Source: Lactobacillus intestinalis (GTDB taxonomy: Bacteria > Bacillota > Bacilli > Lactobacillales > Lactobacillaceae). From it: a DNA stretch of 64,000 nt. This document shows positions 1-64,000 of this stretch, piece by piece. The translations under genes were made by a program, and so were the position numbers. How positions within the stretch are numbered: position 1 is the stretch's first letter; each line of letters starts with the position of its first letter. The stretch covers positions 1,612,001 through 1,676,000 of the forward strand of contig NZ_CP072983.1 of NCBI RefSeq assembly GCF_024397795.1, in the 5' to 3' direction. The notes under the pieces are model-generated. The model ran no database searches. It had not been told where the DNA came from and worked only from the letters and a program-made list of their open reading frames with translations.

Positions 1-111
1 TGTTGAACTACGCTAGCTGGCGTCAAGAAAATTCCTGAACCAATAATCGCGTTAATCGCCAACAACACTATGGACCAAAAGCCTAGTTTATCATTTTCTT
101 TTTCACTCATA
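1..111 (-). CDS. APC-type amino-acid permease, N-terminal fragment
   Basis: The reverse strand from 111 to the window edge encodes the first ~36 residues of a membrane protein. A short charged N-terminus is followed by a hydrophobic helix containing A-I-I-G-S-G-I-F, the unwound TM1 substrate-binding motif of the APC amino-acid/polyamine superfamily. It starts 8 bp after the stop of the upstream hydrolase gene, so the two are probably co-transcribed and may act on the same nitrogen compound (inference). The C-terminus lies outside the window, so the substrate cannot be guessed. Confidence 0.75.
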
Positions 112-119
112 ATTACCTT

Positions 120-848
120 CTATTTTGCGTTATCGACAACCCACTTGAATAAATTGTTAATAAATTTATATTCTGGGTTATTATGCATCATTTCTGGGTG
201 CCATTGAACCCCCACCACTGTACCGGCTGAATTCTCAATTCCTTCTACCACGCCATCAGGAGCCACGGCTACCCCGCGTAAATCAGGCGCTACACGATTA
301 ATCAACTGATGGTGGAAAGAGTTTACCATGAAGTTAGTCTTACCCAGAATAGAGGCTAATTTACTGTCTTCCTCAACTTGCATCCCATGAGTTGCCAAAC
401 TTGGATCGTGCCCTTGCATATGTTTCAAGGTATGCTCTGGACGATAAGATAGATCTTGATAAAGGGTTCCACCATGATAAACATTAATAATTTGAGCTCC
501 ACGACAAATTCCTAACACAGGAATTCCCTTTTCTTCAGCTAATTTAAGTAATCGCATATCAAAACGATCACGAGCAGGCCAAGTTTTACCCAATTTTTGT
601 TCAGGCTCTTCACCGTAAAGATGAGGATCTACATCGTGACCCCCAGATAAAATTAATCCTTGTACATTATCTAATTGCTGCTTGATTACACCATCATCCT
701 CAGTAAATGGAATAATGAATGGCACACCGCCATTTTTAACTACTGAATCAATATAATCTTCATTCACATAACTACGATGATAACCTGGAAAGATTCCACC
801 ATCATCGATGATCACAGAACCGGAAACTCCAATAAGTGGTTTTGTCAT
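120..848 (-). CDS. Class I glutamine amidotransferase-like hydrolase (gamma-glutamyl-GABA hydrolase / peptidase C26 family)
   Basis: This 242-residue cytoplasmic protein has the class I glutamine amidotransferase fold. The nucleophile elbow G-I-C-R-G is near residue 115, and the C-terminal Q-W-H-P-E holds the catalytic His and Glu. Family members (PuuD-like) hydrolyse gamma-glutamyl amide bonds, for example in gamma-glutamyl-GABA. Length is normal for the family. The ATG at 848 has an AGGGGG ribosome site. An APC permease follows within 8 bp, which suggests uptake and hydrolysis of a gamma-glutamyl compound. The substrate is not determinable from sequence. Confidence 0.85.
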   Translation of the reverse strand: MTKPLIGVSGSVIIDDGGIFPGYHRSYVNEDYIDSVVKNGGVPFIIPFTEDDGVIKQQLDNVQGLILSGGHDVDPHLYGEEPEQKLGKTWPARDRFDMRLLKLAEEKGIPVLGICRGAQIINVYHGGTLYQDLSYRPEHTLKHMQGHDPSLATHGMQVEEDSKLASILGKTNFMVNSFHHQLINRVAPDLRGVAVAPDGVVEGIENSAGTVVGVQWHPEMMHNNPEYKFINNLFKWVVDNAK

Positions 849-918
849 AAAAAAGCCCCCTAATTTAACTTATTTTTCATAAGTTCATTATAAAGTTTTT
901 AATGAGAGTAAACAACTA

Positions 919-950
919 AAAAACAAGCTCACCTTAACGATAAGCTTGTT
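919..950 (-). terminator. Intrinsic terminator of the 958-2334 permease gene
   Basis: On the reverse strand an ACAAGCT/AGCTTGT stem with a 13-base loop is followed by a run of T, just after the permease stop codon. Confidence 0.75.
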
Positions 951-957
951 GTGCATT

Positions 958-2334
958 TTATTTTTGTTTTTTGTGACGGATAACATAAATTACTGCGGCC
1001 GCAATTAAGAATAAAGCTCCAACAGTTACTGAAATTCGAGTATCCGGATTGATAAACATGAAAATCACAATGATAGTTAACATCAATAATGCAAAATAAT
1101 TTGAATATGGATAGAGTGGTAACTTAAATGGATGATTCTTCATTAAGTGTGGATTCTTCTTTCTAAAACGAAGTTCTGCAAGTAAGATCACGAACCACGC
1201 TACCATCCCTGGTAAAACGGATGAACTATATACTACAACAAAGATATTAGCGAGTGATTTATTAAAGAATTGAATCAAAACATTGATCATAAAACCAATG
1301 AAAATTCCGCCAGTAATTCCCCAAATAGCATGGCTTGGAACGATATGCTTTGAAACATATCCGAAAGTCTTTGGTGCTTCACCTTCATGAGCCATCTTAT
1401 ATAACATTCTACTTGAAGAATAAATCCCAGAGTTTGCTCCAGAAAGTGCAGCAGTCAATACAACAAAGTTAATTACAGATGCGGCTGCAGTAATTCCTAC
1501 TTTTGCAAAAGTATTTACAAATGGAGAACCAATGCTTGCAACTTGATCCCATGGATAAATTGTAACAATTACAAAAATTGCTCCCACATAGAAAATCAAA
1601 ATACGCCATAAAACAGATTTTACGCTTTTAACAATGGCTTTTTGAGGATTAGCAACTTCTCCTGCAGAAATACCAATTAACTCAATTCCCTGATAGGAAC
1701 CTACAATAATGGCCATCGAGAAGAGGAACCCTTTAACTCCTCCTGTGAAGAAACCACCATGGCTCCACAAGTTAGAAAATCCAATTGGATGGCCACCATT
1801 ACCAAACCCAAACAAAATAACCATGAAGCCCAAAATAATCATTAAAATAATCGTTACAACTTTGATCATCGCAAACCAGAATTCCAAAGTTGCATAAGCC
1901 TTAGCACTAGCTAAATTAGCCAAAAGCAAAAAGACGATAATGATAATTCCAGCAATCCAATCGGAAGTTCCCTTCCACCAAAAACGTAAATATTCGGTTG
2001 TAGCCACAACTTCTGAAATACCAACTACGATATATTGAAAAACGTTGGCCCATTCAGCCAAATACCCTGCAATGGGATGGACATGTTCAGAAGCATAATC
2101 CGCAAATGAACCTGTTCCTGGATCCACATACAACATTTCTCCTAAAGCTCGCATAACGATATATAAAATTAGCCCTACAAACATGTAAGCTAATAGTACT
2201 GATGGACCAGTCCATTTAATTGTGGAAGCCGATCCCATAAACAGTCCAACACCAATCGCTCCCCCAAGGGAGATCATTTCCATTTGCCCAGCAGTCATCG
2301 ATCGTTTTAACTCGGGCGCCTTCTTCTTACTCAT
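958..2334 (-). CDS. Amino-acid permease (APC superfamily, AAT-like)
   Basis: This 458-residue integral membrane protein has about 12 hydrophobic segments. It has the APC TM1 motif G-G-A-I-G-V-G-L-F near residue 25 and the AAT-family pattern A-L-G-E-M-L-Y in TM2. It should import an amino acid by proton symport, but the substrate is not readable from sequence. It is closely related to the next gene upstream (2388-3737): both share motifs such as Y-P-W-D-Q and S-S-P-F-V-x-x-F, so this is a tandem paralogue pair. The ATG at 2334 has a GAGAGGG ribosome site. Confidence 0.9.
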   Translation of the reverse strand: MSKKKAPELKRSMTAGQMEMISLGGAIGVGLFMGSASTIKWTGPSVLLAYMFVGLILYIVMRALGEMLYVDPGTGSFADYASEHVHPIAGYLAEWANVFQYIVVGISEVVATTEYLRFWWKGTSDWIAGIIIIVFLLLANLASAKAYATLEFWFAMIKVVTIILMIILGFMVILFGFGNGGHPIGFSNLWSHGGFFTGGVKGFLFSMAIIVGSYQGIELIGISAGEVANPQKAIVKSVKSVLWRILIFYVGAIFVIVTIYPWDQVASIGSPFVNTFAKVGITAAASVINFVVLTAALSGANSGIYSSSRMLYKMAHEGEAPKTFGYVSKHIVPSHAIWGITGGIFIGFMINVLIQFFNKSLANIFVVVYSSSVLPGMVAWFVILLAELRFRKKNPHLMKNHPFKLPLYPYSNYFALLMLTIIVIFMFINPDTRISVTVGALFLIAAAVIYVIRHKKQK

Positions 2335-2387
2335 AAATGTATCCCTCTCAACTTATTTCCCTGGAAATAGTCTAATTCATCCTAACC

Positions 2388-3737
2388 TTAAGCTTTATGC
2401 TTTTCTACAAAACCATAGATTCCCCATAAGATTGCAATAAAGACAGCCGATAAAATAAGTGGCAATCTTGTAGAAGGAATAAAGAATAAAATTACTAACA
2501 CTGCAAAATAAAAGACAATTGTAATCCAGCTCGTAATTGGATACCCTGGCATTCTAAAACTGCCAAGATTATCTTTATTCTTTTGACGATATTTAATGTG
2601 TGCCCACATAATAATTATCCAAACCACCACAAAGTTGATAGTTGAAACTGTAGATACAATGTCAAAAATTTTAGCTGGCATCAAATAATTCAGAATAACG
2701 ATAACAAACAAAATTAGTGATGAAGTGGTTAAAGCGTTATTAGGAACTGCCTTATTACTTAGTTCACCAAGTCTCTTGGGAGCATTTCCACCACGAGCTA
2801 GTGAGTAAAGTGAACGACTAGTTGAAAAAATCGCACTATTAGTAGCTGACATTGCCGCAGTTAAAACGACAAAGTTTAAAATTCCCGCTGCTCCTGTAAT
2901 TCCAATTGCTCCGAAAACTTGCACGAATGGACTAGAACTCGTTTTTATTTGATCCCATGGATAAACAGACATAATTGCAAGCATTGATCCTACATAAAAA
3001 AGTCCAATTCTCACTGGTAAAGTATTGATAGCTTTTGGAATGTCTTTTTCAGGATCAGCAGTTTCACCAGCTGTAAGCCCCACAATTTCTACCCCAACAA
3101 AGGCAAAAACTACCATTTGAAAGGACATGAAGAAGCCCCAAACTCCAGTTGGGAAAAATCCCCCATGATTTACTAAGTTAAGCAGGGACACTGGGCGCCC
3201 TTCTACTTTTGTTCCTAGCAATAAAAGTACAGCCCCAGTAAGAATTAAAGCTACAATGGCAAGAACTTTAATCATTGAGAACCAACTTTCAAGTTCACCA
3301 AAAAGTCCTACATTTACCATATTAACGAGCATCAATAACACAACAATTACCAATGGCCCGACCCATTGTGGCATTGATGGGAACCAATACTTTAAATAAA
3401 TCCCTGTGGCGGTCAAGTCAGCCATCGCCAAACTGAGCCAACATGCCCAGTAAGTCCATCCTGCAACAAATTCTACGCGATCGCCCAAGTATTCCTTAAC
3501 AGCATCTAAAAATGAGTGTTTTTTTGTATCCGCTAAAATTAATTCTCCCAAGGCTCTCATCATGAAAAATGTGATGATCCCGACGATTAAATAAGACAAT
3601 ATAATGGAAGGACCAGCACTGCGAATAGCCGAACCAGAACCCAAAAACAGTCCTGTACCGATGGCACCTCCAATCGCAATCATCGTAACATGGCGGCTTT
3701 TAAGCCCTCGTTTCAGTTTATTCTCTTCGCTATCCAC
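2388..3737 (-). CDS. Amino-acid permease (APC superfamily, AAT-like)
   Basis: This 449-residue, ~12-TM transporter has G-G-A-I-G-T-G-L-F-L-G-S-G in TM1, typical of the AAT branch (lysine, aromatic, proline and GABA permeases). The start is GTG at 3737, eight bases after a strong AAGGAGG. It has its own consensus promoter and a short leader containing a terminator hairpin, so expression may be attenuated. The paralogue at 958-2334 follows after 53 bp and may be co-transcribed. Confidence 0.9.
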   Translation of the reverse strand: MDSEENKLKRGLKSRHVTMIAIGGAIGTGLFLGSGSAIRSAGPSIILSYLIVGIITFFMMRALGELILADTKKHSFLDAVKEYLGDRVEFVAGWTYWACWLSLAMADLTATGIYLKYWFPSMPQWVGPLVIVVLLMLVNMVNVGLFGELESWFSMIKVLAIVALILTGAVLLLLGTKVEGRPVSLLNLVNHGGFFPTGVWGFFMSFQMVVFAFVGVEIVGLTAGETADPEKDIPKAINTLPVRIGLFYVGSMLAIMSVYPWDQIKTSSSPFVQVFGAIGITGAAGILNFVVLTAAMSATNSAIFSTSRSLYSLARGGNAPKRLGELSNKAVPNNALTTSSLILFVIVILNYLMPAKIFDIVSTVSTINFVVVWIIIMWAHIKYRQKNKDNLGSFRMPGYPITSWITIVFYFAVLVILFFIPSTRLPLILSAVFIAILWGIYGFVEKHKA

Positions 3738-3755
3738 ATTCTGCGCCTCCTTATG

Positions 3756-3795
3756 AAAAAGGCACCTCTAGTAATCGAAACTTTACTAAGGCGCC
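3756..3795 (-). terminator. Terminator-like hairpin in the permease leader (candidate attenuator)
   Basis: On the reverse strand a long stem (arms beginning GGCGCC and ending GGTGCC, with the TTAGTAA/TTACTA extension pairing) ends in five T. It lies between the promoter at 3823-3851 and the AAGGAGG of the permease gene. That places an intrinsic terminator inside a ~75-base 5' leader. I cannot identify a ligand-binding domain, and the leader is too short for a lysine riboswitch or a T-box. Confidence 0.6.
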
Positions 3796-3822
3796 GTTTC
3801 ATTAATCTTGAATTGTTTTTTC

Positions 3823-3851
3823 ATTATAAAAATTTTAATGAAAATTGTCAA
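3823..3851 (-). promoter_or_regulatory. Consensus sigma-A promoter for permease 2388-3737
   Basis: The reverse strand reads TTGACA (3851-3846), a 17-base spacer, then TATAAT (3828-3823), a perfect match to the vegetative consensus. Confidence 0.85.
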
Positions 3852-3873
3852 TTACTAAAATTAATGGTATTTA

Positions 3874-4611
3874 CTAAAAATTATCATTTTTAACTCGATT
3901 ATTCCAATAAGTAGTAAAAATAACCACAATCGCTAAGAGGATTAACCACCACAAATCGCTGACCAAAAAACCAGCCATATAACCTAGTGGAATCCAGCCC
4001 AGAAGGACAATTGCCGTGAGCACCCATGCTAGCATCCCGCGGTAAATCTTGAGCCAGTTTAAAACAATATAAACTAAATCTAAAATTGCCAGAATAATGA
4101 AGCCCCAAATAGTCACATTTTGTCCCCAATCAGGCATCCCTGCAATTGAACCACCACTAACTGCAAGAACCATAACCGTCAAAAACGCAACATAGGAAAA
4201 AACAAATGTAATAAATAAATGTAAAAATACCAAAAGAACATTAGGGCCATCTTTAAAGCTATCAAGATTGAAGTAGATCAATCCAATAATGGCAGGAAGG
4301 GCACATAACACTCCTCGCGTCATAATCCACCCTGCACCATCAGTCGGAATTCCCAACGGAATCCCAGCCATTGATTGAGCAAGTGACAACACAAAGGTAA
4401 TAACTAAAGCAATTTCCATTACCGGTTTAGCCCATTTTTGACTTTTAAGTAACCAAAAAGTAATTGCTGCAATGAAAAAGAGCAAGCCATAAATTACAGC
4501 TAAGACTGTCGTCTTTCCAGGAAAATTAATAATTATTGCAATTAAGCCATCAATAATTGATAAAATCGTCAAAACAATCTTAACTGCAAACTCAAAACGA
4601 TTAGTATGCAT
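3874..4611 (-). CDS. Hypothetical multi-pass membrane protein
   Basis: This 245-residue protein has about seven or eight hydrophobic helices and few polar loops, and no motif I recognise. The ATG at 4611 follows GGGGAT at a good distance; an upstream in-frame TTG would extend it by five residues without a ribosome site. It lies alone between the terminator of the Clp ATPase gene and the permease promoter. It could be an uncharacterised lactobacillus-specific membrane protein; no function can be offered. Confidence 0.65.
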   Translation of the reverse strand: MHTNRFEFAVKIVLTILSIIDGLIAIIINFPGKTTVLAVIYGLLFFIAAITFWLLKSQKWAKPVMEIALVITFVLSLAQSMAGIPLGIPTDGAGWIMTRGVLCALPAIIGLIYFNLDSFKDGPNVLLVFLHLFITFVFSYVAFLTVMVLAVSGGSIAGMPDWGQNVTIWGFIILAILDLVYIVLNWLKIYRGMLAWVLTAIVLLGWIPLGYMAGFLVSDLWWLILLAIVVIFTTYWNNRVKNDNF

Positions 4612-4674
4612 AATTCTTATCCCCAAACTAAATAAACTTTTTACCTATAATAATTATACAAGTTTGAAGACAAC

Positions 4675-4710
4675 AAAAAAGGATATTCCCTGGGGAATAT
4701 CCTTTTAGTT
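4675..4710. terminator. Intrinsic terminator downstream of the Clp ATPase gene
   Basis: A GGATATTCCC/GGGAATATCC palindrome has A-runs on one side and T-runs on the other, between the clp stop codon and the next gene. Confidence 0.75.
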
Positions 4711-4734
4711 TAAGTAGTTAGAATTGGTTATTAA

Positions 4735-6858
4735 TTATTTGTCAGCCTTTTTTTCGACTTTCTTGTCTTTAGGTTCTTTAATTTCACCGTCTGCTACTTC
4801 TGCTGGAGCAACCAAGTCTAAGATTGATTTACCGTTCATGTACAAATGCTTCTTGTCAGCAGTAAATTCGATCTTTTTAGTTTCAGGTTCCTTCATGATC
4901 AACTTAGCGATTGGAGTTTGAAGATCTTGTTCTACAACTCTTCTAAGTGGACGAGCACCAAACTTCTTGTCATAACCTTTTTCAGCGATAACTTTCTTAG
5001 CTTGGTCTGATACAGTTACTTCTACGCCCTTCTTAGCTAACATGTGTGACATTCTCTTCAAGTAAATGTCAATAATCTTATCCATGTCTTTTTCATTTAA
5101 TGAGTTGAATGGAACAATAGCGTCAAGACGGTTCAAGAATTCAGGTCTGAAGTAGTTTTCAAGAGCTGAGATCAACTTATCTTGGTCTACCTTGCCATCC
5201 TTCAAAAGCTTGTCTGAGAAACCAGCGTTTGAAGTCATGATCAAAATAGTATCCTTAAATGAAACAGTTCTACCTTGTGCGTCAGTTAAACGACCGTCAT
5301 CCATAATTTGGAGAAGTGCGTTGAAGACTTGTGGGTTAGCTTTTTCAATTTCATCGAACAAGATTAAACTGTATGGTTGGTGACGAACCTTTTCAGTTAA
5401 TTGACCACCTTCGCCATAACCAACGTAACCTGGAGCTGAACCAATTAACTTGTTAACAGCCATTTGGTCTTGGTATTCTGACATGTCAAGACGTACGAAG
5501 TGATCCTTGTTACCAAAGACGTTGATTGCTAATTGCTTAGCAAGTTCAGTCTTACCAACACCAGTAGGTCCAGTAAGAAGGAATGAACCAGTAGGTCTGT
5601 CGCTGTCTTTGAATACTTGCTTACGAGCAATAGCGTCAGTGATTACATCGATTGCCTTGTCTTGGTCAATAACTACGCTCTTTAATTTCTTAGCTAAGTC
5701 TAAGTTCTTTTGAGCTTCGTCAGCATGTAATTCACTCATTGGGATATTAGTCTTTTGTTCAATAATGCGGTAAATATCCTTAGCAGTTACAACTGGAGTT
5801 TCAACCTTGTCTACATGCTTTAATTCTTTTTGTAATTTGTCAATTTCTTTCTTGAGTTCAGCAGCCTTGTCATAGTCTTCTGCTTTAGCAGCTTCAGCCT
5901 TCTTAGCTTCAAGTGCATGAATGTGAGTTTGTAAACTTTCTTCATCTGCAGGTTCAACTAAGAGAGCCTTCTTAGCACCAGCTTCATCCATCAAGTCAAT
6001 TGCCTTGTCTGGTAAGTAACGGTCTGGAATGTATCTTTCTGATAATTCAACAGCAAGTTTCAAAGCATCTTCATCATATTTTACATGGTGGAACTTTTCA
6101 TACTTGTCCTTAAGACCTTCCAAAATCTTAATAGCAACTTGAATTGAAGGTTCTGGAACTTGAACAGGTTGGAATCTACGAGCAAGTGCTGGATCCTTTT
6201 CAATTCTTTGATATTCACTAGTAGTAGTGGCACCAATTAACTTAAGGTCACCACTTGCAAGTGCTGGTTTCAAAATGTTAGCAGCATCGCCATTGTTAGT
6301 TTCAGAGTCAGTAGAACCTGCACCAACAATGTTGTGTAATTCATCAATGAACAATACAATGTTAGGATCATTCTTAGCCTTGTCAATAACCTTCTTTAAT
6401 CTTTCTTCAAAGCTACCACGAAGACTAGAACCTGCAACCATATCGTTAATGTTAACAGCGATAATGTGCATATCCTTCATCTTAGCTGGAACATTGCCTT
6501 CTGCAATTCTTTGTGCTAAACCTTCTACGATAGAAGTCTTACCAACACCAGCAGGTCCGATTAATACAGGATTGTTCTTCTTTCTTCTTGAAAGGATTTC
6601 AATTACATTGTCAATTTGTTCGTCACGGCCAATTACTGGGTCAAATTTGTTGCTCTTAGCTTGTTCTACTAAGTCCACACCAATTGGCTTTTCTTTTTGT
6701 CCTTGAGGAACTTGTTGCATAGTTTGTGGAGTTGCACCGCTCATATTGCTTGAGTAATGAATTGGAATTGAACCATTTGATTTTCCAAAATCATCATTAA
6801 AGAATGAACTGTTCAATTCGTTAAATAAGTTGTCGAAATCATTGTTAAAGTATGCCAT
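4735..6858 (-). CDS. clpL: Clp ATPase, ClpL/ClpE type (Hsp100 disaggregase)
   Basis: This ~707-residue protein has two AAA+ modules. Walker A motifs are G-P-A-G-V-G-K-T (~residue 105) and G-P-T-G-V-G-K-T (~440); Walker B is L-F-I-D-E-L. A UVR-like coiled coil with D-Y-D-K-A-A-E-L lies between them. The N-terminus is Asn/Phe-rich and lacks the Cys4 zinc finger of true ClpE. The region after S-N-A-G-F has no obvious ClpP-docking loop. Both points favour ClpL. The ATG at 6858 is preferred over an upstream in-frame GTG because of GGGAG spacing. A perfect CIRCE overlaps the leader, so HrcA control is expected. Known family role: heat-shock disaggregation. ClpE remains the alternative name. Confidence 0.85.
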   Translation of the reverse strand: MAYFNNDFDNLFNELNSSFFNDDFGKSNGSIPIHYSSNMSGATPQTMQQVPQGQKEKPIGVDLVEQAKSNKFDPVIGRDEQIDNVIEILSRRKKNNPVLIGPAGVGKTSIVEGLAQRIAEGNVPAKMKDMHIIAVNINDMVAGSSLRGSFEERLKKVIDKAKNDPNIVLFIDELHNIVGAGSTDSETNNGDAANILKPALASGDLKLIGATTTSEYQRIEKDPALARRFQPVQVPEPSIQVAIKILEGLKDKYEKFHHVKYDEDALKLAVELSERYIPDRYLPDKAIDLMDEAGAKKALLVEPADEESLQTHIHALEAKKAEAAKAEDYDKAAELKKEIDKLQKELKHVDKVETPVVTAKDIYRIIEQKTNIPMSELHADEAQKNLDLAKKLKSVVIDQDKAIDVITDAIARKQVFKDSDRPTGSFLLTGPTGVGKTELAKQLAINVFGNKDHFVRLDMSEYQDQMAVNKLIGSAPGYVGYGEGGQLTEKVRHQPYSLILFDEIEKANPQVFNALLQIMDDGRLTDAQGRTVSFKDTILIMTSNAGFSDKLLKDGKVDQDKLISALENYFRPEFLNRLDAIVPFNSLNEKDMDKIIDIYLKRMSHMLAKKGVEVTVSDQAKKVIAEKGYDKKFGARPLRRVVEQDLQTPIAKLIMKEPETKKIEFTADKKHLYMNGKSILDLVAPAEVADGEIKEPKDKKVEKKADK

Positions 6859-6891
6859 ATTCGCAAACACTCCCTACTTCAAATTGTATTT

Positions 6892-6918
6892 TTAGCACTC
6901 TAGTTAGTCGAGTGCTAA
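6892..6918 (-). promoter_or_regulatory. CIRCE operator (HrcA site)
   Basis: TTAGCACTC, nine bases, GAGTGCTAA: an exact CIRCE inverted repeat, 34 bases before the clp start codon and just downstream of a -10 TATACT (6938-6933). HrcA repression in the absence of heat is the established role. Confidence 0.95.
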
Positions 6919-6932
6919 ACCTTATATTTATA

Positions 6933-7186
6933 GTATAGCAAGTTTTCCACAGATTGCAAGTATTTTTTGAAAAGTTTTCCACAGATTTTTTATAGTTTGT
7001 TAAAGTTGTTGATTAAAACAAGTTAGATATTGTTGTGGCAAGACTTTAGACGCTTCACAAGCAACATGAAAAAACTCGTGTATACGCCAACAGTTTCTAC
7101 ACGTCAAGTGTACCACTGAATAACTAGAAAACAATATAAAAACACTCGAATATAAAAAGAGTCTGAGACCAATCTCAGACTCTTAC
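6933..7186. promoter_or_regulatory. clp promoter region with two TTTTCCACA repeats
   Basis: On the reverse strand TTGCAA, 16 bases and TATACT form the clp promoter. The forward strand carries TTTTCCACAGATT twice (6943-6955 and 6975-6987), 32 bp apart. Each contains an 8/9 match to the DnaA box TTATCCACA, and the first lies in the promoter spacer. The rest (7000-7150) has a weak CGTGTA/TACACG inverted repeat and no gene I can support. A GAGTCTGAGA/TCTCAGACTC terminator at about 7157-7186 closes the 7187-8077 gene. Confidence 0.5.
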
Positions 7187-8077
7187 TTATTTCTTCTTAC
7201 TTTTCTTTATTCGTTTTTGATTAATATCATTTTTTGGAACTGGATTTGGAACTTTCTTCTGTAACAAATATTGCTTCATCACTTCAACCACTTGCTTATT
7301 CTGTGGCAAATCCGAGTGTCCTGCACCGGCCCCAGTTACCGTGATTTCCATAAAGCTCTTTACTTGATTTTGAAAAACATACTTAGCTGCAGCCACACTA
7401 GCTTCAGGAACAATTCCATCTGATTCATAACTTTCTCCACCAGTTAAAGAATAAACAATAAGCGATTTAGGAATTCGCTTCTTATATTTAATAAAATCAC
7501 TCAACATCTGCGTTTTATGATTAATATTGCTTTCATTAAAATTAAACGGAGAGGCCAAGGTCATCAATCTTTTTATTTTAATTTCAGAATTATAATCTGC
7601 ATAATAATGCTCTAGCCAATACGTCCACACTAGTCCTCCATTTGAGTGACCAAAAGCCTTAAAATTATTAAACTTGTAAGTTTGCGACACTTGATAAAAC
7701 GCCATATCTAGCCATTGAGCTTGCTTTTTAATGTTATTATAGCCATCTTTATTATTCTCAAAACCAATCACAATAATTGGTTCATTATCTCCACGATTAA
7801 TAGATCCAGAATAATGTAATTTGCCATCCGTACTTACTTTTACCTTTAAAACACTATGTGGATGCTGGGTATCTTTATTTAAGAGAGTAATTAAAGGATT
7901 AAATCTCTCAGTCGTTGCACTGGAGCCTGGAACCATTACAATTGGTGACACCAAAGATTTACGACGCTCTGCTCGATCATGGTTGGTCTTTTTCATCCAA
8001 GAATAGGCTGGAATGGATAAAGCCACCATAATTGCAAAAATTACAATCAACCATTTTATATTGGATTTATTTAGCAT
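7187..8077 (-). CDS. DUF915-type alpha/beta hydrolase, membrane-anchored
   Basis: This 296-residue protein has an N-terminal signal/anchor helix (residues ~8-25) and an extracytoplasmic alpha/beta-hydrolase domain. The nucleophile elbow is G-H-S-N-G-G (~residue 152), and a C-terminal Gly-His (G-A-G-H-S-D) supplies the catalytic His. The early motif M-V-P-G-S-S-A replaces the common HGxxG. This matches the DUF915 family of lactobacilli, whose substrates are unknown. The ATG at 8077 is used, with GAGGAAGAGG upstream; it overlaps the EIIC gene by 11 bp, so the two form one operon. Confidence 0.8.
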   Translation of the reverse strand: MLNKSNIKWLIVIFAIMVALSIPAYSWMKKTNHDRAERRKSLVSPIVMVPGSSATTERFNPLITLLNKDTQHPHSVLKVKVSTDGKLHYSGSINRGDNEPIIVIGFENNKDGYNNIKKQAQWLDMAFYQVSQTYKFNNFKAFGHSNGGLVWTYWLEHYYADYNSEIKIKRLMTLASPFNFNESNINHKTQMLSDFIKYKKRIPKSLIVYSLTGGESYESDGIVPEASVAAAKYVFQNQVKSFMEITVTGAGAGHSDLPQNKQVVEVMKQYLLQKKVPNPVPKNDINQKRIKKSKKK

Positions 8078-9386
8078 AACGATCCTCTTCCTCATCATAG
8101 ACAGTTAACTTTTCTGCAATTCGCTGGCCAATTTGAATAACCGGAATCATCAACACTACATCTAAAGTAAACAGTAAAAGTGTAAAAATGAAAGTCGGCC
8201 AATTTCCATTAGATCCAAAAAAGGAAATCAAAATTCCTGGCGTCCCAGACAAAACAGGATATACACTTGGAGAAATTAATCGCAAACTTATTGCTCCAGC
8301 TGCAATAAGTTCATTCAAGGCAGGGATCAACAAACATGGCAATAAATAAATAGGATTTAATAAAATAGGTAGTCCAATAAATAGGCCGTTAGGAGATCCA
8401 AAAGCCACTGGCAGCAAGTTTGCTTTAGCTACCGCTTCAATTTCTCGATTATGAGTATAAATTAAGATTACAACTGTCAAAGCCAACACAATACTTGCAT
8501 CTCCCATAATCCCATAAGAGTGAACCATTGAACTACCTAAGTATTTATATGGGACATCCTGAGCATTTCCATGACGAAGGGCATAATTCATATTCGCTAA
8601 AGCTGCCCCACTATTAGTAGAGGTGGTAAGTGAAGTAAGTGGATAACCAATTCCACCCCACCACAAAAATGATGTCAGCATTGTTAATAGAATGATTATC
8701 AACAAATTGTTTGAATTTTCTAAACTACTAATAATTGACTTAAAGTAATAAGTATCAAGAAGTCTAATTTTGAACAAATAGATAATTACCCCTAAAACTA
8801 GCCCCAAAGCTACCGAAGCAATTGTAGGCAAGAGGGCGTTCCAGGCTCGGTGTTGGATTCTTAAAACATGTTCAGTGCGTGAAGGGACATAATTTTTACC
8901 CAAAAAATGAAATACTTGACCCACAATATAGCCCACACACAAGGCGAGTAAGATTCCATTAATACTCAAAATTCTAGAATAAAAATTAGCCTGCATAGAG
9001 TTAGAGCGACTAAATTCACTTAAATATGAACAAAAAGTGATTACGATTACGGAAGCAATCCCCGCCATCGTAGAATCTTTTTTATATAATCTTGCGGTAT
9101 AAACTGCCGAAAAATAAGCCGCATAAATTCCAAAAATCCCAAAAGTCACCTTGACCATTCCAGCACTAACAGCATTTCCAGCATTCCAAAATACATCTGG
9201 CATCGTATAATCAAAGTTAAAAATATTGTAAATCAAACTATCTGGTGAAAAGATACCATCTTTTAATAATTGAAAATAAGCTCCTATTGTTGCCACCGGC
9301 ATCAGCATTACTAGTGTCCGTTGTACTACTCTAAAAAATGACCGTCTTCTCAGCCAAACAAATACTTGAGTCACTCTATCTATCAT
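8067..9386 (-). CDS. PTS sugar transporter subunit IIC (lactose/cellobiose-type)
   Basis: This 439-residue membrane protein has ~10 helices and the EIIC fold: an N-terminal R-R-S-F-F-R-V-V-Q-R-T-L-V-M-L-M-P amphipathic start and later segments rich in G-x-P-L. It has no fused IIB or IIA domain and none is encoded nearby, so it must borrow partners or act as an orphan. The downstream hydrolase gene overlaps it. The ATG at 9386 has AAAGGAAAG. The transported sugar is not determinable. Confidence 0.85.
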   Translation of the reverse strand: MIDRVTQVFVWLRRRSFFRVVQRTLVMLMPVATIGAYFQLLKDGIFSPDSLIYNIFNFDYTMPDVFWNAGNAVSAGMVKVTFGIFGIYAAYFSAVYTARLYKKDSTMAGIASVIVITFCSYLSEFSRSNSMQANFYSRILSINGILLALCVGYIVGQVFHFLGKNYVPSRTEHVLRIQHRAWNALLPTIASVALGLVLGVIIYLFKIRLLDTYYFKSIISSLENSNNLLIIILLTMLTSFLWWGGIGYPLTSLTTSTNSGAALANMNYALRHGNAQDVPYKYLGSSMVHSYGIMGDASIVLALTVVILIYTHNREIEAVAKANLLPVAFGSPNGLFIGLPILLNPIYLLPCLLIPALNELIAAGAISLRLISPSVYPVLSGTPGILISFFGSNGNWPTFIFTLLLFTLDVVLMIPVIQIGQRIAEKLTVYDEEEDRYAK

Positions 9387-9501
9387 TTGTATTCTTTCCT
9401 TTTTTACATAATAAGTTTAATTATAGTACTGCAAAACTTAGAAAAATAGTCAATCCTTAGCAAAATGATATAATGTAGGTAAGTTATTTAGAGGTGAAAT
9501 T

Positions 9502-9735
9502 ATGGCACGGAAAAAAATTGAATTAAACGAAACAACACAAACATTAGTCACCAAATATATTGAAGATACTGGAATTGATTTTAATGAGCTCGCTAACAAA
9601 GCCCTTAAAGATTACATCGTAAATAAGCTTACCCCAAATGAAGTTAAAGCCGCTTTGAAAAATTCCGGCAAAGAACCATCTAAGTTTCTAGATGAAATCT
9701 TGCAAAACAATATCCATAAAGATTGGAATTTATAA
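9502..9735 (+). CDS. Small ribbon-helix-helix-like protein
   Basis: This 77-residue soluble protein has a basic N-terminus (M-A-R-K-K-I-E-L) resembling the beta strand of ribbon-helix-helix regulators. It continues with two predicted helices and an Asn/Lys-rich tail. It has a GAGGTG ribosome site and is convergent with a RelE/ParE-like gene across a shared terminator. It could be a stand-alone regulator or an antitoxin-like protein, though antitoxins normally precede their toxin on the same strand. Function is not established. Confidence 0.6.
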   Translation: MARKKIELNETTQTLVTKYIEDTGIDFNELANKALKDYIVNKLTPNEVKAALKNSGKEPSKFLDEILQNNIHKDWNL

Positions 9736-9737
9736 GC

Positions 9738-9764
9738 AATAAAAAGCCCCTGAGGGGCTTTTTT
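9738..9764. terminator. Bidirectional terminator between 9502-9735 and 9763-10032
   Basis: AAAAAGCCCC TGA GGGGCTTTTTT, symmetrical A and T tracts, between convergent genes. Confidence 0.9.
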
Positions 9765-10032
9765 AATTATTCCAATCCATCATTCGTTGTTGCGCTTCAG
9801 GATAAGCAGCCCGATCATGAGCTGCATCAGTAATAATTTTATCAACCACAACCAAATTATCCTTTTTAGTAAATAGAATTCTCATTCCTAATTCTTCATT
9901 TACCATTTCCCGGGAAATTCCCAATTTATCTATTTTCAGATGATCTAAGCCATGATCTATGAATGTTCTTTGTGCACCAGTTAATATATCGTACTTTTTC
10001 TTTGCTTGTGGGGAAAATCTTAATTCTATCAT
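9763..10032 (-). CDS. RelE/ParE-like toxin-family protein
   Basis: This 89-residue protein begins I-E-L-R-F-S-P-Q-A-K-K-K-Y, the first strand and helix of the RelE/ParE fold. It continues with paired strands around E-E-L-G-M-R-I-L-F and D-N-L-V-V-V-D. It lacks an obvious catalytic R/H/Y set, so toxicity is uncertain. The ATG at 10032 overlaps the TGA of a 34-residue ORF (ATGA), giving a two-gene operon. The stretch at 9905-9918 contains the perfect form of a repeated palindrome and uses a rare CGG codon. Confidence 0.6.
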   Translation of the reverse strand: MIELRFSPQAKKKYDILTGAQRTFIDHGLDHLKIDKLGISREMVNEELGMRILFTKKDNLVVVDKIITDAAHDRAAYPEAQQRMMDWNN

Positions 10033-10133
10033 TTTTTCTCCCACCCATCTTTCTTATTGACTAAAGTTGCCTTTTTAGCTCGATCGCCTCTAACTTCTTC
10101 ATCTGGATACGTCTTTTTCTTTTCTTTATCCAT
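10029..10133 (-). CDS. 34-residue charged ORF preceding the RelE/ParE-like gene
   Basis: The ORF starts at ATG 10133, nine bases after AGAAGGTGG, and ends in TGA that overlaps the next start by four bases. The product is highly charged (begins M-D-K-E-K-K-K-T-Y-P-D-E-E) with no hydrophobic core. The coupling suggests a genuine gene, perhaps a very small or degenerate antitoxin partner. It has no recognisable domain. Confidence 0.5.
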   Translation of the reverse strand: MDKEKKKTYPDEEVRGDRAKKATLVNKKDGWEKK

Positions 10134-10207
10134 AAAAAACACCACCTTCTACCTAAATTATATAGAAAGCGGTGTTTATTTTATGTTTTTACACTTAAAA
10201 ATATATT

Positions 10208-10924
10208 TTATTTAAGAAATTGATCTCCAGCAAGTTTACGATAGAAATTAGCCTTGGTTTGACGATAATATGGAGTAATCCAGATAAAGCCAATTCCAGC
10301 CGTTACAATTCCTAAAATTGCCCATCCAAGAAAACTCAAATCCAAAACAAATAAGTCAGTCTTGTGACCATCCATCAATTCACGACTCTTAGTAATAGCC
10401 TCAGTAGCTGTAGGTGTTTTGCCTGAGTCATATAAATCTTTCATAATGTATGGCGTCATGGAATAGGAATAAGATTTTACAATTCCAGGAATTACTAATA
10501 AGATGTACCATAACATCAAGAAAATCTCATACAATAAGTAGGTTAATAGAGTTGAGAGGAATTTACCTGCGGTAAAAGCAGAAAACATCCCTTTAAAGAT
10601 ATTCGGGGTTTCACCACTATCTCTAAATTTCAAGATAGTATAGGCTACACTCCACAATATCATCCCAATAAACAAACTTAAGATAATTGATAACAAGTTC
10701 CATCCCCAAGTAGAAAACGGATTTTGAACATAAGTGTAATAAAACGTGTCATGAATTGTTTTATAGATAACATCATATACTCGATCACGTCCAGTTTGAG
10801 CATAATTTACAATATCTTGGGCTATATAAATAATAATCGAAGCAACTAAGGATAAGGCCACAGCCCATAACCAGTTACCACGAAGCTGATTCTTTGCCTC
10901 TTGCTTTAATTCTGCTCTACTCAT
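10208..10924 (-). CDS. DUF975-family membrane protein
   Basis: This 238-residue protein opens with R-A-E-L-K-Q-x-A-K-x-Q-L-x-G-N-W, the hallmark of DUF975, and has about six membrane helices. The C-terminal half contains S-R-E-L-M-x-G-H-K, another family signature. Function of the family is unknown. The ATG at 10924 has GGAGGAT. It lies downstream of a structured, terminator-ending RNA with its own promoter (10986-11107), so its expression may depend on read-through. Confidence 0.85.
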   Translation of the reverse strand: MSRAELKQEAKNQLRGNWLWAVALSLVASIIIYIAQDIVNYAQTGRDRVYDVIYKTIHDTFYYTYVQNPFSTWGWNLLSIILSLFIGMILWSVAYTILKFRDSGETPNIFKGMFSAFTAGKFLSTLLTYLLYEIFLMLWYILLVIPGIVKSYSYSMTPYIMKDLYDSGKTPTATEAITKSRELMDGHKTDLFVLDLSFLGWAILGIVTAGIGFIWITPYYRQTKANFYRKLAGDQFLK

Positions 10925-10985
10925 AATTTATCCTCCAAAAAATTATTCTCTCCCCTAATTCTAACCCAAAGTTCAATTTTTGCAC

Positions 10986-11107
10986 TAAAAAAGCCTAATT
11001 CCACCAACACGGAACTAGGCTCACACAGTGTGTACCGTTACCTCTGACCACATATAGAAGATAACATTTTCGCTACCGGAGAAAATGACTACTACCAGTA
11101 ACGGTAC
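10986..11107 (-). ncRNA. Structured leader or small RNA upstream of DUF975 gene, family not recognised
   Basis: The reverse-strand promoter is TTGTTT, 17 bases, then TGC-TAAAAT. It starts transcription at about 11107, exactly at a 10-bp helix: GTACCGTTAC (11107-11098) pairs with GTAACGGTAC (11041-11032). Inside is a second hairpin CATTTTC/GAAAATG. A terminator follows (GCCTAGTTCC/GGAATTAGGC plus TTTTTT, 11020-10987). The closed helix enclosing a multi-stem core and then a terminator is the shape of a riboswitch or an independent small RNA. I do not recognise the family. Confidence 0.65.
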
Positions 11108-11154
11108 AAGAAGATTTTAGCATTCAAATTATTAAAAAACAACTCTTACATACT

Positions 11155-11186
11155 AAAAGAGCAAGGGCTTCCCTTGCTCTTCTTTA
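11155..11186 (-). terminator. Terminator of the dlt-serine hydrolase operon
   Basis: AAGAGCAAGGG/CCCTTGCTCTT stem with flanking A/T tracts immediately after the hydrolase stop codon. Confidence 0.85.
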
Positions 11187-12128
11187 ATCCATTGTTAGTA
11201 ACATTGACATAATGCTCGTGACACGTTTTTTCATTTCTCTAAACTTACCACTAGTCGTATGATTATTTTGAATTACTATCATAGTTTGTGCATCCTTAGT
11301 CGAACGCATAAAGGTGTAATAACCTTCACCAGCACCATTTGCTACTTTAAATTGTGGTTTATTATAGAAACCACCATTGTAATAACTTGGAGCCTTTCCA
11401 GTAAACAAGATATCACGACTTTGTTTAGTCAATACATTACCTGTCAGGATATATTTAATTGTTTTTGCTAGATCATGGTTTGACATTACAATCGAACCTG
11501 CACCTAATTCATTATGGGCTGCCTTAACAGCTTTAGAATGCTTTACTCTTACAAATTCACCGTCGACATATTCATGCCCTGGCACCCAATTACTCTTTTT
11601 AAGTTTAGCCTTACTCGACCACAAGAATTCAGTATGCTTTAAATTCAGTGGCTGAATAAAGGTTTCTCTGAATAATTGCTCATAAGATTTATTCTCAAGC
11701 TGCGACATAATGCCACATAAGTAAACATAGTTCACAGAGGTATAATGCCATTTCCCAAGCATATTTTTATCAAAAACTGTGTATTTAACATCATGGTCAA
11801 TATTCTTTTTATCAGAAATAAACTTCTTTGTGCCTAACTTTTTACCAGGTTGAATATCAAGTCCAGATGTCATATTCAATAAATTGCGAATCTTGACATA
11901 CTCTGCACCAGGTACAGTAGGATAAAACTCACTTAAACTATCATCAAGTGAAAGCTTACCCTTTTCTACCTCACGCATTACCATCGTCGCAGTCATTGAT
12001 TTTTGCACAGAATTGATCAAATAACTAGTGTCAGTCTTATTGTCAGTAGCATAATTTAACCATGGAATCCCATCTTTAATTACTAAAGCAGATCCCTTAA
12101 TGCCCAGACGATGAATTGCCTGTCGCAC
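11184..12128 (-). CDS. Serine hydrolase of the beta-lactamase/penicillin-binding protein family
   Basis: This 314-residue protein has the active-site tetrad S-V-Q-K (~residue 40) and the downstream T-S-V-N-Y element of class C beta-lactamase-like hydrolases. It starts at a GTG that shares one base with the dltD TAG, so it is the last gene of the dlt operon. No signal peptide is visible with this start. Operon membership suggests a role in teichoic-acid D-alanyl ester or other cell-wall metabolism (inference). A peptidase, esterase or inactive homologue are all possible. Confidence 0.8.
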   Translation of the reverse strand: MRQAIHRLGIKGSALVIKDGIPWLNYATDNKTDTSYLINSVQKSMTATMVMREVEKGKLSLDDSLSEFYPTVPGAEYVKIRNLLNMTSGLDIQPGKKLGTKKFISDKKNIDHDVKYTVFDKNMLGKWHYTSVNYVYLCGIMSQLENKSYEQLFRETFIQPLNLKHTEFLWSSKAKLKKSNWVPGHEYVDGEFVRVKHSKAVKAAHNELGAGSIVMSNHDLAKTIKYILTGNVLTKQSRDILFTGKAPSYYNGGFYNKPQFKVANGAGEGYYTFMRSTKDAQTMIVIQNNHTTSGKFREMKKRVTSIMSMLLTMD

Positions 12129-13417
12129 TACTTGTCTTTTAAACGTTCTTTATTAGATAAATCTACTTTTTTAACGTTTGTTTTGTTTTGCCAATTCTTA
12201 GAGTAGTAGTAATTATTCAAATCATAATTATACTTACGGTTTGGCAATGCCATAAATGGTTTAACCGCTTGGTCTACTGCAATCCAACCATTCCAACCAA
12301 GGTGAATAGTATCTTGCATGAAGTACTTCTTAGCGCCATCCTTGGAAAGGTCAGCGATGTTTTCAAATCCTTGACTAGTCAATTGCTTTTCCATCTTAGC
12401 AACGGATTCTTGATACATTGATTGAGATAAACCAGTGTATTTAGCCCATTTTGCATTAATTGGTGGAATAATGAACAACACATTAGTGTGTTGCTTAGCA
12501 AATTGGTTAAGCATCAATTGGAAATCACCGTATTCAGGAGATTGAGTATAGTTAAAGTTTCGTTGACTACCCTTTAACTTCTTTAGCACCTTTTTAGAAA
12601 GACGCGTTCTGTAGAAAGTGTTGTCAATTCCCAAATTATTGGAATTAGTATGCATTTCTGCTTGTTCATCAGCGACTTTCTTCAAAGCTGCAACTGAATA
12701 TTTATCAGGTAAAAGCTTAGCTCTTCGACGAATCTTTTGTACACGGTCACGAAGTTGGAATGAACTAAAGAAAGTATCTTCATTAGCTAACATTTGACGA
12801 CGACCTTGTAACAAGAAACGATCCCAACTAGATAATTTTTTACCTGCCGCAATCTTCTTCAAGCCTGACTTGATAATTCCCGCCTTAATATCTGGCATAT
12901 CAAGCAAACGTTGAGCTGCATAACGGTCCGCCTTATTGTTTTTAGCTTTGAGTAAAAACATAGTTGTTTGAAGCGGAGAGTAGTACAAGCTAAAGGCTTG
13001 AGGGTTTTGACCTTGTTTTGTAAACCATTGTGGTGAAATAATGACGACAGCTTTTCTATTCTTAAGTTGTTCACTAGTACCTTGCATTCCCACAAATTGA
13101 GCCAAGCTTTGACTACCTGGCCCACCAAGTAAGAATGGACGATAATTACGCTTGTACTTTTCAGCGATTACGCTTGGGTGAAGCGGGTCCATTCTGGATA
13201 ATTCACTAGAACCATAAAATGGTACATAGCCATCTTCGTAGGCTTCTTGCTTCATTTTTACACCCTTGAAGACAGTAGTTGTCTGTGAATTAGCTGCTTG
13301 GAAAATAGAATCCTTTGAGAAAGTTCTTTCCCAGGGAATAAGGAATACTATGATCAGCAATATAAAAGCGCAAAGAACTGGGCCAAAAATTTGCCACAGC
13401 CGGCGTTTATTACTCAT
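12128..13417 (-). CDS. dltD: D-alanyl-lipoteichoic acid biosynthesis protein DltD
   Basis: This 429-residue protein has one N-terminal membrane helix (residues ~10-28). The extracellular domain has F-Y-G-S-S-E-L-S near residue 68, containing the Ser of the SGNH/GDSL-like esterase fold, and D-T-I-H-L-G-W-N-G-W with Asp/His near the C-terminus. DltD completes D-alanine transfer to lipoteichoic acid outside the membrane. The start overlaps dltC by 8 bp, and the next gene overlaps its stop. Confidence 0.95.
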   Translation of the reverse strand: MSNKRRLWQIFGPVLCAFILLIIVFLIPWERTFSKDSIFQAANSQTTTVFKGVKMKQEAYEDGYVPFYGSSELSRMDPLHPSVIAEKYKRNYRPFLLGGPGSQSLAQFVGMQGTSEQLKNRKAVVIISPQWFTKQGQNPQAFSLYYSPLQTTMFLLKAKNNKADRYAAQRLLDMPDIKAGIIKSGLKKIAAGKKLSSWDRFLLQGRRQMLANEDTFFSSFQLRDRVQKIRRRAKLLPDKYSVAALKKVADEQAEMHTNSNNLGIDNTFYRTRLSKKVLKKLKGSQRNFNYTQSPEYGDFQLMLNQFAKQHTNVLFIIPPINAKWAKYTGLSQSMYQESVAKMEKQLTSQGFENIADLSKDGAKKYFMQDTIHLGWNGWIAVDQAVKPFMALPNRKYNYDLNNYYYSKNWQNKTNVKKVDLSNKERLKDK

Positions 13418-13649
13418 TTTCTAAGCTTTCCACCTTTGCCACAATCTTAGCTGGGGTATCCCATTCAGCACGGTTAAATTCTGAAACTGGAACATCAATA
13501 TCGAACTTTTCTTGTAAACTTAAAAGCATTTGAACACTTGCCATTGAGTCAAGCAAACCATTGTCAAAAATGTTTTCGTCCATTTGATCTGACAAATCTT
13601 CACCAGTTAAATCGTTTAAAATGTCTAAAACTTCTGCTTTTGTATCCAT
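13410..13649 (-). CDS. dltC: D-alanine carrier protein DltC
   Basis: This 79-residue acyl-carrier-like protein has the phosphopantetheine attachment motif G-L-L-D-S-M-A (Ser ~36). It carries D-alanine as a thioester from DltA to the DltB membrane transferase. Length is normal. It sits between dltB (31 bp upstream) and dltD (8-bp overlap). Confidence 0.97.
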   Translation of the reverse strand: MDTKAEVLDILNDLTGEDLSDQMDENIFDNGLLDSMASVQMLLSLQEKFDIDVPVSEFNRAEWDTPAKIVAKVESLENE

Positions 13650-13680
13650 AATTAAAAACCTCTATTCACTAAACTATATT

Positions 13681-14916
13681 TTATTGCCATCCGAACCATA
13701 ATTGGCTAAGGAATCCGGAGAAAATCAAGAAACTGAAACATACTACATTGAAAGTTAAGAAAATAGCGAACCATTCCGTAAACTTGTTGTGTGGAATTTG
13801 TCCCTTGTGTTTCTTCTTGAATCTTAGCCATACATCATTGATACAGATCGCAGTGGCATGGAATATACCATACACAATATAATACCACGTAAGTCCGTGC
13901 CAGAATCCCATTATTAAGAATAATAGAAAATATGATACTTGTGACAATCTGATTCTATTCTTAAAGAGCTTTTTCTTCATTGCAAAGAAAGTAAAGCGCA
14001 TGTAAATGTAGTCACGGAACCAGAATGAAAGTGTCATATGCCAACGATTCCAGAAATCTTTGATGTTTTTGGAAATAAATGGCTTATTAAAGTTCATTGG
14101 GGTATGAATGCCCATGAAGTAGGAAATTGACACTGCAAATAATGAATAACCTGCAAAGTCAAAGAACAAATACATACTGTAGCAGTACATATAAGCTACA
14201 ACCCACCATGAAAGCTTCAAACCACCATTCGCATTTCCGGCAAGAAGTGCGGCTTGGCTGATCTTTGGAAGCCAATAAGTTCCAAAGAACCAACCAATTA
14301 TAAATTTGTACAAGAATCCTTGGAATAAATATCTAACCGCAAATTGCAAGTCAGTAATGTACTCATCCCTACTTGGCGCTTTATCAAAGTCCTTTTTAAA
14401 TCTACGATAACGATCAATAGGACCTGATGAAATTGTAGGGAAGAATAGCAAGAATCTTGCATAGGTGAGAGGATCAACCTTTTTAATTGCTCCGTCTCGC
14501 ATTTCCATGATTACTTGAACATTCTTAAACGTAATGTAAGAAATACCTAAGAATCCAATAACGAATGGAATACTCTTAACTGGAAATGCAGTCAATACTT
14601 TAACTATTGAGAGGGGTATAATTGCCAAAATTACGGCTAAATAAAATACCCAAGTTTTATTCTCTTTTTGACGATAATTCTGATAAAAGAAAGTAATGGC
14701 AAATTCATATACTAAATAAACCAATAAATTTATTCCCTGTTGCCAGTGAGAACCATCAAAAATTAAGAACAAGAATACCAATGAAAAGATTGCTTCATAA
14801 GTCTTAAAACGTTTGCCGTGATAAAGACCAATGATCATTGGAATTAAAGCAATCATCAAATAGATGAAGTATTGTGGATTTGCATAAGGTTGTAAGTTAA
14901 TGAAATTAAAATTCAC
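13681..14916 (-). CDS. dltB: D-alanyl transfer protein DltB (MBOAT family)
   Basis: This 411-residue, ~11-helix protein carries the MBOAT signatures F-W-N-R-W-H-M-T and, further on, F-L-I-M-G-F-W-H-G-L-T with the conserved His. It moves D-alanine from DltC across the membrane towards lipoteichoic acid. The GTG at 14916 shares a base with the dltA TAG and follows GGAGG by ~10 bases, indicating translational coupling. Confidence 0.96.
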   Translation of the reverse strand: MNFNFINLQPYANPQYFIYLMIALIPMIIGLYHGKRFKTYEAIFSLVFLFLIFDGSHWQQGINLLVYLVYEFAITFFYQNYRQKENKTWVFYLAVILAIIPLSIVKVLTAFPVKSIPFVIGFLGISYITFKNVQVIMEMRDGAIKKVDPLTYARFLLFFPTISSGPIDRYRRFKKDFDKAPSRDEYITDLQFAVRYLFQGFLYKFIIGWFFGTYWLPKISQAALLAGNANGGLKLSWWVVAYMYCYSMYLFFDFAGYSLFAVSISYFMGIHTPMNFNKPFISKNIKDFWNRWHMTLSFWFRDYIYMRFTFFAMKKKLFKNRIRLSQVSYFLLFLIMGFWHGLTWYYIVYGIFHATAICINDVWLRFKKKHKGQIPHNKFTEWFAIFLTFNVVCFSFLIFSGFLSQLWFGWQ

Positions 14917-16430
14917 TACTTATTAACCTCCTTAATGACAGCCTTAATATCCACTTTACCGTTTTGTGAAATTGGTAATGCATCCCGATATACATAACGC
15001 TGTGGAATCATATAAGGCATAACATTTTTAGCAAGATCTTCACGAATTAATTTAGTTAATTCCGCGTCTGAATACTTACGACGAACGCCGTCCTTTAATT
15101 CAATTTCAGCCACAATTTGCTTAACTGTATGGTCTTTATTGTATTTAGGTGCAGCGACACCGTAACGAACTAAATCGTTCTTAGTTAAATAGAAATTGAT
15201 TTCTTCAAGTTCGATTCGGTAACCGTTAAATTTAATTTGGAAGTCAATTCTTCCACGATAAAAGAGCATATCGCCATCAAAGAATCCAGCATCCCCAGTA
15301 CGATAACTTAAGTACTTATCGCCATCTTTCTTAAAGAAAGCAGCTTCGGTCTTTTCAGGATTATTCATATAACCCTTAGAAACACTAGGACCTTCAATGA
15401 TAATTTCACCTTCACCTGGTTTATCACCTTTGGAAGTATCAATAGTAATTCTAGTGTCTTCCTTAGCTCTACCAATTGGTAAACGATCGTACTTTTCAAG
15501 AACTTCATCAGTAATTTCAACTTGAGTTACGGCAACTGTAGTTTCAGTAGGGCCATAAGTGTTGAAAATATGACTGTTAGGGAACTTCTTCTTAAGCATT
15601 GCTGCTTCACTGTGTGGTAATTCTTCTCCACAGAACAAGAAGTGAGTTAAATCTGGGTGATGTTCACCGTCAAAAGTTCTATCTAAGAAACACATTTGTG
15701 CAAATGATGGCGTAGATACCCAAACATTGAATTGAAGCTTAGGTAAGGTAGCAAACAATTGCGCAAAGTTTTGAGTTACATCGTGTGGTAAGACTACTAG
15801 TTTTCCCCCGGCAACAAGTGCGGGGTAAAGGCTCATTACTGATAAATCAAATGAATATGGAGCTTGAACCAAAAAACTAGGATTTTCAGGTAAATCAAAA
15901 TCAGTCAATTCCCAGTTTACAAAGCTGAGTAAATTCTTATGACTAATTTGAACTCCCTTAGGCTTACCAGTAGTTCCTGAAGTAAAGATAATGTAGAAAT
16001 TATCATCATCCTCAACGAAGTTCTTTTCGTCAATATCGTAATTTCCATCTTCAACTTCATCAGGCTTAACAACTTGAACGCCATTCAAATCAATATCTGG
16101 CAATTCATCAATTGCTAAAACTACTTCTGACTTAGACACCTCTTGAATCATGGTCAAACGCTCAGCGTTAGAATAACTAGCGATTGGAATATAAGCATGA
16201 CCTGACTTAACACATCCTAAAAAGCTTGCAACCATTTCAAAGTTTTGGCCACCCCAAATCATGATTGGAGCTTTATCTGGAATATCCAAACTAGCAATCT
16301 TATGTGCCCAAGCATCTGAACGCTTTTTAAGATCACCGTATGTGTTAGTTTGACCAAGATAATCGTAAGCGATTCTATCTGGATCGCTTGTTGATATTTC
16401 GTCAATCTTCTTAATTACATCTTTAATCAT
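14916..16430 (-). CDS. dltA: D-alanine--D-alanyl carrier protein ligase DltA
   Basis: This 504-residue adenylating enzyme has the ATP-binding loop F-T-S-G-T-T-G-K-P-K-G (~residue 150), N-T-Y-G-P-T-E (~290), Y-R-T-G-D and the C-terminal G-K-V-D catalytic Lys. It activates D-alanine with ATP and loads it onto DltC. It is the first large gene of the dlt operon, preceded after 15 bp by dltX. Confidence 0.97.
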   Translation of the reverse strand: MIKDVIKKIDEISTSDPDRIAYDYLGQTNTYGDLKKRSDAWAHKIASLDIPDKAPIMIWGGQNFEMVASFLGCVKSGHAYIPIASYSNAERLTMIQEVSKSEVVLAIDELPDIDLNGVQVVKPDEVEDGNYDIDEKNFVEDDDNFYIIFTSGTTGKPKGVQISHKNLLSFVNWELTDFDLPENPSFLVQAPYSFDLSVMSLYPALVAGGKLVVLPHDVTQNFAQLFATLPKLQFNVWVSTPSFAQMCFLDRTFDGEHHPDLTHFLFCGEELPHSEAAMLKKKFPNSHIFNTYGPTETTVAVTQVEITDEVLEKYDRLPIGRAKEDTRITIDTSKGDKPGEGEIIIEGPSVSKGYMNNPEKTEAAFFKKDGDKYLSYRTGDAGFFDGDMLFYRGRIDFQIKFNGYRIELEEINFYLTKNDLVRYGVAAPKYNKDHTVKQIVAEIELKDGVRRKYSDAELTKLIREDLAKNVMPYMIPQRYVYRDALPISQNGKVDIKAVIKEVNK

Positions 16431-16445
16431 CCAATAGCACCTACC

Positions 16446-16598
16446 TTAGAATTCGTTATAAATAAAGTGAACTGAGTTAAGACCACTGTATTCATACAAA
16501 TAAATTAGAGCCATTAGGATAGCAAAGTAAATAATTGTCTTCAGAACAAACATTCCAACTTGCTTGCCCCGAGAGCCAACTTTTTGTTTTCTTTCCAT
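16446..16598 (-). CDS. dltX: DltX, small membrane protein of the dlt operon
   Basis: This 50-residue ORF starts at ATG 16598 behind AGGGAGA. It has a basic N-terminus (M-E-R-K-Q-K), one transmembrane helix (~residues 16-36) and a C-terminus ending H-F-I-Y-N-E-F. That end matches the conserved C-terminal motif of DltX, which interacts with DltB/DltD in D-alanylation. Position directly before dltA fits other Firmicutes. Confidence 0.9.
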   Translation of the reverse strand: MERKQKVGSRGKQVGMFVLKTIIYFAILMALIYLYEYSGLNSVHFIYNEF

Positions 16599-16740
16599 AT
16601 TTCTCCCTCAGTAACAATAGATTTACTTACGCCTATACTACTACAATGACTAGTAGCAAAAAGGCACTTACCTAATATTTTAACAAATTTAAACAATTAG
16701 CCAAAATACTATTAACATTAATCTCTTTACTAAAAGCGCT

Positions 16741-17052
16741 TTACATACTCTGCTTCCGGCAATTATAGTATGCAAAGCAAAGTGGAATAAAGATGACAAA
16801 TGAGACAAAAATGATTGCAAAAATCATTAACTTCATTATATTTCCAGCTTTTGTCCAACGACTACTTTTAGCTGTCGATAGTAAATATACCGCAAAAATG
16901 ACAATTATAACCAATTCAGCTAAAAATATATAAGAATATGGTGCGCTAGAGTTCTGCAACATTGCTAAATATACGCTTGCCGGCAATAAACAGAACCAGC
17001 CTGAAAAGCGCAACCAAAAAAGACGTCTTTTGTTGTACTTTTGAATTTCCAT
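16741..17052 (-). CDS. Small hypothetical membrane protein
   Basis: This 103-residue protein has a basic N-terminus and three predicted membrane helices, ending in a short charged tail. The ATG at 17052 has a strong GAAGGAAGG. It follows the beta-propeller-like gene by 14 bp, so they are likely one operon upstream of the dlt promoter region. No domain recognised. Confidence 0.65.
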   Translation of the reverse strand: MEIQKYNKRRLFWLRFSGWFCLLPASVYLAMLQNSSAPYSYIFLAELVIIVIFAVYLLSTAKSSRWTKAGNIMKLMIFAIIFVSFVIFIPLCFAYYNCRKQSM

Positions 17053-17066
17053 AATTCCTTCCTTCT

Positions 17067-18203
17067 TTAATTACCAAATAATGCATTAATATTTAAGGAT
17101 AATATTCTATCCATAATCATTATGTGAGGCTTAGCATAAATTTTAGAACCAGATTCAAAAATACACAATAGCTGACCCTTATATGCGGTAATTTGTTCCA
17201 AATATGGCGGCATATCGATCACCAGCTCCGCATTCTTTTCATCAAGAGCATTTAATGCGGATGTTGGGAAAATATAAAGTTTGGAATCTCCACTTCCATA
17301 AGATTGACTAAGGAAGATTTTATTGTCATAAATAGCCAATCCTTGAATCTGTTTATCCATAGAGGTTTCACCACTAGGGTCGGACCATTCGACGGCCCCC
17401 GTCACGGCTCTAATTTCATTATTAGTAATTGAGCCCTTATTTTTTCCACTGCGAGCAATTGAGTAAGCTGCAACTCGACCGTGACCATACATATTAAAAA
17501 ATCCCACAAATAATTGATCATCATAATAAGTTACAGCAGATGCTCTTTCCATACTAGGAATTGAAATTTGATTATTGTATTCAATAGGAAGATGCTCATT
17601 TTCTTTATATTTTTCTAGAGTTTTCAACGTAAATGACATCAAAGCGGAACTATCACCAAGCGACCCGGTTACCCAAATATTCTTCGCAACTGGGTCATAG
17701 GCAATTCCCCCTAAGTGGGGTTTTCCTTTAACCTGAACTGTTTTGATATATTTACCCGTTTTTTTATCTAAAACATAAATAACTGAAGCATGCTTATGTG
17801 CACCATCATAAGCGGTAATCAAGATGTACTTTCCAGCAACCGTAATTCCTTGTGGCGTCATGCTATCGGCAGTATCCCACTTTTTAGTTTCAAAATTATA
17901 GCTTTTAGTTGAAACGAGGCCTGGAATAACTGCATCTTTTCCATCCCAAGTTCTTGGTGGAACATAATTAGCCGTCTTATTGATAAAAGAATAGCGCTGA
18001 CGCAGTTCTTTTTGATATGCAGGTAGTTTATGCCAAGCGGCATTGGTATTAGTACCATCTTTTGCTTTGACTACCGTGGGGCGTGTTTTTTGTAATTCCT
18101 GGTTTTGCCACCATTGATAACCATAATAACCTCCTACTCCAATCCCTGACACGACGAGCAATATTAAGAATAAGCGAAACAAAATTTTGCCTATTTTCTT
18201 CAA
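17067..18203 (-). CDS. Membrane-anchored extracellular protein, beta-propeller-like
   Basis: This 378-residue protein has a basic N-terminus, a membrane anchor (residues ~8-30), then an extracellular domain. Repeated hydrophobic strands such as Y-I-L-I-T-A-Y-D and N-I-W-V-T-G-S-L-G look like propeller blades. The start is a TTG at 18203 with GGAAG nine bases upstream; no ATG gives the full signal anchor. The downstream small membrane protein is 14 bp away. No catalytic motif is visible. Confidence 0.7.
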   Translation of the reverse strand: MKKIGKILFRLFLILLVVSGIGVGGYYGYQWWQNQELQKTRPTVVKAKDGTNTNAAWHKLPAYQKELRQRYSFINKTANYVPPRTWDGKDAVIPGLVSTKSYNFETKKWDTADSMTPQGITVAGKYILITAYDGAHKHASVIYVLDKKTGKYIKTVQVKGKPHLGGIAYDPVAKNIWVTGSLGDSSALMSFTLKTLEKYKENEHLPIEYNNQISIPSMERASAVTYYDDQLFVGFFNMYGHGRVAAYSIARSGKNKGSITNNEIRAVTGAVEWSDPSGETSMDKQIQGLAIYDNKIFLSQSYGSGDSKLYIFPTSALNALDEKNAELVIDMPPYLEQITAYKGQLLCIFESGSKIYAKPHIMIMDRILSLNINALFGN

Positions 18204-18300
18204 GACAACTTTCTTCCTCTCTAGTTATTCCAATACTTTCAATACATTATACGCAAAAATAATAGAGACGTGCGATGCTAGTTAAATTATTTTAAGTAAT

Positions 18301-18332
18301 GAAAAAGTCAAATCTCGTTAGATTCGACTTCC
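18301..18332 (-). terminator. Terminator of the lanthipeptide operon
   Basis: Reverse-strand stem AAGTCGAATCT/AGATTTGACTT followed by T's, 58 bases after the stop of the last small precursor-like ORF (18390). It marks the end of the lan operon. Confidence 0.8.
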
Positions 18333-18389
18333 ATACGTAATATTAAAAAGTATCTGGCTAGAGTGAATTGCCTTTGACTTATAACAATT

Positions 18390-18566
18390 TTACTTAAAAA
18401 GCTGATGCATTACATCTTCGAATTCAAACTTCGTAACATATTGATGTGTACAAAAAATGCTCATATTACTAGATGGAGTAATCTTATCTCTATACTTTTT
18501 TTCTTTAGCCAAATGGCGAGCTCTACCTTCAATTAATTTTTCAAAATCTAAAATAATATTATTCAT
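18390..18566 (-). CDS. Putative class III lanthipeptide precursor, copy C (downstream of lanKC)
   Basis: This 58-residue ORF starts at ATG 18566, 18 bp after the lanKC stop, with AAAAGGA upstream. The N-terminus M-N-N-I-I-L-D-F-E resembles the leader helix I-L-D-L-Q that class III synthetases recognise. The centre holds P-S-S-N-M-S-I-F-C-T-H-Q, that is Ser-xx-Ser-xx-Cys, the pattern converted to labionin or lanthionine. The same core occurs in the two ORFs upstream of the exporter. Unlike those, ~18 residues follow the core, perhaps removed or making this a different type of substrate. No other Cys is present. Confidence 0.7.
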   Translation of the reverse strand: MNNIILDFEKLIEGRARHLAKEKKYRDKITPSSNMSIFCTHQYVTKFEFEDVMHQLFK

Positions 18567-18584
18567 GATATAATTTTCCTTTTC

Positions 18585-21095
18585 TTATTCCAATGGTAAC
18601 CAATTAAATTCATCAGATTGATCCAATGATCTAAGCAAAGTTAACAATCCTGCACTTCCATACGAAAAATTAAGGCTTAACTTATAACCATATTTCCCAG
18701 GCAATAAGATTTCATTATCATTAGAAACTAAATATTGATTTAAAGCTTCTAATGAATAATTTAACATAGTAGAATCGCCATCCATAGCCAATGCATTAGC
18801 TAAAGGGATCACTCCACTATAACCAGACATTAATGTTTCCATATATGTGCAATAAGTGAAGCAGGTCTTTTTTAATTTTTCAAATGACGGCTGATACTTT
18901 TGCTTAAACAGGTTATCTTCTCTCATATACTTATGCATTAACAACGCTAAACCAAAAGTTCCATTTTCTAAATACGGTATTAATCTTTCAAACCCACGAG
19001 ATTTATCAGTAACTACTAAATTAATTTCTCCTTCAGAATGTTTCTGCAAAATATACGTAATTATTTCTTCTGCCTTTTTATTTTCCCCCAGACGCCAAAA
19101 TAAATAACTGACACCTCCCCAACCTGTTAATAGACCCACATCTTCATCTTCAAAATCACTAAAATTCACACTCTCCCATCTTGATAAGAGCAGATCTGTA
19201 ATTTTTTTAGTTATTTCGGGATATCTGTTTCTTAATATGAATGCTATACCGCTTAATCCTGTGGCCAAGGAATTATCTTCAATAGTTAAATCAACCTTTT
19301 TTGAAATAAGGTCTAACAATTGATCAGCCAAATCATTATAATTTAGCTTTTCTAAAACTTGGGCTAATCCACCGATTCCATTAAATAATCCCAATACGTT
19401 AGTTTTTCTGGAAATATCGATAATATTATCTTGATTTTCTTTAATCCACTTATTAAGACTTTGATCATCCTTATCGTCAATACCCCATAGAACACCTGCA
19501 GCTCCTGTAGACAAATTTAATAAATTTATTGGATCATCATTCTTATCAACTAATCCTGGAACTAGTGCTAATTTATTAAAGTTTAAATGATTTAAAATTC
19601 CTTTGGTCAATCCTGATTTAAAATAATTAACTGTAGGTCTATTTAAGTCTTTAGAAGGTATTGTCATAAAGTTTTTGAAAAAGATAGGCTCTTGCTCATC
19701 AACATTAATATCAAAGTTTCTTAAAAAACTAACCACATCTTTGCCAAAATAATCACTAATCCATTCACGGTGTTTAGCAATTATATTGGGAGCAATATCT
19801 GCTACTGGAATGATTGGCAAAAATAGGTAATATGCTATTCGCATTAAAGCAAAGTTATCTGCTTCACCAAATGTTTTTACTCCCGTAGATACAAAGCCTG
19901 CAGTTGTTAATCCAGGAATATATTTTTGATCAATCAAACCTGCATTTTCAAAATCAATTAACCTAACAACTCCCTCATCAGTAATTAAGATATTGCTCAA
20001 AGAAAGATCTCCAATAGCAATCCCGTGACTATGAATTTCCTCTATAATTCTTTTTAGTTGTTGCAAAATATCTTTGACTTTCACTTTATATTTATTTCTC
20101 TTTTTAGCATCCTCCAGAATAAATGGAAAGTCAGTCGGCAATAATTCTTCTAAGCTTCGTCCTTCAATATATTCTTCCACCAAAAAATGATGTCGCCATG
20201 AAGTAAAATCAGCATAACAATTGACTACAGCAGAAATATCTCTCAATTTTTTTAAAATTATTGCTTCATTCTTTACCCTTGTAAAGCCATCTTTTTGATT
20301 AGCATCTAGACCTGCGTGCTGTCGACCTTCTTTTAAAACAACTTTTTTATCATCTTTCAAAGCTAAGTAAACCCCACCGGCATTACTAAAATGCAAAGCA
20401 GACCTCACCTTATATTTCGATAAGGGTAAAAAAGTACGAGAATCTGGAAAAACATTCTTTTTAAAAAAAGGAGGATCGGAAACAAAATTAGGTTTTTGAT
20501 AATATGGTAATCTCTTATCTTCATGCTTCTTCCCATTTGAATCATAAATAGCAGGTATCTTTTTCCCATCCTTAGATACAATATAGATTGGTTTAAAACC
20601 CCCATATCGAAAATAAACATTGCTTTCTTGCCAATTTTGATCACTTAAGATATAAGGTCCTAAATCGAAATGCATAGTTAACTTTTTTAGCATTTGCAAT
20701 AAATATTCAAATTCATCATTATTTCTTGGATAAATAGTGATAAATTTTCCGCTTTCACTCCGATCAGCATATTTGGAATTTGAATACACCAGCTGTTCTA
20801 GACTAGATACAAATTTGAAAGAAACTCTTTCTCTAATTAACCATGGAGCCACAATATCCAGCATTTCCTGAGCCTGATGTATTGTTGCACTAAGATGTAT
20901 TTTCCATCCTTGTGTTGGTAAATTATGAGATTGATAAATCATATAGTGCCAATACTCAGTGTTTTCATTTACCCATTGAGAATTAACTTTTTCTTTTACA
21001 ACAAAATATGATTTTTTTATTTCAAGCTTATTAGTATAAAATAAGCTATTTTTATTTCTAGCTGCATTCAAATACATTACTTGTTCTTCTAACAT
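18585..21095 (-). CDS. lanKC: Class III lanthionine synthetase LanKC
   Basis: This 836-residue enzyme has three parts. Residues ~1-210 form the lyase-like region. Residues ~230-400 form a Ser/Thr kinase-like domain, with the ATP-binding Lys in V-V-L-K-E, catalytic G-D-L-S-L-S-N and D-F-E. Residues ~520-836 form a LanC-like cyclase of repeated G-x-x-G-x-A segments. The cyclase lacks the Cys-Cys-His zinc ligands, which separates class III from class IV. The enzyme phosphorylates and eliminates Ser/Thr, then adds Cys thiols to make lanthionine or labionin. It starts 7 bp after the exporter gene with GGAAAAGAG, and a precursor-like ORF follows its stop. Confidence 0.9.
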   Translation of the reverse strand: MLEEQVMYLNAARNKNSLFYTNKLEIKKSYFVVKEKVNSQWVNENTEYWHYMIYQSHNLPTQGWKIHLSATIHQAQEMLDIVAPWLIRERVSFKFVSSLEQLVYSNSKYADRSESGKFITIYPRNNDEFEYLLQMLKKLTMHFDLGPYILSDQNWQESNVYFRYGGFKPIYIVSKDGKKIPAIYDSNGKKHEDKRLPYYQKPNFVSDPPFFKKNVFPDSRTFLPLSKYKVRSALHFSNAGGVYLALKDDKKVVLKEGRQHAGLDANQKDGFTRVKNEAIILKKLRDISAVVNCYADFTSWRHHFLVEEYIEGRSLEELLPTDFPFILEDAKKRNKYKVKVKDILQQLKRIIEEIHSHGIAIGDLSLSNILITDEGVVRLIDFENAGLIDQKYIPGLTTAGFVSTGVKTFGEADNFALMRIAYYLFLPIIPVADIAPNIIAKHREWISDYFGKDVVSFLRNFDINVDEQEPIFFKNFMTIPSKDLNRPTVNYFKSGLTKGILNHLNFNKLALVPGLVDKNDDPINLLNLSTGAAGVLWGIDDKDDQSLNKWIKENQDNIIDISRKTNVLGLFNGIGGLAQVLEKLNYNDLADQLLDLISKKVDLTIEDNSLATGLSGIAFILRNRYPEITKKITDLLLSRWESVNFSDFEDEDVGLLTGWGGVSYLFWRLGENKKAEEIITYILQKHSEGEINLVVTDKSRGFERLIPYLENGTFGLALLMHKYMREDNLFKQKYQPSFEKLKKTCFTYCTYMETLMSGYSGVIPLANALAMDGDSTMLNYSLEALNQYLVSNDNEILLPGKYGYKLSLNFSYGSAGLLTLLRSLDQSDEFNWLPLE

Positions 21096-21102
21096 TTTCT
21101 AC

Positions 21103-22818
21103 TCATCTCTTTTCCTTAAGCTGCTGCTCATGTACATAACGCCGATAGTCTGATACTTTTTCAAGTAACTCACCATGCGTACCACTGGCAACAATAGTCT
21201 TATTTTTAAGAAAATAAATCCTGTCACTATTTGCTATAGTTGACAGTCTATGAGCTATCGTAATAATGCCACAATGTTTAGTTTGAGTTAATTTATCTAA
21301 TGCCGTCATTATTACTTTTTCTGTATCTGAATCTAAATTAGAAGTTGCTTCATCTAAAATCAAAAATTTAAAATCTCGTAAATAGGCACGAGCAATTTGA
21401 AGACGTTGGCGTTGACCTCCTGAAAGTTGTGCGCCTTCTTCACCAATCGAATTATCCAAACAATTAGGTAATTGAGAAACATAATCTTTTAATTGCACTA
21501 TTGCCAAAGCGTCCCATAATTCTTGATCCGTAACTTTTCTATTTAACCCCAAAGTTAAATTAGTACGAATATTACCAGATAAAATGGAATTTTCTTGCAA
21601 GACGACACTAAAAAAGCCTCTCCACTGTTCTAAGCTAAAGTCTAAATAGGACTTATCATTTAAATTGATTTTTCCTTTATTAATTGGATACAAGCGAGTA
21701 ATTATGTTAACCAAAGTACTCTTTCCAGCTCCTGTCGCCCCAACTAAGGCTATTTTTTCATTGCTATGAGCCTCTAAGTTAATATTTTCCAATATTGGAA
21801 TTGAATTATATGCAAAATCAACATTCTGAAGTTGCAACCAATCAAAATCGTAAGATGCCTTAATTGTTTTAGGAGATGAACTGAGCTCTTCTTCAGGCGT
21901 TTTACTTATAATTTCTCTTATCTTTTGAGTAGCCCCCATCATTTGCTTTTTATCAGAATAAAACATGGCAACTTCATTAATTGGACCAATAACTTGAAAG
22001 AAATACATCATAAAGGCGCCCAATGTACCTGTTGAAAGATCTCCTGTTTTAACTCTAATAGCACCATAAAGCACAATTAATAATATTAAGCAAAAAGAAA
22101 GCATTGACTGGAGTGGGCCGATAACAGCGGATATTCGATCAGATTTAAGTGACAAATTAAATAAATTATTTATTTCAGCTACAATCTTATTAACTAAATC
22201 GTTTTCTGCCTTATTTAATTTAATTGTCTTTATATTCTTAATTCCTTCACTGGTTATTCCTGTCAAAGCACCTAAGCTATTTTGTGTTTGATTTGCTATT
22301 TTTTCATTAATTTTTCCCAACGGGATAGTCACTGCTGCATCAATTGGAAACACCAATAACATTAAGAGGGTTAATTTCCAATCCAAAAAAAGAGCTATAA
22401 TTACTGTTCCAAGAATAGTAATTATTCCTGTAACTGTAGTAGGGATTGTTGCGGTTAAGAAATTTCTTAGTATATTTACATCATTAATAATTCTACTAGT
22501 TAAATTCCCACTGATTTGTTGATCAAAATATTGCTGTGGTAGTTGAAATACCTTTTTCTGTAACAGCAACCGCATCCGACGAACCTGTCTGTCACCTTCA
22601 CTACTAATTAAGTAATCACTTGTAGTACTTATCACTAGATTAAAAATTATAATAGCTAGACCTAGAATTAAAACTTTTTCTGAAATCCCAGACCAAATAA
22701 ATCTCTTCAGATTAATAAATTGACGAACAAGTAAAGGAATATACAGGTTTAATAAACTAGCAATTATACTTAATAGAATACCGAGAATTAAACGGGGTGT
22801 GAGTTTCAAAAGTTTCAT
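21103..22818 (-). CDS. lanT: Lanthipeptide ABC exporter (fused membrane/ATPase)
   Basis: This 571-residue half-transporter has six N-terminal helices and a C-terminal ABC domain with Walker A G-A-T-G-A-G-K-S-T, signature L-S-G-G-Q-R-Q-R and Walker B F-L-I-L-D-E-A-T. There is no C39 leader-peptidase domain, so leader removal needs another protease. I place the start at ATG 22818, one base after the stop of precursor-like ORF A. A longer reading frame to 22893 overlaps that ORF and lacks membrane-protein character. Weak local ribosome site implies translational coupling to ORF A. Confidence 0.85.
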   Translation of the reverse strand: MKLLKLTPRLILGILLSIIASLLNLYIPLLVRQFINLKRFIWSGISEKVLILGLAIIIFNLVISTTSDYLISSEGDRQVRRMRLLLQKKVFQLPQQYFDQQISGNLTSRIINDVNILRNFLTATIPTTVTGIITILGTVIIALFLDWKLTLLMLLVFPIDAAVTIPLGKINEKIANQTQNSLGALTGITSEGIKNIKTIKLNKAENDLVNKIVAEINNLFNLSLKSDRISAVIGPLQSMLSFCLILLIVLYGAIRVKTGDLSTGTLGAFMMYFFQVIGPINEVAMFYSDKKQMMGATQKIREIISKTPEEELSSSPKTIKASYDFDWLQLQNVDFAYNSIPILENINLEAHSNEKIALVGATGAGKSTLVNIITRLYPINKGKINLNDKSYLDFSLEQWRGFFSVVLQENSILSGNIRTNLTLGLNRKVTDQELWDALAIVQLKDYVSQLPNCLDNSIGEEGAQLSGGQRQRLQIARAYLRDFKFLILDEATSNLDSDTEKVIMTALDKLTQTKHCGIITIAHRLSTIANSDRIYFLKNKTIVASGTHGELLEKVSDYRRYVHEQQLKEKR

Positions 22819-22819
22819 T

Positions 22820-22963
22820 TTACAAGTGATTGTGACTCTTTGGACACATAATACTAATATGACTGTTGGGTTTTTCCCAATTCCACTTTTCATTAGTTGG
22901 CTTATTCAACTTTTTAAAAGCATCAACTAATTCTTTTTCCATCATTAAAATATAATTTTCCAT
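22820..22963 (-). CDS. Putative class III lanthipeptide precursor, copy A (upstream of exporter gene)
   Basis: This 47-residue ORF starts at ATG 22963 behind GGAAGTGTGG. The N-terminus M-E-N-Y-I-L-M-M-E resembles that of copy C (M-N-N-I-I-L-D-F-E). The C-terminus contains P-N-S-H-I-S-I-M-C-P-K-S, the Ser-xx-Ser-xx-Cys class III core, and ends seven residues after the Cys. It has one Cys only. It lies between the attenuator-like terminator after copy B and the exporter gene, which starts one base after its stop. Confidence 0.75.
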   Translation of the reverse strand: MENYILMMEKELVDAFKKLNKPTNEKWNWEKPNSHISIMCPKSHNHL

Positions 22964-22985
22964 ATTTTCCACACTTCCTATCTAG

Positions 22986-23016
22986 TAAAAAAGGATTAGA
23001 TCCTTTAATCTAACCC
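22986..23016 (-). terminator. Terminator/attenuator between precursor copies B and A
   Basis: Reverse-strand stem GGGTTAGAT/ATCTAATCC followed by TTTTTT, two bases after the stop of copy B. Partial termination here would give more precursor than enzyme transcript, as in other lanthipeptide operons. Confidence 0.8.
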
Positions 23017-23017
23017 T

Positions 23018-23200
23018 TTATCCAAACCACCAGAACGAATTATGGTCACATAAGACACTAATATTGCTATGATAACTACCATAATGCTTCTTACCGCCTT
23101 TTTTACGACGTCCTTTAGCATAAAGACTGGTAGTAACACCTTGTAATCCTAATGCAGGATTACTGCTTTCTGGTTAAAAACTTTGTGTTTCTGTATCCAT
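23018..23200 (-). pseudogene. Putative class III lanthipeptide precursor, copy B, interrupted by a stop at codon 9
   Basis: The frame starts at ATG 23200 with GGGAGG nine bases upstream. It reads M-D-T-E-T-Q-S-F, then TAA (23176-23174), then continues open for 51 codons. That part has a leader-like region (N-P-A-L-G-L-Q-G), a basic linker (G-R-R-K-K-G-G-K-K) and the core H-S-N-I-S-V-L-C-D-H, ending F-W-W-F-G. No ATG, GTG or TTG lies in frame after the stop. A CAA to TAA change would explain it. The terminator and operon-first position suggest it was the main precursor. A sequencing error or readthrough are alternatives. Confidence 0.75.
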
Positions 23201-23233
23201 GCTTGAATGCCTCCCAAATTTCTTTGTATTAAT

Positions 23234-23304
23234 GTTATACAATCTTCAAAGCAATATTTTTAAAATAAATTTTGAACGTTAAAAATATTCAATTAAGCGT
23301 CAAT
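23234..23304. promoter_or_regulatory. Divergent lan promoter region with LytTR-type direct repeats
   Basis: Forward-strand AACGTTAAA (23275-23283) and AGCGTCAAT (23296-23304) are 9-bp repeats with a 12-bp spacer, 21 bp apart. This is the spacing of AgrA/PlnC-type LytTR regulator sites and resembles the plantaricin box TACGTTAAT. The reverse strand also reads as repeats with the same period. A forward TATGAT (23331-23336) and a reverse TATAAC (23239-23234) are candidate -10 boxes for the kinase operon and the lan operon. Confidence 0.6.
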
Positions 23305-23367
23305 TATATAGAATTTCCTTTAAACTGGTGTATGATTTGTACATATATTTTATGGGAGCAAAAACTA

Positions 23368-24678
23368 ATGAAAGATATTCTAAATAATCTGGCCTTTAAT
23401 CCATACATTTTTTCTATATGCTTAACCTTCGCAATCACTCGTCCAGCCAAAATAGATTTTCTTTTATATCCAATTCTTTTTATTCCTGTATTATTTGGTT
23501 ACCAATATATGTTGATTACCATTCTCGTGGTTCAACTCATTTGTCAAATTTTTTCACGATATAACGTAGAATTGTTGAAAAAATTATTTTTCTACTATTT
23601 TGTCCTAATTCTTTATCCCATTTTAGGAGAATTACTTGGATGGGTTATTCAAATATTTTCACATTTTGTTTTACATAAATTCCTGGATTATTTAACTCTC
23701 AATATAATTTGTTTTATACCTGAAATATTAATTTGCATTCTTATTTATTTCACAAAAAAACGGCACAGCTTAAAAATCTCAAAAATCAGTTCTGATATTA
23801 GCTATAATCCTAATTTCTTAAATCTATTAGTATGGATTGTTTGGATTTTTAATATTGTCACTTACGCCATTTGGACCGTAATTGAACTAATTAACATTAA
23901 ACCAATCGTAGAATTAGTATTGATGATAGTAGTATTGCTTATTATCGTAATTCTATTACTTAATCTATATAAAACTATTCAAGAAAGCCAAAAAATTCTA
24001 AAAACTCGTATTCAAAATGCAGAAATAAAACAAATTCAGGAATATTCTTCTCGCTTAGAAGAAGTAAATCTTACCTTACGAAAAGCTCGTCATGATTATA
24101 AAAATAGCCTTCTTTCATTAAATGGTTACTTATCAACCAATGACATAGAGGGTGCAAAAAAGTATCTCATTGAGCTAGTTAATGATAATAATCGTTTACA
24201 AAATGCTAATAAATCAATGACTTTAGAATTAGCCAATCTAAAGATAAAGGAATTAAAGTATTTAATAATCGATAAGCTACAACAAGCACAGGACAAAGGC
24301 ATTCAGACTAAAGTGGAAATTAATAAACAAATCGATGCCTTTCCTACAAGTATCGTCAATATAATTAGATGCGTTGGAATCTTTCTCGATAATGCAATCG
24401 AAGCTTGTCAAAATCAAAAAAATGCAAAAATATCTGTCTTAATTACAAAATACTCTGGAAATAATTATTCTTTAACTGTTCAAAATACTATTACTCACTT
24501 TGTTGATGTTACTAAATCGTTAGAACCAATGGTAACTAGTAAACAGAACCATGAAGGATTAGGACTAAATAATGTAAATGAAATAGTAAATAATGATCCA
24601 TATTTATCATTGGAGATTGAACAAAATGCAGAAGAAATTTCATTTGAATTAATAATTCAGGAGGAAAAAAATAATTAA
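23368..24678 (+). CDS. AgrC/ComD-like sensor histidine kinase (HPK10-type)
   Basis: This 436-residue protein has about six N-terminal membrane helices (to ~residue 200), a linker coiled coil, and R-H-D-Y-K-N with the phospho-acceptor His (~250). Its GHKL ATPase domain contains D-N-A-I-E-A and G-L-G-L-N-N-V. Such kinases sense secreted peptides. I use ATG 23368, preceded by GGGAG at nine bases; a frame open to 23272 would start in the repeat region. The response-regulator gene begins directly after the stop. Divergent to the lan operon, hence probably its regulator. Confidence 0.88.
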   Translation: MKDILNNLAFNPYIFSICLTFAITRPAKIDFLLYPILFIPVLFGYQYMLITILVVQLICQIFSRYNVELLKKLFFYYFVLILYPILGELLGWVIQIFSHFVLHKFLDYLTLNIICFIPEILICILIYFTKKRHSLKISKISSDISYNPNFLNLLVWIVWIFNIVTYAIWTVIELINIKPIVELVLMIVVLLIIVILLLNLYKTIQESQKILKTRIQNAEIKQIQEYSSRLEEVNLTLRKARHDYKNSLLSLNGYLSTNDIEGAKKYLIELVNDNNRLQNANKSMTLELANLKIKELKYLIIDKLQQAQDKGIQTKVEINKQIDAFPTSIVNIIRCVGIFLDNAIEACQNQKNAKISVLITKYSGNNYSLTVQNTITHFVDVTKSLEPMVTSKQNHEGLGLNNVNEIVNNDPYLSLEIEQNAEEISFELIIQEEKNN

Positions 24679-25452
24679 ATGTTAGCGATCATAATCTTAG
24701 AAGACAATATTACTGAGAGAAAGCTTATTCAACAAATGATTGAAAACAGAATTCAAATAAATTCAACCCCATACCCTTACGATGCACGAGTTATCCTCAG
24801 TACTGGAAACCCACAAACCGTTTTAAACTATATCGAAGAACATAAAGATTTTAATTTCCTAGCCTTTTTAGATATCGATCTCAAAACAGACTTAGATGGA
24901 ATTGAAGTTGCTAGTCATATTAGAAACATTGGTATTTTTAGCCAAATAGTTTTTGTTACCGCAGATGCGACAGCATTACGTCTCACAATTGAACGCCACG
25001 TTGAACCTCTAGATTACATCACTAAAGATGCAACTCCTGCACAAATTAAGCAAAAAATATACAATACCCTTGATACAGCATATCAACGGTATCGTATATC
25101 AATGAAGTCCACGATGCGTACAAAGTATTTTACGTATAACAAGATAAAAAACTTTATAGAAAAAATTCCTCTAAATGAAGTATTTTATATTAGTATTCAA
25201 CAGAAAAAATATAAAACCTTGCGGGTATACTCAAAGAATAAGATCTTTGATTGTATTGGAACACTTAAAGATTATGAAAAAAGATATCCTAGTTTAGTTT
25301 TGGCAGATCGACAAAGTTTAATAAATTTAGATGCTGTTCAAAATTACGATCAAAAGAATGGAATCGTTTATTTTGATAAAACAGTTTCACATACTGTAGC
25401 TGTACGACGTAGACGCGCAATTATGCTCAAATTAAAAGAAAATCCACAGTAA
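24679..25452 (+). CDS. AgrA-like LytTR response regulator
   Basis: This 257-residue protein has a receiver domain (acidic E-D-N near residue 9, phospho-Asp in F-L-D-I-D-L ~69, Lys in Y-I-T-K-D-A) and a C-terminal LytTR DNA-binding domain ending in basic V-A-V-R-R-R-R-A. Its ATG follows the kinase TAA immediately, with AGGAGG inside the kinase gene. The 21-bp-period repeats upstream of the kinase gene are the expected kind of binding site. Confidence 0.9.
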   Translation: MLAIIILEDNITERKLIQQMIENRIQINSTPYPYDARVILSTGNPQTVLNYIEEHKDFNFLAFLDIDLKTDLDGIEVASHIRNIGIFSQIVFVTADATALRLTIERHVEPLDYITKDATPAQIKQKIYNTLDTAYQRYRISMKSTMRTKYFTYNKIKNFIEKIPLNEVFYISIQQKKYKTLRVYSKNKIFDCIGTLKDYEKRYPSLVLADRQSLINLDAVQNYDQKNGIVYFDKTVSHTVAVRRRRAIMLKLKENPQ

Positions 25453-25558
25453 CTCATCTAATAAATATTCAAGATTGATTTTGTACATTATTATTAACTT
25501 ATTTTTCAATTAAAAGTACTTCGTCACACATTTTTCACAAATAAGGGGTATGATAGAA

Positions 25559-25712
25559 GTGTAGTAAACAAAGAGATTTTACTACACTCAACTTTTTTGT
25601 TTTTCATTCATACTCCTCCAAGTAAATAATGAAAATAAAAAGAATTGACTTTCACTAGTCAATTTCATATCTATCCCTTTCGGCTCACGTGCGTTGCGTG
25701 AGCTTTTCTTTT
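25559..25712 (+). ncRNA. Candidate small RNA 1 with anti-Shine-Dalgarno/anti-start segment
   Basis: A -10 TATGAT (25549-25554) is followed by a perfect 10-bp hairpin GTGTAGTAAA/TTTACTACAC (25559-25587). A single-stranded segment TCATTCATACTCCTCC (25604-25619), complementary to GGAGGAGT-ATG, comes next. The element ends in a terminator GCTCACG/CGTGAGC plus T's (25683-25711). The layout resembles streptococcal csRNAs, which base-pair with ribosome sites and start codons. A paralogous element follows at 25804. No ORF of coding quality is present. Confidence 0.6.
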
Positions 25713-25803
25713 TCGCTTAAAAAAATCGCATAACTTTCTTTACCATTTCATAAGAATTTAAACATTTTTAGTTCACAATTTCTCTGTAGTATATAAATTG
25801 TAG

Positions 25804-25916
25804 CAAGGAGGTAGAACTTGTTACATACTCCCACTTTTTTATTTCATTCATTCTTACTCCTCCAAAGTAGATGAAACTAATAAGACCTGCATAACTTGCA
25901 GGTCTTTTCCTTTTTT
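25804..25916 (+). ncRNA. Candidate small RNA 2, paralogue of small RNA 1
   Basis: A TATAAA at 25792-25797 precedes the element. The central segment CATTCATTCTTACTCCTCC aligns with that of small RNA 1 (shared ACTTTTTT before and ACTCCTCC-AA(A)GTA after). It ends in a terminator AAGACCTGC/GCAGGTCTT with a T-rich tail (25882-25916). The 5' hairpin is different and weaker. A 27-residue reverse-strand ORF here is not conserved in copy 1, so I favour RNA function. Confidence 0.55.
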
Positions 25917-25963
25917 CTAGGTATTTTAACCTGTATACTGAAATGAGAAAGCGAGGCATTTTT

Positions 25964-26467
25964 ATGTTTTCACCGTCAATCCAACATTTAATTGAAGAAA
26001 AATCTGGCTCTTTTTTGATTCCAGCCAGTCGAATTGCGTTTGTTCAAGCGGACAATCCCCTTTATCATGCCTTTTTGATTCTGACAAAAGTCAAATATTC
26101 GAAAATCCCCGTCCTTGATAAAGATCGAAAAGTAGTTGGCTTATTGAGCTTAGCAATGATTACCGATGAAATGTTGAAAGTAGACAAAATTTCAATAGAT
26201 CCATTAAATGAATTGAAGGTTCAAGATGTGATGCAAACAGATTTTGACAAGATTAATTTTGTTCAAACTACTCTTGAAACCCAACTTCATTTATTAGTCG
26301 ACAACGCCTTTCTTCCTGTAGTAGATGATCGTGGAATATTTCAAGGATTATTAACCCGGCGTGAATGGATTAAGGCTTTCAACTATGTAGTTCATACTTA
26401 TGATAATCATTATCAGGTTCAGGAAATCAAAGACACAAACTCTCAAAGCTTAATTAATACCAAGTAG
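25964..26467 (+). CDS. CBS-domain protein, CbpB/YkuL-like
   Basis: This 167-residue soluble protein has two CBS motifs. The first spans K-Y-S-K-I-P-V-L-D-K-D-R-K-V-V-G-L-L, the second F-L-P-V-V-D-D-R-G-I-F-Q-G-L-L-T. The arrangement matches CbpB/YkuL, a cyclic-di-AMP-binding protein of Firmicutes that influences Rel in other species. The ATG at 25964 has GCGAGG. A terminator (AGCAGT/ACTGCT, T's) follows at about 26466-26495. The ligand here is inferred from family only. Confidence 0.8.
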   Translation: MFSPSIQHLIEEKSGSFLIPASRIAFVQADNPLYHAFLILTKVKYSKIPVLDKDRKVVGLLSLAMITDEMLKVDKISIDPLNELKVQDVMQTDFDKINFVQTTLETQLHLLVDNAFLPVVDDRGIFQGLLTRREWIKAFNYVVHTYDNHYQVQEIKDTNSQSLINTK

Positions 26468-26588
26468 CAGTTTCTAAAATAGAGACTGCTTTTTCTAAAT
26501 TAGAATGATTATAATTTACTTTTATAAAAAGCGTGCTAAAATTGGTCTAGTAATGTTACGTTATTTCTAGATTTTTGGAGGGAAAATT

Positions 26589-28418
26589 ATGCTCAAGCAC
26601 CAATGGAAATTTATTGTAGTGCTCATAGTGGGTATTATTGGAGCTATTTCCGCATTTGGTTTTAATCAACCTATTGTGGCAGAAGTTCTAATCGATATTA
26701 TCGGAGTTTATACTGCTATCACCATGGCAATCGAAATGATCGGTGATATCCGTAAGGGTCGATGGGGCGTTGATATCCTAGCAATTATTGCCATCGTTTC
26801 TACCATGGTTATTCGTGACTACTGGGCAGCTTGGATGATTTTGGTTATGTTTACAGGTGGGGAATCACTTGAAGATTATGCAACCAGTCAAGCTGACAAG
26901 GAGCTACGTTCACTTCTTGACAACACTCCTCGAACTGCCAATAAACTCGTCAATGGCGAATTAGTACAAACTAATGTAGATGATTTAAAGATTGGCGACC
27001 ACGTTATTGTTAAGCCTGGTGAGCAAGTTCCAGTTGACGGTAAAATCATTAAGGGGACTTCTAGCTTTGATCAATCTTCACTTACTGGTGAATCCGTACC
27101 AGTTACAAAGAAGCCTGGTGACAATCTAATGTCTGGATCGATCAACGGGGATGTAGCCGTAGAAATGGAAGTTACTAAACTTGCCAAAGATTCTGAATAT
27201 CAATCTATTGTTGCTTTAGTCAAATCTTCTGAAGCTAAACCTGCAAAATTCGTTAAGATGGCTGATCGTTATGCCGTTCCATTTACTATTATTTCCCTGG
27301 TAATAGGAATTATTGCGATGGCTATGGGAGGCTGGAATTTCACTCGTTTTGCGGAAGTTATGGTTGTGGCCTCTCCTTGTCCCCTTCTAATTGCTGCTCC
27401 AGTAGCCTTAGTTTCTGGAATGAGCGCAATGTCACGCAATCATATTATTGTTAAATCTGGGACAACTCTTGAAAAGTTATCACGTGCCAAGACTTTTGCC
27501 TTTGATAAGACTGGTACCTTAACTCAAAACAAGCTTGAAATCAGTGATATTATTCCTGCAGAAGGTTTTACTAAAGAGGAAATTCAATCTTTAGCTGCTA
27601 GTGCTGAACAACAATCTAGTCACATTATTGCTACTTCACTTGTTGACAACACTCCTAAAGATAAAATCTTGCCTGTTAGTCATTTAACTGAAACTACTTC
27701 CCAAGGTGTGGAAGGAACAGTAGATGGTAAAACCGTCAAAGTTGGTAAACTAGGCTTTGTTGCGCCAAAGCATGAAAAGATTAATGTTAATGCCACAGCA
27801 ATCTATGTTTCTATTGATGGAAAATTTGCTGGCTACATCACTTTCCAAGACAAGATTCGTCCTGAAACTCCAGAAACAATTGCGCGCCTACGCCGTCAAG
27901 GAGCTAAGCAAATTATGATGCTTACCGGTGACCATAGCGAAGTTGCTCAAAAGATTGCTAAACTTGCTGGTGTAACTGAAGTAAAGTCAGATTTACTTCC
28001 TAAGCAAAAAATTCAAGCGATTCGCGATGTGCCTAAAGACTTGCGGCCGGTTGTCATGACTGGTGATGGGGTAAACGATGCTCCAAGTTTGACCGCCGCA
28101 GATGTCGGAATCGCTATGGGTGCGCAAGGTGCCACCGCTGCTAGTGAAAGTGCCGACGCCGTTATTATGGTTAATGATTTAAGTAAGATCAATGACGCCG
28201 TTGCCATTGGTAAACACACGATGCGCGTTGCCAATATTGATGTTTTAACTGCGATCTGTATCGTTATTATTCTAGAAATTATCGCTGCAACTGGTATTAT
28301 TCCGGCCTTCTTAGGTGCTATTCTTCAGGAAGTTGTCGATTTAATCACTATCTGTTTAGCACTACTTGCTAAGACTAAGCCCAGCAGCAAAGAACTTGGT
28401 GAAAAAGAACAAAGCTAA
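26589..28418 (+). CDS. Heavy-metal P-type ATPase (P1B, SPC motif)
   Basis: This 609-residue transporter has the phosphorylation motif D-K-T-G-T-L-T, the TGE loop L-T-G-E-S-V, hinge G-D-G-V-N-D-A-P, and S-P-C-P-L in the transport helix instead of C-P-C. SPC is typical of the P1B-4 subgroup (Co/Zn/Fe-type export). No N-terminal metal-binding domain is present. Residues ~1-100 form two or three helices. The ATG has GGAGGG. The metal cannot be assigned from sequence alone. Confidence 0.87.
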   Translation: MLKHQWKFIVVLIVGIIGAISAFGFNQPIVAEVLIDIIGVYTAITMAIEMIGDIRKGRWGVDILAIIAIVSTMVIRDYWAAWMILVMFTGGESLEDYATSQADKELRSLLDNTPRTANKLVNGELVQTNVDDLKIGDHVIVKPGEQVPVDGKIIKGTSSFDQSSLTGESVPVTKKPGDNLMSGSINGDVAVEMEVTKLAKDSEYQSIVALVKSSEAKPAKFVKMADRYAVPFTIISLVIGIIAMAMGGWNFTRFAEVMVVASPCPLLIAAPVALVSGMSAMSRNHIIVKSGTTLEKLSRAKTFAFDKTGTLTQNKLEISDIIPAEGFTKEEIQSLAASAEQQSSHIIATSLVDNTPKDKILPVSHLTETTSQGVEGTVDGKTVKVGKLGFVAPKHEKINVNATAIYVSIDGKFAGYITFQDKIRPETPETIARLRRQGAKQIMMLTGDHSEVAQKIAKLAGVTEVKSDLLPKQKIQAIRDVPKDLRPVVMTGDGVNDAPSLTAADVGIAMGAQGATAASESADAVIMVNDLSKINDAVAIGKHTMRVANIDVLTAICIVIILEIIAATGIIPAFLGAILQEVVDLITICLALLAKTKPSSKELGEKEQS

Positions 28419-28436
28419 GTTGCATGAAAATCTAAA

Positions 28437-28545
28437 AACCACTAAAATATGTACTAATTAAATTATTTTTAGTGGTTGGAGTTGAAAAGCTTTCAAGAAT
28501 TCGCCTTTTTGGGTCAAAAGGCAACTTGAAGGCTTTTTCTTTTTT
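28437..28545 (+). terminator. Double hairpin ending in a terminator between P-ATPase and antiporter genes
   Basis: A first hairpin AACCACTAAAA/TTTTTAGTGGTT is followed by a nested stem (outer TTCAAG/CTTGAA, inner GCCTTTT/AAAAGGC) and a long T-rich tract. It terminates the ATPase transcript, or acts as a leader for the next gene, whose start is 18 bases on. Confidence 0.6.
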
Positions 28546-28562
28546 TAGAAAAGAGGTTTTGA

Positions 28563-29726
28563 ATGGAATTTTTAGGAGAATTAATTCTTATTCTGCTGAC
28601 AACAACTTTACTGGGACAATTATTTTCTCGGTTAAATATGCCAGCAGTAATCGGACAATTATTATCAGGAATCGTTTTAGGACCTGCGATTTTAAATTGG
28701 GTAAAACCTAACGATATCGTAAGTTTATTTTCCGAATTTGGTGTCATTTTGCTGATGTTTTTAGCTGGACTTGAGAGTGATCTTGATTTGTTAAAAAAAT
28801 ACTTCAAGTTAAGCTTCACCGTTGCCAGTGTCGGAGTAATTTTACCAGTAATATTTGCGGGCTTAGCTAGTTATGCCTTTGGTATGAAGCCACTTGAAGC
28901 GCTCTTTATTGGAATTGTTTTTGCTGCAACCAGCGTTTCAATTTCGGTGGTAGTTCTCCAAGAAGCTAATCAGTTGCACACGCGCGCAGGAACGGCCATC
29001 TTAGGAGCAGCCGTTGTCGACGATATTTTGGCAGTGGTTGTACTTAGTTTATTTACCACATTCAGCCACGAAGGAGGTAAAAGTGGCTTAACCGATAACT
29101 TCTTCTTAAATCTTTTAATTGAAGTAGTTTACTTCGGTGCTGTTTGGGTAATTTATAAATTTATCGCGCCATACTTCATGAAGACAGCAGAAAAGCTAGA
29201 TGTTAACTATTCTGTAGTTATCGCATCCCTCGTTCTAGCACTGGCAATGGCTTGGGCTGCAGACTTTGTTGGCTTAAGTGCAGTAGTAGGGGCTTTCTTT
29301 GGGGGGTTAGCAATTCGCCAAACACCTCAATATAAAGAAGTTAATTCTTCTGTTTCTGCAATTGGATATTCAATTTTTATTCCAGTATTCTTTGCCGATA
29401 TTGGCCTTTCGATGACCTTTGCCAGCTTTGTGAAGGATATTTGGTTCATTATCGTGATGACTGTACTGGCACTTCTTTCAAAATTCTGGGCCGGAAAGTA
29501 TTCTAGCGAGCTCTTCGGCTTTAGCAAGGGTGAAGGAAATATTGTTGGTGCAGGAATGGTATCTCGAGGGGAAGTGGCATTGATTGTGGCCCAGATTGGA
29601 ATTAATCATCATCTTTTCCCTGAAGATATTTATTCCAGCTTGATCTTGGTAATCATTGTCACAACAGTAATTTCACCGTTCATTTTGAATTACTACATTA
29701 AGAAACAAAATACGGTAACTGAATAA
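28563..29726 (+). CDS. Cation/proton antiporter, CPA2 (KefB/NapA-like)
   Basis: This 387-residue membrane protein has ~12 helices. Conserved CPA2 features are P-A-V-I-G-Q-L-L-S-G-I-V-L-G-P near the N-terminus and A-A-V-V-D-D-I-L in the sixth helix, containing the two ion-binding Asp residues. It exchanges Na+ or K+ for protons. There is no C-terminal RCK/TrkA-N domain, so it is the short form. The ATG at 28563 has AGAGG; a shared terminator follows. Confidence 0.88.
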   Translation: MEFLGELILILLTTTLLGQLFSRLNMPAVIGQLLSGIVLGPAILNWVKPNDIVSLFSEFGVILLMFLAGLESDLDLLKKYFKLSFTVASVGVILPVIFAGLASYAFGMKPLEALFIGIVFAATSVSISVVVLQEANQLHTRAGTAILGAAVVDDILAVVVLSLFTTFSHEGGKSGLTDNFFLNLLIEVVYFGAVWVIYKFIAPYFMKTAEKLDVNYSVVIASLVLALAMAWAADFVGLSAVVGAFFGGLAIRQTPQYKEVNSSVSAIGYSIFIPVFFADIGLSMTFASFVKDIWFIIVMTVLALLSKFWAGKYSSELFGFSKGEGNIVGAGMVSRGEVALIVAQIGINHHLFPEDIYSSLILVIIVTTVISPFILNYYIKKQNTVTE

Positions 29727-29729
29727 AGT

Positions 29730-29762
29730 AAAAGAAGTTAGCACGAGCTAACTTCTTTTTAG
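29730..29762. terminator. Bidirectional terminator
   Basis: AAGAAGTTAGC/GCTAACTTCTT stem with A and T tracts between convergent genes. Confidence 0.85.
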
Positions 29763-30376
29763 TTCACATTAATGTTTCCATTGGAAGTGTCTATTTCTAA
29801 CACACTATTGGCATTAGATTTTTTGCTGTATTCTTCACCCTTCTTTTTCCCTTTAAAAGTTACCGTGCCATTTGAAGTTAATAAATCATAACCTTCAGCA
29901 TCACTATGAGAAATATTCACACTGCCATTTGAAGTATCAATTTCTCCTTGTTTAACAATAACATCCTTCGCACTTACATTTCCGTTAGAACTATCTATTG
30001 ATACATCCTTTATATTATTGGTAGGAACAATAATTGTGATAAGTGGCACTCTTCTACGTCGATTAAAGAGATCCCAAATATTGCCCATAATAAAGGAGTG
30101 GTGGGGAGAAGTAATTTGCAATGTATCTCGTTTTACTTTTATATCGGGAATTGTATTTTCTTTCCCATTGTAAATAACTTTATAACTATCCCCTTTTTTA
30201 ATTTCAATATCGGCATTACTAGTATTTACATCAATCTTACTAAATTTAGGAACACTTAAGTTTTTAACAGTAGCAGACTCTCCTTGCTTAGAGCTTAATG
30301 TCAATAGTAGCTATATTCCAACTAAAAATATAAGAGAGAATACAATTATATTTTTTATCGCAACTTTTCTGTTCAT
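29759..30376 (-). pseudogene. DUF4097-type beta-helix surface protein, interrupted in the signal segment
   Basis: The frame begins at ATG 30376 behind GGAGGA and encodes a basic, hydrophobic signal segment (M-N-R-K-V-A-I-K-N-I-I-V-F). It hits TAG at codon 22 (30313-30311), then continues in frame for 184 codons. The remainder shows repeating T-S-N-G-[ST]-V turns (D-T-S-N-G-S-V-N-I, L-T-S-N-G-T-V) of DUF4097 right-handed beta-helix repeats. A TTG just after the stop could start a leaderless product, but the signal would be lost. Probable nonsense mutation; a promoter TTGACT-17-TATATT is intact upstream. Confidence 0.75.
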
Positions 30377-30481
30377 AAATAATCCTCCAAAGATCTACTA
30401 ATTTAGTATTATTTCTGAATAAATCAGATAAAATATACAAAATGTACAATTAGTAGTCAAGCACTATAACGCTATTATTCG

Positions 30482-32056
30482 TTAATTACTTTTATAATCA
30501 TTCAAATCAATAATTCCATCATATTCATTAAGTTCATCATTATTATAATGATGAATCACTTCTACAAAAGTTAAGTTTGAATTTAGTAAATATTGATGTA
30601 TTTCATCAGATGTTTTCTTATCAAGTGATGCATTGATTTCATCCAGTAATAATATAGGTCGATTAGCTAAAATTGCCCTAGCAAGTTCAATTCTTTCCAA
30701 TTGTCCTCCTGATAATTGATCTGCATTATTTCCTAGGTAATATTCAAATCCTTTTTCCTTTACAAGTGATATTAAATCCAGTTTTTCACATACTTCTAGT
30801 ACTTTATCGCGTGCAATGTTTGCTCCTAAAGTCAAATTAAACAATAAACTATCTGCAAAAATCACAGGAGCTTGACTAGCATAAGCAAAAATATCTGTAA
30901 ACGTTCCAGCTTTTTTCAATTTTTGATTAAGTAAAATTTGTTCAGCTTTTCCAAAATTGCCATACATCATGAATTGCAATAGGGTAGATTTACCCATTCC
31001 AGAAGGCCCAATAATTGCTTGTTTACTCCCTACTTTAATTGTTAAGTTAAGTCCTTCAATAAATTGTTTATCTTTTCGCTTGAGAGCAATATCTGTAAAA
31101 GTTAAATCTCTTACCTTTTCTTTATTTTTATTTTGCTTCTTTTCTGCCAAAGTTAAATATGTGTTAGTCTTTTCAACAATTTTCTTAGTAGTTGAAAGTT
31201 TATTACGATCTTCTAAAATGATTAGAATTGGATTTACAAAAGAATTAGCTAATTGCACAATTGCAAATAGAGCTCCTAAGGTCGTTAATCCTTTAATCAC
31301 CATATAAATTCCGACTAAAAATGGTACTAAAAATGTTACAGAACTAGCTAGTAAATTTATCCATGAACCTGTATCAAGATCTAAAAGATTCATTTTACGT
31401 AATGCCGATTCCAACTTCAAAACTTGAATTTGATTTTTCTTAGTGGCATTATCTTGTTTACCATATAGTCTTAACGTCTGACTTCCAGCTAAGAAATTTT
31501 TAGTTTGATTAACATAATCGCTATTAGCTTTCGTCCAATTTTCTGATGCTGATTGAATAGCCCTTTGAAAAAGGCTTGAAACGAGCATTGGCACAAAAGA
31601 ACCAATTAAGAAGAGCAAAGTTACTAACCAGTTAACTACTAAGGCATATCCTAAAGCCATTAGTAAGGTACAACCTTGCATTAAAATTTCAATTTGAGCG
31701 TTAAATCGATTAGTTTCGAGTAATTTAAAATCACTAGTTAAAAAACCTAAACTATTCGTATTTTCTTCTACACTTTGATTCAGCATCCCTTTAAAGATAT
31801 GAATACGTAGGTAAGTATTAACCTCTTTAATGGCACTAGTTTTTAACCGATTAAAAACTAAACTTGCTAAAAAGGAAAGCACATAACCAGTTAAAACAAT
31901 TAATAAGAAGTTACCAACTTGATTCCATTTCTTTTCCGTAGCGATATTTGTCAAAGTTTGCACCATATAAGCCATTACGATTGTCATAGAACTTGCCAAA
32001 AGACCAGCGATAATCATTAAGACAAACTTGAAATGATTTGAATATTTATACAGCAT
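30482..32056 (-). CDS. ABC exporter half-transporter (fused TM/ATPase)
   Basis: This 524-residue protein has six N-terminal helices and an ABC domain. Walker A is G-P-S-G-M-G-K-S-T; the signature is the variant L-S-G-G-Q-L-E-R; Walker B is I-L-L-L-D-E-I-N, with Asn after the usual D-E-A. The type is common for bacteriocin or peptide export and immunity in lactobacilli. It is divergent from an Rgg-type regulator, which likely controls it. No peptide substrate gene was found nearby. Confidence 0.83.
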   Translation of the reverse strand: MLYKYSNHFKFVLMIIAGLLASSMTIVMAYMVQTLTNIATEKKWNQVGNFLLIVLTGYVLSFLASLVFNRLKTSAIKEVNTYLRIHIFKGMLNQSVEENTNSLGFLTSDFKLLETNRFNAQIEILMQGCTLLMALGYALVVNWLVTLLFLIGSFVPMLVSSLFQRAIQSASENWTKANSDYVNQTKNFLAGSQTLRLYGKQDNATKKNQIQVLKLESALRKMNLLDLDTGSWINLLASSVTFLVPFLVGIYMVIKGLTTLGALFAIVQLANSFVNPILIILEDRNKLSTTKKIVEKTNTYLTLAEKKQNKNKEKVRDLTFTDIALKRKDKQFIEGLNLTIKVGSKQAIIGPSGMGKSTLLQFMMYGNFGKAEQILLNQKLKKAGTFTDIFAYASQAPVIFADSLLFNLTLGANIARDKVLEVCEKLDLISLVKEKGFEYYLGNNADQLSGGQLERIELARAILANRPILLLDEINASLDKKTSDEIHQYLLNSNLTFVEVIHHYNNDELNEYDGIIDLNDYKSN

Positions 32057-32121
32057 AATATCTTCTCCTTTCTTTGAAATTTAAGCTATTATGGCATGAT
32101 TTTTTTAGTTAAAAATGATAA

Positions 32122-32137
32122 ATTGCATATATGCAAT
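32122..32137. promoter_or_regulatory. Perfect 16-bp palindrome between ABC exporter and Rgg genes
   Basis: ATTGCATATATGCAAT is a perfect inverted repeat in the 101-bp divergent region, about 20 bases before the Rgg start codon. It is a plausible operator for the Rgg-type protein or its exporter promoter. Confidence 0.5.
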
Positions 32138-32157
32138 ACAAAGTTTAAGGAGAAAAA

Positions 32158-33015
32158 ATGACGTCAATTGGAGAAAAATTTCGTAAATTAAGAAAAGAAC
32201 AAAATATAACATTAACACAAGCTTCAAAAGGAATTTGTGATCCATCTAATCTCTCTCGTTGGGAAAATGACAAAATTACCCTTGAATTCAACAAAGTACT
32301 AGCTCTCTTAAATCGTATTCACGTTACTCCCACAGAATTCATCAATTACGCTAAACTTAAACAAGAAAATGAAATTCCTCAAGAATACATTGAAGCCATA
32401 AACAAGGAAGATAATACTCAAATTAAGACTTTAGCATTAAAGCAGCTCAAGATTTACCACAACAAACGTAAAATTTACGATTTATATTTAGCAATTATTT
32501 TGTGTAATCAATATTTGCTCATTACTGGTGAAAATCTGTTACCATTTCAAGATCAGATGCATCTCTACACTTATCTCTCAAAAATCACGATTTGGACCAG
32601 TTGGGATTTAAGCTTTTTTGGTAACTGTGTTTTCATGATTAAACCTGATAAAGTTCATGCCATTGCCATGAATGTTCTTCATAATCATTCTTTAGCTGAT
32701 CAGGATGTAAATAACTTGATGGTGATGTTGGGTATTCTAGGCGATGCAACAATTTCCTTAATTTTTCGCAAAGATGTGATTCACGCACAGAAATTACTAA
32801 ATGAGATTAAAGCAATTGAAATGCCACATTATTTAGAATTCTTTACTTTAGTATTTACATTTTTAGAAAAGGTCATCCAATATACAAAGACTCATGATAA
32901 GCAAATTGTCTTAACGTTCATTGAAACCATTCAAAATTTAGGAATGATCAAATCTACTAACATCTTTATTGATATTTTTAAACATGTGCAAGTATTAACT
33001 GATTATTTAGCATAA
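32158..33015 (+). CDS. Rgg/GadR/MutR-type transcriptional regulator
   Basis: This 285-residue protein has an N-terminal XRE helix-turn-helix (residues ~5-60, containing L-T-Q-A-S-K-G-I and N-L-S-R-W-E-N) and a C-terminal all-helical TPR-like region as in Rgg peptide-sensing regulators. Rgg proteins commonly bind short hydrophobic peptides; I looked for such a peptide ORF in the flanks and found none. It is divergent from an ABC exporter, probably its target. The ATG has AAGGAG. Confidence 0.85.
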   Translation: MTSIGEKFRKLRKEQNITLTQASKGICDPSNLSRWENDKITLEFNKVLALLNRIHVTPTEFINYAKLKQENEIPQEYIEAINKEDNTQIKTLALKQLKIYHNKRKIYDLYLAIILCNQYLLITGENLLPFQDQMHLYTYLSKITIWTSWDLSFFGNCVFMIKPDKVHAIAMNVLHNHSLADQDVNNLMVMLGILGDATISLIFRKDVIHAQKLLNEIKAIEMPHYLEFFTLVFTFLEKVIQYTKTHDKQIVLTFIETIQNLGMIKSTNIFIDIFKHVQVLTDYLA

Positions 33016-33017
33016 CA

Positions 33018-33063
33018 AAAAAGCTAACAGATTCTCTTTCCTAGGAATCTATTAGCTTTTTCT
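33018..33063. terminator. Bidirectional terminator
   Basis: AAAAAGCTAA-AGATTC / GAATCT-TTAGCTTTTT stem between convergent rgg and CPBP genes. Confidence 0.8.
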
Positions 33064-33076
33064 GTTTCACATGAAA

Positions 33077-33748
33077 CTAAAATAGTCCAATACAGTTATA
33101 TGCCATGTGCGTGATCATCGAGTAACGCAAATCCTTGGTTGTCAAATATACCCATGAAAGCACGCATCCCAATACCCAGTAAACTACAATGTACTTAGTA
33201 ATCATTGGATCATGCACATAAGCAAAGAGAAAACCGCAGGCTAAAATCCCAATCCACTTATTGAAACGCGTAGCTTTAGTAAAGAATGTATTGAAAAACA
33301 TCCCTCTAAAAATAATTTCCTCACAAAATGGCCCCACAAAGCCCACCATGATCTTAAACAAGCCTGTATTACGATCGGCTAATTGATTCAAGGCCGCCTG
33401 ATTAGAAGAAACATCATGACCTCCTCTGTTTACCAGCGTTAAAGTAATTGCTCCTAAAAAGAAGATCAAGAAAAAGCCAATCACGGCAATTCCCAATCTC
33501 TTTGCATCCCAGTGCGGTTCTTTATTAAAACCCCAATAATTGACTTCGCGGAGTTCTTTTTTATAAAGCCAAAACAAAAAGCCCATCACAAGTATCGTTA
33601 AGACTGCCGTAACAAATGCCTGGTTAGGAATGTGATAGCGAAGATGGATAAGTTGAGGATAGAAATAAAATTCCTCTAAGAGTGTGTAGATGACGAATGC
33701 CAAAAACATTACCGCAATGTTGCCGGCATAGTGGAAAAACTTTCTCAT
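33077..33748 (-). CDS. CPBP-family intramembrane metalloprotease (Abi)
   Basis: This 223-residue membrane protein carries the CPBP motifs C-E-E-I-I-F-R-G (~residue 142), a later F-A-Y-V-H-D with a conserved His and a C-terminal H-M-A-Y-N. These Glu and His residues are predicted metal ligands or catalytic residues. Members process CAAX-like substrates or act in bacteriocin maturation or immunity. It stands alone, ~450 bp from the Rgg/ABC pair, so a link to bacteriocin self-protection is only possible. Confidence 0.83.
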   Translation of the reverse strand: MRKFFHYAGNIAVMFLAFVIYTLLEEFYFYPQLIHLRYHIPNQAFVTAVLTILVMGFLFWLYKKELREVNYWGFNKEPHWDAKRLGIAVIGFFLIFFLGAITLTLVNRGGHDVSSNQAALNQLADRNTGLFKIMVGFVGPFCEEIIFRGMFFNTFFTKATRFNKWIGILACGFLFAYVHDPMITKYIVVYWVLGCVLSWVYLTTKDLRYSMITHMAYNCIGLF

Positions 33749-33829
33749 AATTTCAACACCTTTAATTCAAATTTTACCAATACTTAATTATAATGGACAT
33801 AACACAACATACCCAAGGGGCCGAACTAT

Positions 33830-34927
33830 ATGACATACTTACACTTTTTTGCACAAAATAGGGAATTCTCCTATTTTTCCATTCTTTTAACTATATCACT
33901 ATTTGCCTTCTTAATCTCCTGGTTAGTTGAGCCACGTAGATTAATTAACGGTATTTTATTTACTATTTTTCTGATTTTACTCGCTGCATGGACAACTATT
34001 ATGATCTTTTCAACTCATTTAAAGACGCTGCAGATGGTCTATGCTCTTTTAGTATTGGGCTTTTTCTTCTTAGTATTTGTCGTAATCGCCTTTTCATGGC
34101 TATTCTGTTTTTGGAATGCCTATTTTGTTTGGAAATATGAGAGTCACACTCTACCAAACTTGCTGACGCTTCTTTTAGGAATCAGCTTAATTGCCGTTTG
34201 GATAATTTCTCTTAGTGGTCCTGCTCGCTACTTTCCGCGCTGGCTTAATGCCCTTTTAATGACGGCTCCAGTTATTGCAGTATATCTTCTTTTTATTATG
34301 TACAACTTTTTAGTTAACTTGCTGCTCTACCAATTCGTTCCACGTCATTATAATCAAGATTACCTTATCGTTTTAGGAGCAGGCCTTCTACATGGAGAGG
34401 TCGTAACGCCACTTTTAGCCGCGAGAATAGACCGTGCTATCCAATTTGCGAATAAACAAGAGCTTAAAGGTCATAAAACGCCAAAATTTATCATGTCCGG
34501 TGGACAAGGCGGCGATGAAAAAATTTCCGAAGCACAAGCAATGGCAAATTATGCAATTAGTCGCGGAATCGATCCTAACGATATTTTATTGGAGGATCAA
34601 TCAAAAAACACTTATCAAAATATGCTCTTCTCCAAAGAGATTGCGATTCAAGATTATGGTAATAGCGACTTTAAAGCCAAATTCTTTAGCAACAATTACC
34701 ACATCTTTCGGGCTGCCCTTTATGCAAAAATGGCTGGTTTACGCGCTAACGGTGTGGGATGCTATACGCGACTTTACTTTTTACCAAATGCAATAATTCG
34801 TGAATTTGCCGGTGTATTCGTTATGCATAAAAAACGCCATTTTATTGTAATTGGTTTAATCACAATATTCTGCGTTGTACAAGCTATTCTTATTGCTTTA
34901 AATATTGCCAAATACCAAATGATGTAA
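33830..34927 (+). CDS. YdcF/DUF218-family membrane protein
   Basis: This 365-residue protein has five or six N-terminal helices followed by a DUF218 domain. The domain begins D-Y-L-I-V-L-G-A-G-L with S-G-G-Q-G near residue 225, S-E-A and the later N-T-Y-Q-N-M. DUF218 (ElyC/SanA/YdcF) proteins affect envelope integrity, with unknown chemistry. A paralogue is encoded at 59235-60278. The ATG has AAGGGG. Confidence 0.82.
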   Translation: MTYLHFFAQNREFSYFSILLTISLFAFLISWLVEPRRLINGILFTIFLILLAAWTTIMIFSTHLKTLQMVYALLVLGFFFLVFVVIAFSWLFCFWNAYFVWKYESHTLPNLLTLLLGISLIAVWIISLSGPARYFPRWLNALLMTAPVIAVYLLFIMYNFLVNLLLYQFVPRHYNQDYLIVLGAGLLHGEVVTPLLAARIDRAIQFANKQELKGHKTPKFIMSGGQGGDEKISEAQAMANYAISRGIDPNDILLEDQSKNTYQNMLFSKEIAIQDYGNSDFKAKFFSNNYHIFRAALYAKMAGLRANGVGCYTRLYFLPNAIIREFAGVFVMHKKRHFIVIGLITIFCVVQAILIALNIAKYQMM

Positions 34928-35027
34928 CCTTTAAGAATTGCCTAAGCTGAGCTAACCAATTAAATAAATTCTTTACTTAATGATATAATTTTAATAATCA
35001 AATTATATACGTAGAAAGGAATAGCAT

Positions 35028-37364
35028 ATGCTTCAACTTGAGCACTTATACAAATCTTATCACGTTGGAGACAACGTTACCCATGCATTAGACGATGTCT
35101 CCATTTCTTTTCGTGATCAAGAATTTGTTGCAATTCTTGGCCCCAGTGGTTCAGGGAAAACCACTTTACTAAATGTTATCGGTGGTTTAGACCGTTATGA
35201 TAAAGGTGACATGATCATCAACGGGAAGTCCACTAAGAACTTTACCGAAACTGACTGGGACGCTTATCGAAACAACACCGTCGGTTTCATTTTCCAAAAT
35301 TACAACTTGATTTCTCATCTATCAATTGTAGCCAACGTGGAACTAGGAATGACCTTGTCAGGTGTTCCTGCTAAAAAGCGTCATGAAAAAGCTATCAAAG
35401 CTTTAACCGAAGTCGGCTTAAAGGATCACATCGATAAAAAGCCTAACCAATTATCTGGTGGACAAATGCAGCGTGTAGCTATTGCCCGGGCAATAGCTAA
35501 TGACCCAGATATTTTGCTTTGTGACGAACCAACTGGAGCTCTTGATACCGAAACTTCCGTCCAAATCATGGAATTAATCAAAAAGCTCTCCAAGGATCGC
35601 TTAGTTATCATGGTTACCCATAACCCCGAACTCGCTGAGCAATACGCTACTAGAATCGTGCGTTTCCAAGATGGTAAGATTCTTAGCGACTCTGATCCTT
35701 ATACCCCGCATGACGTCAAGGACACTTTCAAACTTAAGCGTACCAAGATGTCATATTGGAATGCGATCAAGCTTAGTTTTACCAATATTATGACTAAGAA
35801 GGCTAGAACTACTTTAACGGCTTTTGCATCAAGTATTGGGATTATCTCGATTGCAGTTGTTCTAGCTTTATCTAATGGTTTTCAAAAGCAAATCAATACT
35901 ACCATGAGTAAGGCTTTGGCTAAATATCCTGTTTCAATTACACAAACAGCCACTGACATGATGTCCGTTGAAACGCGCAAAGAATCGGATAAAAATGTCA
36001 AAAATCGCGGCTATGTAACGGCTCAAAAAGATCAAAATCAACAGGCAACTCACACTAATAAAATTACGCAAAAATACATTGATTACATCAAAAAGATCAA
36101 TCCAAACTATGCCAACAACATTTCTTATCAACGTGCCACTAATTTAAATTTGCTTTCTCAAGTAAATGGCAAAATTCAACGTGTGCAATTTTCAAATGTT
36201 GACCAAAGTGCGAGCCAGTCCATCTCAGCCATGCGTTCACAAGCGATGAGTTCCATGGGAATCGGCTCCAGCGTCTTTCCAACTACTCTGGATAAGAGCA
36301 AGGGCAATTTCTTAAAACAAAACTATCAGCTTTTATCTGGAGCTTGGCCTACTAAAGATACTGACCTTGTTTTAGTTACTGATAACAAAAACACCGTTAA
36401 CATCAATTCTCTTAAGAATTTAGGTTTTGACGTTGAAGATGGAAACAAGATCAAATTTAATAAGTTAATCGGCAAGCAATTCAGCGTAGTTTCAAATAAT
36501 AATTACTATCAAGAATTACCAACAGGGATGTTTGTTCCACGTAAAACTAGCCAAAACATGTACAATTCCGGAACTAAATTGCGCTTGAGCGCGGTTATTA
36601 GACCAAAAAACGAAGATTCAATGGCTCTTCTTTCAACTGGAATTGCTTATAGTGATAAGTTAACTCAAAATGTAATTGATCAAAATGAGAACTCTGTCAT
36701 TGTTAAAGCTCAAAAAGCTAGCGATCGAAATGTTTTAACGGGACAAAGTATGAATAATTCTCAAAAAGAGCAAATGTTACAGACTCTAGGTGCAACATCT
36801 GTTCCAACTGGAATTATGATCTATCCAAATAATTTTGATTCTAAAGACAAAGTTCTGGATTACCTCGATAAATGGAATAAAGGTAAGAGTAAAAAGGATC
36901 AGATCATTTACACTGATATGTCGAGTGCCGTTACAACAATGACAGGGGGCTTATTAAACGGAATTACGACCGTTTTAGTTGCCTTTGCGGCAATCTCACT
37001 GATCACTTCTATGATTATGATTGGAATCTTGACTTACACTTCAGTGCTTGAAAGAACCAAAGAAATTGGTGTATTGAAGGCTTTAGGTGCTCGAAAACGT
37101 GACATTACCCGAGTATTTGACGCAGAAACATTTATTTTGGGTGTATTTGCTGGTGTATTGGGTGTGGGCATCGCCTACCTGTTAACCTTCCCAATCAATA
37201 GTGTGATTTATCACATTACTGATCTAGCCAACGTGGCTCAACTCAACCCAGTTCATGCGTTGATCTTGATCATCATTTCAACTGTATTAACACTTCTTGG
37301 AGGGCACTTACCTGCTAGAATGGCTGCCAAAAAGGATGCTGCGATTGCCTTAAGAAGCGAATAA
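35028..37364 (+). CDS. MacB-like ABC transporter, fused ATPase and FtsX-type permease
   Basis: This 778-residue protein has an N-terminal ATPase domain (Walker [10 protein letters not shown], signature L-S-G-G-Q-M-Q-R, Walker [12 protein letters not shown]). A membrane helix near 270, a ~350-residue extracytoplasmic domain, and three C-terminal helices of the FtsX fold with [11 protein letters not shown] follow. This topology belongs to mechanotransmission transporters (bacitracin/peptide resistance or surface-protein functions). No two-component genes adjoin it. The ATG has GAAAGGAA. Confidence 0.88.
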
Positions 37365-37571
37365 AACTAAAATAGTATTTAAATTTTGCTCAGTTAAAAT
37401 TTTTGCTTATTATCCTTTACCTAAGTAAAATTGAATATCTTTTAAAAAGAAAAACTGCCTTTCTTATTTGGATAGACAGTTTTTTATTAGTAAAAGTTAC
37501 ACACAATCCACAGAGTTTTCCACAAGATGTTGATAAAGTATGTATATAATTTCCATATCTTGTGGTTTTTC

Positions 37572-38390
37572 CTAAATTATAGCCAACGGTTGTTTCGCAG
37601 TTGGTTGCATGAAATCGCTATTTATAAGTCTTAACTCATCGTCTGTTAACTTTATTCTTTGAGCTGCAAGATTTTCCTTCATATGCGTGACTTTGCCCGC
37701 TTTTGGAATTGATAAAATGTCTCCACTTCTAAGCGCCCACGCAAGCATGATTTGATGCGGCGTTGCGTCATGAGCACGAGCAACTGCTTTAAGATTATGA
37801 GTAATTCGAATTGTGTTACCTTCACCTGAATTAAAAGGTGAATAACCAATAAAATTAACCCGATTTTCCTTTTGCCATGGAAGTAAATCATATTCAACAC
37901 CACGATGATCCAAATTATACAAATCTTCATTGGCATAACATTTTTCTCCATTGGGCACACTGAAAAGTTCCTGCATATCGGAAGTATCAAAATTAGAAAC
38001 ACCCCATTGACGAATTAGGCCCTCTTTTTTCAACTCTTCAAGTCCACGTACAGTATCTGACAAGCGATGACTTCCGCGCCAATGAAGCAAGTAAAGGTCC
38101 AAATAATCTGTATTCAACCTAGTTAAAGTCTCTTCTAAACTTTTTCTTTCAAGGTCCGGAGTTGCATGGTAAGGATAAAACTTAGAAATAATATACATTT
38201 GACTACGATCATAACCTTTAATGGCTTCACCGATTAACTTCTCACTTTTACCTTCACCATACATCTCCGCTGTATCAATAATTCTTATCCCATTGTCTAA
38301 ACCGTAGCGAAGCGAAGCTATCTCATCTTTTTTCTTTTTGGGATCTTCGCCTATATTCCAGGTACCCATTCCTATTCCAGTTAAATCCAT
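37572..38390 (-). CDS. Aldo/keto reductase
   Basis: This 272-residue NADPH-dependent reductase has the family tetrad: Asp in I-I-D-T-A-E-M-Y with Tyr, Lys in I-S-K-F, and His in L-L-H-W. The C-terminal S-I-P-K-A-G is the NADP phosphate-binding motif. The substrate is unknown (aldehydes or ketones). I choose ATG 38390 because GAGGTG lies nine bases upstream; the GTG four codons earlier has no spaced ribosome site. Confidence 0.87.
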   Translation of the reverse strand: MDLTGIGMGTWNIGEDPKKKKDEIASLRYGLDNGIRIIDTAEMYGEGKSEKLIGEAIKGYDRSQMYIISKFYPYHATPDLERKSLEETLTRLNTDYLDLYLLHWRGSHRLSDTVRGLEELKKEGLIRQWGVSNFDTSDMQELFSVPNGEKCYANEDLYNLDHRGVEYDLLPWQKENRVNFIGYSPFNSGEGNTIRITHNLKAVARAHDATPHQIMLAWALRSGDILSIPKAGKVTHMKENLAAQRIKLTDDELRLINSDFMQPTAKQPLAII

Positions 38391-38442
38391 GACTTTTTTC
38401 ACCTCACTTAAATTCTACTACTAAATTTCAATATATTCTGAT

Positions 38443-38483
38443 TTGACAAAATGGCATAGACCATTTTATAATGGACTAGACCA
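38443..38483 (+). promoter_or_regulatory. nagB promoter with two NagR/GntR-type (dre) operators
   Basis: TTGACA (38443-38448), an 18-base spacer and TATAAT (38467-38472). TGGCATAGACCA (38452-38463) lies in the spacer and TGGACTAGACCA (38472-38483) directly after the -10. Both are near-matches to the dre site TGGTCTAGACCA recognised by YvoA/NagR repressors, so induction by amino-sugar phosphates is likely. Confidence 0.8.
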
Positions 38484-38504
38484 GTAAACAAGGAGGGTTT
38501 AATC

Positions 38505-39233
38505 ATGATGAAAGTTATTGTTAGAGAAAACGACATTCAAGGTGGAGCAGCAGCTTTTGAAATTTTTGAAAAAGGTATCAAGAATGGTGCTAAGGTCTTA
38601 GGCCTTGCAACTGGATCTACCCCAGTGACTCTTTACCAAAATTGGGTTAAGAGCGATCTTAATTGCGATGATTTAACTAGTATCAACCTTGACGAATATG
38701 TCGGCTTAAAACCTGATGATCCTCAAAGTTACCACTACTTCATGAAGGAACACCTATTTAACAAGAAGCCATTTAAACATTCTTATGTTCCTGATGGTGT
38801 TGAAGCTGCAAAAGATCCCCAAAAAGCAGCTGATGATTATAACAAGATTATTAAAGATAATCCAATTGATATTCAATTGCTTGGAATCGGTCGAAACGGC
38901 CACATCGCCTTCAACGAACCTGGTTCTTCATTTGATACAGTAACGCGCGAAGTTAAACTTACTGAAAATACTATCAAGGCAAATTCTCGCTTCTTTAATA
39001 ACATTGATGATGTTCCAACTAGCGCAATCTGCATGGGTATTGCTAACATCATGTCTGCCAAGAAGATCGTATTGATGGCTTTTGGCGAAAAGAAAGCTCA
39101 TGCAATTAAAGAAATGATTGAAGGCCCTATTACTGAAGAAGTTCCTGCATCAATTTTGCAAAAGCATCCCGACGTAACAGTGATTGTCGATGAAGCAGCT
39201 GCAAAAGAATTAGACGACAAATACAAAAAATAA
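38505..39233 (+). CDS. nagB: Glucosamine-6-phosphate deaminase
   Basis: This 242-residue enzyme converts glucosamine-6-phosphate to fructose-6-phosphate and ammonia. Motifs include L-A-T-G-S-T-P near residue 37, N-L-D-E-Y with the catalytic Asp ~65, and [13 protein letters not shown] (~130) with the catalytic His. The short form is typical of Firmicutes. The ATG at 38505 has AGGAGGG; a second ATG follows directly. Two dre-like operators in its promoter fit GntR-family control. Confidence 0.96.
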
Positions 39234-39245
39234 TACTTTGACCAA

Positions 39246-39280
39246 AGCTTGAGCCGTGCCGAATTGGTGCGGTTTTTCTT
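39246..39280 (+). terminator. nagB terminator
   Basis: CCGTGCC/GGTGCGG stem followed by TTTTTCTTTT. Confidence 0.65.
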
Positions 39281-39410
39281 TTGCTCAGATAAGTTTTTGC
39301 TTCAAAATCACTTGACTTTTTGACGTGAAACAGAATTAATTTTTTCCTTGTGACACACAATATCTCGTATTAAACTAGTAAATGTTCTATATGTGGTATT
39401 AAGAAAGAAT

Positions 39411-40058
39411 GTGATCCAAGTTATTGTATTAAGTGGGCCAATTGGAGCCGGTAAATCCAGTTTAACCAGTAATCTAGCTGAACATTTAGGAACGCAAGCA
39501 TTTTATGAAGGCGTTGATAACAATCCTGTCCTTCCTTTGTATTACAAGGATATGAAGCGTTACACCTTTTTGCTTAACACTTATTTGCTTAACCATCGTT
39601 TAGCTCAAATTAACCAAGCCATTCAAGAAAAAAACAGCGTATCTGACCGTTCAATTTATGAAGATGCACTCTTCTTCAAGATGAATGCCGACAGCAAAGT
39701 AGCTGATCCAACCGAATTCAAGATCTATGATGATTTGCTTGAAAATATGATGGAAGATACTCCAGGTAATCCAAGCAAGAAGCCTGATCTGCTTATCTAC
39801 ATCCACGTTTCGTTAGATACAATGCTTGAACGTATCAAAAAGCGTGGCCGTTCATTTGAACAGTTATCAACTGATCCAGGTTTGAAGGATTATTACGCTA
39901 GACTTCTCAGCTATTATGAGCCATGGTATGAGCATTACAATGCTTCTCCTAAGATGGAAATCAATGGCGACAACCTTGACTTTGTAGTTGATGAAGATGC
40001 TAAAAAAGAAGTTTTGAGTGAGATTGATAATAAATTGCGTGAAATTGGCAATTTGTAA
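39411..40058 (+). CDS. Deoxynucleoside kinase, deoxyadenosine kinase-like
   Basis: This 215-residue enzyme has P-loop G-P-I-G-A-G-K-S-S (residues ~9-17), the D-R-S-I-Y-E-D substrate motif and a lid of K-K-R-G-R. It phosphorylates deoxynucleosides for salvage. It is paired with a second kinase at 40078, as in Lactobacillus acidophilus, where deoxyadenosine kinase forms a heterodimer with the downstream partner. The GTG at 39411 is preferred because its product starts I-Q-V-I-V-L-S-G and has AAGAAAG upstream. Confidence 0.88.
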
Positions 40059-40077
40059 ATAAAAAAGAAGGAACGTG

Positions 40078-40764
40078 ATGACAGTTATTGTTTTAAGCGG
40101 ACCAATTGGAGCCGGTAAATCCAGTTTAACCAGTATTTTGTCAGATTATTTAGGTACTAGGCCTTTCTATGAAAGTGTAGATGACAATCCTGTATTGCCA
40201 TTATTTTACGCTGATCCTAAGAAGTATGCTTTCTTACTTCAAGTTTACTTTTTGAATACGCGCTTCCACAGCATTAAGGCAGCCTTGAGTGAAGATAACA
40301 ACGTGTTAGATCGATCAATCTATGAAGATGCACTTTTCTTCCAAATGAATGCCGATATTGGTCGTGCAACTAGTGAAGAAGTCGATACCTATTACGAGTT
40401 ATTACATAATATGATGGGTGAACTTAGCAGAATGCCTAAGAAGAATCCCGACTTGCTTGTTCATATTGATGTTTCATATGATACGATGATCAAGCGAATT
40501 AAAAAGCGCGGCCGTCCTTATGAACAATTGAGCTATGATTCAACTTTGGAGGATTACTACAAGCGCCTACTTGAATACTACAAGCCATGGTATGAAAAAT
40601 ACGATTATTCACCTAAGATGACAATTGACGGTGATGAGTTGGACTTCATGGCTAGTGAACATGATCGTCAAATTGTCCTCGATCAAATCACAGCCAAGTT
40701 GAAGGAAATGGGTAAACTTCCCGAAGATTGGGATAAAACCACTGACATTCGAATTGAAGCATAG
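40078..40764 (+). CDS. Deoxynucleoside kinase, deoxyguanosine kinase-like
   Basis: This 228-residue enzyme is ~50-60% similar by eye to the preceding kinase, with the same P-loop G-P-I-G-A-G-K-S-S and D-R-S-I-Y-E-D. It starts 19 bp after its partner with AAGGA. In L. acidophilus the equivalent pair forms the dAK/dGK heterodimer. The two genes appear to be a tandem duplication. A bidirectional terminator follows. Confidence 0.9.
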   Translation: MTVIVLSGPIGAGKSSLTSILSDYLGTRPFYESVDDNPVLPLFYADPKKYAFLLQVYFLNTRFHSIKAALSEDNNVLDRSIYEDALFFQMNADIGRATSEEVDTYYELLHNMMGELSRMPKKNPDLLVHIDVSYDTMIKRIKKRGRPYEQLSYDSTLEDYYKRLLEYYKPWYEKYDYSPKMTIDGDELDFMASEHDRQIVLDQITAKLKEMGKLPEDWDKTTDIRIEA

Positions 40765-40765
40765 T

Positions 40766-40807
40766 AAAAAGCTACTAATAAGATTCCGTCTTATCGGTAG
40801 CTTTTTG
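40766..40807. terminator. Bidirectional terminator
   Basis: AAAAAGCTAC / GTAGCTTTTT stem with an internal ATAAGA/TCTTAT extension between convergent genes. Confidence 0.8.
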
Positions 40808-40812
40808 TGTGT

Positions 40813-41925
40813 CTACTTTTTCAAAGCTGCAGCTTCAGCTTCTTCTGGAGTGTTTGATGGAGTAAGTTTTACACTTGCCGTTATGAATTTTACATCACTT
40901 GCCCTTACATAAGCCTTATGCCCTACATTAATGGTACTCCAGTGCGAAGTTGGAGTAGTACTTGCATAGAAACTTGTTCCAACTAAATGATAAAATAATT
41001 CTACTTTTTTCTCACTCGGTACCCAAATATAAACTAATTTATCAACTTTAAGGTGACCCATTTGCTTACTAATAAGTTGACCATCATGATCTTGTAATGT
41101 CCCATCCTCATTAAAGACCTCAGTGTTTTTAGGAAATGTAATATAAGAAAAATTTTCATAAAAATAATCATGAAGGGGTAACTTTTTAGCCGCTTTTACA
41201 TCAGAAGCGTTAATCCATTTATCAGTTCCCTTAATATGATAATAATTATCATCATTCTCACTATCTTCGGAAAGCTTATTATATTCTAAACGGTCAACCT
41301 TAAATTGCGTACCTACGGGCGTAAAGCGGGCAGTTCCTTTATAACCATTATCAATTTGTGTAATTACTCGAGTAGGGGTAGTAACAGTTACAGTAGTTTC
41401 TTCTTTACTTGTTGCGTTATTTGTTACATTGGCATTATAAGCAACGACAGGTCCCAAATTATATGATTTAACATATTGCTTAGATGGTCCACTTACTCTA
41501 AAGTAATATTTACCATCCTTGAATTTATATGAGCCACCATAAGTCGTAATTGTTTGACCCTTATACAACTTCCACTGGTTTTGGTAGCTGGTACGACGAG
41601 TCGAAGTACTATAAATATAGGTATTGTGCGTGATTCTTCTAGTCACACCATCAATGTTGGTCGCCTTTAAATATTGATCTTTATCGGCAACTTTGTAGTA
41701 ATAACTGCCATCAATTTTTATAGGATTGGCAACAATTTTCGCATAACTAAAGGCTTTGTAGGTCACTCCTGTGTCCTTACCGTCTTTATCGTAAGCAGTA
41801 GCAGTGTGCATTACCATCTTGTTCCTCACACTAGTCTCTGCTGCTTGAGCAACTTTAACAGAAGAACTTAAAGTGCCTACAGATGCTAAACTTAACGCAA
41901 TAATTAATGCTAGTTTCTTCTTCAT
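40813..41925 (-). CDS. SLAP-domain surface protein
   Basis: This 370-residue protein has a signal peptide (basic M-K-K-K, hydrophobic core, A-Q-A-A near residue 30). Repeats of the lactobacillar S-layer attachment type follow: Y-K-A-F-S-Y-A-K-I...Y-Y-K-V-A...Y-L-K-A-T-N-I-D-G-V-T-R, then T-Y-I-Y-S-T-S. The SLAP domain binds cell-wall polymers non-covalently. The remaining domain has no recognised enzyme motif. No promoter was assigned. Confidence 0.83.
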   Translation of the reverse strand: MKKKLALIIALSLASVGTLSSSVKVAQAAETSVRNKMVMHTATAYDKDGKDTGVTYKAFSYAKIVANPIKIDGSYYYKVADKDQYLKATNIDGVTRRITHNTYIYSTSTRRTSYQNQWKLYKGQTITTYGGSYKFKDGKYYFRVSGPSKQYVKSYNLGPVVAYNANVTNNATSKEETTVTVTTPTRVITQIDNGYKGTARFTPVGTQFKVDRLEYNKLSEDSENDDNYYHIKGTDKWINASDVKAAKKLPLHDYFYENFSYITFPKNTEVFNEDGTLQDHDGQLISKQMGHLKVDKLVYIWVPSEKKVELFYHLVGTSFYASTTPTSHWSTINVGHKAYVRASDVKFITASVKLTPSNTPEEAEAAALKK

Positions 41926-42122
41926 AAGTATTCATCCTTTTTCAATCTTTATATCACTTATTATCTTCTCTCAAATAAGTTATTTCAATAAGAAAAAATC
42001 TCGAAATTTAAATAAGAATTCCTTGCGTTACTATTGGCTTATTTTTAATATAATTAAATTTTCTTCTTTCAAAAACTATAAAGTTAATTTTAAAAAACTT
42101 GCTTTTATTTAAGAACCACAAA

Positions 42123-42152
42123 AGCGGATTCATCAATATTGATGAGTCCGCT
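42123..42152 (-). terminator. Terminator of the holin-helveticin operon
   Basis: A 13-bp stem AGCGGA-TCATCAA / TTGATGA-TCCGCT with T's on the reverse strand, 55 bases after the helveticin stop. Confidence 0.7.
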
Positions 42153-42206
42153 ATAATTAGTTTTACAGAATATTCCAGAATTTAATTTTACTTAATCTCA
42201 GCCTAT

Positions 42207-43169
42207 TTAGTTCCAAGATAATTCATAGATCCGATTTAAAACTGTTGTATTTTCATTATCAACTTTTGCATGATATGCAACAGTTAAATAGCCATGATTC
42301 TCCCCAATAATTTGAATACTTTCTACTTCACTATGATATCCAGGAATATCTAACCCTTTAAATCCACTCAAATTTACTGATTCCCATTGAGATTCATCAT
42401 TTTGAGCATAGCTTGGAATTTTAATAAGCTGCTTATGATGAGAAGTCCAAATTCCTTTTTTTAAAGAGGGATGAAGTTGGCTAGAAATATAAATATTACC
42501 TTTTTCATCAAGATCAAATCCTTGGATGGAATTAATAACACTATCTTGATCCGTTCCATAAAGGTTAGAAACAGTAAAACTATTTTCATATGGGAAATTT
42601 TCAAGACTTACATAGCCCGTTCCAGCATTATCTAAAGCATTATTGATCTTTGATAAATCATAAATAGTAAAATGCCCAATATGCTTATCTTCCACTGTGG
42701 CAATTAAGAATTTAGTATAATCCGATGAAACTGCCGCTTCTGCATGTGTCATTGAATCACCACCATAGGGAGCGCTTCCAGCATAACTAAGATAGGCTAA
42801 ACGTGGAAAATCAAGGTTAGAGGAATGATGACGTGAAGTATTACGGATATTTACACGTGCAATTTGTTTTGCCCAGTTATAATTTGGATCATTGTGTGAT
42901 GGTTTAATACCCACAAACCAATTATCTTTTTTACCAGAATATTCCCACGTTTGAGTATGGCCCCCTGCTTCTCCAGCTAATTCTAGAATAGGAGTATTAA
43001 TATTGCTTCCACGATACCCACGTAAAATAGTAGTTGTAGCTCCTCTTAATTGAAGCCCATAAACATACTTTGCTCCCACATTACCTTTTTGTACCACAGC
43101 TGGATAACCAGTTCTCATATCAAATTGACTTAAAATACTGATGTCAGTCGTTTCATTTAAGTGTCTCAT
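42207..43169 (-). CDS. Helveticin J-family class III bacteriocin
   Basis: This 320-residue protein reads like helveticin J along its length. It has Q-F-D-M-x-T-G-Y near the start, V-V-Q-K-G-N-V-G, the block M-T-H-A-E-A-A-V-S, and the C-terminal H-S-E-V-E-S-I-Q-I-I-G-E-N-H with Y-E-L-S-W-N at the end. Helveticins are large heat-labile proteins that damage membranes of related bacteria. No signal peptide is present. A holin gene lies 27 bp upstream in the same operon, a likely release route. GGAGG precedes the ATG. Confidence 0.9.
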   Translation of the reverse strand: MRHLNETTDISILSQFDMRTGYPAVVQKGNVGAKYVYGLQLRGATTTILRGYRGSNINTPILELAGEAGGHTQTWEYSGKKDNWFVGIKPSHNDPNYNWAKQIARVNIRNTSRHHSSNLDFPRLAYLSYAGSAPYGGDSMTHAEAAVSSDYTKFLIATVEDKHIGHFTIYDLSKINNALDNAGTGYVSLENFPYENSFTVSNLYGTDQDSVINSIQGFDLDEKGNIYISSQLHPSLKKGIWTSHHKQLIKIPSYAQNDESQWESVNLSGFKGLDIPGYHSEVESIQIIGENHGYLTVAYHAKVDNENTTVLNRIYELSWN

Positions 43170-43196
43170 AATAAAACCTCCACAAAATTTAAAAAC

Positions 43197-43520
43197 TTAC
43201 TTGTCTTGAGTGTCTTGCTGGGCATTCATTTCTTTTGCAACCTCTCTAAAAATGTCCTGCATCTCTTGTTCATTTAACTTAAACCCCTTAGCTTCCAAGC
43301 CGTCAATTACTGCATTTCCAATCCGGTTAATCTTTTGATCACTAGACAGATTTTCCTTATCGTAAAGATGGACGTAACTTTTCATCAAGTTATCTGCAGT
43401 ATTGCGAAACTGCTCCAAGCGTTTATTTTTGAAATGAACCTTACTCAAGATTCCAATTCCTACAACACTGATAAGCCATAACCCTAGCATTATCAGTTCA
43501 ACATCATCATGAATATCCAT
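43197..43520 (-). CDS. Phage LL-H-type holin
   Basis: This 107-residue protein has one clear N-terminal membrane helix (residues ~8-26) followed by a long charged helical tail, the architecture of the LL-H holin family. Holins form membrane pores that release cytoplasmic proteins at lysis. It is the first gene of the operon with the helveticin gene. The ribosome site AGAGAGGTG is unusually far (~14 bases) from the ATG. Confidence 0.72.
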   Translation of the reverse strand: MDIHDDVELIMLGLWLISVVGIGILSKVHFKNKRLEQFRNTADNLMKSYVHLYDKENLSSDQKINRIGNAVIDGLEAKGFKLNEQEMQDIFREVAKEMNAQQDTQDK

Positions 43521-43569
43521 GATTGTCTTAATTCACCTCTCTTTGACAAAGGGTGGGTTAAAAGTCCAT

Positions 43570-43669
43570 GTGACGTCACCTCTGTTTTTAAATATTCAAC
43601 AGTTGATCTTACCCATTATTCGGTATTGACGTATTATTGTTGACATAGTATACGTCAACGTACTACAAT
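43570..43669. promoter_or_regulatory. Overlapping divergent promoters on a palindromic operator (phage-switch-like)
   Basis: A 21-bp imperfect palindrome (43639-43659) has arms GTTGAC and GTCAAC. Its left arm supplies the -35 TTGACA of a forward promoter (18-bp spacer, TACAAT at 43664-43669). Its right arm supplies the reverse -35 TTGACG (16-bp spacer, TAATAC at 43636-43631) for the holin operon. GTGACGTCAC at 43570-43579 is a second, perfect palindrome downstream of the reverse promoter. A second forward promoter, TTGACG (43750) and TATAAG (43772), is nearer the repressor gene. Confidence 0.6.
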
Positions 43670-43848
43670 GAGGGTATAAGAAAGAGCCTAAAACCATTAA
43701 TCCTTATTCCCACACAAAAATTTCTGGTTATTAGTTGGCTTTCAACTTGTTGACGATTCCTATAATAAGCTTATAAGCATAATTGGTCAATAGATAATTT
43801 ACGCTTTAAAGCTTATTTGATGTAATAAAATCTGGAGAATCCCTTGCT

Positions 43849-44205
43849 ATGATTGAATTTGAGCGCACTAAAGAATTAGCAAAAAAAAATAAATTATCGT
43901 TATTAGAGGTTAATGATCGAGCCGGTTTAGGTACGAAAAGTATTTATAATTGGAAAACTCGAAAACCTGGCACCATGGCATTAGCAGCAGTAGCTGAGGT
44001 GTTACATACCTCAATAGATTATTTAAGTGGAGTAACCGATGACCCTGATCCTCACGTTCAAAACTCCGTATCGTTAGATCAAGAAGTGCCTTATTCATAT
44101 CATGGCTATCATGTACCAAAAAAGTACTTGGACATGGTCCGGGGATTGATGGAAGCGGATATTAAAGAAAGAGAAGCAAAGAAAAATGATGGTGGACAAC
44201 ACTGA
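43849..44205 (+). CDS. Phage-type XRE repressor
   Basis: This 118-residue protein has an N-terminal XRE/Cro-CI helix-turn-helix (S-L-L-E-V-N-D-R-A-G-L-G-T-K-S-I-Y-N-W, residues ~17-36). The short C-terminus lacks the Ser-Lys autoprotease of LexA/CI, so cleavage would need an external protease. The next gene encodes an ImmA-type peptidase and overlaps it by 20 bp, the classic ImmR/ImmA arrangement. The divergent holin-helveticin promoter is the probable target. Confidence 0.85.
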   Translation: MIEFERTKELAKKNKLSLLEVNDRAGLGTKSIYNWKTRKPGTMALAAVAEVLHTSIDYLSGVTDDPDPHVQNSVSLDQEVPYSYHGYHVPKKYLDMVRGLMEADIKEREAKKNDGGQH

Positions 44206-44665
44206 TCGCGAAAACCAACTAATCGAGTATTTACTTAATTATGCTTACGAGCATAATATTGGATATATTTTATTTCAGGCAGATCCTCATTATCCTTCAA
44301 TTACGATGAAAAGTAAGCGTGAAATCGGAATCAATCTAAATTGGCATAATCATTCTCCGGAAGTTCCTTTCACAATAGCCCATGAAATTGGACACGTTAT
44401 GATTGATAGCCCAGATATGAAACAATTCGATTGCATTGGTTACGGCACTCAAATTGAAGAAGAATCTCCGGCCGATGTTTTTGCACTTCATTTAGTTTAC
44501 AAATATTCCTGTCTTCAGGAAGATGGTTTTTATGATCCGCTATCATTTCTCAAAGCTTATGGAATTCCTCTAAGAATGATCCATGTGGCCTACGATATGT
44601 TCGCTGAAGAAAACAACTGCACGACTTACGAATATTGGCACGACTTAAAAAACTCATATTATTAA
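44186..44665 (+). CDS. ImmA/IrrE-family metallopeptidase
   Basis: This 159-residue protein has the zinc-protease motif I-A-H-E-I-G-H-V (~residue 70) and a downstream E-E-E-S-P-A-D-V-F-A with the third ligand Glu. ImmA-family proteases cleave their cognate repressor after DNA damage or signalling. It overlaps the repressor gene. A terminator ATACGCTAAG/CTTAGCGTAT follows at 44680-44721. Confidence 0.87.
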   Translation: MMVDNTDRENQLIEYLLNYAYEHNIGYILFQADPHYPSITMKSKREIGINLNWHNHSPEVPFTIAHEIGHVMIDSPDMKQFDCIGYGTQIEEESPADVFALHLVYKYSCLQEDGFYDPLSFLKAYGIPLRMIHVAYDMFAEENNCTTYEYWHDLKNSYY

Positions 44666-44679
44666 GAAGATTTGAATAT

Positions 44680-44721
44680 AAAAAATACGCTAAGCTCTAC
44701 AAAAACTTAGCGTATTTTTTA
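44680..44721 (+). terminator. Terminator after immA-like gene
   Basis: AAAAATACGCTAAG/CTTAGCGTATTTTTT stem-loop. Confidence 0.85.
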
Positions 44722-44801
44722 TCTTACTTTTCTAAATTGCTTGTCTTATACCTCCCTTTTTTGTATATTTAGGAAAACTCGAATTTTAGAAAGTCAAAAT
44801 A

Positions 44802-46610
44802 ATGAAAAAACGATCTCTTATTTCTATAGTAAGTATGCTTTCTCTTTTATTAGGGATGCTCATGCTGGTTCATAACACTACTTTTGCTGATGTAGATTAT
44901 GACATTACCAACGTTAATGTTCATGCCCATATCAACAAGAACGGATCATTGACGATTACGCGGTCTATTGACTACGACTTTGACAGTGATGCTCATGGTG
45001 TTTATTACCGTCAGAATTTAGCCAAGAATCAAAAGCTCATTAATCAAAAAGTTTCTGTTTCTACTAACAATGGTAAGACTATCCCTATCAAAGCTGGAAA
45101 TGGCCAAGATAACACCTACCAACTTACTCATAATAATGATGGCTATCGTTTCAAAGTCTTCCACAATATTTCCGAAGACGATGAAGTAAAGGTTACCTAT
45201 ACTTACACCATCACCAATGCAGTGATCAACTGGCGCGACACAGCCGAACTCAACTTCAAAATTATCGGTAATGGGTGGGATACAGATTTAGATCATGCCA
45301 AAGTTAGCGTCATTTTCAATCAAGGCAAAAAAATACCTGACTTGAAAGCTTGGGCACATGGAGATTTAGGTGGTCACATTGACGTTAACCGCTCTAAAGG
45401 TCAAGTTGTTTTAACGGATAACAATGTCAGCGGCGATGTGGGAATTGAACTTCACGCGATTTTTCCAACATCTATTACTCCACTGAACAAAAATATCCGC
45501 AATGAAAAACATAAACAAGCTGTCATTTCCCAGGAAATGAAACTTGCAAAAGAAGCTAATGAAAAGCGTAAACGTCAGCAACTTTTCAAGACGATTTTGG
45601 CCTATGCTTCATTAATTATAGCTGTCTTTTCAAGTGGCTTATTCTTATTTAAATTAATTCTAGTAAAGTCTTTTGGCATCAAGCCCCGCAAGACTTCTGA
45701 GTTACCGCACAACTATGAGATTCCAGATGTTGATCCTGTCACAGCACAAATTCTAGATGATGGTGATTATCCCGATGAGCGCGCATTTACCGCCTATCTC
45801 ACCCAGCTAGCTGGAAAAAATCGCATTAAGATTGAAAAAATCAATGATCGCAAAAACTACCGCATTACCCTCCTTGATCCAACAGTCAAACAAGAATCCA
45901 CTTTTTTAAAAGAAATCTTCGATCAAGCTGGTAATGGAGAAAGCTTTACAACTAAGAAACTTAAGAAAACTGATCTTGAAGATGAATTTGATGATTGGCA
46001 AAAAGATCAATATCACAAAGTTCAAGACGAAGATCTAATTAGTCGTAAATACGAAGATGAGATAGAGAAAACCAGCACTCAAATGAAAGTTTCCACTTTC
46101 TTCATTATCGTAACTTTTATTATCTCGCTCTTTTTTGCTTCTCAAATGCCAATTATTCCCATTATCATTGCAATTTTAGGTGGACTTAACTTCATCTTTT
46201 ACTTCATTTATAAACGTCACACCAGTATTTACACACAAGAAGGTGCAAGCAAAGTTGAAAAAGTTCGGGGATTCAAGAAGATGCTCGATGACATCGGCAA
46301 TTTCAAGATGAAAGATGTGGGTGAATTAATCTTCTGGGAGGACGTTATGCCATATGCGGTAGCATTTGGTTTATCCAAGCAAGTTCTTAAAGAACTTAAG
46401 GCAGAATTTGGCGAAAAAGCACTTCAAACTTACTTCACTGCCAATACTTATTACTGGTACTATGGCGACCTCAACCATTTTGAAAAAAGCTTCTCTTCTA
46501 GCTTAAGTAAAAGTGTCGGTGATAGCAGTTCCTATTCTGGTGGCTCTGGGGGATTTTCCGGTGGAAGTTCTGGAGGATTCGGCGGTGGCTCTGGTGGTGG
46601 AGCGTTTTAG
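44802..46610 (+). CDS. DUF2207 membrane protein with Gly/Ser-rich tail
   Basis: This 602-residue protein has an N-terminal signal peptide and an extracytoplasmic DUF2207 beta-rich domain (residues ~28-220). A membrane helix (~265-290), a cytoplasmic region, two helices around 430-470 and a C-terminal tail of repeated S-G-G / G-G-G-S units follow. Family role is unknown. The Gly-rich end is typical of this family. It is a single-gene unit closed by a bidirectional terminator at 46620-46645. Confidence 0.85.
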   Translation: MKKRSLISIVSMLSLLLGMLMLVHNTTFADVDYDITNVNVHAHINKNGSLTITRSIDYDFDSDAHGVYYRQNLAKNQKLINQKVSVSTNNGKTIPIKAGNGQDNTYQLTHNNDGYRFKVFHNISEDDEVKVTYTYTITNAVINWRDTAELNFKIIGNGWDTDLDHAKVSVIFNQGKKIPDLKAWAHGDLGGHIDVNRSKGQVVLTDNNVSGDVGIELHAIFPTSITPLNKNIRNEKHKQAVISQEMKLAKEANEKRKRQQLFKTILAYASLIIAVFSSGLFLFKLILVKSFGIKPRKTSELPHNYEIPDVDPVTAQILDDGDYPDERAFTAYLTQLAGKNRIKIEKINDRKNYRITLLDPTVKQESTFLKEIFDQAGNGESFTTKKLKKTDLEDEFDDWQKDQYHKVQDEDLISRKYEDEIEKTSTQMKVSTFFIIVTFIISLFFASQMPIIPIIIAILGGLNFIFYFIYKRHTSIYTQEGASKVEKVRGFKKMLDDIGNFKMKDVGELIFWEDVMPYAVAFGLSKQVLKELKAEFGEKALQTYFTANTYYWYYGDLNHFEKSFSSSLSKSVGDSSSYSGGSGGFSGGSSGGFGGGSGGGAF

Positions 46611-46619
46611 CGCAAAATA

Positions 46620-46645
46620 AAAAGCAGGCGAGGCTGCTTTTTTTA
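46620..46645. terminator. Bidirectional terminator
   Basis: AAAAGCAG/CTGCTTTT stem between convergent genes. Confidence 0.8.
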
Positions 46646-47506
46646 ATGCATAATTGTTGTTAAGATTGCACCAACAAAAATCAAAATCAAACCACTGATG
46701 GTGAAGATATAACCCTTCTTGCTCTTCTTTTCACCTAAGACTAACATACCACCTAAAGTAGAAATAACTACTGAAAGCTGTGATACCACAAAGGCGGTGT
46801 TAACACCATTGTCACGAACTGACATGATGTAGCCTAAAGCGGCAATTGAGAAGATAAATCCAGCGATTAAACTTTGCCAGCTGCTCTTTGCCTTCAACTC
46901 ACCTAGTTGACGCGTGAAGACAAGGTAAACCAAAACTGCTAATACCATCCCTACAGATTCTGGGAAGAAGATAGCAATTCCTGAAGCTGAAAGTACACGT
47001 GGAATAGCGTTATAAACAATGAAACCTAAAGTAGTGCAAACAAGCATAATGATGGTACCTGTTTGATTACTCTTATTTCCTTCGCTTGTTCCTGCATCAG
47101 AAACTGAAGTTAAGATCGCACCAATGATTAAAAGTGCAATTCCGATGAAGCCCCAAATCTTAGCACTCGTACTTGCCCATTCACCAAAGATTACCACCCC
47201 AACTAAAGAGGTACCAATTAATTGAAGCCCAGTTGAAATTGGCATAGTTTCAGAAACACCAACTTTAGCATAACCAGTATACTGACCAAGTTGACCAATA
47301 ACCCAAAAGGCACCAGCTAAAGCTGCCATCCAAAAAGTCTTAGCATCAATATTCAGTTTAATAAATGGTAAGGTAATTAATCCCACAATTAAAGTACCTA
47401 CAGTAGTACCTAAAATTTGGTTAATCGGCTCCCCCTTTATTCTAGCTACAGCAAGTGGCAAGACACCCCAAGCCAATGCTGGAATTAACATATAAATAAT
47501 ACTCAT
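46643..47506 (-). CDS. GlcU/RbsU-family sugar uptake protein
   Basis: This 287-residue membrane protein has ten short helices, the length and topology of the GRP (glucose/ribose porter) family. It opens with L-I-P-A-L-A-W-G and contains the internal W-V-I-G-Q-L-G-Q-Y. It would import glucose or ribose by proton symport; which sugar is not readable. A cre-like site lies ~55 bp upstream. The ATG has AGGGAG. Confidence 0.83.
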   Translation of the reverse strand: MSIIYMLIPALAWGVLPLAVARIKGEPINQILGTTVGTLIVGLITLPFIKLNIDAKTFWMAALAGAFWVIGQLGQYTGYAKVGVSETMPISTGLQLIGTSLVGVVIFGEWASTSAKIWGFIGIALLIIGAILTSVSDAGTSEGNKSNQTGTIIMLVCTTLGFIVYNAIPRVLSASGIAIFFPESVGMVLAVLVYLVFTRQLGELKAKSSWQSLIAGFIFSIAALGYIMSVRDNGVNTAFVVSQLSVVISTLGGMLVLGEKKSKKGYIFTISGLILIFVGAILTTIMH

Positions 47507-47557
47507 GTGTTTTTTCTCCCTTTAATATTCATATCTAAAAGTAAGCGAATGTAAATA

Positions 47558-47572
47558 TTCTAGCGCTTTCAT
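47558..47572 (-). promoter_or_regulatory. cre-like site upstream of the GlcU-type gene
   Basis: The reverse strand reads ATGAAAGCGCTAGAA, one mismatch to the CcpA consensus WTGNAANCGNWNNCW. It fits a sugar transporter, but the match is not unique proof. Confidence 0.4.
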
Positions 47573-47710
47573 TCCTAAGACGTCAACACTTTTTTATTCC
47601 AGCCACAAAATTAATATTCAAATGAGACGATTATCTAAAAAATATTAGCTATAATTCGTATTTACAAATTTATGTGAGAATGCTAGAGTATAAGAGTTGC
47701 TTTTAAAGAT

Positions 47711-47727
47711 AAAAACACGAACATTCT
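47711..47727 (+). promoter_or_regulatory. PurR-box-like motif upstream of NCS2 permease 1
   Basis: AAAAACACGAACATTCT resembles the PurBox AWWWCCGAACWWT. A related motif (AAAAAC-CG-AC-TTCT on the reverse strand) occurs upstream of the second paralogue at 49976-49992. Confidence 0.35.
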
Positions 47728-47743
47728 GTCTTGGAGGAATAAA

Positions 47744-49051
47744 ATGAATTTTATTAAGAGTTATTTCCAACTCGATAAATATAAGACAAATATAAAAACA
47801 GAATTTATCGCTGGACTTACTACTTTTATTAGTATGTCCTACATTCTTTTTGTTAACCCTAGCGTTTTAGGTGCCAGTGGTATGAATACTGGAGCTGTCT
47901 TCACCGCAACGGCCTTAGCCGCGGCTTTGGGTACTGCAATTATGGGAATTGTCGCAAATTACCCAATTGGTGAAGCACCAGCTCTGGGTATCAACGCCTT
48001 CTTCGCTTACACGGTTTGTGTAGGGATGCACGTTTCTTGGCAAACGGCTCTAGCCAGCGTTTTTGTTGCTTCAATCATCTTCATCTTAATCACTTTATTT
48101 AAATTACGTGAAAAGATCATTGATTCAATTCCAGCTGACTTAAAATTTGCTATTTCATCTGGTATTGGTCTTTTCATTGCTTTTTTAGGACTTCAAAACG
48201 GTAAGTTAATTGTTGCAAATAAATCAACCTTGGTGGGACTTGGCTCTCTTCATGATCCACTTGTTTGGATTACTATCTTTGGTTTATTGGTAACTGTTAT
48301 CTTAATGATTTTAGGGGTTCCAGGAGCCATCTTTATAGGAATGGTTTTAGCTGCGATTTTTGGTGTCTGCACTGGTCAAATAGCCCTCCCACACAAAGTG
48401 ATTTCAACGGCGCCAAGTTTAGCTCCAACCTTTGGTCAAGCTATCTTCCATGTTAAAGACATTAATTCTGTTCAAATGTGGGTTGTTGTTTTGACTTTCT
48501 TGTTGGTTACTTTCTTTGATACTGCAGGAACTTTAATTGGACTTGCTCAACAAGCCGGCTTTATGAAAAACAACAAGATGCCACGTGTTGGTAAAGCCTT
48601 AGCGGCTGACTCAACTGCGATGATGTTTGGTTCAATCTTTGGTACCTCTCCAGTGGGCGCATTCGTAGAATCAAGTGCCGGGATTGCCGTTGGTGGGAGA
48701 ACTGGTTTAACTGCAGTCTTTGTGGCAATCTTCTTCTTAATTTCAATGATCTTCAGCCCACTTTTGGGTGTCTTCACTAGCCAAGTTACTGCACCAGCTT
48801 TGATCATCGTTGGGGTATTGATGGCACAGAATACTGCTCACATTCACTGGAATAAACTTGAAATTGCAGTTCCTTCATTCTTAATTATTTTGGGAATGCC
48901 TTTGACCTACTCAATCTCAGATGGTTTATCATGGGGAATGATCACTTATCCAATTTGTATGCTTGCAGCTAAGCGTGGCAAGGAAATTAGCCCGATGATG
49001 TGGGTACTATTTGTAATATTCATCATCTTTTTGTGGGTATTGAACTTTTAG
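47744..49051 (+). CDS. NCS2 purine permease (PbuG/AzgA-type), paralogue 1
   Basis: This 435-residue membrane protein has about 12-14 helices and the AzgA/PbuG signatures G-L-T-T-F-I-S-M-S-Y-I near residue 25, A-P-A-L-G-I-N-A-F-F ~78, and T-F-F-D-T-A-G-T-L-I-G ~248. These transport hypoxanthine, guanine or adenine by proton symport. It is one of three paralogues in 6.5 kb. The ATG has GGAGG. Confidence 0.92.
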   Translation: MNFIKSYFQLDKYKTNIKTEFIAGLTTFISMSYILFVNPSVLGASGMNTGAVFTATALAAALGTAIMGIVANYPIGEAPALGINAFFAYTVCVGMHVSWQTALASVFVASIIFILITLFKLREKIIDSIPADLKFAISSGIGLFIAFLGLQNGKLIVANKSTLVGLGSLHDPLVWITIFGLLVTVILMILGVPGAIFIGMVLAAIFGVCTGQIALPHKVISTAPSLAPTFGQAIFHVKDINSVQMWVVVLTFLLVTFFDTAGTLIGLAQQAGFMKNNKMPRVGKALAADSTAMMFGSIFGTSPVGAFVESSAGIAVGGRTGLTAVFVAIFFLISMIFSPLLGVFTSQVTAPALIIVGVLMAQNTAHIHWNKLEIAVPSFLIILGMPLTYSISDGLSWGMITYPICMLAAKRGKEISPMMWVLFVIFIIFLWVLNF

Positions 49052-49065
49052 ATAATAAAGAATAT

Positions 49066-49096
49066 AAAAAGCCTGTGCAATGCGCACGGGCTTTTA
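49066..49096. terminator. Bidirectional terminator
   Basis: AAAAGCCTGTGC/GCGCACGGGCTTTT stem between convergent genes. Confidence 0.85.
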
Positions 49097-49117
49097 AATT
49101 TGCTTATGTGTATATTT

Positions 49118-49828
49118 CTATTCCCTACTAATTTCCAAACAATAAGATTTTTTACCGCATTTCGGACAAGTTAATTTTCTAAACTTAGGTGTATGTGGTG
49201 CTAAATTAAATGCCAGAAACGATGGAATGAATACATCTCCGCAATTAGGACAAACATATTCAACATTGTCATAGTAATACTTAGATAGGGCAATTGCTCC
49301 AATTAGAGTCGTTCCGGTTACTATCATACCGGGTTGCAGCTTAAAAGCATATAGAATACTAATTGCCATCAATTCAAAGACTACTAATAGAATACTGAAC
49401 CAACCTAGTTTTCTTCTTAAAGCTGAAATTCTATTTTCTTTTTTCATAATATCTGTAATGCAAGAGTGATTGGTCAACACAGCACGCAACAACTTTATTT
49501 CTTGCAAATGTTTTATTTGGGCTTGTTTTTTACTTATCTCATCAATTTTCTGCTGATTCTCCTGGTATTGTTCTTTAAGCAATAACTCAAGTGATTGACT
49601 CCCATGCTCATCTTGAATCAGCATTTTTATTTGCTTCAATGAAAATCCCAATTCTTTTAGAAAAAGAATTAATTCAATTTGCCTGATTTGCTCTTCGCTG
49701 TAAAAACGATAGCCGTTTTCTTTGATATAAGCGGGCCTCACTAAATCTTTTTCATCATAGTATCGCAAAGTCCGTGTACTTACTTGTAATTTCTTTGCTG
49801 CTTCACCAATTGAATATCCATCTCGCAT
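49118..49828 (-). CDS. MerR-family regulator with C-terminal membrane/zinc-ribbon region
   Basis: This 236-residue protein has an N-terminal MerR winged helix (Y-S-I-G-E-A-A-K-K-L...T-L-R-Y-Y-D), a coiled coil (~80-110), two short hydrophobic segments (~145-190) and a C-terminal zinc ribbon (C-P-N-C-G ... C-P-K-C-G). The hydrophobic part suggests membrane association, unusual for MerR proteins. The effector is unknown. It lies between two purine permease genes but is transcribed oppositely. The ATG has AAGGAGG. Confidence 0.82.
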   Translation of the reverse strand: MRDGYSIGEAAKKLQVSTRTLRYYDEKDLVRPAYIKENGYRFYSEEQIRQIELILFLKELGFSLKQIKMLIQDEHGSQSLELLLKEQYQENQQKIDEISKKQAQIKHLQEIKLLRAVLTNHSCITDIMKKENRISALRRKLGWFSILLVVFELMAISILYAFKLQPGMIVTGTTLIGAIALSKYYYDNVEYVCPNCGDVFIPSFLAFNLAPHTPKFRKLTCPKCGKKSYCLEISRE

Positions 49829-50145
49829 TTACTTCACCTCCTTGCTCTAAGATATCGATTAACGTAGCGTTAAGGTCAACTTCTAAATTATAAAATATTC
49901 TATTTCCCAAGAAATATCACCAATACTTTTCCAAACAAAATGCTTTCTTTTTAATTATTTTATTTTGTATTTATTAGAACGTACGAGTTTTTATATGAAT
50001 TTACTAATTTTAAATTTAAAAATCTCCCAAAAAACAGATATTTTTATTTAGTAAGCGCATTCTTATCTATTTTCTATTGAAATTATTAACTATTTCAGTA
50101 TAATTCAAATTGAATGTTCACTTTACACGATTTCTGGAGGACAAA
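49829..50145 (+). promoter_or_regulatory. Intergenic region with promoter of NCS2 permease 2
   Basis: A promoter TTGAAA, 16 bases, TATAAT ends near 50104. Upstream are the PurBox-like reverse-strand motif (49976-49992) and a 13/14 match (49902-49915) to the repeated ATTTCCCNGGAAAT palindrome. No gene or purine aptamer is visible. Confidence 0.5.
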
Positions 50146-51456
50146 ATGAACACAATTAGCAAATTTTTCCATTTAAAAGAGAACAATACCTCTTTTAAAA
50201 CCGAACTTTTAGCTGGGCTAACTACTTTTGTAAGTATGTCATACATTCTTTTCGTTAACCCCAACGTTTTAGGTGCGAGTGGCATGGATAAAGGTGCCTT
50301 GTTCACTGTTACTGCTCTATCCGCTGCCTTCACCTGTATCGTCATGGGAGTGCTAGCGAACTATCCAATTGCTTCTGCTCCAACTTTGGGACTAAACGCA
50401 TTCTTTACCTACACAGTATGTTTAGGGATGCATGTTAAATGGCAAACTGCTTTAGCTGCCGTTTTAGTGGCATCGATTCTTTTCATTCTTTTGACGATTT
50501 TTAAAGTTCGGGAAATGATCATCGACGCGATTCCTGCCGATATTAAATATGCCATTTCTGCCGGGATTGGTTTATTTATTGCCTTTATCGGACTTCAAGG
50601 TGGTAAATTAATTCAAAACAGTGATTCCACTTTAGTTACAATTGGTGGATTGAACAATCCAACTGTTTGGATTACAATTTTCGGTTTGATTGTCACTATC
50701 TTCTTAATGATTGCTCGTGTGCCAGGGGCAATCTTTATCGGGATGATCGTAGCAGCTGTTTTCGGCGTATTAATTGGTCAAATTCCAATGCCTAAAGGAA
50801 TCGTTTCCTCTATTCCAAGTATTGCGCCAACTTTTGGTCAAGCAGTTTTCCATCTTAGTGATATCAATACTGTCCAAATGTGGGTCGTTGTATTCACTTT
50901 CCTTCTTGTTACCTTCTTTGATACCACCGGAACTTTGATCGGACTTGTTCAACAAGCAGGCTTGATGAAAGATAATAAAATGCCACGTGCTGGTGAAGCT
51001 TTAGCTGCCGACTCATCTGGTATGCTGGTCGGTTCTATCCTTGGGACTTCTCCAGTGGGTGCCTTTGTAGAATCAAGTGCCGGGATTGCCGTTGGTGGTA
51101 GAACTGGTCTGACTGCAGTTTGGGTTGGTATTTTCTTCTTAATTTCTACTATCTTCAGTCCCATCTTGAGCGTCTTCACTACTCAAGTTACTGCACCAGC
51201 TTTAATTATTGTCGGGGTCCTCATGGCTGAAAACTTAGCTCATGTTCACTGGACCAATCTTGAAATTGCTATTCCATGTTTCCTTATTGCACTTGGAATG
51301 CCACTTACCTACTCAATTTCAGATGGTCTTGGCTGGGGACTTATCGTTTACCCAGTATCAATGATTGCCGCTAAGCGTTTCAAAGAAATCACTCCAATGA
51401 TGTGGATTTTATTCATCGTCTTTGTGATTTACTATATTGTATTAAACGTCAAATAA
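50146..51456 (+). CDS. NCS2 purine permease (PbuG/AzgA-type), paralogue 2
   Basis: This 436-residue close paralogue of 47744-49051 has the same signatures (T-F-V-S-M-S-Y-I, A-P-T-L-G-L-N-A-F-F, T-F-F-D-T-T-G-T-L-I-G). I use ATG 50146 with GGAGG; an upstream in-frame ATG at 50110 has no ribosome site and adds twelve residues absent from paralogue 1. A terminator GCAAGCAG/CTGCTTGC plus T's follows at 51477-51503. Confidence 0.92.
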   Translation: MNTISKFFHLKENNTSFKTELLAGLTTFVSMSYILFVNPNVLGASGMDKGALFTVTALSAAFTCIVMGVLANYPIASAPTLGLNAFFTYTVCLGMHVKWQTALAAVLVASILFILLTIFKVREMIIDAIPADIKYAISAGIGLFIAFIGLQGGKLIQNSDSTLVTIGGLNNPTVWITIFGLIVTIFLMIARVPGAIFIGMIVAAVFGVLIGQIPMPKGIVSSIPSIAPTFGQAVFHLSDINTVQMWVVVFTFLLVTFFDTTGTLIGLVQQAGLMKDNKMPRAGEALAADSSGMLVGSILGTSPVGAFVESSAGIAVGGRTGLTAVWVGIFFLISTIFSPILSVFTTQVTAPALIIVGVLMAENLAHVHWTNLEIAIPCFLIALGMPLTYSISDGLGWGLIVYPVSMIAAKRFKEITPMMWILFIVFVIYYIVLNVK

Positions 51457-51476
51457 CTTCAAAAATATCTCCATAG

Positions 51477-51503
51477 GCAAGCAGATTAATTCTGCTTGCT
51501 TTT
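51477..51503 (+). terminator. Terminator of NCS2 permease 2
   Basis: GCAAGCAG/CTGCTTGC stem followed by TTTTT. Confidence 0.85.
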
Positions 51504-51559
51504 TACTTTGCGAAGATTAGAATAAGGAATGAGTGTCAGTGAGTATCGAAGAAAAGAAA

Positions 51560-51674
51560 ATTAACATTCTTATATAACAAAAAGCCAAGATTCACTCTGA
51601 AATAGTGTGGATCTTGGCTTTTATTTTTTGATTTCAATAATTTCATTGGCTTTTTCTCTAAGCTAGTAGTTATC
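51560..51674. repeat. Duplicated terminator/gene-remnant repeat, copy 1
   Basis: About 112 bp, ~90% identical to 52372-52483. On the reverse strand it contains the last codons of an ABC-ATPase-like frame (L-R-E-K-A-N-E-I-I-E-I-K-K-stop) and a terminator hairpin. The stem differs between copies at paired positions (GCC/GGC here, GCT/AGC in copy 2). Confidence 0.8.
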
Positions 51675-51701
51675 AATTACACAAAAAGACATTAACAACA
51701 A

Positions 51702-52043
51702 TCAAGAAATTGTTAATCTTATTTTTTTCTGTACTTCTTCAAACAAATCAGAAGGTAAATATTCTTTGAACTGCCATTGTCGTCTTTTATAATCAAAGGA
51801 CCTTAACTGTTCCGCGTAAATAACACCATCAGATTTAGTTCGATCATCTAATTGAACGTGAAGAGGATAATTACTTCCATTAAGCTCTCCATGAGAAATA
51901 GGAACCACCCAAGCAAACGGGGAAGTTTTCATTATCATATCATTACTTACTACCACCGCCGGTCGTCGCTTTTGTATCTCTGCTCCTGTAGATGGATCAA
52001 AGTTTATATATATAATGCTACCTTTTATGGGTCTTTCTACCAT
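51702..52043 (-). CDS. mazF: MazF/PemK-type mRNA interferase
   Basis: This 113-residue toxin has the PemK/MazF fold: G-S-I-I-Y-I-N-F-D-P near the N-terminus, K-R-R-P-A-V-V-V-S with the conserved Arg, and the later S-D-G-V-I-Y-A-E-Q-L-R-S-F-D. Its ATG (52043) overlaps the stop of the antitoxin gene. Family role: ribosome-independent mRNA cleavage. The module is framed by a duplicated sequence. Confidence 0.9.
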   Translation of the reverse strand: MVERPIKGSIIYINFDPSTGAEIQKRRPAVVVSNDMIMKTSPFAWVVPISHGELNGSNYPLHVQLDDRTKSDGVIYAEQLRSFDYKRRQWQFKEYLPSDLFEEVQKKIRLTIS

Positions 52044-52285
52044 ATTTCTCTTCCTTCTGGTTTCATTTCGTCCCATTCTCTCATTTCATCAGAAACTTCA
52101 TATTTTCCATGCCAATTCTTAAAGAGTTCTTCAATAGAATCTGGCACTTTCTTGCTAGGAGAAAGTATTAAATTACCATTTTTCCCTTTTTTGAACTTAA
52201 ATTCCGTTCCCGGTTTTACATTAAATGATTTAGGGATGGTTACTACAGTTGCATTCCCTTGAATTCTTGCTTTTACAATGCTCAT
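52037..52285 (-). CDS. mazE: MazE-type AbrB-fold antitoxin
   Basis: This 82-residue protein has an N-terminal AbrB swapped-hairpin motif (G-N-A-T-V-V-T-I-P-K-S-F-N-V-K-P-G) and an acidic C-terminus containing E-E-L-F-K-N-W that would embrace MazF. I choose ATG 52285, seven bases after GAGGTG, over the ATG two codons upstream. The promoter carries repeated AGTAATTAC operators. Confidence 0.88.
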   Translation of the reverse strand: MSIVKARIQGNATVVTIPKSFNVKPGTEFKFKKGKNGNLILSPSKKVPDSIEELFKNWHGKYEVSDEMREWDEMKPEGREIW

Positions 52286-52306
52286 ATACATTCACCTCAC
52301 ATACAT

Positions 52307-52341
52307 ATTATAGCAAAAGTAATTACAAAAGTAATTACTTT
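52307..52341 (-). promoter_or_regulatory. mazEF promoter with tandem AGTAATTAC operators
   Basis: The reverse strand has TATAAT (52312-52307). The forward strand reads AAAGTAATTAC (52317-52327) then AAAGTAATTACTTT (52328-52341), the second a perfect 14-bp palindrome overlapping the -35 area. This is consistent with MazE/MazEF autorepression. Confidence 0.6.
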
Positions 52342-52371
52342 AACATTTAAAAAATATTAATTCTTTAGCAG

Positions 52372-52483
52372 ATTAACATTCTTGTGTAGCAAAAAGCTAA
52401 GATCCACTCTGAAATAGTGTGAGTCTTAGCTTTTATTTTTTGATTTCAATAATTTCATCGGCTTTTTCTCTAAGCTCGTTATC
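52372..52483. repeat. Duplicated terminator/gene-remnant repeat, copy 2
   Basis: Pairs with copy 1 at 51560-51674. Compensating changes keep the terminator stem intact in both copies. Confidence 0.8.
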
Positions 52484-52531
52484 TAAATTATGAGTAATGT
52501 ACAAAATTGTACTTTTATTCCCCAAGAAATA
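52435..52531 (-). pseudogene. C-terminal remnant of an ABC-transporter ATPase
   Basis: The reverse strand is open for ~30 codons ending at a TAA near 52437, encoding ...G-N-K-S-T-I-L-Y-I-T-H-N-L-D-N-E-L-R-E-K-A-D-E-I-I-E-I. This resembles the H-loop and end of ABC exporters such as 30482-32056 (V-I-H-H-Y-N-N-D-E-L-N-E-Y-D-G-I-I-D-L). No start or Walker motifs remain. It is probably the fossil of an exporter gene that the mazEF module replaced or interrupted. Confidence 0.55.
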
Positions 52532-52580
52532 ACCAACATTTGCCTATAGATCAAATTTCTGCTAGAATACTTAACATTAC

Positions 52581-52649
52581 GTTATCTATATATCGTCGAG
52601 ATAAGGTCGACAGTCTCTACCCTGAGCCATGAATTCAGGACTATAGGTA
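52581..52649 (+). ncRNA. Purine riboswitch aptamer (guanine/hypoxanthine class)
   Basis: A short P1 (TATCTA/TAGGTA) encloses P2 and P3 joined by the hallmark AGTCTCTACC, with the J3/1 strand GACTATAGG. The pyrimidine that decides specificity is C, as in guanine-type aptamers, not U as in adenine ones. The expression platform is the hairpin AAAAGGACAT/ATGTCCTTTTT at 52666-52712, an intrinsic terminator. Ligand binding would switch off NCS2 permease 3. Confidence 0.9.
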
Positions 52650-52665
52650 TCAGACGTCATAAATA

Positions 52666-52715
52666 TAAAAGGACATCTTTTACCCATGGCTTGGAGTGAA
52701 CTATGTCCTTTTTCT
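52666..52715 (+). terminator. Expression-platform terminator of the purine riboswitch
   Basis: AAAAGGACAT / ATGTCCTTTTT stem with a ~27-base loop, ending in T's 22 bases before the permease ATG. Confidence 0.85.
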
Positions 52716-52736
52716 TTTTTATTTTTTGGAGGAGCA

Positions 52737-54047
52737 ATGCAATTTTTGAATAATGTCTTTCATTTGGAAGATGCCAAAACAAATGTTAAACGTGAATTGA
52801 TCGCTGCATTAACCACGTTTGTTTCACTATCTTATATTCTATTTGTTAACCCTAACATTTTACATGCTGCCGGAATCCCTGCTGGAGCCGCCTTCACCGT
52901 TACGGCTCTTGCAACGGCAATCGGTTGTTTCATCATGGGCTTTGTAGCAAACTACCCAATTGCTTTAGCCCCAACGCTTGGTAGTGGTGCCTTTTTTGCT
53001 TACAACGTCTGCGTAGGAATGCACATTAATTGGCAAACAGCTTTGGCTTCAGTTCTTGTAGCTTCAATCTTGTTTGTTTTAATTACTGCTCTTCACTTGC
53101 GTGAACTTGTAGTTGATGCCATTCCACAAGATTTGAAGTTCGCTATTTCTGCTGGAATTGGTTTATTTATTGCCTTTATCGGTTTACAAAATGGTAAATT
53201 AATTGTTAACAGTGCTTCTTCTCTTGTTACTCTGGGGAAATTCTCTTCACCGGCTGTATGGATTACCTTATTCGGTTTAGTTTTAACTGTCATTTTGATG
53301 GCCATGAATGTACCAGGATCAATTTTTATCGGAATGGTAGTCACTGCCATCTTCGGTATTTGCATTGGTCAAATTCCTTTGCCACATTCATTCATTTCTA
53401 CTCCACCATCAATTGTGCCAACTTTTGGCCAAGCAATTTTCCACTTGAAAGATATTAACACTCCGCAACTTTTCATCGTCGTTTTAACCTTCTTGCTTGT
53501 TACTTTCTTTGATACTGCTGGTACTTTAATTGGAATGACTCAACAAGCTGGAATGGTTGATAAAGATGGTAAAATTCCTGGAATCGGTCGTGCTTTTGCG
53601 GCGGACTCAACTGCCATGATTGAAGGTGCTATCTTAGGAACCGCTCCACTTGGAACTTCTGTTGAATCAAGTGCCGGAATTGCCATGGGTGGTCGAACTG
53701 GACTAACTGCAGTCTTTATCGGAATTTTCTTCTTAATTAGTATGATTTTCAGCCCATTACTAGCCGTTATTCCAACTACTGTGACCGCTCCTGCTTTAAT
53801 TATTGTTGGGGTCTTAATGGCTGGAAATCTAAAAAACATCCATTGGGAAAAATTCGAAGTTGCTTTCCCATCATTTTTAATCGTAGTCGGAATGCCTCTT
53901 ACTTACTCAATTTCTGACGGTTTAGCACTTGGAATGATCGCTTACCCAATCACTATGATTGCTGCTAGACGTCATAAAGAAGTTTCTATCATGATGTACA
54001 TTTTATTCTTCATCTTTATCGGATTCTTCTTAATCACAAATTTATAG
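52737..54047 (+). CDS. NCS2 purine permease (PbuG/AzgA-type), paralogue 3, riboswitch-controlled
   Basis: This 436-residue membrane transporter has the same signature blocks as paralogues 1 and 2 (T-T-F-V-S-L-S-Y-I, A-P-T-L-G-S-G-A-F-F, T-F-F-D-T-A-G-T-L-I-G). I place the start at ATG 52737 after GGAGG; an ORF open from 52686 runs through the riboswitch terminator and cannot be translated as such. The guanine-type riboswitch predicts hypoxanthine/guanine import and purine repression. Confidence 0.93.
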   Translation: MQFLNNVFHLEDAKTNVKRELIAALTTFVSLSYILFVNPNILHAAGIPAGAAFTVTALATAIGCFIMGFVANYPIALAPTLGSGAFFAYNVCVGMHINWQTALASVLVASILFVLITALHLRELVVDAIPQDLKFAISAGIGLFIAFIGLQNGKLIVNSASSLVTLGKFSSPAVWITLFGLVLTVILMAMNVPGSIFIGMVVTAIFGICIGQIPLPHSFISTPPSIVPTFGQAIFHLKDINTPQLFIVVLTFLLVTFFDTAGTLIGMTQQAGMVDKDGKIPGIGRAFAADSTAMIEGAILGTAPLGTSVESSAGIAMGGRTGLTAVFIGIFFLISMIFSPLLAVIPTTVTAPALIIVGVLMAGNLKNIHWEKFEVAFPSFLIVVGMPLTYSISDGLALGMIAYPITMIAARRHKEVSIMMYILFFIFIGFFLITNL

Positions 54048-54358
54048 TTGACAAAGTTAAAGTTTAGCTATAATATGATAACAACATTAAAGATAAATTA
54101 AGCAATGACAAGGAAAGTAAATCGTAGTATTGCCTGCAGAGAGTTTCCAATATGGTGAAAGGAAATGACAAGCCTACCTTTGAAAATGGCCTTCGAGCAT
54201 GAATTTGCGATATTTAGCAAGTTCAGGGTCCGCCCTCTACCGCGGTAATGTATCGCCCATGTGGCCGTACATGAACCAAGGTGGAATCTCCATAAAGATA
54301 GGTGGTACCGCGTTTAAACGCCCTATTAGATCAAGTTGATCTAGTGGGGCGTTTTTCT
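54048..54358 (+). ncRNA. T-box leader of the peptide-binding protein gene
   Basis: A promoter TTGACA/TATAAT (54048-54074) is followed by a stem I with the conserved AGAGAG and GGTGAAA loops. The T-box antiterminator sequence AGGTGGTACCGCG (54301 on) comes next, and a terminator CGCCCTA/TGGGGCG with TTTTTC ends near 54358. Uncharged tRNA stabilises the antiterminator. I could not assign the specifier codon with confidence, so the amino acid sensed is unknown. Confidence 0.88.
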
Positions 54359-54401
54359 TTTTCATTGCTTAATTTCGATTATCCAAAAAGGAGTTTTTGT
54401 A

Positions 54402-56036
54402 ATGAGTTTAACTAAGAAAATATTAACCACGAGTACCATCATTTTAACAGGCGTAAGTCTAGCAGCTTGCGGTAAAAAATCAGACGCCGAAGAAAGTAAA
54501 AATCAAACTTTGAATTGGTCAGAAACGACCCAACTTTCAACCCAAGACCCATCTTTAGCAACAGATACCACTTCCTTTCAAGCACTGCTTAATACAGGGG
54601 ACGGCCTTTATCGTTTAGACAAAAATAATAAACCTAAGTTATCACTAGCTAAATCAGTCAAAGAATCAAAAAACGGCACAGTTTACGATTTTGATTTACG
54701 TAAAAATGCTAAATGGTCTAATGGAGATCCCGTAACGGCCAAGGACTTTGTTTATTCCTATCAACGAACCGTCACTCCAGCTACTAAATCACAAATGGCC
54801 TTTTACCTTTACCAAATAAAAAACGCTGAAGCTATTAACAAAGGCCAAAAGAGCCCTTCAACTTTAGGTGTAACGGCCCCTTCAAAATATCACTTACGCA
54901 TTCAACTAACGCGTCCACTGAGCTACTTCAAGAACTTACTAGCTTGGCCACTTTTCTTCCCACAAAATCAAAATGCAGTCAAAAAGTACGGTAAACTTTA
55001 TGGTACCCAAGCTAAATATACCGTTTCTTCTGGTCCTTACACTTTGACTAAATGGACTGGCAACAATAAAGCCTGGACTTTAGTCAAAAACAAGAACTAC
55101 TGGGATGCTAAAAACGTCAAGTTAAACAAAATTAATGAACAAGTCAGTGAATCAACTACTACCAGTTACAACCTCTTCCAAGCTGGCAAAGCTGATGAAA
55201 CTGGCTTAACTGGAGAACAAGTTGCTGCCAACAAAAATAAAGCGGGCTATCATGCAAGACTTTCTTCTGCAATTCGCCGTTTAGAACTTAATCAAAACAA
55301 GATCAAAGCATTCAAAAATCTCAAGATTCGCCAAGCTTTCTCATATGCAATCAGCCGTCAACAACTCGCCAATAACGTTTTAAAAGATGGCTCAATCCCA
55401 GCTAAAGGCTTTGTTCCTTCTGGTATGGGCACAAATCCAAAAACTGGTGCTCAATTTGAAAACGATGCTTACGTTAAAAGTGGCGTTTCCTACGATTTAG
55501 CAAAAGCTAAAAAGTTGCTCAAAGAAGGCTATAAAGAAACTGGTGTTAATTCAATCAAGGTGGATTTACTTGTAAGTGATGACGATACTTCTAAACAAAC
55601 TGCTGAATTCTTACAAAGTCAACTTGATCGTTTACCAAATGTCAGCGTTTCAGTTCAAAGCATTCCTTATACTCAATTAATTTCTCGACAAACTGCTGGT
55701 AACTACGAAATCACAGTTAAGAACTGGCAAGCAGTTGTTGCTGACCCGATCAACTTCTTAGATGTTTTCCAAAAAGGCTCTAGTTACCTTAACAATGGGT
55801 GGAACAACGATCAATTCAATAAACTTCTTAATGAATCAGAAAACGTCTATGGCAATGATCCCGTTAAGCGCTGGAGTAAACTTGTTCAAGCCGAAAAGAT
55901 CTTAATTAAAGATCAAGGTACCATTCCTTTAGTTCAAACTGCTCATCCACAACTTTTAAAGACTAATGTGAAGAACGTTTCCTTTAATCCAACAGGTGTT
56001 CCATATGACTTTAAGAATGTCTACATTGCTCAATAA
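54402..56036 (+). CDS. Oligopeptide ABC transporter substrate-binding lipoprotein (OppA-like)
   Basis: This 544-residue protein has a lipobox L-A-A-C-G at residue ~24 (lipidated Cys) and an SBP family 5 domain. Features include the N-terminal W-S-E-T-T-Q-L-S-T-Q-D-P-S and F-D-L-R-K-N-A-K-W-S-N-G-D-P-V-T-A-K-D-F. It binds peptides outside the membrane for an Opp permease encoded elsewhere. T-box control implies induction by amino-acid starvation. The sequence just after the stop (56039-56052) is one copy of the repeated palindrome. Confidence 0.92.
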   Translation: MSLTKKILTTSTIILTGVSLAACGKKSDAEESKNQTLNWSETTQLSTQDPSLATDTTSFQALLNTGDGLYRLDKNNKPKLSLAKSVKESKNGTVYDFDLRKNAKWSNGDPVTAKDFVYSYQRTVTPATKSQMAFYLYQIKNAEAINKGQKSPSTLGVTAPSKYHLRIQLTRPLSYFKNLLAWPLFFPQNQNAVKKYGKLYGTQAKYTVSSGPYTLTKWTGNNKAWTLVKNKNYWDAKNVKLNKINEQVSESTTTSYNLFQAGKADETGLTGEQVAANKNKAGYHARLSSAIRRLELNQNKIKAFKNLKIRQAFSYAISRQQLANNVLKDGSIPAKGFVPSGMGTNPKTGAQFENDAYVKSGVSYDLAKAKKLLKEGYKETGVNSIKVDLLVSDDDTSKQTAEFLQSQLDRLPNVSVSVQSIPYTQLISRQTAGNYEITVKNWQAVVADPINFLDVFQKGSSYLNNGWNNDQFNKLLNESENVYGNDPVKRWSKLVQAEKILIKDQGTIPLVQTAHPQLLKTNVKNVSFNPTGVPYDFKNVYIAQ

Positions 56037-56059
56037 TAATTTCCCTGGAAATGAAAGAA

Positions 56060-56085
56060 CTCAAAAAATGAGTTCTTTTTTGTTG
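56060..56085 (+). terminator. Terminator of the peptide-binding protein gene
   Basis: AAAGAACTCA / TGAGTTCTTTTTT stem following the stop codon. Confidence 0.8.
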
Positions 56086-56111
56086 CATTCTATTAATTTA
56101 AGTGTTATATT

Positions 56112-56121
56112 TACAAATGTA
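56112..56121. promoter_or_regulatory. cop box (CopY-type operator) of the copper operon
   Basis: TACAAATGTA, an exact TACAnnTGTA cop box, 29 bases before the first cupredoxin start. Copper-responsive CopY repressors bind it. No CopY gene adjoins the operon. Confidence 0.8.
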
Positions 56122-56149
56122 AACGATAAAAATAAGCGAGGTTTTTAAG

Positions 56150-56527
56150 ATGGGAATAGGACAAATTATCGCACTAGTTGTGGGGCTAGCTGCAATTGTC
56201 TTCATCATTTGGTGGTTCTTTGGCAAGCATCAAGAATCTGTTGGAACTTCAACCATTGTAAATGATGAACAAAATGCCACTATCGTGGTCAATGGTGGCT
56301 ACTCTCCTGCAACAGTCGTGTTGAAAAAAGGTGTACCAGCTGAAATCAACTTCGATATGCAAGATTCTACTGCTTGTTTATCTCACGTTGTCTTTGAACA
56401 GCTTGGCGTCAATAAAGATTTAACTAAACAAAAGATTACTACAATCAAAATTCCTACTGATAAGGCAGCTACTTACAACTATGCTTGTGGGATGGATATG
56501 TTTCATGGAAAGGTAATCGTTAAATAA
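56150..56527 (+). CDS. Membrane-anchored cupredoxin-domain protein
   Basis: This 125-residue protein has an N-terminal membrane helix (residues ~4-22) and an extracytoplasmic cupredoxin domain. Potential copper ligands are C-L-S-H in the middle and C-G-M-D-M-F-H-G near the end. It is the first gene of a three-gene operon with a soluble paralogue and a CPC-type copper ATPase, under a cop box. Probably binds and hands over copper (inference). Confidence 0.85.
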   Translation: MGIGQIIALVVGLAAIVFIIWWFFGKHQESVGTSTIVNDEQNATIVVNGGYSPATVVLKKGVPAEINFDMQDSTACLSHVVFEQLGVNKDLTKQKITTIKIPTDKAATYNYACGMDMFHGKVIVK

Positions 56528-56549
56528 TTTCGGAAAGGTCGTAAATGTT

Positions 56550-56837
56550 ATGAGTATTTTTTCAAAAGATCAAACTAAAAAAGTTGTTGTTAATGCAAAG
56601 AATCACGGCTATAAGCCAGATGTTGTAACTTTCAAGACTGGCAAGCCTGCACAATTGAAATTTATTCCATCAGACAATATGGGATGTATGAACGAAGTTG
56701 TCTTTAAAGACTTAGGAATCGATAAGAAGCTCGATAGTCAAAAAGAAGTAACTGTTAATATTCCTACCGACAAGCCTGGTACTTATAACTATGCTTGCAG
56801 CATGGACATGTTTCATGGAAAGGTAATTGTTAAGTAA
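56550..56837 (+). CDS. Small cupredoxin-domain protein
   Basis: This 95-residue protein is a paralogue of the previous cupredoxin but without a membrane helix or signal, so it appears cytoplasmic. It shares C-S-M-D-M-F-H-G at the C-terminus and M-G-C-M-N in place of C-L-S-H. The ATPase gene starts at its stop codon. It may be a copper chaperone replacing the HMA domain missing from the ATPase. Confidence 0.83.
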
Positions 56838-58765
56838 TGAAGAAACTCTCCAACATTCAACGATTTTGGATATCGTTCATTTTAGCAATTCCAATGCTTA
56901 TACAAATGTTTGCAATGCCATTTCACTGGATGATGCCTGGATATAATTGGATCGCTTTAATCACAACGACGATTATTATGGCAATTTCGGCGGCACCATA
57001 TTGGAAGAGTGCGATTGCTGCTTTTAAAAAGCATAGTGCTAATATGAACACCTTGGTCGCTGCGGGTACTGCCGTTGCTTACTTCTACAGTATTTTTGCA
57101 ATGATTACCAACCGTCCAGTTTACTTTGAAAGTGCTGCTTTTGTTACTGTTTTCGTTCTTTTGGGCGATGCAATGGAAGAAAAAATGCACGACAACGCTT
57201 CAAACGCACTTGGCAAGTTGATGGGGTTACAAGCAAAAGATGCCGAAGTTCTAAAAGATGGTAAATTCGTAAAGATCCCTTTAGACCAAGTTCAAGTGGG
57301 TGATTTGATCCGGGTTAAGCCTGGTGAAAAGGTTCCTGTAGATGGTGAAATTACCGAAGGTACCACCACTCTTGACGAATCCATGGTTACCGGTGAAAGT
57401 ATGCCTGTCGTTAAAAAAGTCGGTGACACTGTAGTTGGTTCTACCATCAATAGCAACGGTTCCATTACTTTTAAAGCCACCAAGGTTGGTTCAGACACCA
57501 TGCTTTCTCAAATCGTTGACTTAGTTAAGAAAGCTCAAACTAGTCATGCTCCTATCCAAAATCTAACTGATAAAATCTCTAATATTTTCGTACCTGCTGT
57601 TTTAATTATTGCAATTTTAACATTCGTCATTTGGTACTCATTCTTAGGCGCCACCGCAGTACAAGCAATGCTCTTCGCCGTTAGCGTGATTGTGATTGCA
57701 TGTCCTTGTGCTTTAGGCTTAGCTACACCAACTGCTTTGATGGTTGGAACTGCTCGTAGCGCCAAGATGGGCGTTTTAATTAAGAATGGTGAAGTTCTTC
57801 AAGAAGTTAGTGACTTAAAGACTGTTGTTTTCGATAAAACTGGTACTATCACTGTTGGTAAGCCTCAAGTTACTGATATTGTTGGGAGCGAAAAGCAAGT
57901 TTTAAGCGTTGCTGCTAGCCTAGAAGAATCTTCTGAACACCCTCTTGCAACTGCTATTATTAAAGAAGCTGAAAAGAAGAATATTAAACCCGAAAAGGTG
58001 CAAGAATTTGAAGCTATTGAAGGTAAAGGTGTCAAAGCTAATTATCATGATCAAACTGCTTTTGTCGGCAGCAGTCGTTTGTTAGCTGATGTTAATATTT
58101 CCCAGGAAATGAATCAGCAAGCTAATCGATTACAAGAAGAAGCTAAGACTGTGGTTTATGTTGGCTTAAATGGTGAAATTATTGGTTTAGTTGCTATTCA
58201 AGATGTACCAAAAGCAAGTTCCAAAGAGGCCATCAGCGAACTTAAGAAGCGCGGTTTAAAGACGGTTATGCTTACTGGTGATAATGAAAAAGTTGCCCAA
58301 GCAATTGCTAACGAAGTTGGAATCGATCAAGTTATCGCTGGCGTTTTACCAAATGAAAAAGCTGAACATATTCAAAAGCTTCAACAAAACGGCAATAAGG
58401 TAGCCTTTGTTGGCGACGGTATCAACGATGCACCTGCCCTTTCAACCGCTGATGTCGGCATTGCCATGGGATCTGGAACAGATATCGCAATCGATTCTGG
58501 TGGTATTGTTTTAGTTCAAAATGATCTTCGAGGTGTAGTTCGTGCCCTAGACATCTCAAAGAAGACTTTCAACCGAATCAAGTTAAACCTTTTCTGGGCC
58601 CTCATCTATAACACAATTGGTATCCCTATTGCAGCTGGACTCTTTATGGGGCTTGGCCTAACACTTAGTCCCGAACTCGCTGGTCTTGCAATGGCCTTCT
58701 CCTCAGTCTCAGTTGTCGGCAGTTCCTTAATGTTGAACAAAGCAAAAATTGCTGGTGCTAATTAA
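56837..58765 (+). CDS. Copper-translocating P-type ATPase
   Basis: This 642-residue P1B ATPase has [11 protein letters not shown] in the transport helix, phosphorylation motif D-K-T-G-T-I-T, S-E-H-P-L (HP motif) and G-D-G-I-N-D-A-P. It lacks an N-terminal HMA metal-binding domain and has few His there. CPC indicates Cu+ transport. It overlaps the cupredoxin gene stop and is under a cop box. The stretch at 58097-58110 contains one copy of the repeated palindrome. Confidence 0.92.
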
Positions 58766-58774
58766 AGGCATCTA

Positions 58775-58820
58775 GAATGAAAAAAGAGATGATCTTCATA
58801 AAGAATTTCATCCCTTTTTT
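58775..58820. terminator. Bidirectional terminator between copper operon and type I toxin
   Basis: GAGATGA / TCATCCC stem with AAAAAA and TTTTTT tracts on each side. Confidence 0.75.
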
Positions 58821-58847
58821 ATGATCTGGAAAGTAATTTTCCAGAGG
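58813..58847. repeat. Direct repeat flanking the type I toxin-antitoxin locus, left copy
   Basis: CTTTTTT-ATGATCT-xx-AAAGTAATTTT, ~28 of 32 bases shared with 59129-59161. Confidence 0.6.
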
Positions 58848-58865
58848 CTTGATTGCTGATGGCGA

Positions 58866-58958
58866 TTAACGCTCTTTAAGCCAGTTTACAACTAACTTAA
58901 TCAGTTTTTTCACGTACTTTGGTGGTACGACAAGAATAAGAATAAAAGTTAAATTCAT
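58866..58958 (-). CDS. Probable type I toxin peptide (30 residues)
   Basis: This ORF encodes a small hydrophobic peptide with a charged C-terminus: N-L-T-F-I-L-I-L-V-V-P-P then K-Y-V-K-K-L-I-K-L-V-V-N-W-L-K-E-R. The ATG at 58958 follows AAAGGAGA. The forward strand carries a divergent small RNA promoter at 59034. The small RNA shares AGAATAAGAATAAAA-GTT with the opposite strand of codons 3-9, so it can pair with the toxin mRNA near the start. This resembles the Fst/par type I systems of Gram-positive bacteria. Confidence 0.68.
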   Translation of the reverse strand: MNLTFILILVVPPKYVKKLIKLVVNWLKER

Positions 58959-59045
58959 GGTCAGGATTTCTCCTTTCCAGCACAAATTTTAGGGAGCTAC
59001 CCTATTAGCGTGCAAAAGTATTATATCATGTGCTATAATATCTTT

Positions 59046-59136
59046 AGAATAAGAATAAAAAGTTTTAGCGTGCAAGTCGAGGTAGCTCCTTGGCATAATC
59101 GTTAACGTGTGGCTCTGCATTTGCAGAGCTTTTTTC
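59046..59136 (+). ncRNA. Probable antitoxin RNA of the type I pair
   Basis: A -10 TATAAT (59034-59039) starts a ~90-base RNA ending at GCTCTGCA/TGCAGAGC plus TTTTTT (59112-59135). Two stretches are complementary to the toxin mRNA: AGAATAAGAATAAAAAGTT (59046-59064) against the beginning of the toxin ORF, and TTAGCGTGCAA (59065-59075) against the toxin mRNA 5' end (59015-59005). Confidence 0.68.
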
Positions 59137-59161
59137 ATGATCTAAAAAGTAATTTTTCTAA
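59129..59161. repeat. Direct repeat flanking the type I toxin-antitoxin locus, right copy
   Basis: Matches 58813-58847; begins in the T-tract of the antitoxin RNA terminator. Confidence 0.6.
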
Positions 59162-59234
59162 ATACTTTTATCCCTCTGCTTTCTGCACAAAATTCCATAT
59201 AATTAAAGTATAAGAATTTGTGAGGTGTGTGGAA

Positions 59235-60278
59235 GTGTTAACATTTTTCTACTGGTCCCTAGCCTTATTCTTACTAAATCTAGGGGCTTTTATTTTTGTT
59301 TTAACCCATGAAAGGCGATCAATGTGGGCTGGACTAACTTTGACCACTACATTGATGTTTCTTGCCTTTTTAGCGCTAGATATCATCATTATGATGGATA
59401 CAATGTTTCCGAGTCATCATGATGCTATTTCTAAATTTTTACTTTTAGCTGCAGTCGGTGTCGCATTACTGATTTTTGCCTTTGTAATTTTGTTAATTGG
59501 AATGTTTATCTTTGATGGGATTAAAATTCTAGTTAAAGAAGGCACCAAATGGACTAACTTTCTATCTTTAGGGATGGCTTTTGTAATTCTATTTCTAATC
59601 TTTGCCTATCCATCATTTGGCCGCTTTACTTCAGAAGCTTGGTTCAGATTCATTTATCTCTTCTTGTCTTTGAGCATCTTTTATCTGATTTTCATCATGA
59701 TGATGTATACCTTGACATCTTGGCTCAACTTGATCAATATCAGACAAAAGCCTCTTGATTACGTTGTCGTCCTTGGTGCAGGATTAATTGGAAAGAAAGT
59801 TACTCCACTTCTAGCAAGCCGAATCAATCGTGGAATTCAGATCTACCGTCGTAATCCTGGCTCAAAATTGATCCTGTCTGGTGGTCAAGGCAGCGATGAA
59901 GAGATCCCTGAATCTCATGCCATGGCTAAATATACCGAAGAACAGGGCGTTCCTAAGTCGGATATCATTATTGAAAATAAATCCAAAACCACCAATGAGA
60001 ACTTGAGATTTTCTCATAATCTAATGAAGCCTAACAGTACCTTTTGTCTGGTTACAAGCTCATATCACGTTTACCGTGCTCTAGTTCTTGCCAAGCGTCA
60101 AGGGTTACAGTGTGTGGGCTATGGTGCAAAAACTAAATGGTATTTTACTTTAAATGCCTTTATTCGCGAGTTTATTGCTTACATTGTAATCACCAAACGC
60201 CTGCAGCTTACCGTCATTGGCGGAATTGGCGCTATAACATTGTTTTTAGCGCTTATATACTACCTTTTCCCACTCTAA
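59235..60278 (+). CDS. YdcF/DUF218-family membrane protein (paralogue of 33830-34927)
   Basis: This 347-residue protein has about seven N-terminal helices followed by a DUF218 domain: D-Y-V-V-V-L-G-A-G-L, L-S-G-G-Q-G-S-D-E, I-P-E-S-H-A-M and S-S-Y-H-V-Y-R. The GTG at 59235 follows GAGGTG by seven bases, better than the GTG 15 bases earlier. It probably acts in envelope processes, as other ElyC/SanA/YdcF proteins do. Confidence 0.8.
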   Translation: MLTFFYWSLALFLLNLGAFIFVLTHERRSMWAGLTLTTTLMFLAFLALDIIIMMDTMFPSHHDAISKFLLLAAVGVALLIFAFVILLIGMFIFDGIKILVKEGTKWTNFLSLGMAFVILFLIFAYPSFGRFTSEAWFRFIYLFLSLSIFYLIFIMMMYTLTSWLNLINIRQKPLDYVVVLGAGLIGKKVTPLLASRINRGIQIYRRNPGSKLILSGGQGSDEEIPESHAMAKYTEEQGVPKSDIIIENKSKTTNENLRFSHNLMKPNSTFCLVTSSYHVYRALVLAKRQGLQCVGYGAKTKWYFTLNAFIREFIAYIVITKRLQLTVIGGIGAITLFLALIYYLFPL

Positions 60279-60282
60279 ACAA

Positions 60283-60314
60283 AAAAGACCTGATTTTGCA
60301 TCAGGTCTTTTTAT
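60283..60314. terminator. Bidirectional terminator
   Basis: AAAAAGACCTGAT/ATCAGGTCTTTTT stem between convergent genes. Confidence 0.9.
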
Positions 60315-61799
60315 TTAATCAAAGCTTTCTTCGATTACTTCGTCTTGTTCGCGTCTAGCTTCACGTTTACGTAGCCATGGAAGGACAAATCCTAAACCAA
60401 AGAGAACGACTACAGTGATAATATTCATCCATAATTGGTGAGTAAATGCTGGTGTGCCGAATTCCACATTTTGTGGAATAAATCCTAAAGTAGCACAGAC
60501 AAAGGTGAAGATTAAACACCAGAATCCAACTGCAAGAGCACCAGTCTTGTTTTTAATAAATACATAACTAGAGTGGTATTTTTCCTGATGCATTCTCATT
60601 GCAACAAAGGCAAAGAATACCCAGCAAGTCTTATATGGTGAAATAATTCCGTTAACATTTAAAAGCCAGTTATAAATAGTGTTAATGTTTGGCAAAGTAC
60701 CAGTCAAAAGAAGCAAGAATAAGCTAAGTCCTACAGTAAAAGTATAACTGTGAATTGGTCGACCATTCTTATTCTTCTTAGTAAGCCATTTTGGCATGAA
60801 CTTTTCGCCAACATCCCCAGCAAATACACGACTAGAAGCATCAAGTAACACTGCCAGCTGGGCCATCATGAAGATTGCTTGTACCACTGCGAAGATGTAC
60901 ATCAAGACTTTACCCATTCCTAAACTTTCACCCAAAAGTTGGAAAGCGTAGTAAGGACCATTCATCTTGAAGTCATGAGGAATCTTGTGGGCATTAAAAA
61001 ACATTGCTAGTGCTAAAGTTCCAAAGATAGTCAAAAATCCAGTCATAATTGCAAGCATCCACATTGCCTTTGGGAAATCACGCTTAGGATTTTTCATTTG
61101 TTGTACATATGGAGCAGCAAGTTCAGCACCAGACATGGCAAAGATCAAAAGTCCAGTAGTTGAGAAATAATTCAAGCTAAATGATGGTTTAAATGCTCCC
61201 CAATTAAATGGTTGAGTTGCAATATGGTGACCGTGCATTACAGACCAAGCAGCGAGCAAAACAAACAACATGGACATAATAAACATCGCTCCCCCACCAA
61301 TTAGTGAAAGAATTTCTAGCGAGTTGCGCAATTTATTTTCCAGCAAAATAAAGATCAAAATGATCACAAAAGTCAAAATTCCAAACCAGAAAGTTGACAT
61401 TTTTTTGTCCAAACTATTGTTACCAAAAATCATCCAACTAAAAGATACGATAACTGAATTAGAAACATCGACAATATAAGGTACACTCTGCACCCAATAC
61501 ATCCACGAAGTCCAATATCCTAAAGTATCATTTGTACTTCTTCTTACCCAAGAAGCAAGTCCTCCATCTTGATTGTCAAAAGTTAAACTCATTTGACTAC
61601 TGATCAATGCGTAAGGAATAACGTATGAAAACAGCAAGAAAATCCAAGAAATAACTACTGACAAGCCTTGGTTTTGAAATGGATAGAAGATATTTTCAAA
61701 ACTAATAATTGTTACGAAGTCAATTAAGGCAATGACTGGCCAACTCATGTAATGTTTTTTGCTAGGTTCTAAGTCTGTTAAGACATCTGGTTTATCCAA
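60315..61799 (-). CDS. APC amino-acid/polyamine antiporter (glutamate:GABA antiporter-like)
   Basis: This 494-residue protein has 12 helices. Features are P-V-I-A-L-I-D-F-V-T-I near the N-terminus, the W-V-R-R-S segment after TM2 and M-S-G-A-E-L-A-A-P-Y-V (~220) of the GGA family. Start is TTG at 61799 with AGGGGGAG ten bases upstream. It is divergent from an ornithine decarboxylase gene, so ornithine/putrescine exchange is an attractive guess, but the sequence does not show substrate. Its ribosome site lies in a strong hairpin (61812-61858). Confidence 0.85.
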   Translation of the reverse strand: MDKPDVLTDLEPSKKHYMSWPVIALIDFVTIISFENIFYPFQNQGLSVVISWIFLLFSYVIPYALISSQMSLTFDNQDGGLASWVRRSTNDTLGYWTSWMYWVQSVPYIVDVSNSVIVSFSWMIFGNNSLDKKMSTFWFGILTFVIILIFILLENKLRNSLEILSLIGGGAMFIMSMLFVLLAAWSVMHGHHIATQPFNWGAFKPSFSLNYFSTTGLLIFAMSGAELAAPYVQQMKNPKRDFPKAMWMLAIMTGFLTIFGTLALAMFFNAHKIPHDFKMNGPYYAFQLLGESLGMGKVLMYIFAVVQAIFMMAQLAVLLDASSRVFAGDVGEKFMPKWLTKKNKNGRPIHSYTFTVGLSLFLLLLTGTLPNINTIYNWLLNVNGIISPYKTCWVFFAFVAMRMHQEKYHSSYVFIKNKTGALAVGFWCLIFTFVCATLGFIPQNVEFGTPAFTHQLWMNIITVVVLFGLGFVLPWLRKREARREQDEVIEESFD

Positions 61800-61811
61800 T
61801 TTTTTAATTCT

Positions 61812-61858
61812 CCCCCTAATTTAAATACTAACTTGGATTAAACCAGCAAATTCGGGGG
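61812..61858 (-). promoter_or_regulatory. Leader hairpin burying the antiporter ribosome site
   Basis: On the reverse strand CCCCCGAATTT (61858-61848) pairs with AAATTAGGGGG (61822-61812), ten pairs with one mismatch. The GGGGG is the Shine-Dalgarno. The 25-base loop contains no second stem. The + strand reading also looks like a weak terminator. The rest of the region (61859-62029) holds a GCATTCC/GGAATGC hairpin and nothing else I recognise. Confidence 0.5.
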
Positions 61859-62029
61859 TTTTAATACGATAAGCAAAGTATTAAAAATCACTTGTCTGCT
61901 CCCTTATAAGTCGCTATAATTCATGCGGTAGCATTCCTTAATCTCCACTGGAATGCAAAAACGTCCGCAAAAAATTATAAAGATTTATTTGATTTTTGCA
62001 AGTATCTTTTTAGAAAATAGGGTGAAAAA

Positions 62030-64000
62030 ATGAACTTTTTAAAAATTGCTATCGATTCCAGCATTCAAAACGCTGATTTTGATTCTTGGCAAACCACTAG
62101 TCTAACTGGTGCACAAGGCAGCGAACTAGCTGCGATCGTCATTTCAGATAATAATTACGATTCTTTAAAACAAGCTCACAATCTCCAAGAAACTTCCGGC
62201 TTGGGCATCCCTATTATCACTGTTTCACATGAAACTATTTTACCAACTGAAAAAGATCAAATAATTAAACAAGCTACTTCCTACACTCAAGAAATGGTTC
62301 CGGGCTTCTTAACTGACCTCGTTAATTTTTCAGAAGATCGACCAATCAGTTTTACTACTCCGGGTCATCACAACGGTCTTTATTATGAGAAACATCCCGC
62401 AGGCGTTGTCTTCAATCGCTTTTTTGGTAAGAACTTGATGTACGCCGATACTAGCGACACTGTTCCAGAACTTGGCGATACCATGACACATGGTGGAACT
62501 CCTTTGACTGCCGAACAAAAAGCGGCCGAAACTTATAATGCAGACAAGGTTTACTTCTGTACAAATGGAACTACTAGTGCCAATTCTATCTGTGCCAGTG
62601 CCGTTTTAACAGAGGGAGATTTGGTTCTTTTTGACCGCAACAATCACAAGTCCCTTTATAATAGCGCCTTAGTTATGACTGGGGCTAAACCGGTTTACAT
62701 TCCGACTGACCGGAACGCCTTGGGACTTATCGGTGAAATGGATCCGGATTTTCTGAGCGAAGACAAAATCCGCACAGAAATTGCTAAAGTTGATCCTGAA
62801 AAAGCTAAAGCCAAGCGTCCATTTAGAATGGCCATTATTCAATCTGAAACTTATGATGGACTCTTTTATGATGCTAAATGGTTAATTGACAAAATTGGTA
62901 AACTTTGCGATTACATTCTTTTTGACTGTGCATGGGGTGGTTTTGAACAATTCGTACCAATTATGCGTCATCTTTCTCCGCTCAACTTTGATTTAGGACC
63001 AGAAGACCCGGGAATTTTAGTCACTCAATCACTTCACAAGCAACAAGCTGGGATGGGACAAGCTTCTCAAATTTTAAAGAAAGATGCTCATTTAAAAGGT
63101 CAAAAGCGTTATGTCGACCACAAGCACTTTAACCATGCTTATCTAAAATTTGTCACTTCCAGTTACTCTTACCCACTTTATGCTTCTTTAACTGTTAACT
63201 CTTACTTAACTGCTGGTAAAGGCAACAAAAAATGGTGGAACCAAATTTTACGCTTGGGAATTGAATGGCGTAAGGAATTGCTCAAGAAATCTAAGCTTTT
63301 TAAGCCATTAGTACCAGATGATTTTGCTCAAATTCCAACGGATGAACTTGCTACAAACGCGAAATATTGGAACTTTGATCCCGAAGATAAATGGCACGGC
63401 TTTAATAAAATCGCTAAAGGTGAGGCGATGCTTGATCCACTTAAGATCACGGTCAAAACTCCTGGAATTGATGTTGCAAATGCAAAATATGAAGCTAGTG
63501 GTATTCCTGGTCCAGTTGTGGCAGAATTTTTAATGGAAAAGCGCATCATTCGGGCTAAGGATGACCTATATTCTCTTCTTTTCTTGCTTACTCCAGGCGA
63601 CACTGAAAAAGAGCTCCAGACTTTATTAGACGCCTTTTTAGAATTTGAAAACTTTTACAATGAAGATGCTTCTTTAGAAGTAGTTTTACCAAAACTTGCT
63701 AAAGTTTATGACGATCGCTACCAAGGTTATACTCTTAAACAACTTTGCCAAGAAATGCATGACTACTATAAAGAACATCATACCTTTACTCTTCAGCAAG
63801 AACTATTTGCAAAAACTAACATGCAAAATTATTCCATGACACCAAGTAAGGCCGATACTTTATTCATGAGAAATGAAAGTGAACTGGTGGATTTGGATAA
63901 CGTTTTAGGGCGAATTGCGGCCGAAGGTGCGCTTCCCTATCCTCCAGGTGTATTTATTGTTGCACCTGGAGAAAAATGGTCAAAAATTGATCAAAAATAC
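62030..64000 (+). CDS. Ornithine decarboxylase (Orn/Lys/Arg decarboxylase class I), truncated by window edge
   Basis: The first 657 residues of a PLP-dependent decarboxylase. An N-terminal wing/receiver-like domain is followed by T-P-G-H-H-N-G, F-C-T-N-G-T-T-S-A-N, D-R-N-N-H-K-S, then F-D-C-A-W-G-G, and the PLP-binding Lys in S-L-H-K-Q-Q-A-G (~residue 338). It resembles the inducible ODC of Lactobacillus 30a, which is slightly longer than what is visible. It makes putrescine and consumes a proton. The ATG at 62030 has AGGGTG. Divergent from an APC antiporter. Confidence 0.92.
   Translation, partial: MNFLKIAIDSSIQNADFDSWQTTSLTGAQGSELAAIVISDNNYDSLKQAHNLQETSGLGIPIITVSHETILPTEKDQIIKQATSYTQEMVPGFLTDLVNFSEDRPISFTTPGHHNGLYYEKHPAGVVFNRFFGKNLMYADTSDTVPELGDTMTHGGTPLTAEQKAAETYNADKVYFCTNGTTSANSICASAVLTEGDLVLFDRNNHKSLYNSALVMTGAKPVYIPTDRNALGLIGEMDPDFLSEDKIRTEIAKVDPEKAKAKRPFRMAIIQSETYDGLFYDAKWLIDKIGKLCDYILFDCAWGGFEQFVPIMRHLSPLNFDLGPEDPGILVTQSLHKQQAGMGQASQILKKDAHLKGQKRYVDHKHFNHAYLKFVTSSYSYPLYASLTVNSYLTAGKGNKKWWNQILRLGIEWRKELLKKSKLFKPLVPDDFAQIPTDELATNAKYWNFDPEDKWHGFNKIAKGEAMLDPLKITVKTPGIDVANAKYEASGIPGPVVAEFLMEKRIIRAKDDLYSLLFLLTPGDTEKELQTLLDAFLEFENFYNEDASLEVVLPKLAKVYDDRYQGYTLKQLCQEMHDYYKEHHTFTLQQELFAKTNMQNYSMTPSKADTLFMRNESELVDLDNVLGRIAAEGALPYPPGVFIVAPGEKWSKIDQKY

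Follow-up and report, generated by a model that had tools for sequence, protein, structure and literature searches.

Class III lanthipeptides are abundant in genomes, and few of them have a known function. Ser-xx-Ser-x(2-5)-Cys is the labionin/lanthionine pattern of the class. The ThurKC system is one class III example (PMC10604976), single-precursor clusters account for 57% of class III precursors (PMC7268733), and honeybee Lactobacillus Firm5 carries loci encoding the class III synthetase LanKC (PMC10673953).

The stretch analysed here (the window, 64,000 nucleotides of Lactobacillus intestinalis contig NZ_CP072983.1) contains a locus resembling the labionin-type and ThurKC systems (PMC10604976) in its lyase-kinase-cyclase synthetase, its leader-core precursors, an SxxSx(2-5)C pattern and a cluster in which no protease is seen. 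It differs from them in the single Cys of an S-phi-phi-C core, in A2 and A3 leaders that seem to lack an LxLQ motif, in precursors that pass no family cut-off, and in a cassette that includes an AgrC/AgrA-like pair. With Agr (AgrBDCA) it shares an AgrC-like GHKL kinase, an AgrA-like LytTR regulator and adjoining small peptides with a predicted ring; unlike Agr, the genome has no AgrB above the cut-off, ring closure would fall to LanKC, and kinase and regulator contain the domains but miss the AgrC/AgrA equivalog level. Plantaricin-type autoinduced bacteriocin loci of lactobacilli combine a LytTR regulator, precursor genes preceded by direct repeats with a period near 21 bp, and an exporter. 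The regulator, the 21-bp-period repeats (in three species) and the exporter recur here, whereas neither an unmodified double-glycine pheromone gene nor a C39-peptidase exporter was seen in the locus and the precursors are likely LanKC substrates. The LanKC loci of Firm5 (PMC10673953) and six related loci (L033-L038) are also close; L033-L038 combine LanKC, an ABC protein and one to three [ST]-phi-phi-C precursors, and no two-component pair was found within 5 kb in them. Among the literature matches listed, none links a class III synthetase of Lactobacillus to an AgrC-type pair in its title or the opening of its abstract. The locus is probably a self-contained, self-regulated, multi-precursor class III lanthipeptide cassette.

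Synthetase, exporter and precursor genes

Along the (-) strand the order is A1 (broken), A2, ABC exporter, LanKC and A3, with the kinase and regulator genes diverging on the (+) strand. LanKC (18585..21095, 836 aa) scores 653.7 bits against the class III lanthionine synthetase model NF038151 (cut-off 575), contains RamC_N, Pkinase and LANC_like domains, and aligns over nearly its whole length with solved LanKC chains, e.g., 8sap (E 5.8e-114) and 9wj0. Its cyclase domain, which falls under the class III equivalog match and was aligned to solved LanKC, has SGYSG and SYGSAG at what we take to be the positions where LanC enzymes bear their zinc-ligand (Cys/Cys/His) motifs. The exporter (21103..22818, -) is a permease-ATPase fusion (ABC_membrane and ABC_tran) whose start was set by comparison with loci L031 and L032; a longer reading of the frame starts at 22893, and no peptidase domain is among its Pfam matches. 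Both assignments agree with the sequence-only reading of this DNA, which had named a LanKC-type synthetase and an ABC exporter. LanKC relatives include a close one from an L. crispatus MAG and an L. delbrueckii cluster (P0015) in which the ABC part is fused to a LanKC without RamC_N.

Two precursor genes are open: A2 (22820..22963, -; 47 aa; alternative upstream GTG start at 22972), with the core NSHISIMC-PKSH and homologues in L031 and L032, and A3 (18390..18566, -; 58 aa), with the core SSNMSIFC-TH and a conserved tail, whose homologues adjoin LanKC in both loci and which finds a match in 3 of the family's 397 species-representative genomes. These are two of the three small ORFs claimed earlier, with the cores then given; the third, 23200-23018, is not open. 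This A1 frame (23018..23200, -) reads MDTETQSF, meets an in-frame TAA at codon 9 and continues to the core HSNISVLC-DH; no ATG, GTG or TTG restart codon follows the stop in the same frame. An open A1 is thus rejected for the L. intestinalis genome. Because protein P0125, whose cluster has 5 member sequences and was counted on 419 contigs, matches the A1 frame in everything but the stop position, A1 appears to be a broken copy of a real gene, or a sequence error. An intact homologue occurs in L031, another A1 cluster (P0159) is frameshifted on one contig, and A1 is absent from L. equicursoris. The three-ORF layout recurs completely in a Lactobacillus MAG and as A2 and A3 only in L. equicursoris. 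With the small ORFs retained beside lanKC in both L031 and L032 and a synthetase above the NF038151 cut-off, the proposed multi-precursor class III lanthipeptide locus in Lactobacillus is supported, and the loss of the small ORFs from lanKC neighbourhoods in relatives, which would have spoken against it, did not materialise.

No Pfam or NCBIfam model scores above its own cut-off on the small ORFs or on their L031 and L032 copies, as would suit chance ORFs. We give that reading practically no credence: the ORFs have homologues and a fixed position, and both the dN/dS values and a shuffle test contradict it. Against L031, dN/dS is about 0.13 for A3, 0.27 for A2 and 0.14 for LanKC, the precursor values coming from just 47-58 codons; the precursors thus appear to be under selection of the same order as LanKC. 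Within 17801-26000, 2 of the 25 ORFs with 30-75 aa have the strict motif S-x-[IMLV]-S-[IV]-[MLF]-C, which none of 300 shuffles of the region yields; since it was derived from these same ORFs, independent support lies in their conservation in relatives. When the leader stretches (ALGLQ in A1, YILMMEKEL in A2, IILDFEKL in A3) were compared with the LxLQ-type motif, the earlier likeness to I-L-D-L-Q held only loosely for A2 and A3. Between A1 and A2 lies a terminator-like hairpin with a U run (22990..23019, -; -14.2 kcal/mol, z -2.64, 4 of 200 shuffles equal or better), also present in L031 (z -4.18, 0 of 200 as good) and absent from the output of a consensus scan. Of the weak A2-like matches in G048, G051 and G055 (E 0.009-0.02), the one inspected (L069) was rejected, being antisense to a larger ORF among cell-wall genes. 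Weak A1-like matches in G006 and G064 (E 0.03-0.05) each have an internal stop.

At E 1e-5, comparing the flanks of the window, L031 and L032 loci as DNA gives 13 self rows and 0 cross rows, and their flank proteins a single match, of about 33%, between two ORFs. As the flanks differ, the conserved unit runs to the precursors, ABC, LanKC, kinase and regulator. Neighbouring genes in L031 start 52 bp past the regulator and 106 bp past A3. No dedicated immunity gene was recognised in the cassette, no protease gene was seen in the cluster, and no extra ORF of at least 30 aa was seen that is position-conserved in the three units. A shared plasmid was rejected, six records matching only by pieces, 60-80% identical, that make up 2-8% of the query.

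The core motif within and beyond the window clade

Of the clusters found, 4 of 5 for A1, 13 of 13 for A2 and 17 of 21 for A3 retain SxxSxxC (34/39 in total, leaving out P0146, P0148, P0149, P0155 and P0159 as fragments, frameshifts or run-on frames), so the free variation of the core that would have spoken against the earlier proposal is not seen; the A3 copies P0157 and P0158 are without Cys. S..S..C is found in all 8 window-clade precursors versus 2 of 28 distinct candidate precursors elsewhere, the latter hand-chosen, partly pre-filtered for [ST]-phi-phi-C, and assembled without the L039 ORF (core unclear), L046 (peptide identical to that of L041) and short or overlapping ORFs presumed to arise by chance. 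The SxxSx(2-5)C rule invoked previously thus fits A2, A3 and the window clade and is not general, because the related loci retain just [ST]-phi-phi-C. This element, with one predicted 4-residue ring, appears to be all that their cores have in common, and labionin in the window-clade products is accordingly a possibility.

Given the pre-filter, the 27/28 score of that census for [ST]-phi-phi-C is no test. When candidates were instead defined by position, the motif occurred in 33 of 61 forward ORFs versus 0 of 51 reverse ones (shuffle mean 0.56, maximum 4, n=500), in a set that includes several near-copy loci, supplied the motif itself, and leaves out L039, L040 and L101-L120. Among 20 loci with more distant LanKC-like genes, L103 alone has a convincing precursor of the [ST]-phi-phi-C type; no kinase-regulator pair was found in the 20, L103 having a regulator alone. 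A profile search with L045-type precursors found 12 clusters. The [S/T]-phi-phi-C core could guide searches for precursors left uncalled by the scanned family models.

Sensor kinase, regulator and promoter repeat

An AgrC-like membrane sensor histidine kinase (23368..24678, +; 436 aa; HATPase_c_5 and SPOB_a; 114.6 bits against the AgrC model NF046015, below the cut-off of 500) is followed by an AgrA-like response regulator with a LytTR domain (24679..25452, +; 257 aa; Response_reg and LytTR; 83.2 bits against NF046049, cut-off 400). This pair (23368-25452) falls within the region covered by the sequence-only reading, which did not discuss it. G068 and G012 carry kinase homologues, 76% and 67% identical, in their LanKC loci, and of 75 genomes the 3 with the close kinase are also those with the close LanKC. 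Two more kinase matches stand at 42%: G028 is without a LanKC match, and G034 has one on a different contig only. Kept between differing flanks, the pair is part of the cassette.

Upstream of the precursors lies a LytTR-type direct repeat, ACGYTYA-N14-ACGYTYA, with a 21-bp period (23273..23300, -); it starts 100 bp upstream of the A1 start codon. First spotted by eye and tested afterwards, it stands 100 (window), 99 (L031) and 96 bp (L032) from the first precursor, and for each region 0 of 5000 shuffles reproduce it. L. equicursoris keeps the spacing though its first precursor, A1 being absent, is A2; A1 is thus disfavoured as an obligatory inducer, since this species has kinase, regulator and repeat without it. 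The pattern has its sole exact match in the genome here, and the reversed-pattern control gives 2. In the scanned slots of L042-L045 (8-of-9 identity, 20-22-bp spacing) no such repeat was detected save a low-complexity pair in L042, and none was found upstream of the L045 precursors; the repeat is therefore a finding for the window clade only.

Synthetase and sensor are joined elsewhere too. A second locus of the same L. intestinalis genome combines LanKC, ABC and a two-component system with four precursor-like ORFs, and LanKC, GHKL kinase and LytTR regulator also stand together in L042, L044 and L045 (by Pfam) and L043 (by similarity to these). In the LanKC tree the pairing falls in two clades, whose kinases are 27-34% alike across 184-366 residues; within-group kinase identity is 35-46%. 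The tree labels L041 as having no two-component system, yet its contig stops just past LanKC. L033-L038, of which L033-L037 are in the tree, encode a LanKC 37-40% identical to that of the window and have the same core without the pair within 5 kb, so the sensor appears dispensable for the chemistry.

Possible roles of the products

From this gene content we infer the following course. LanKC would bind A2 and A3 (and A1 where intact) by their helical leaders, phosphorylate and eliminate core Ser residues, and close the small Ser-Cys ring of S-phi-phi-C; in the window clade, the additional upstream Ser may permit labionin. The ABC protein would export the peptides, and a protease encoded outside the cassette would trim them. 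Sensing at least one extracellular peptide, or a related cue, the AgrC-like kinase would act through the LytTR regulator, which would then bind the 21-bp repeats before the precursor operon and raise production. The products may finally act as narrow-range bacteriocins, signals, or both.

What the kinase senses separates the remaining readings. It is quite conceivable, if short of an even chance, that the locus is a bacteriocin cassette whose two-component system responds to another cue (envelope stress, another peptide or another species) with no feedback from its own product. The 42% kinase relatives without a LanKC match or with LanKC on another contig suit this, as do the existence of class III clusters with several precursors (PMC7268733) and the narrow-range class III bacteriocins cited in PMC10673953; however, no dedicated immunity gene was recognised, and kinase and regulator travel with the cassette despite differing flanks. 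In another reading, which we hold only tentatively, one or more ring peptides are themselves ligands of the adjacent AgrC-type kinase, LanKC replacing the AgrB/AgrD thiolactone route, and signalling is the main role. The domains of kinase and regulator are AgrC/AgrA-like, the genome lacks an AgrB above the cut-off (the best partial hit, 21.3 bits versus 23, lies in a frame with two stops), no further position-conserved ORF of at least 30 aa was seen in the unit, the LanKC-sensor pairing recurs in two clades with such dissimilar kinases, and the sensor half diverges more than the kinase half (71 vs 80% and 57 vs 74% identity). Yet a single sensor faces two to four precursor candidates, same-core relatives do without the pair, A1 is dispensable, and the ring cores are near-invariant, so that co-variation of signal and receptor is not seen.

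A1 broken here and absent from L. equicursoris, the Cys-less A3 copies and the P0015 fusion show that the system decays easily, and the A1 nonsense codon, the frameshifted P0159 and the same A3 copies would fit a locus with little present function in the window strain. Such a state is improbable here, as none of the frames of LanKC, ABC, kinase, regulator, A2 and A3 is interrupted and interspecies dN/dS is low.

Under the preferred reading of a self-regulated cassette, the sensor and the conserved promoter site offer a direct handle: the regulator and its site could serve to turn on the locus, while the kinase could tell whether a product is a signal. More speculatively, and in our view doubtfully, LanKC-built quorum signals, several tiny one-ring [S/T]-phi-phi-C peptides (sometimes with labionin) read by AgrC-type kinases, might have evolved on at least two occasions in Lactobacillus, two such circuits being present in this genome, in place of the AgrB/AgrD thiolactone route. 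Since related cassettes with the same ring motif occur in other lactobacilli, the idea of a novel type of peptide signal in bacteria merits a test. The yogurt bacterium L. delbrueckii subsp. bulgaricus is among the named sources of homologues.

Organization of the cassette and its precursors

The cassette is transcribed from the minus strand in the order A1 (23200-23018), A2 (22963-22820), ABC exporter (22818-21103), LanKC (21095-18585) and A3 (18566-18390), with a sensor kinase (23368-24678) and a response regulator (24679-25452) encoded divergently on the plus strand. LanKC scores 653.7 bits against the curated model for class III synthetases, whose cut-off is 575, contains RamC_N, kinase and LANC_like domains, and can be aligned with solved LanKC chains across almost its entire length. 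In the exporter, the domain search detected ABC_membrane and ABC_tran, without a peptidase domain.

The sequence-only reading had described three small precursor-like ORFs with a common core. A2 and A3 are indeed open and bear the cores described (NSHISIMC and SSNMSIFC). A1 is not an open ORF in the window, where its frame comprises eight codons followed by TAA, with no later ATG, GTG or TTG. The representative of protein cluster P0125 (five members, counted on 419 contigs) is identical to this frame except for the position of the stop; therefore, the A1 gene exists, and the window copy is either broken or mis-sequenced. A second A1 cluster, P0159 (one contig), is frameshifted. No Pfam or NCBIfam model exceeded its cut-off on the window's A2 or A3, or on the A1-A3 copies of two related loci, L031 (uncultured Lactobacillus MAG) and L032 (L. 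equicursoris). Sub-threshold hits came from lanthi_III_b, a model of class III precursors (A1 of L031, and A2 of both the window and L032), from RamS (A1 of L031), and from two seemingly unrelated models, FAM194 (A2) and DUF3847 (A3 of L031). A hairpin with a U run lies between A1 and A2 in the window and in L031.

Conservation in relatives

The small ORFs recur beside lanKC in relatives, as the earlier reading required: L031 (LanKC 71% identical to that of the window) carries A1, A2 and A3, and L032 (63-64%) carries A2 and A3, A1 being absent. A LanKC cluster from an L. crispatus MAG also shows 71% identity. Among species representatives, LanKC at >60% identity is found in 3 of 75 genus genomes, the window's own counted, and A3 in 3 of 397 family genomes. 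A mixed precursor profile yielded 39 protein clusters (5 A1, 13 A2 and 21 A3), in which the SxxSxxC core does not vary freely, being kept in 4/5, 13/13 and 17/21, respectively. The exceptions are one frameshifted A1, one frameshifted and one truncated A3, and two A3 relatives (P0157 and P0158) in which Tyr replaces the core Cys and the rest of the peptide is conserved. Organisms named on the A2 and A3 clusters include L. delbrueckii (subsp. bulgaricus and lactis), L. equicursoris, L. porci and L. nasalidis.

Between the window and L031, dN/dS was 0.27 for A2, 0.13 for A3 and 0.14 for LanKC; synonymous sites are near saturation for the post-stop piece of A1, and saturated against L032 for A2, A3 and LanKC. 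At E 1e-5, no DNA match links the three loci over the flanking stretches compared, and at the protein level the flanks show a single match (~33%) between two ORFs. Because the flanks differ in L031 and L032, what we take to be a dlt operon downstream (13681-16598; DltB-like, DltA-like and small DltX-like ORFs) is placed outside the cassette. In the L. delbrueckii subsp. bulgaricus cluster P0015, an ABC ATP-binding part is joined to LanKC lacking RamC_N, a deletion-like fusion.

The wider LanKC family

The window's own genome contains a second locus (L045; G000:C1:1392000-1410000) with LanKC, ABC, GHKL kinase and LytTR regulator genes and four precursor-like small ORFs (7511-7660, 11908-12096, 12078-12203 and 12219-12377), whose single-Cys cores are SLICFH, TIICWN, SVFCFN and SLFCWNH. 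Loci L042-L044 likewise combine LanKC with a kinase-regulator pair (cores SLICFH, SFICIG, SLICIG and SFICFH). L033-L038 carry LanKC, ABC and precursors (SLICGH, TYICYH, SLLCGN and others) with no such pair within 5 kb, and L039 and L040 have no pair and candidate precursors of a different look.

In position-defined slots, [ST]-phi-phi-C (phi, hydrophobic) occurs in 33 of 61 forward ORFs of at least 25 aa, some from near-copy loci, compared with a mean of 0.56 and a maximum of 4 in 500 shuffles, and 0/51 on the reverse strand. This unit, common to nearly all precursors, would form one predicted four-residue ring. The labionin-type triad proposed earlier holds for the clade of the window, L031 and L032, where S..S..C is kept in 8/8 distinct precursors (A1 remnant counted), but is an extension there rather than a general feature (2/28 elsewhere; 5/28 with Thr allowed). 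The part of PMC11251773 cited here describes 179 histidine-enriched precursors of lanthionine or labionin type with a single cysteine, in keeping with the character of the [ST]-phi-phi-C family. According to the cited portion of PMC7268733, 57% of class III precursors have a cluster to themselves; multi-precursor clusters are thus already known.

Two further loci are atypical. L046 (9080-10121; G061) is degenerate: 168 residues of LanKC run into regulator-like sequence, with the precursor still upstream. L103 (6866-13722; G077, another genus) has LanKC split over two ORFs, a precursor core (SNISFMC-TG) resembling those of the window, and a LytTR-type regulator close by; no kinase was found there.

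The kinase-regulator pair

The window kinase (GHKL and SPOB_a) is AgrC-like, although its 114.6 bits fall short of the cut-off of 500 set for the AgrC model. The regulator (receiver and LytTR) is AgrA-like (83.2 bits; cut-off 400). The two genomes that carry the cassette also encode homologues at 76 and 67% identity. The genome yielded no AgrB above cut-off; its strongest partial match (21.3 bits versus 23) falls within a frame interrupted by two stops.

A tree of 33 LanKC sequences groups the window with L031 and L032 in one clade and L041-L045 in another, whose sister, L033-L037, lacks the pair. Kinases are 27-34% alike between the two groups (over 184-366 residues) and 35-46% alike within the second (over full length). 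The separate clades, the low between-group likeness and the different gene orders favour two separate recruitments of the pair to LanKC loci; one gain followed by losses would be a conceivable, less favoured course.

Upstream of the first precursor's start codon lies a direct repeat, ACGYTYA-N14-ACGYTYA, which starts at a distance of 100 bp in the window, 99 bp in L031 and 96 bp in L032, where it precedes A2 because A1 is missing. Spotted by eye and evaluated statistically afterwards, it appeared in 0/5000 dinucleotide shuffles of each of the three regions. The 2.04-Mb genome holds one exact match, and two to a reversed control pattern; thus, the genome-wide count alone is uninformative.

Alongside the observed genes, domains, layout, core and repeat, a working scheme can be proposed. 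Judging by the protein families, the core would be dehydrated by phosphorylation and elimination, closed into rings without zinc (cf. the cited part of PMC10604976), exported, and probably trimmed by a protease encoded outside the locus (PMC8960859, in the part cited, deals with unclustered proteases). From the layout, the LytTR regulator may control the precursor operon, and the cassette may be self-inducing. The kinase ligand is less likely than not to be a LanKC product: each sensor faces several precursors, relatives with equal cores lack the pair, and the cores do not co-vary with the receptor.

Class III loci are described in bee Lactobacillus (PMC10673953), and LanKC is listed for two L. 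delbrueckii genomes (PMC12754561), in the parts cited. The cited part of PMC10301443 presents a lanthipeptide-synthetase-like protein of C. acetobutylicum as an Agr-controlled effector, dispensable for making the Agr signal, an arrangement that differs from that of the cassette. Among titles and abstract openings, mostly from outside the subscription literature, none coupled a class III synthetase of Lactobacillus to an AgrC-type pair; this does not establish novelty of the pairing.

Kinase relatives at 42% identity occur in two further genomes: LanKC is unmatched in G028 at E 1e-20, and in G034 it is matched solely on a different contig. At L067 (8506-9744), with no LanKC alongside, a kinase-regulator relative (kinase 42%) is followed by two small hydrophobic proteins.
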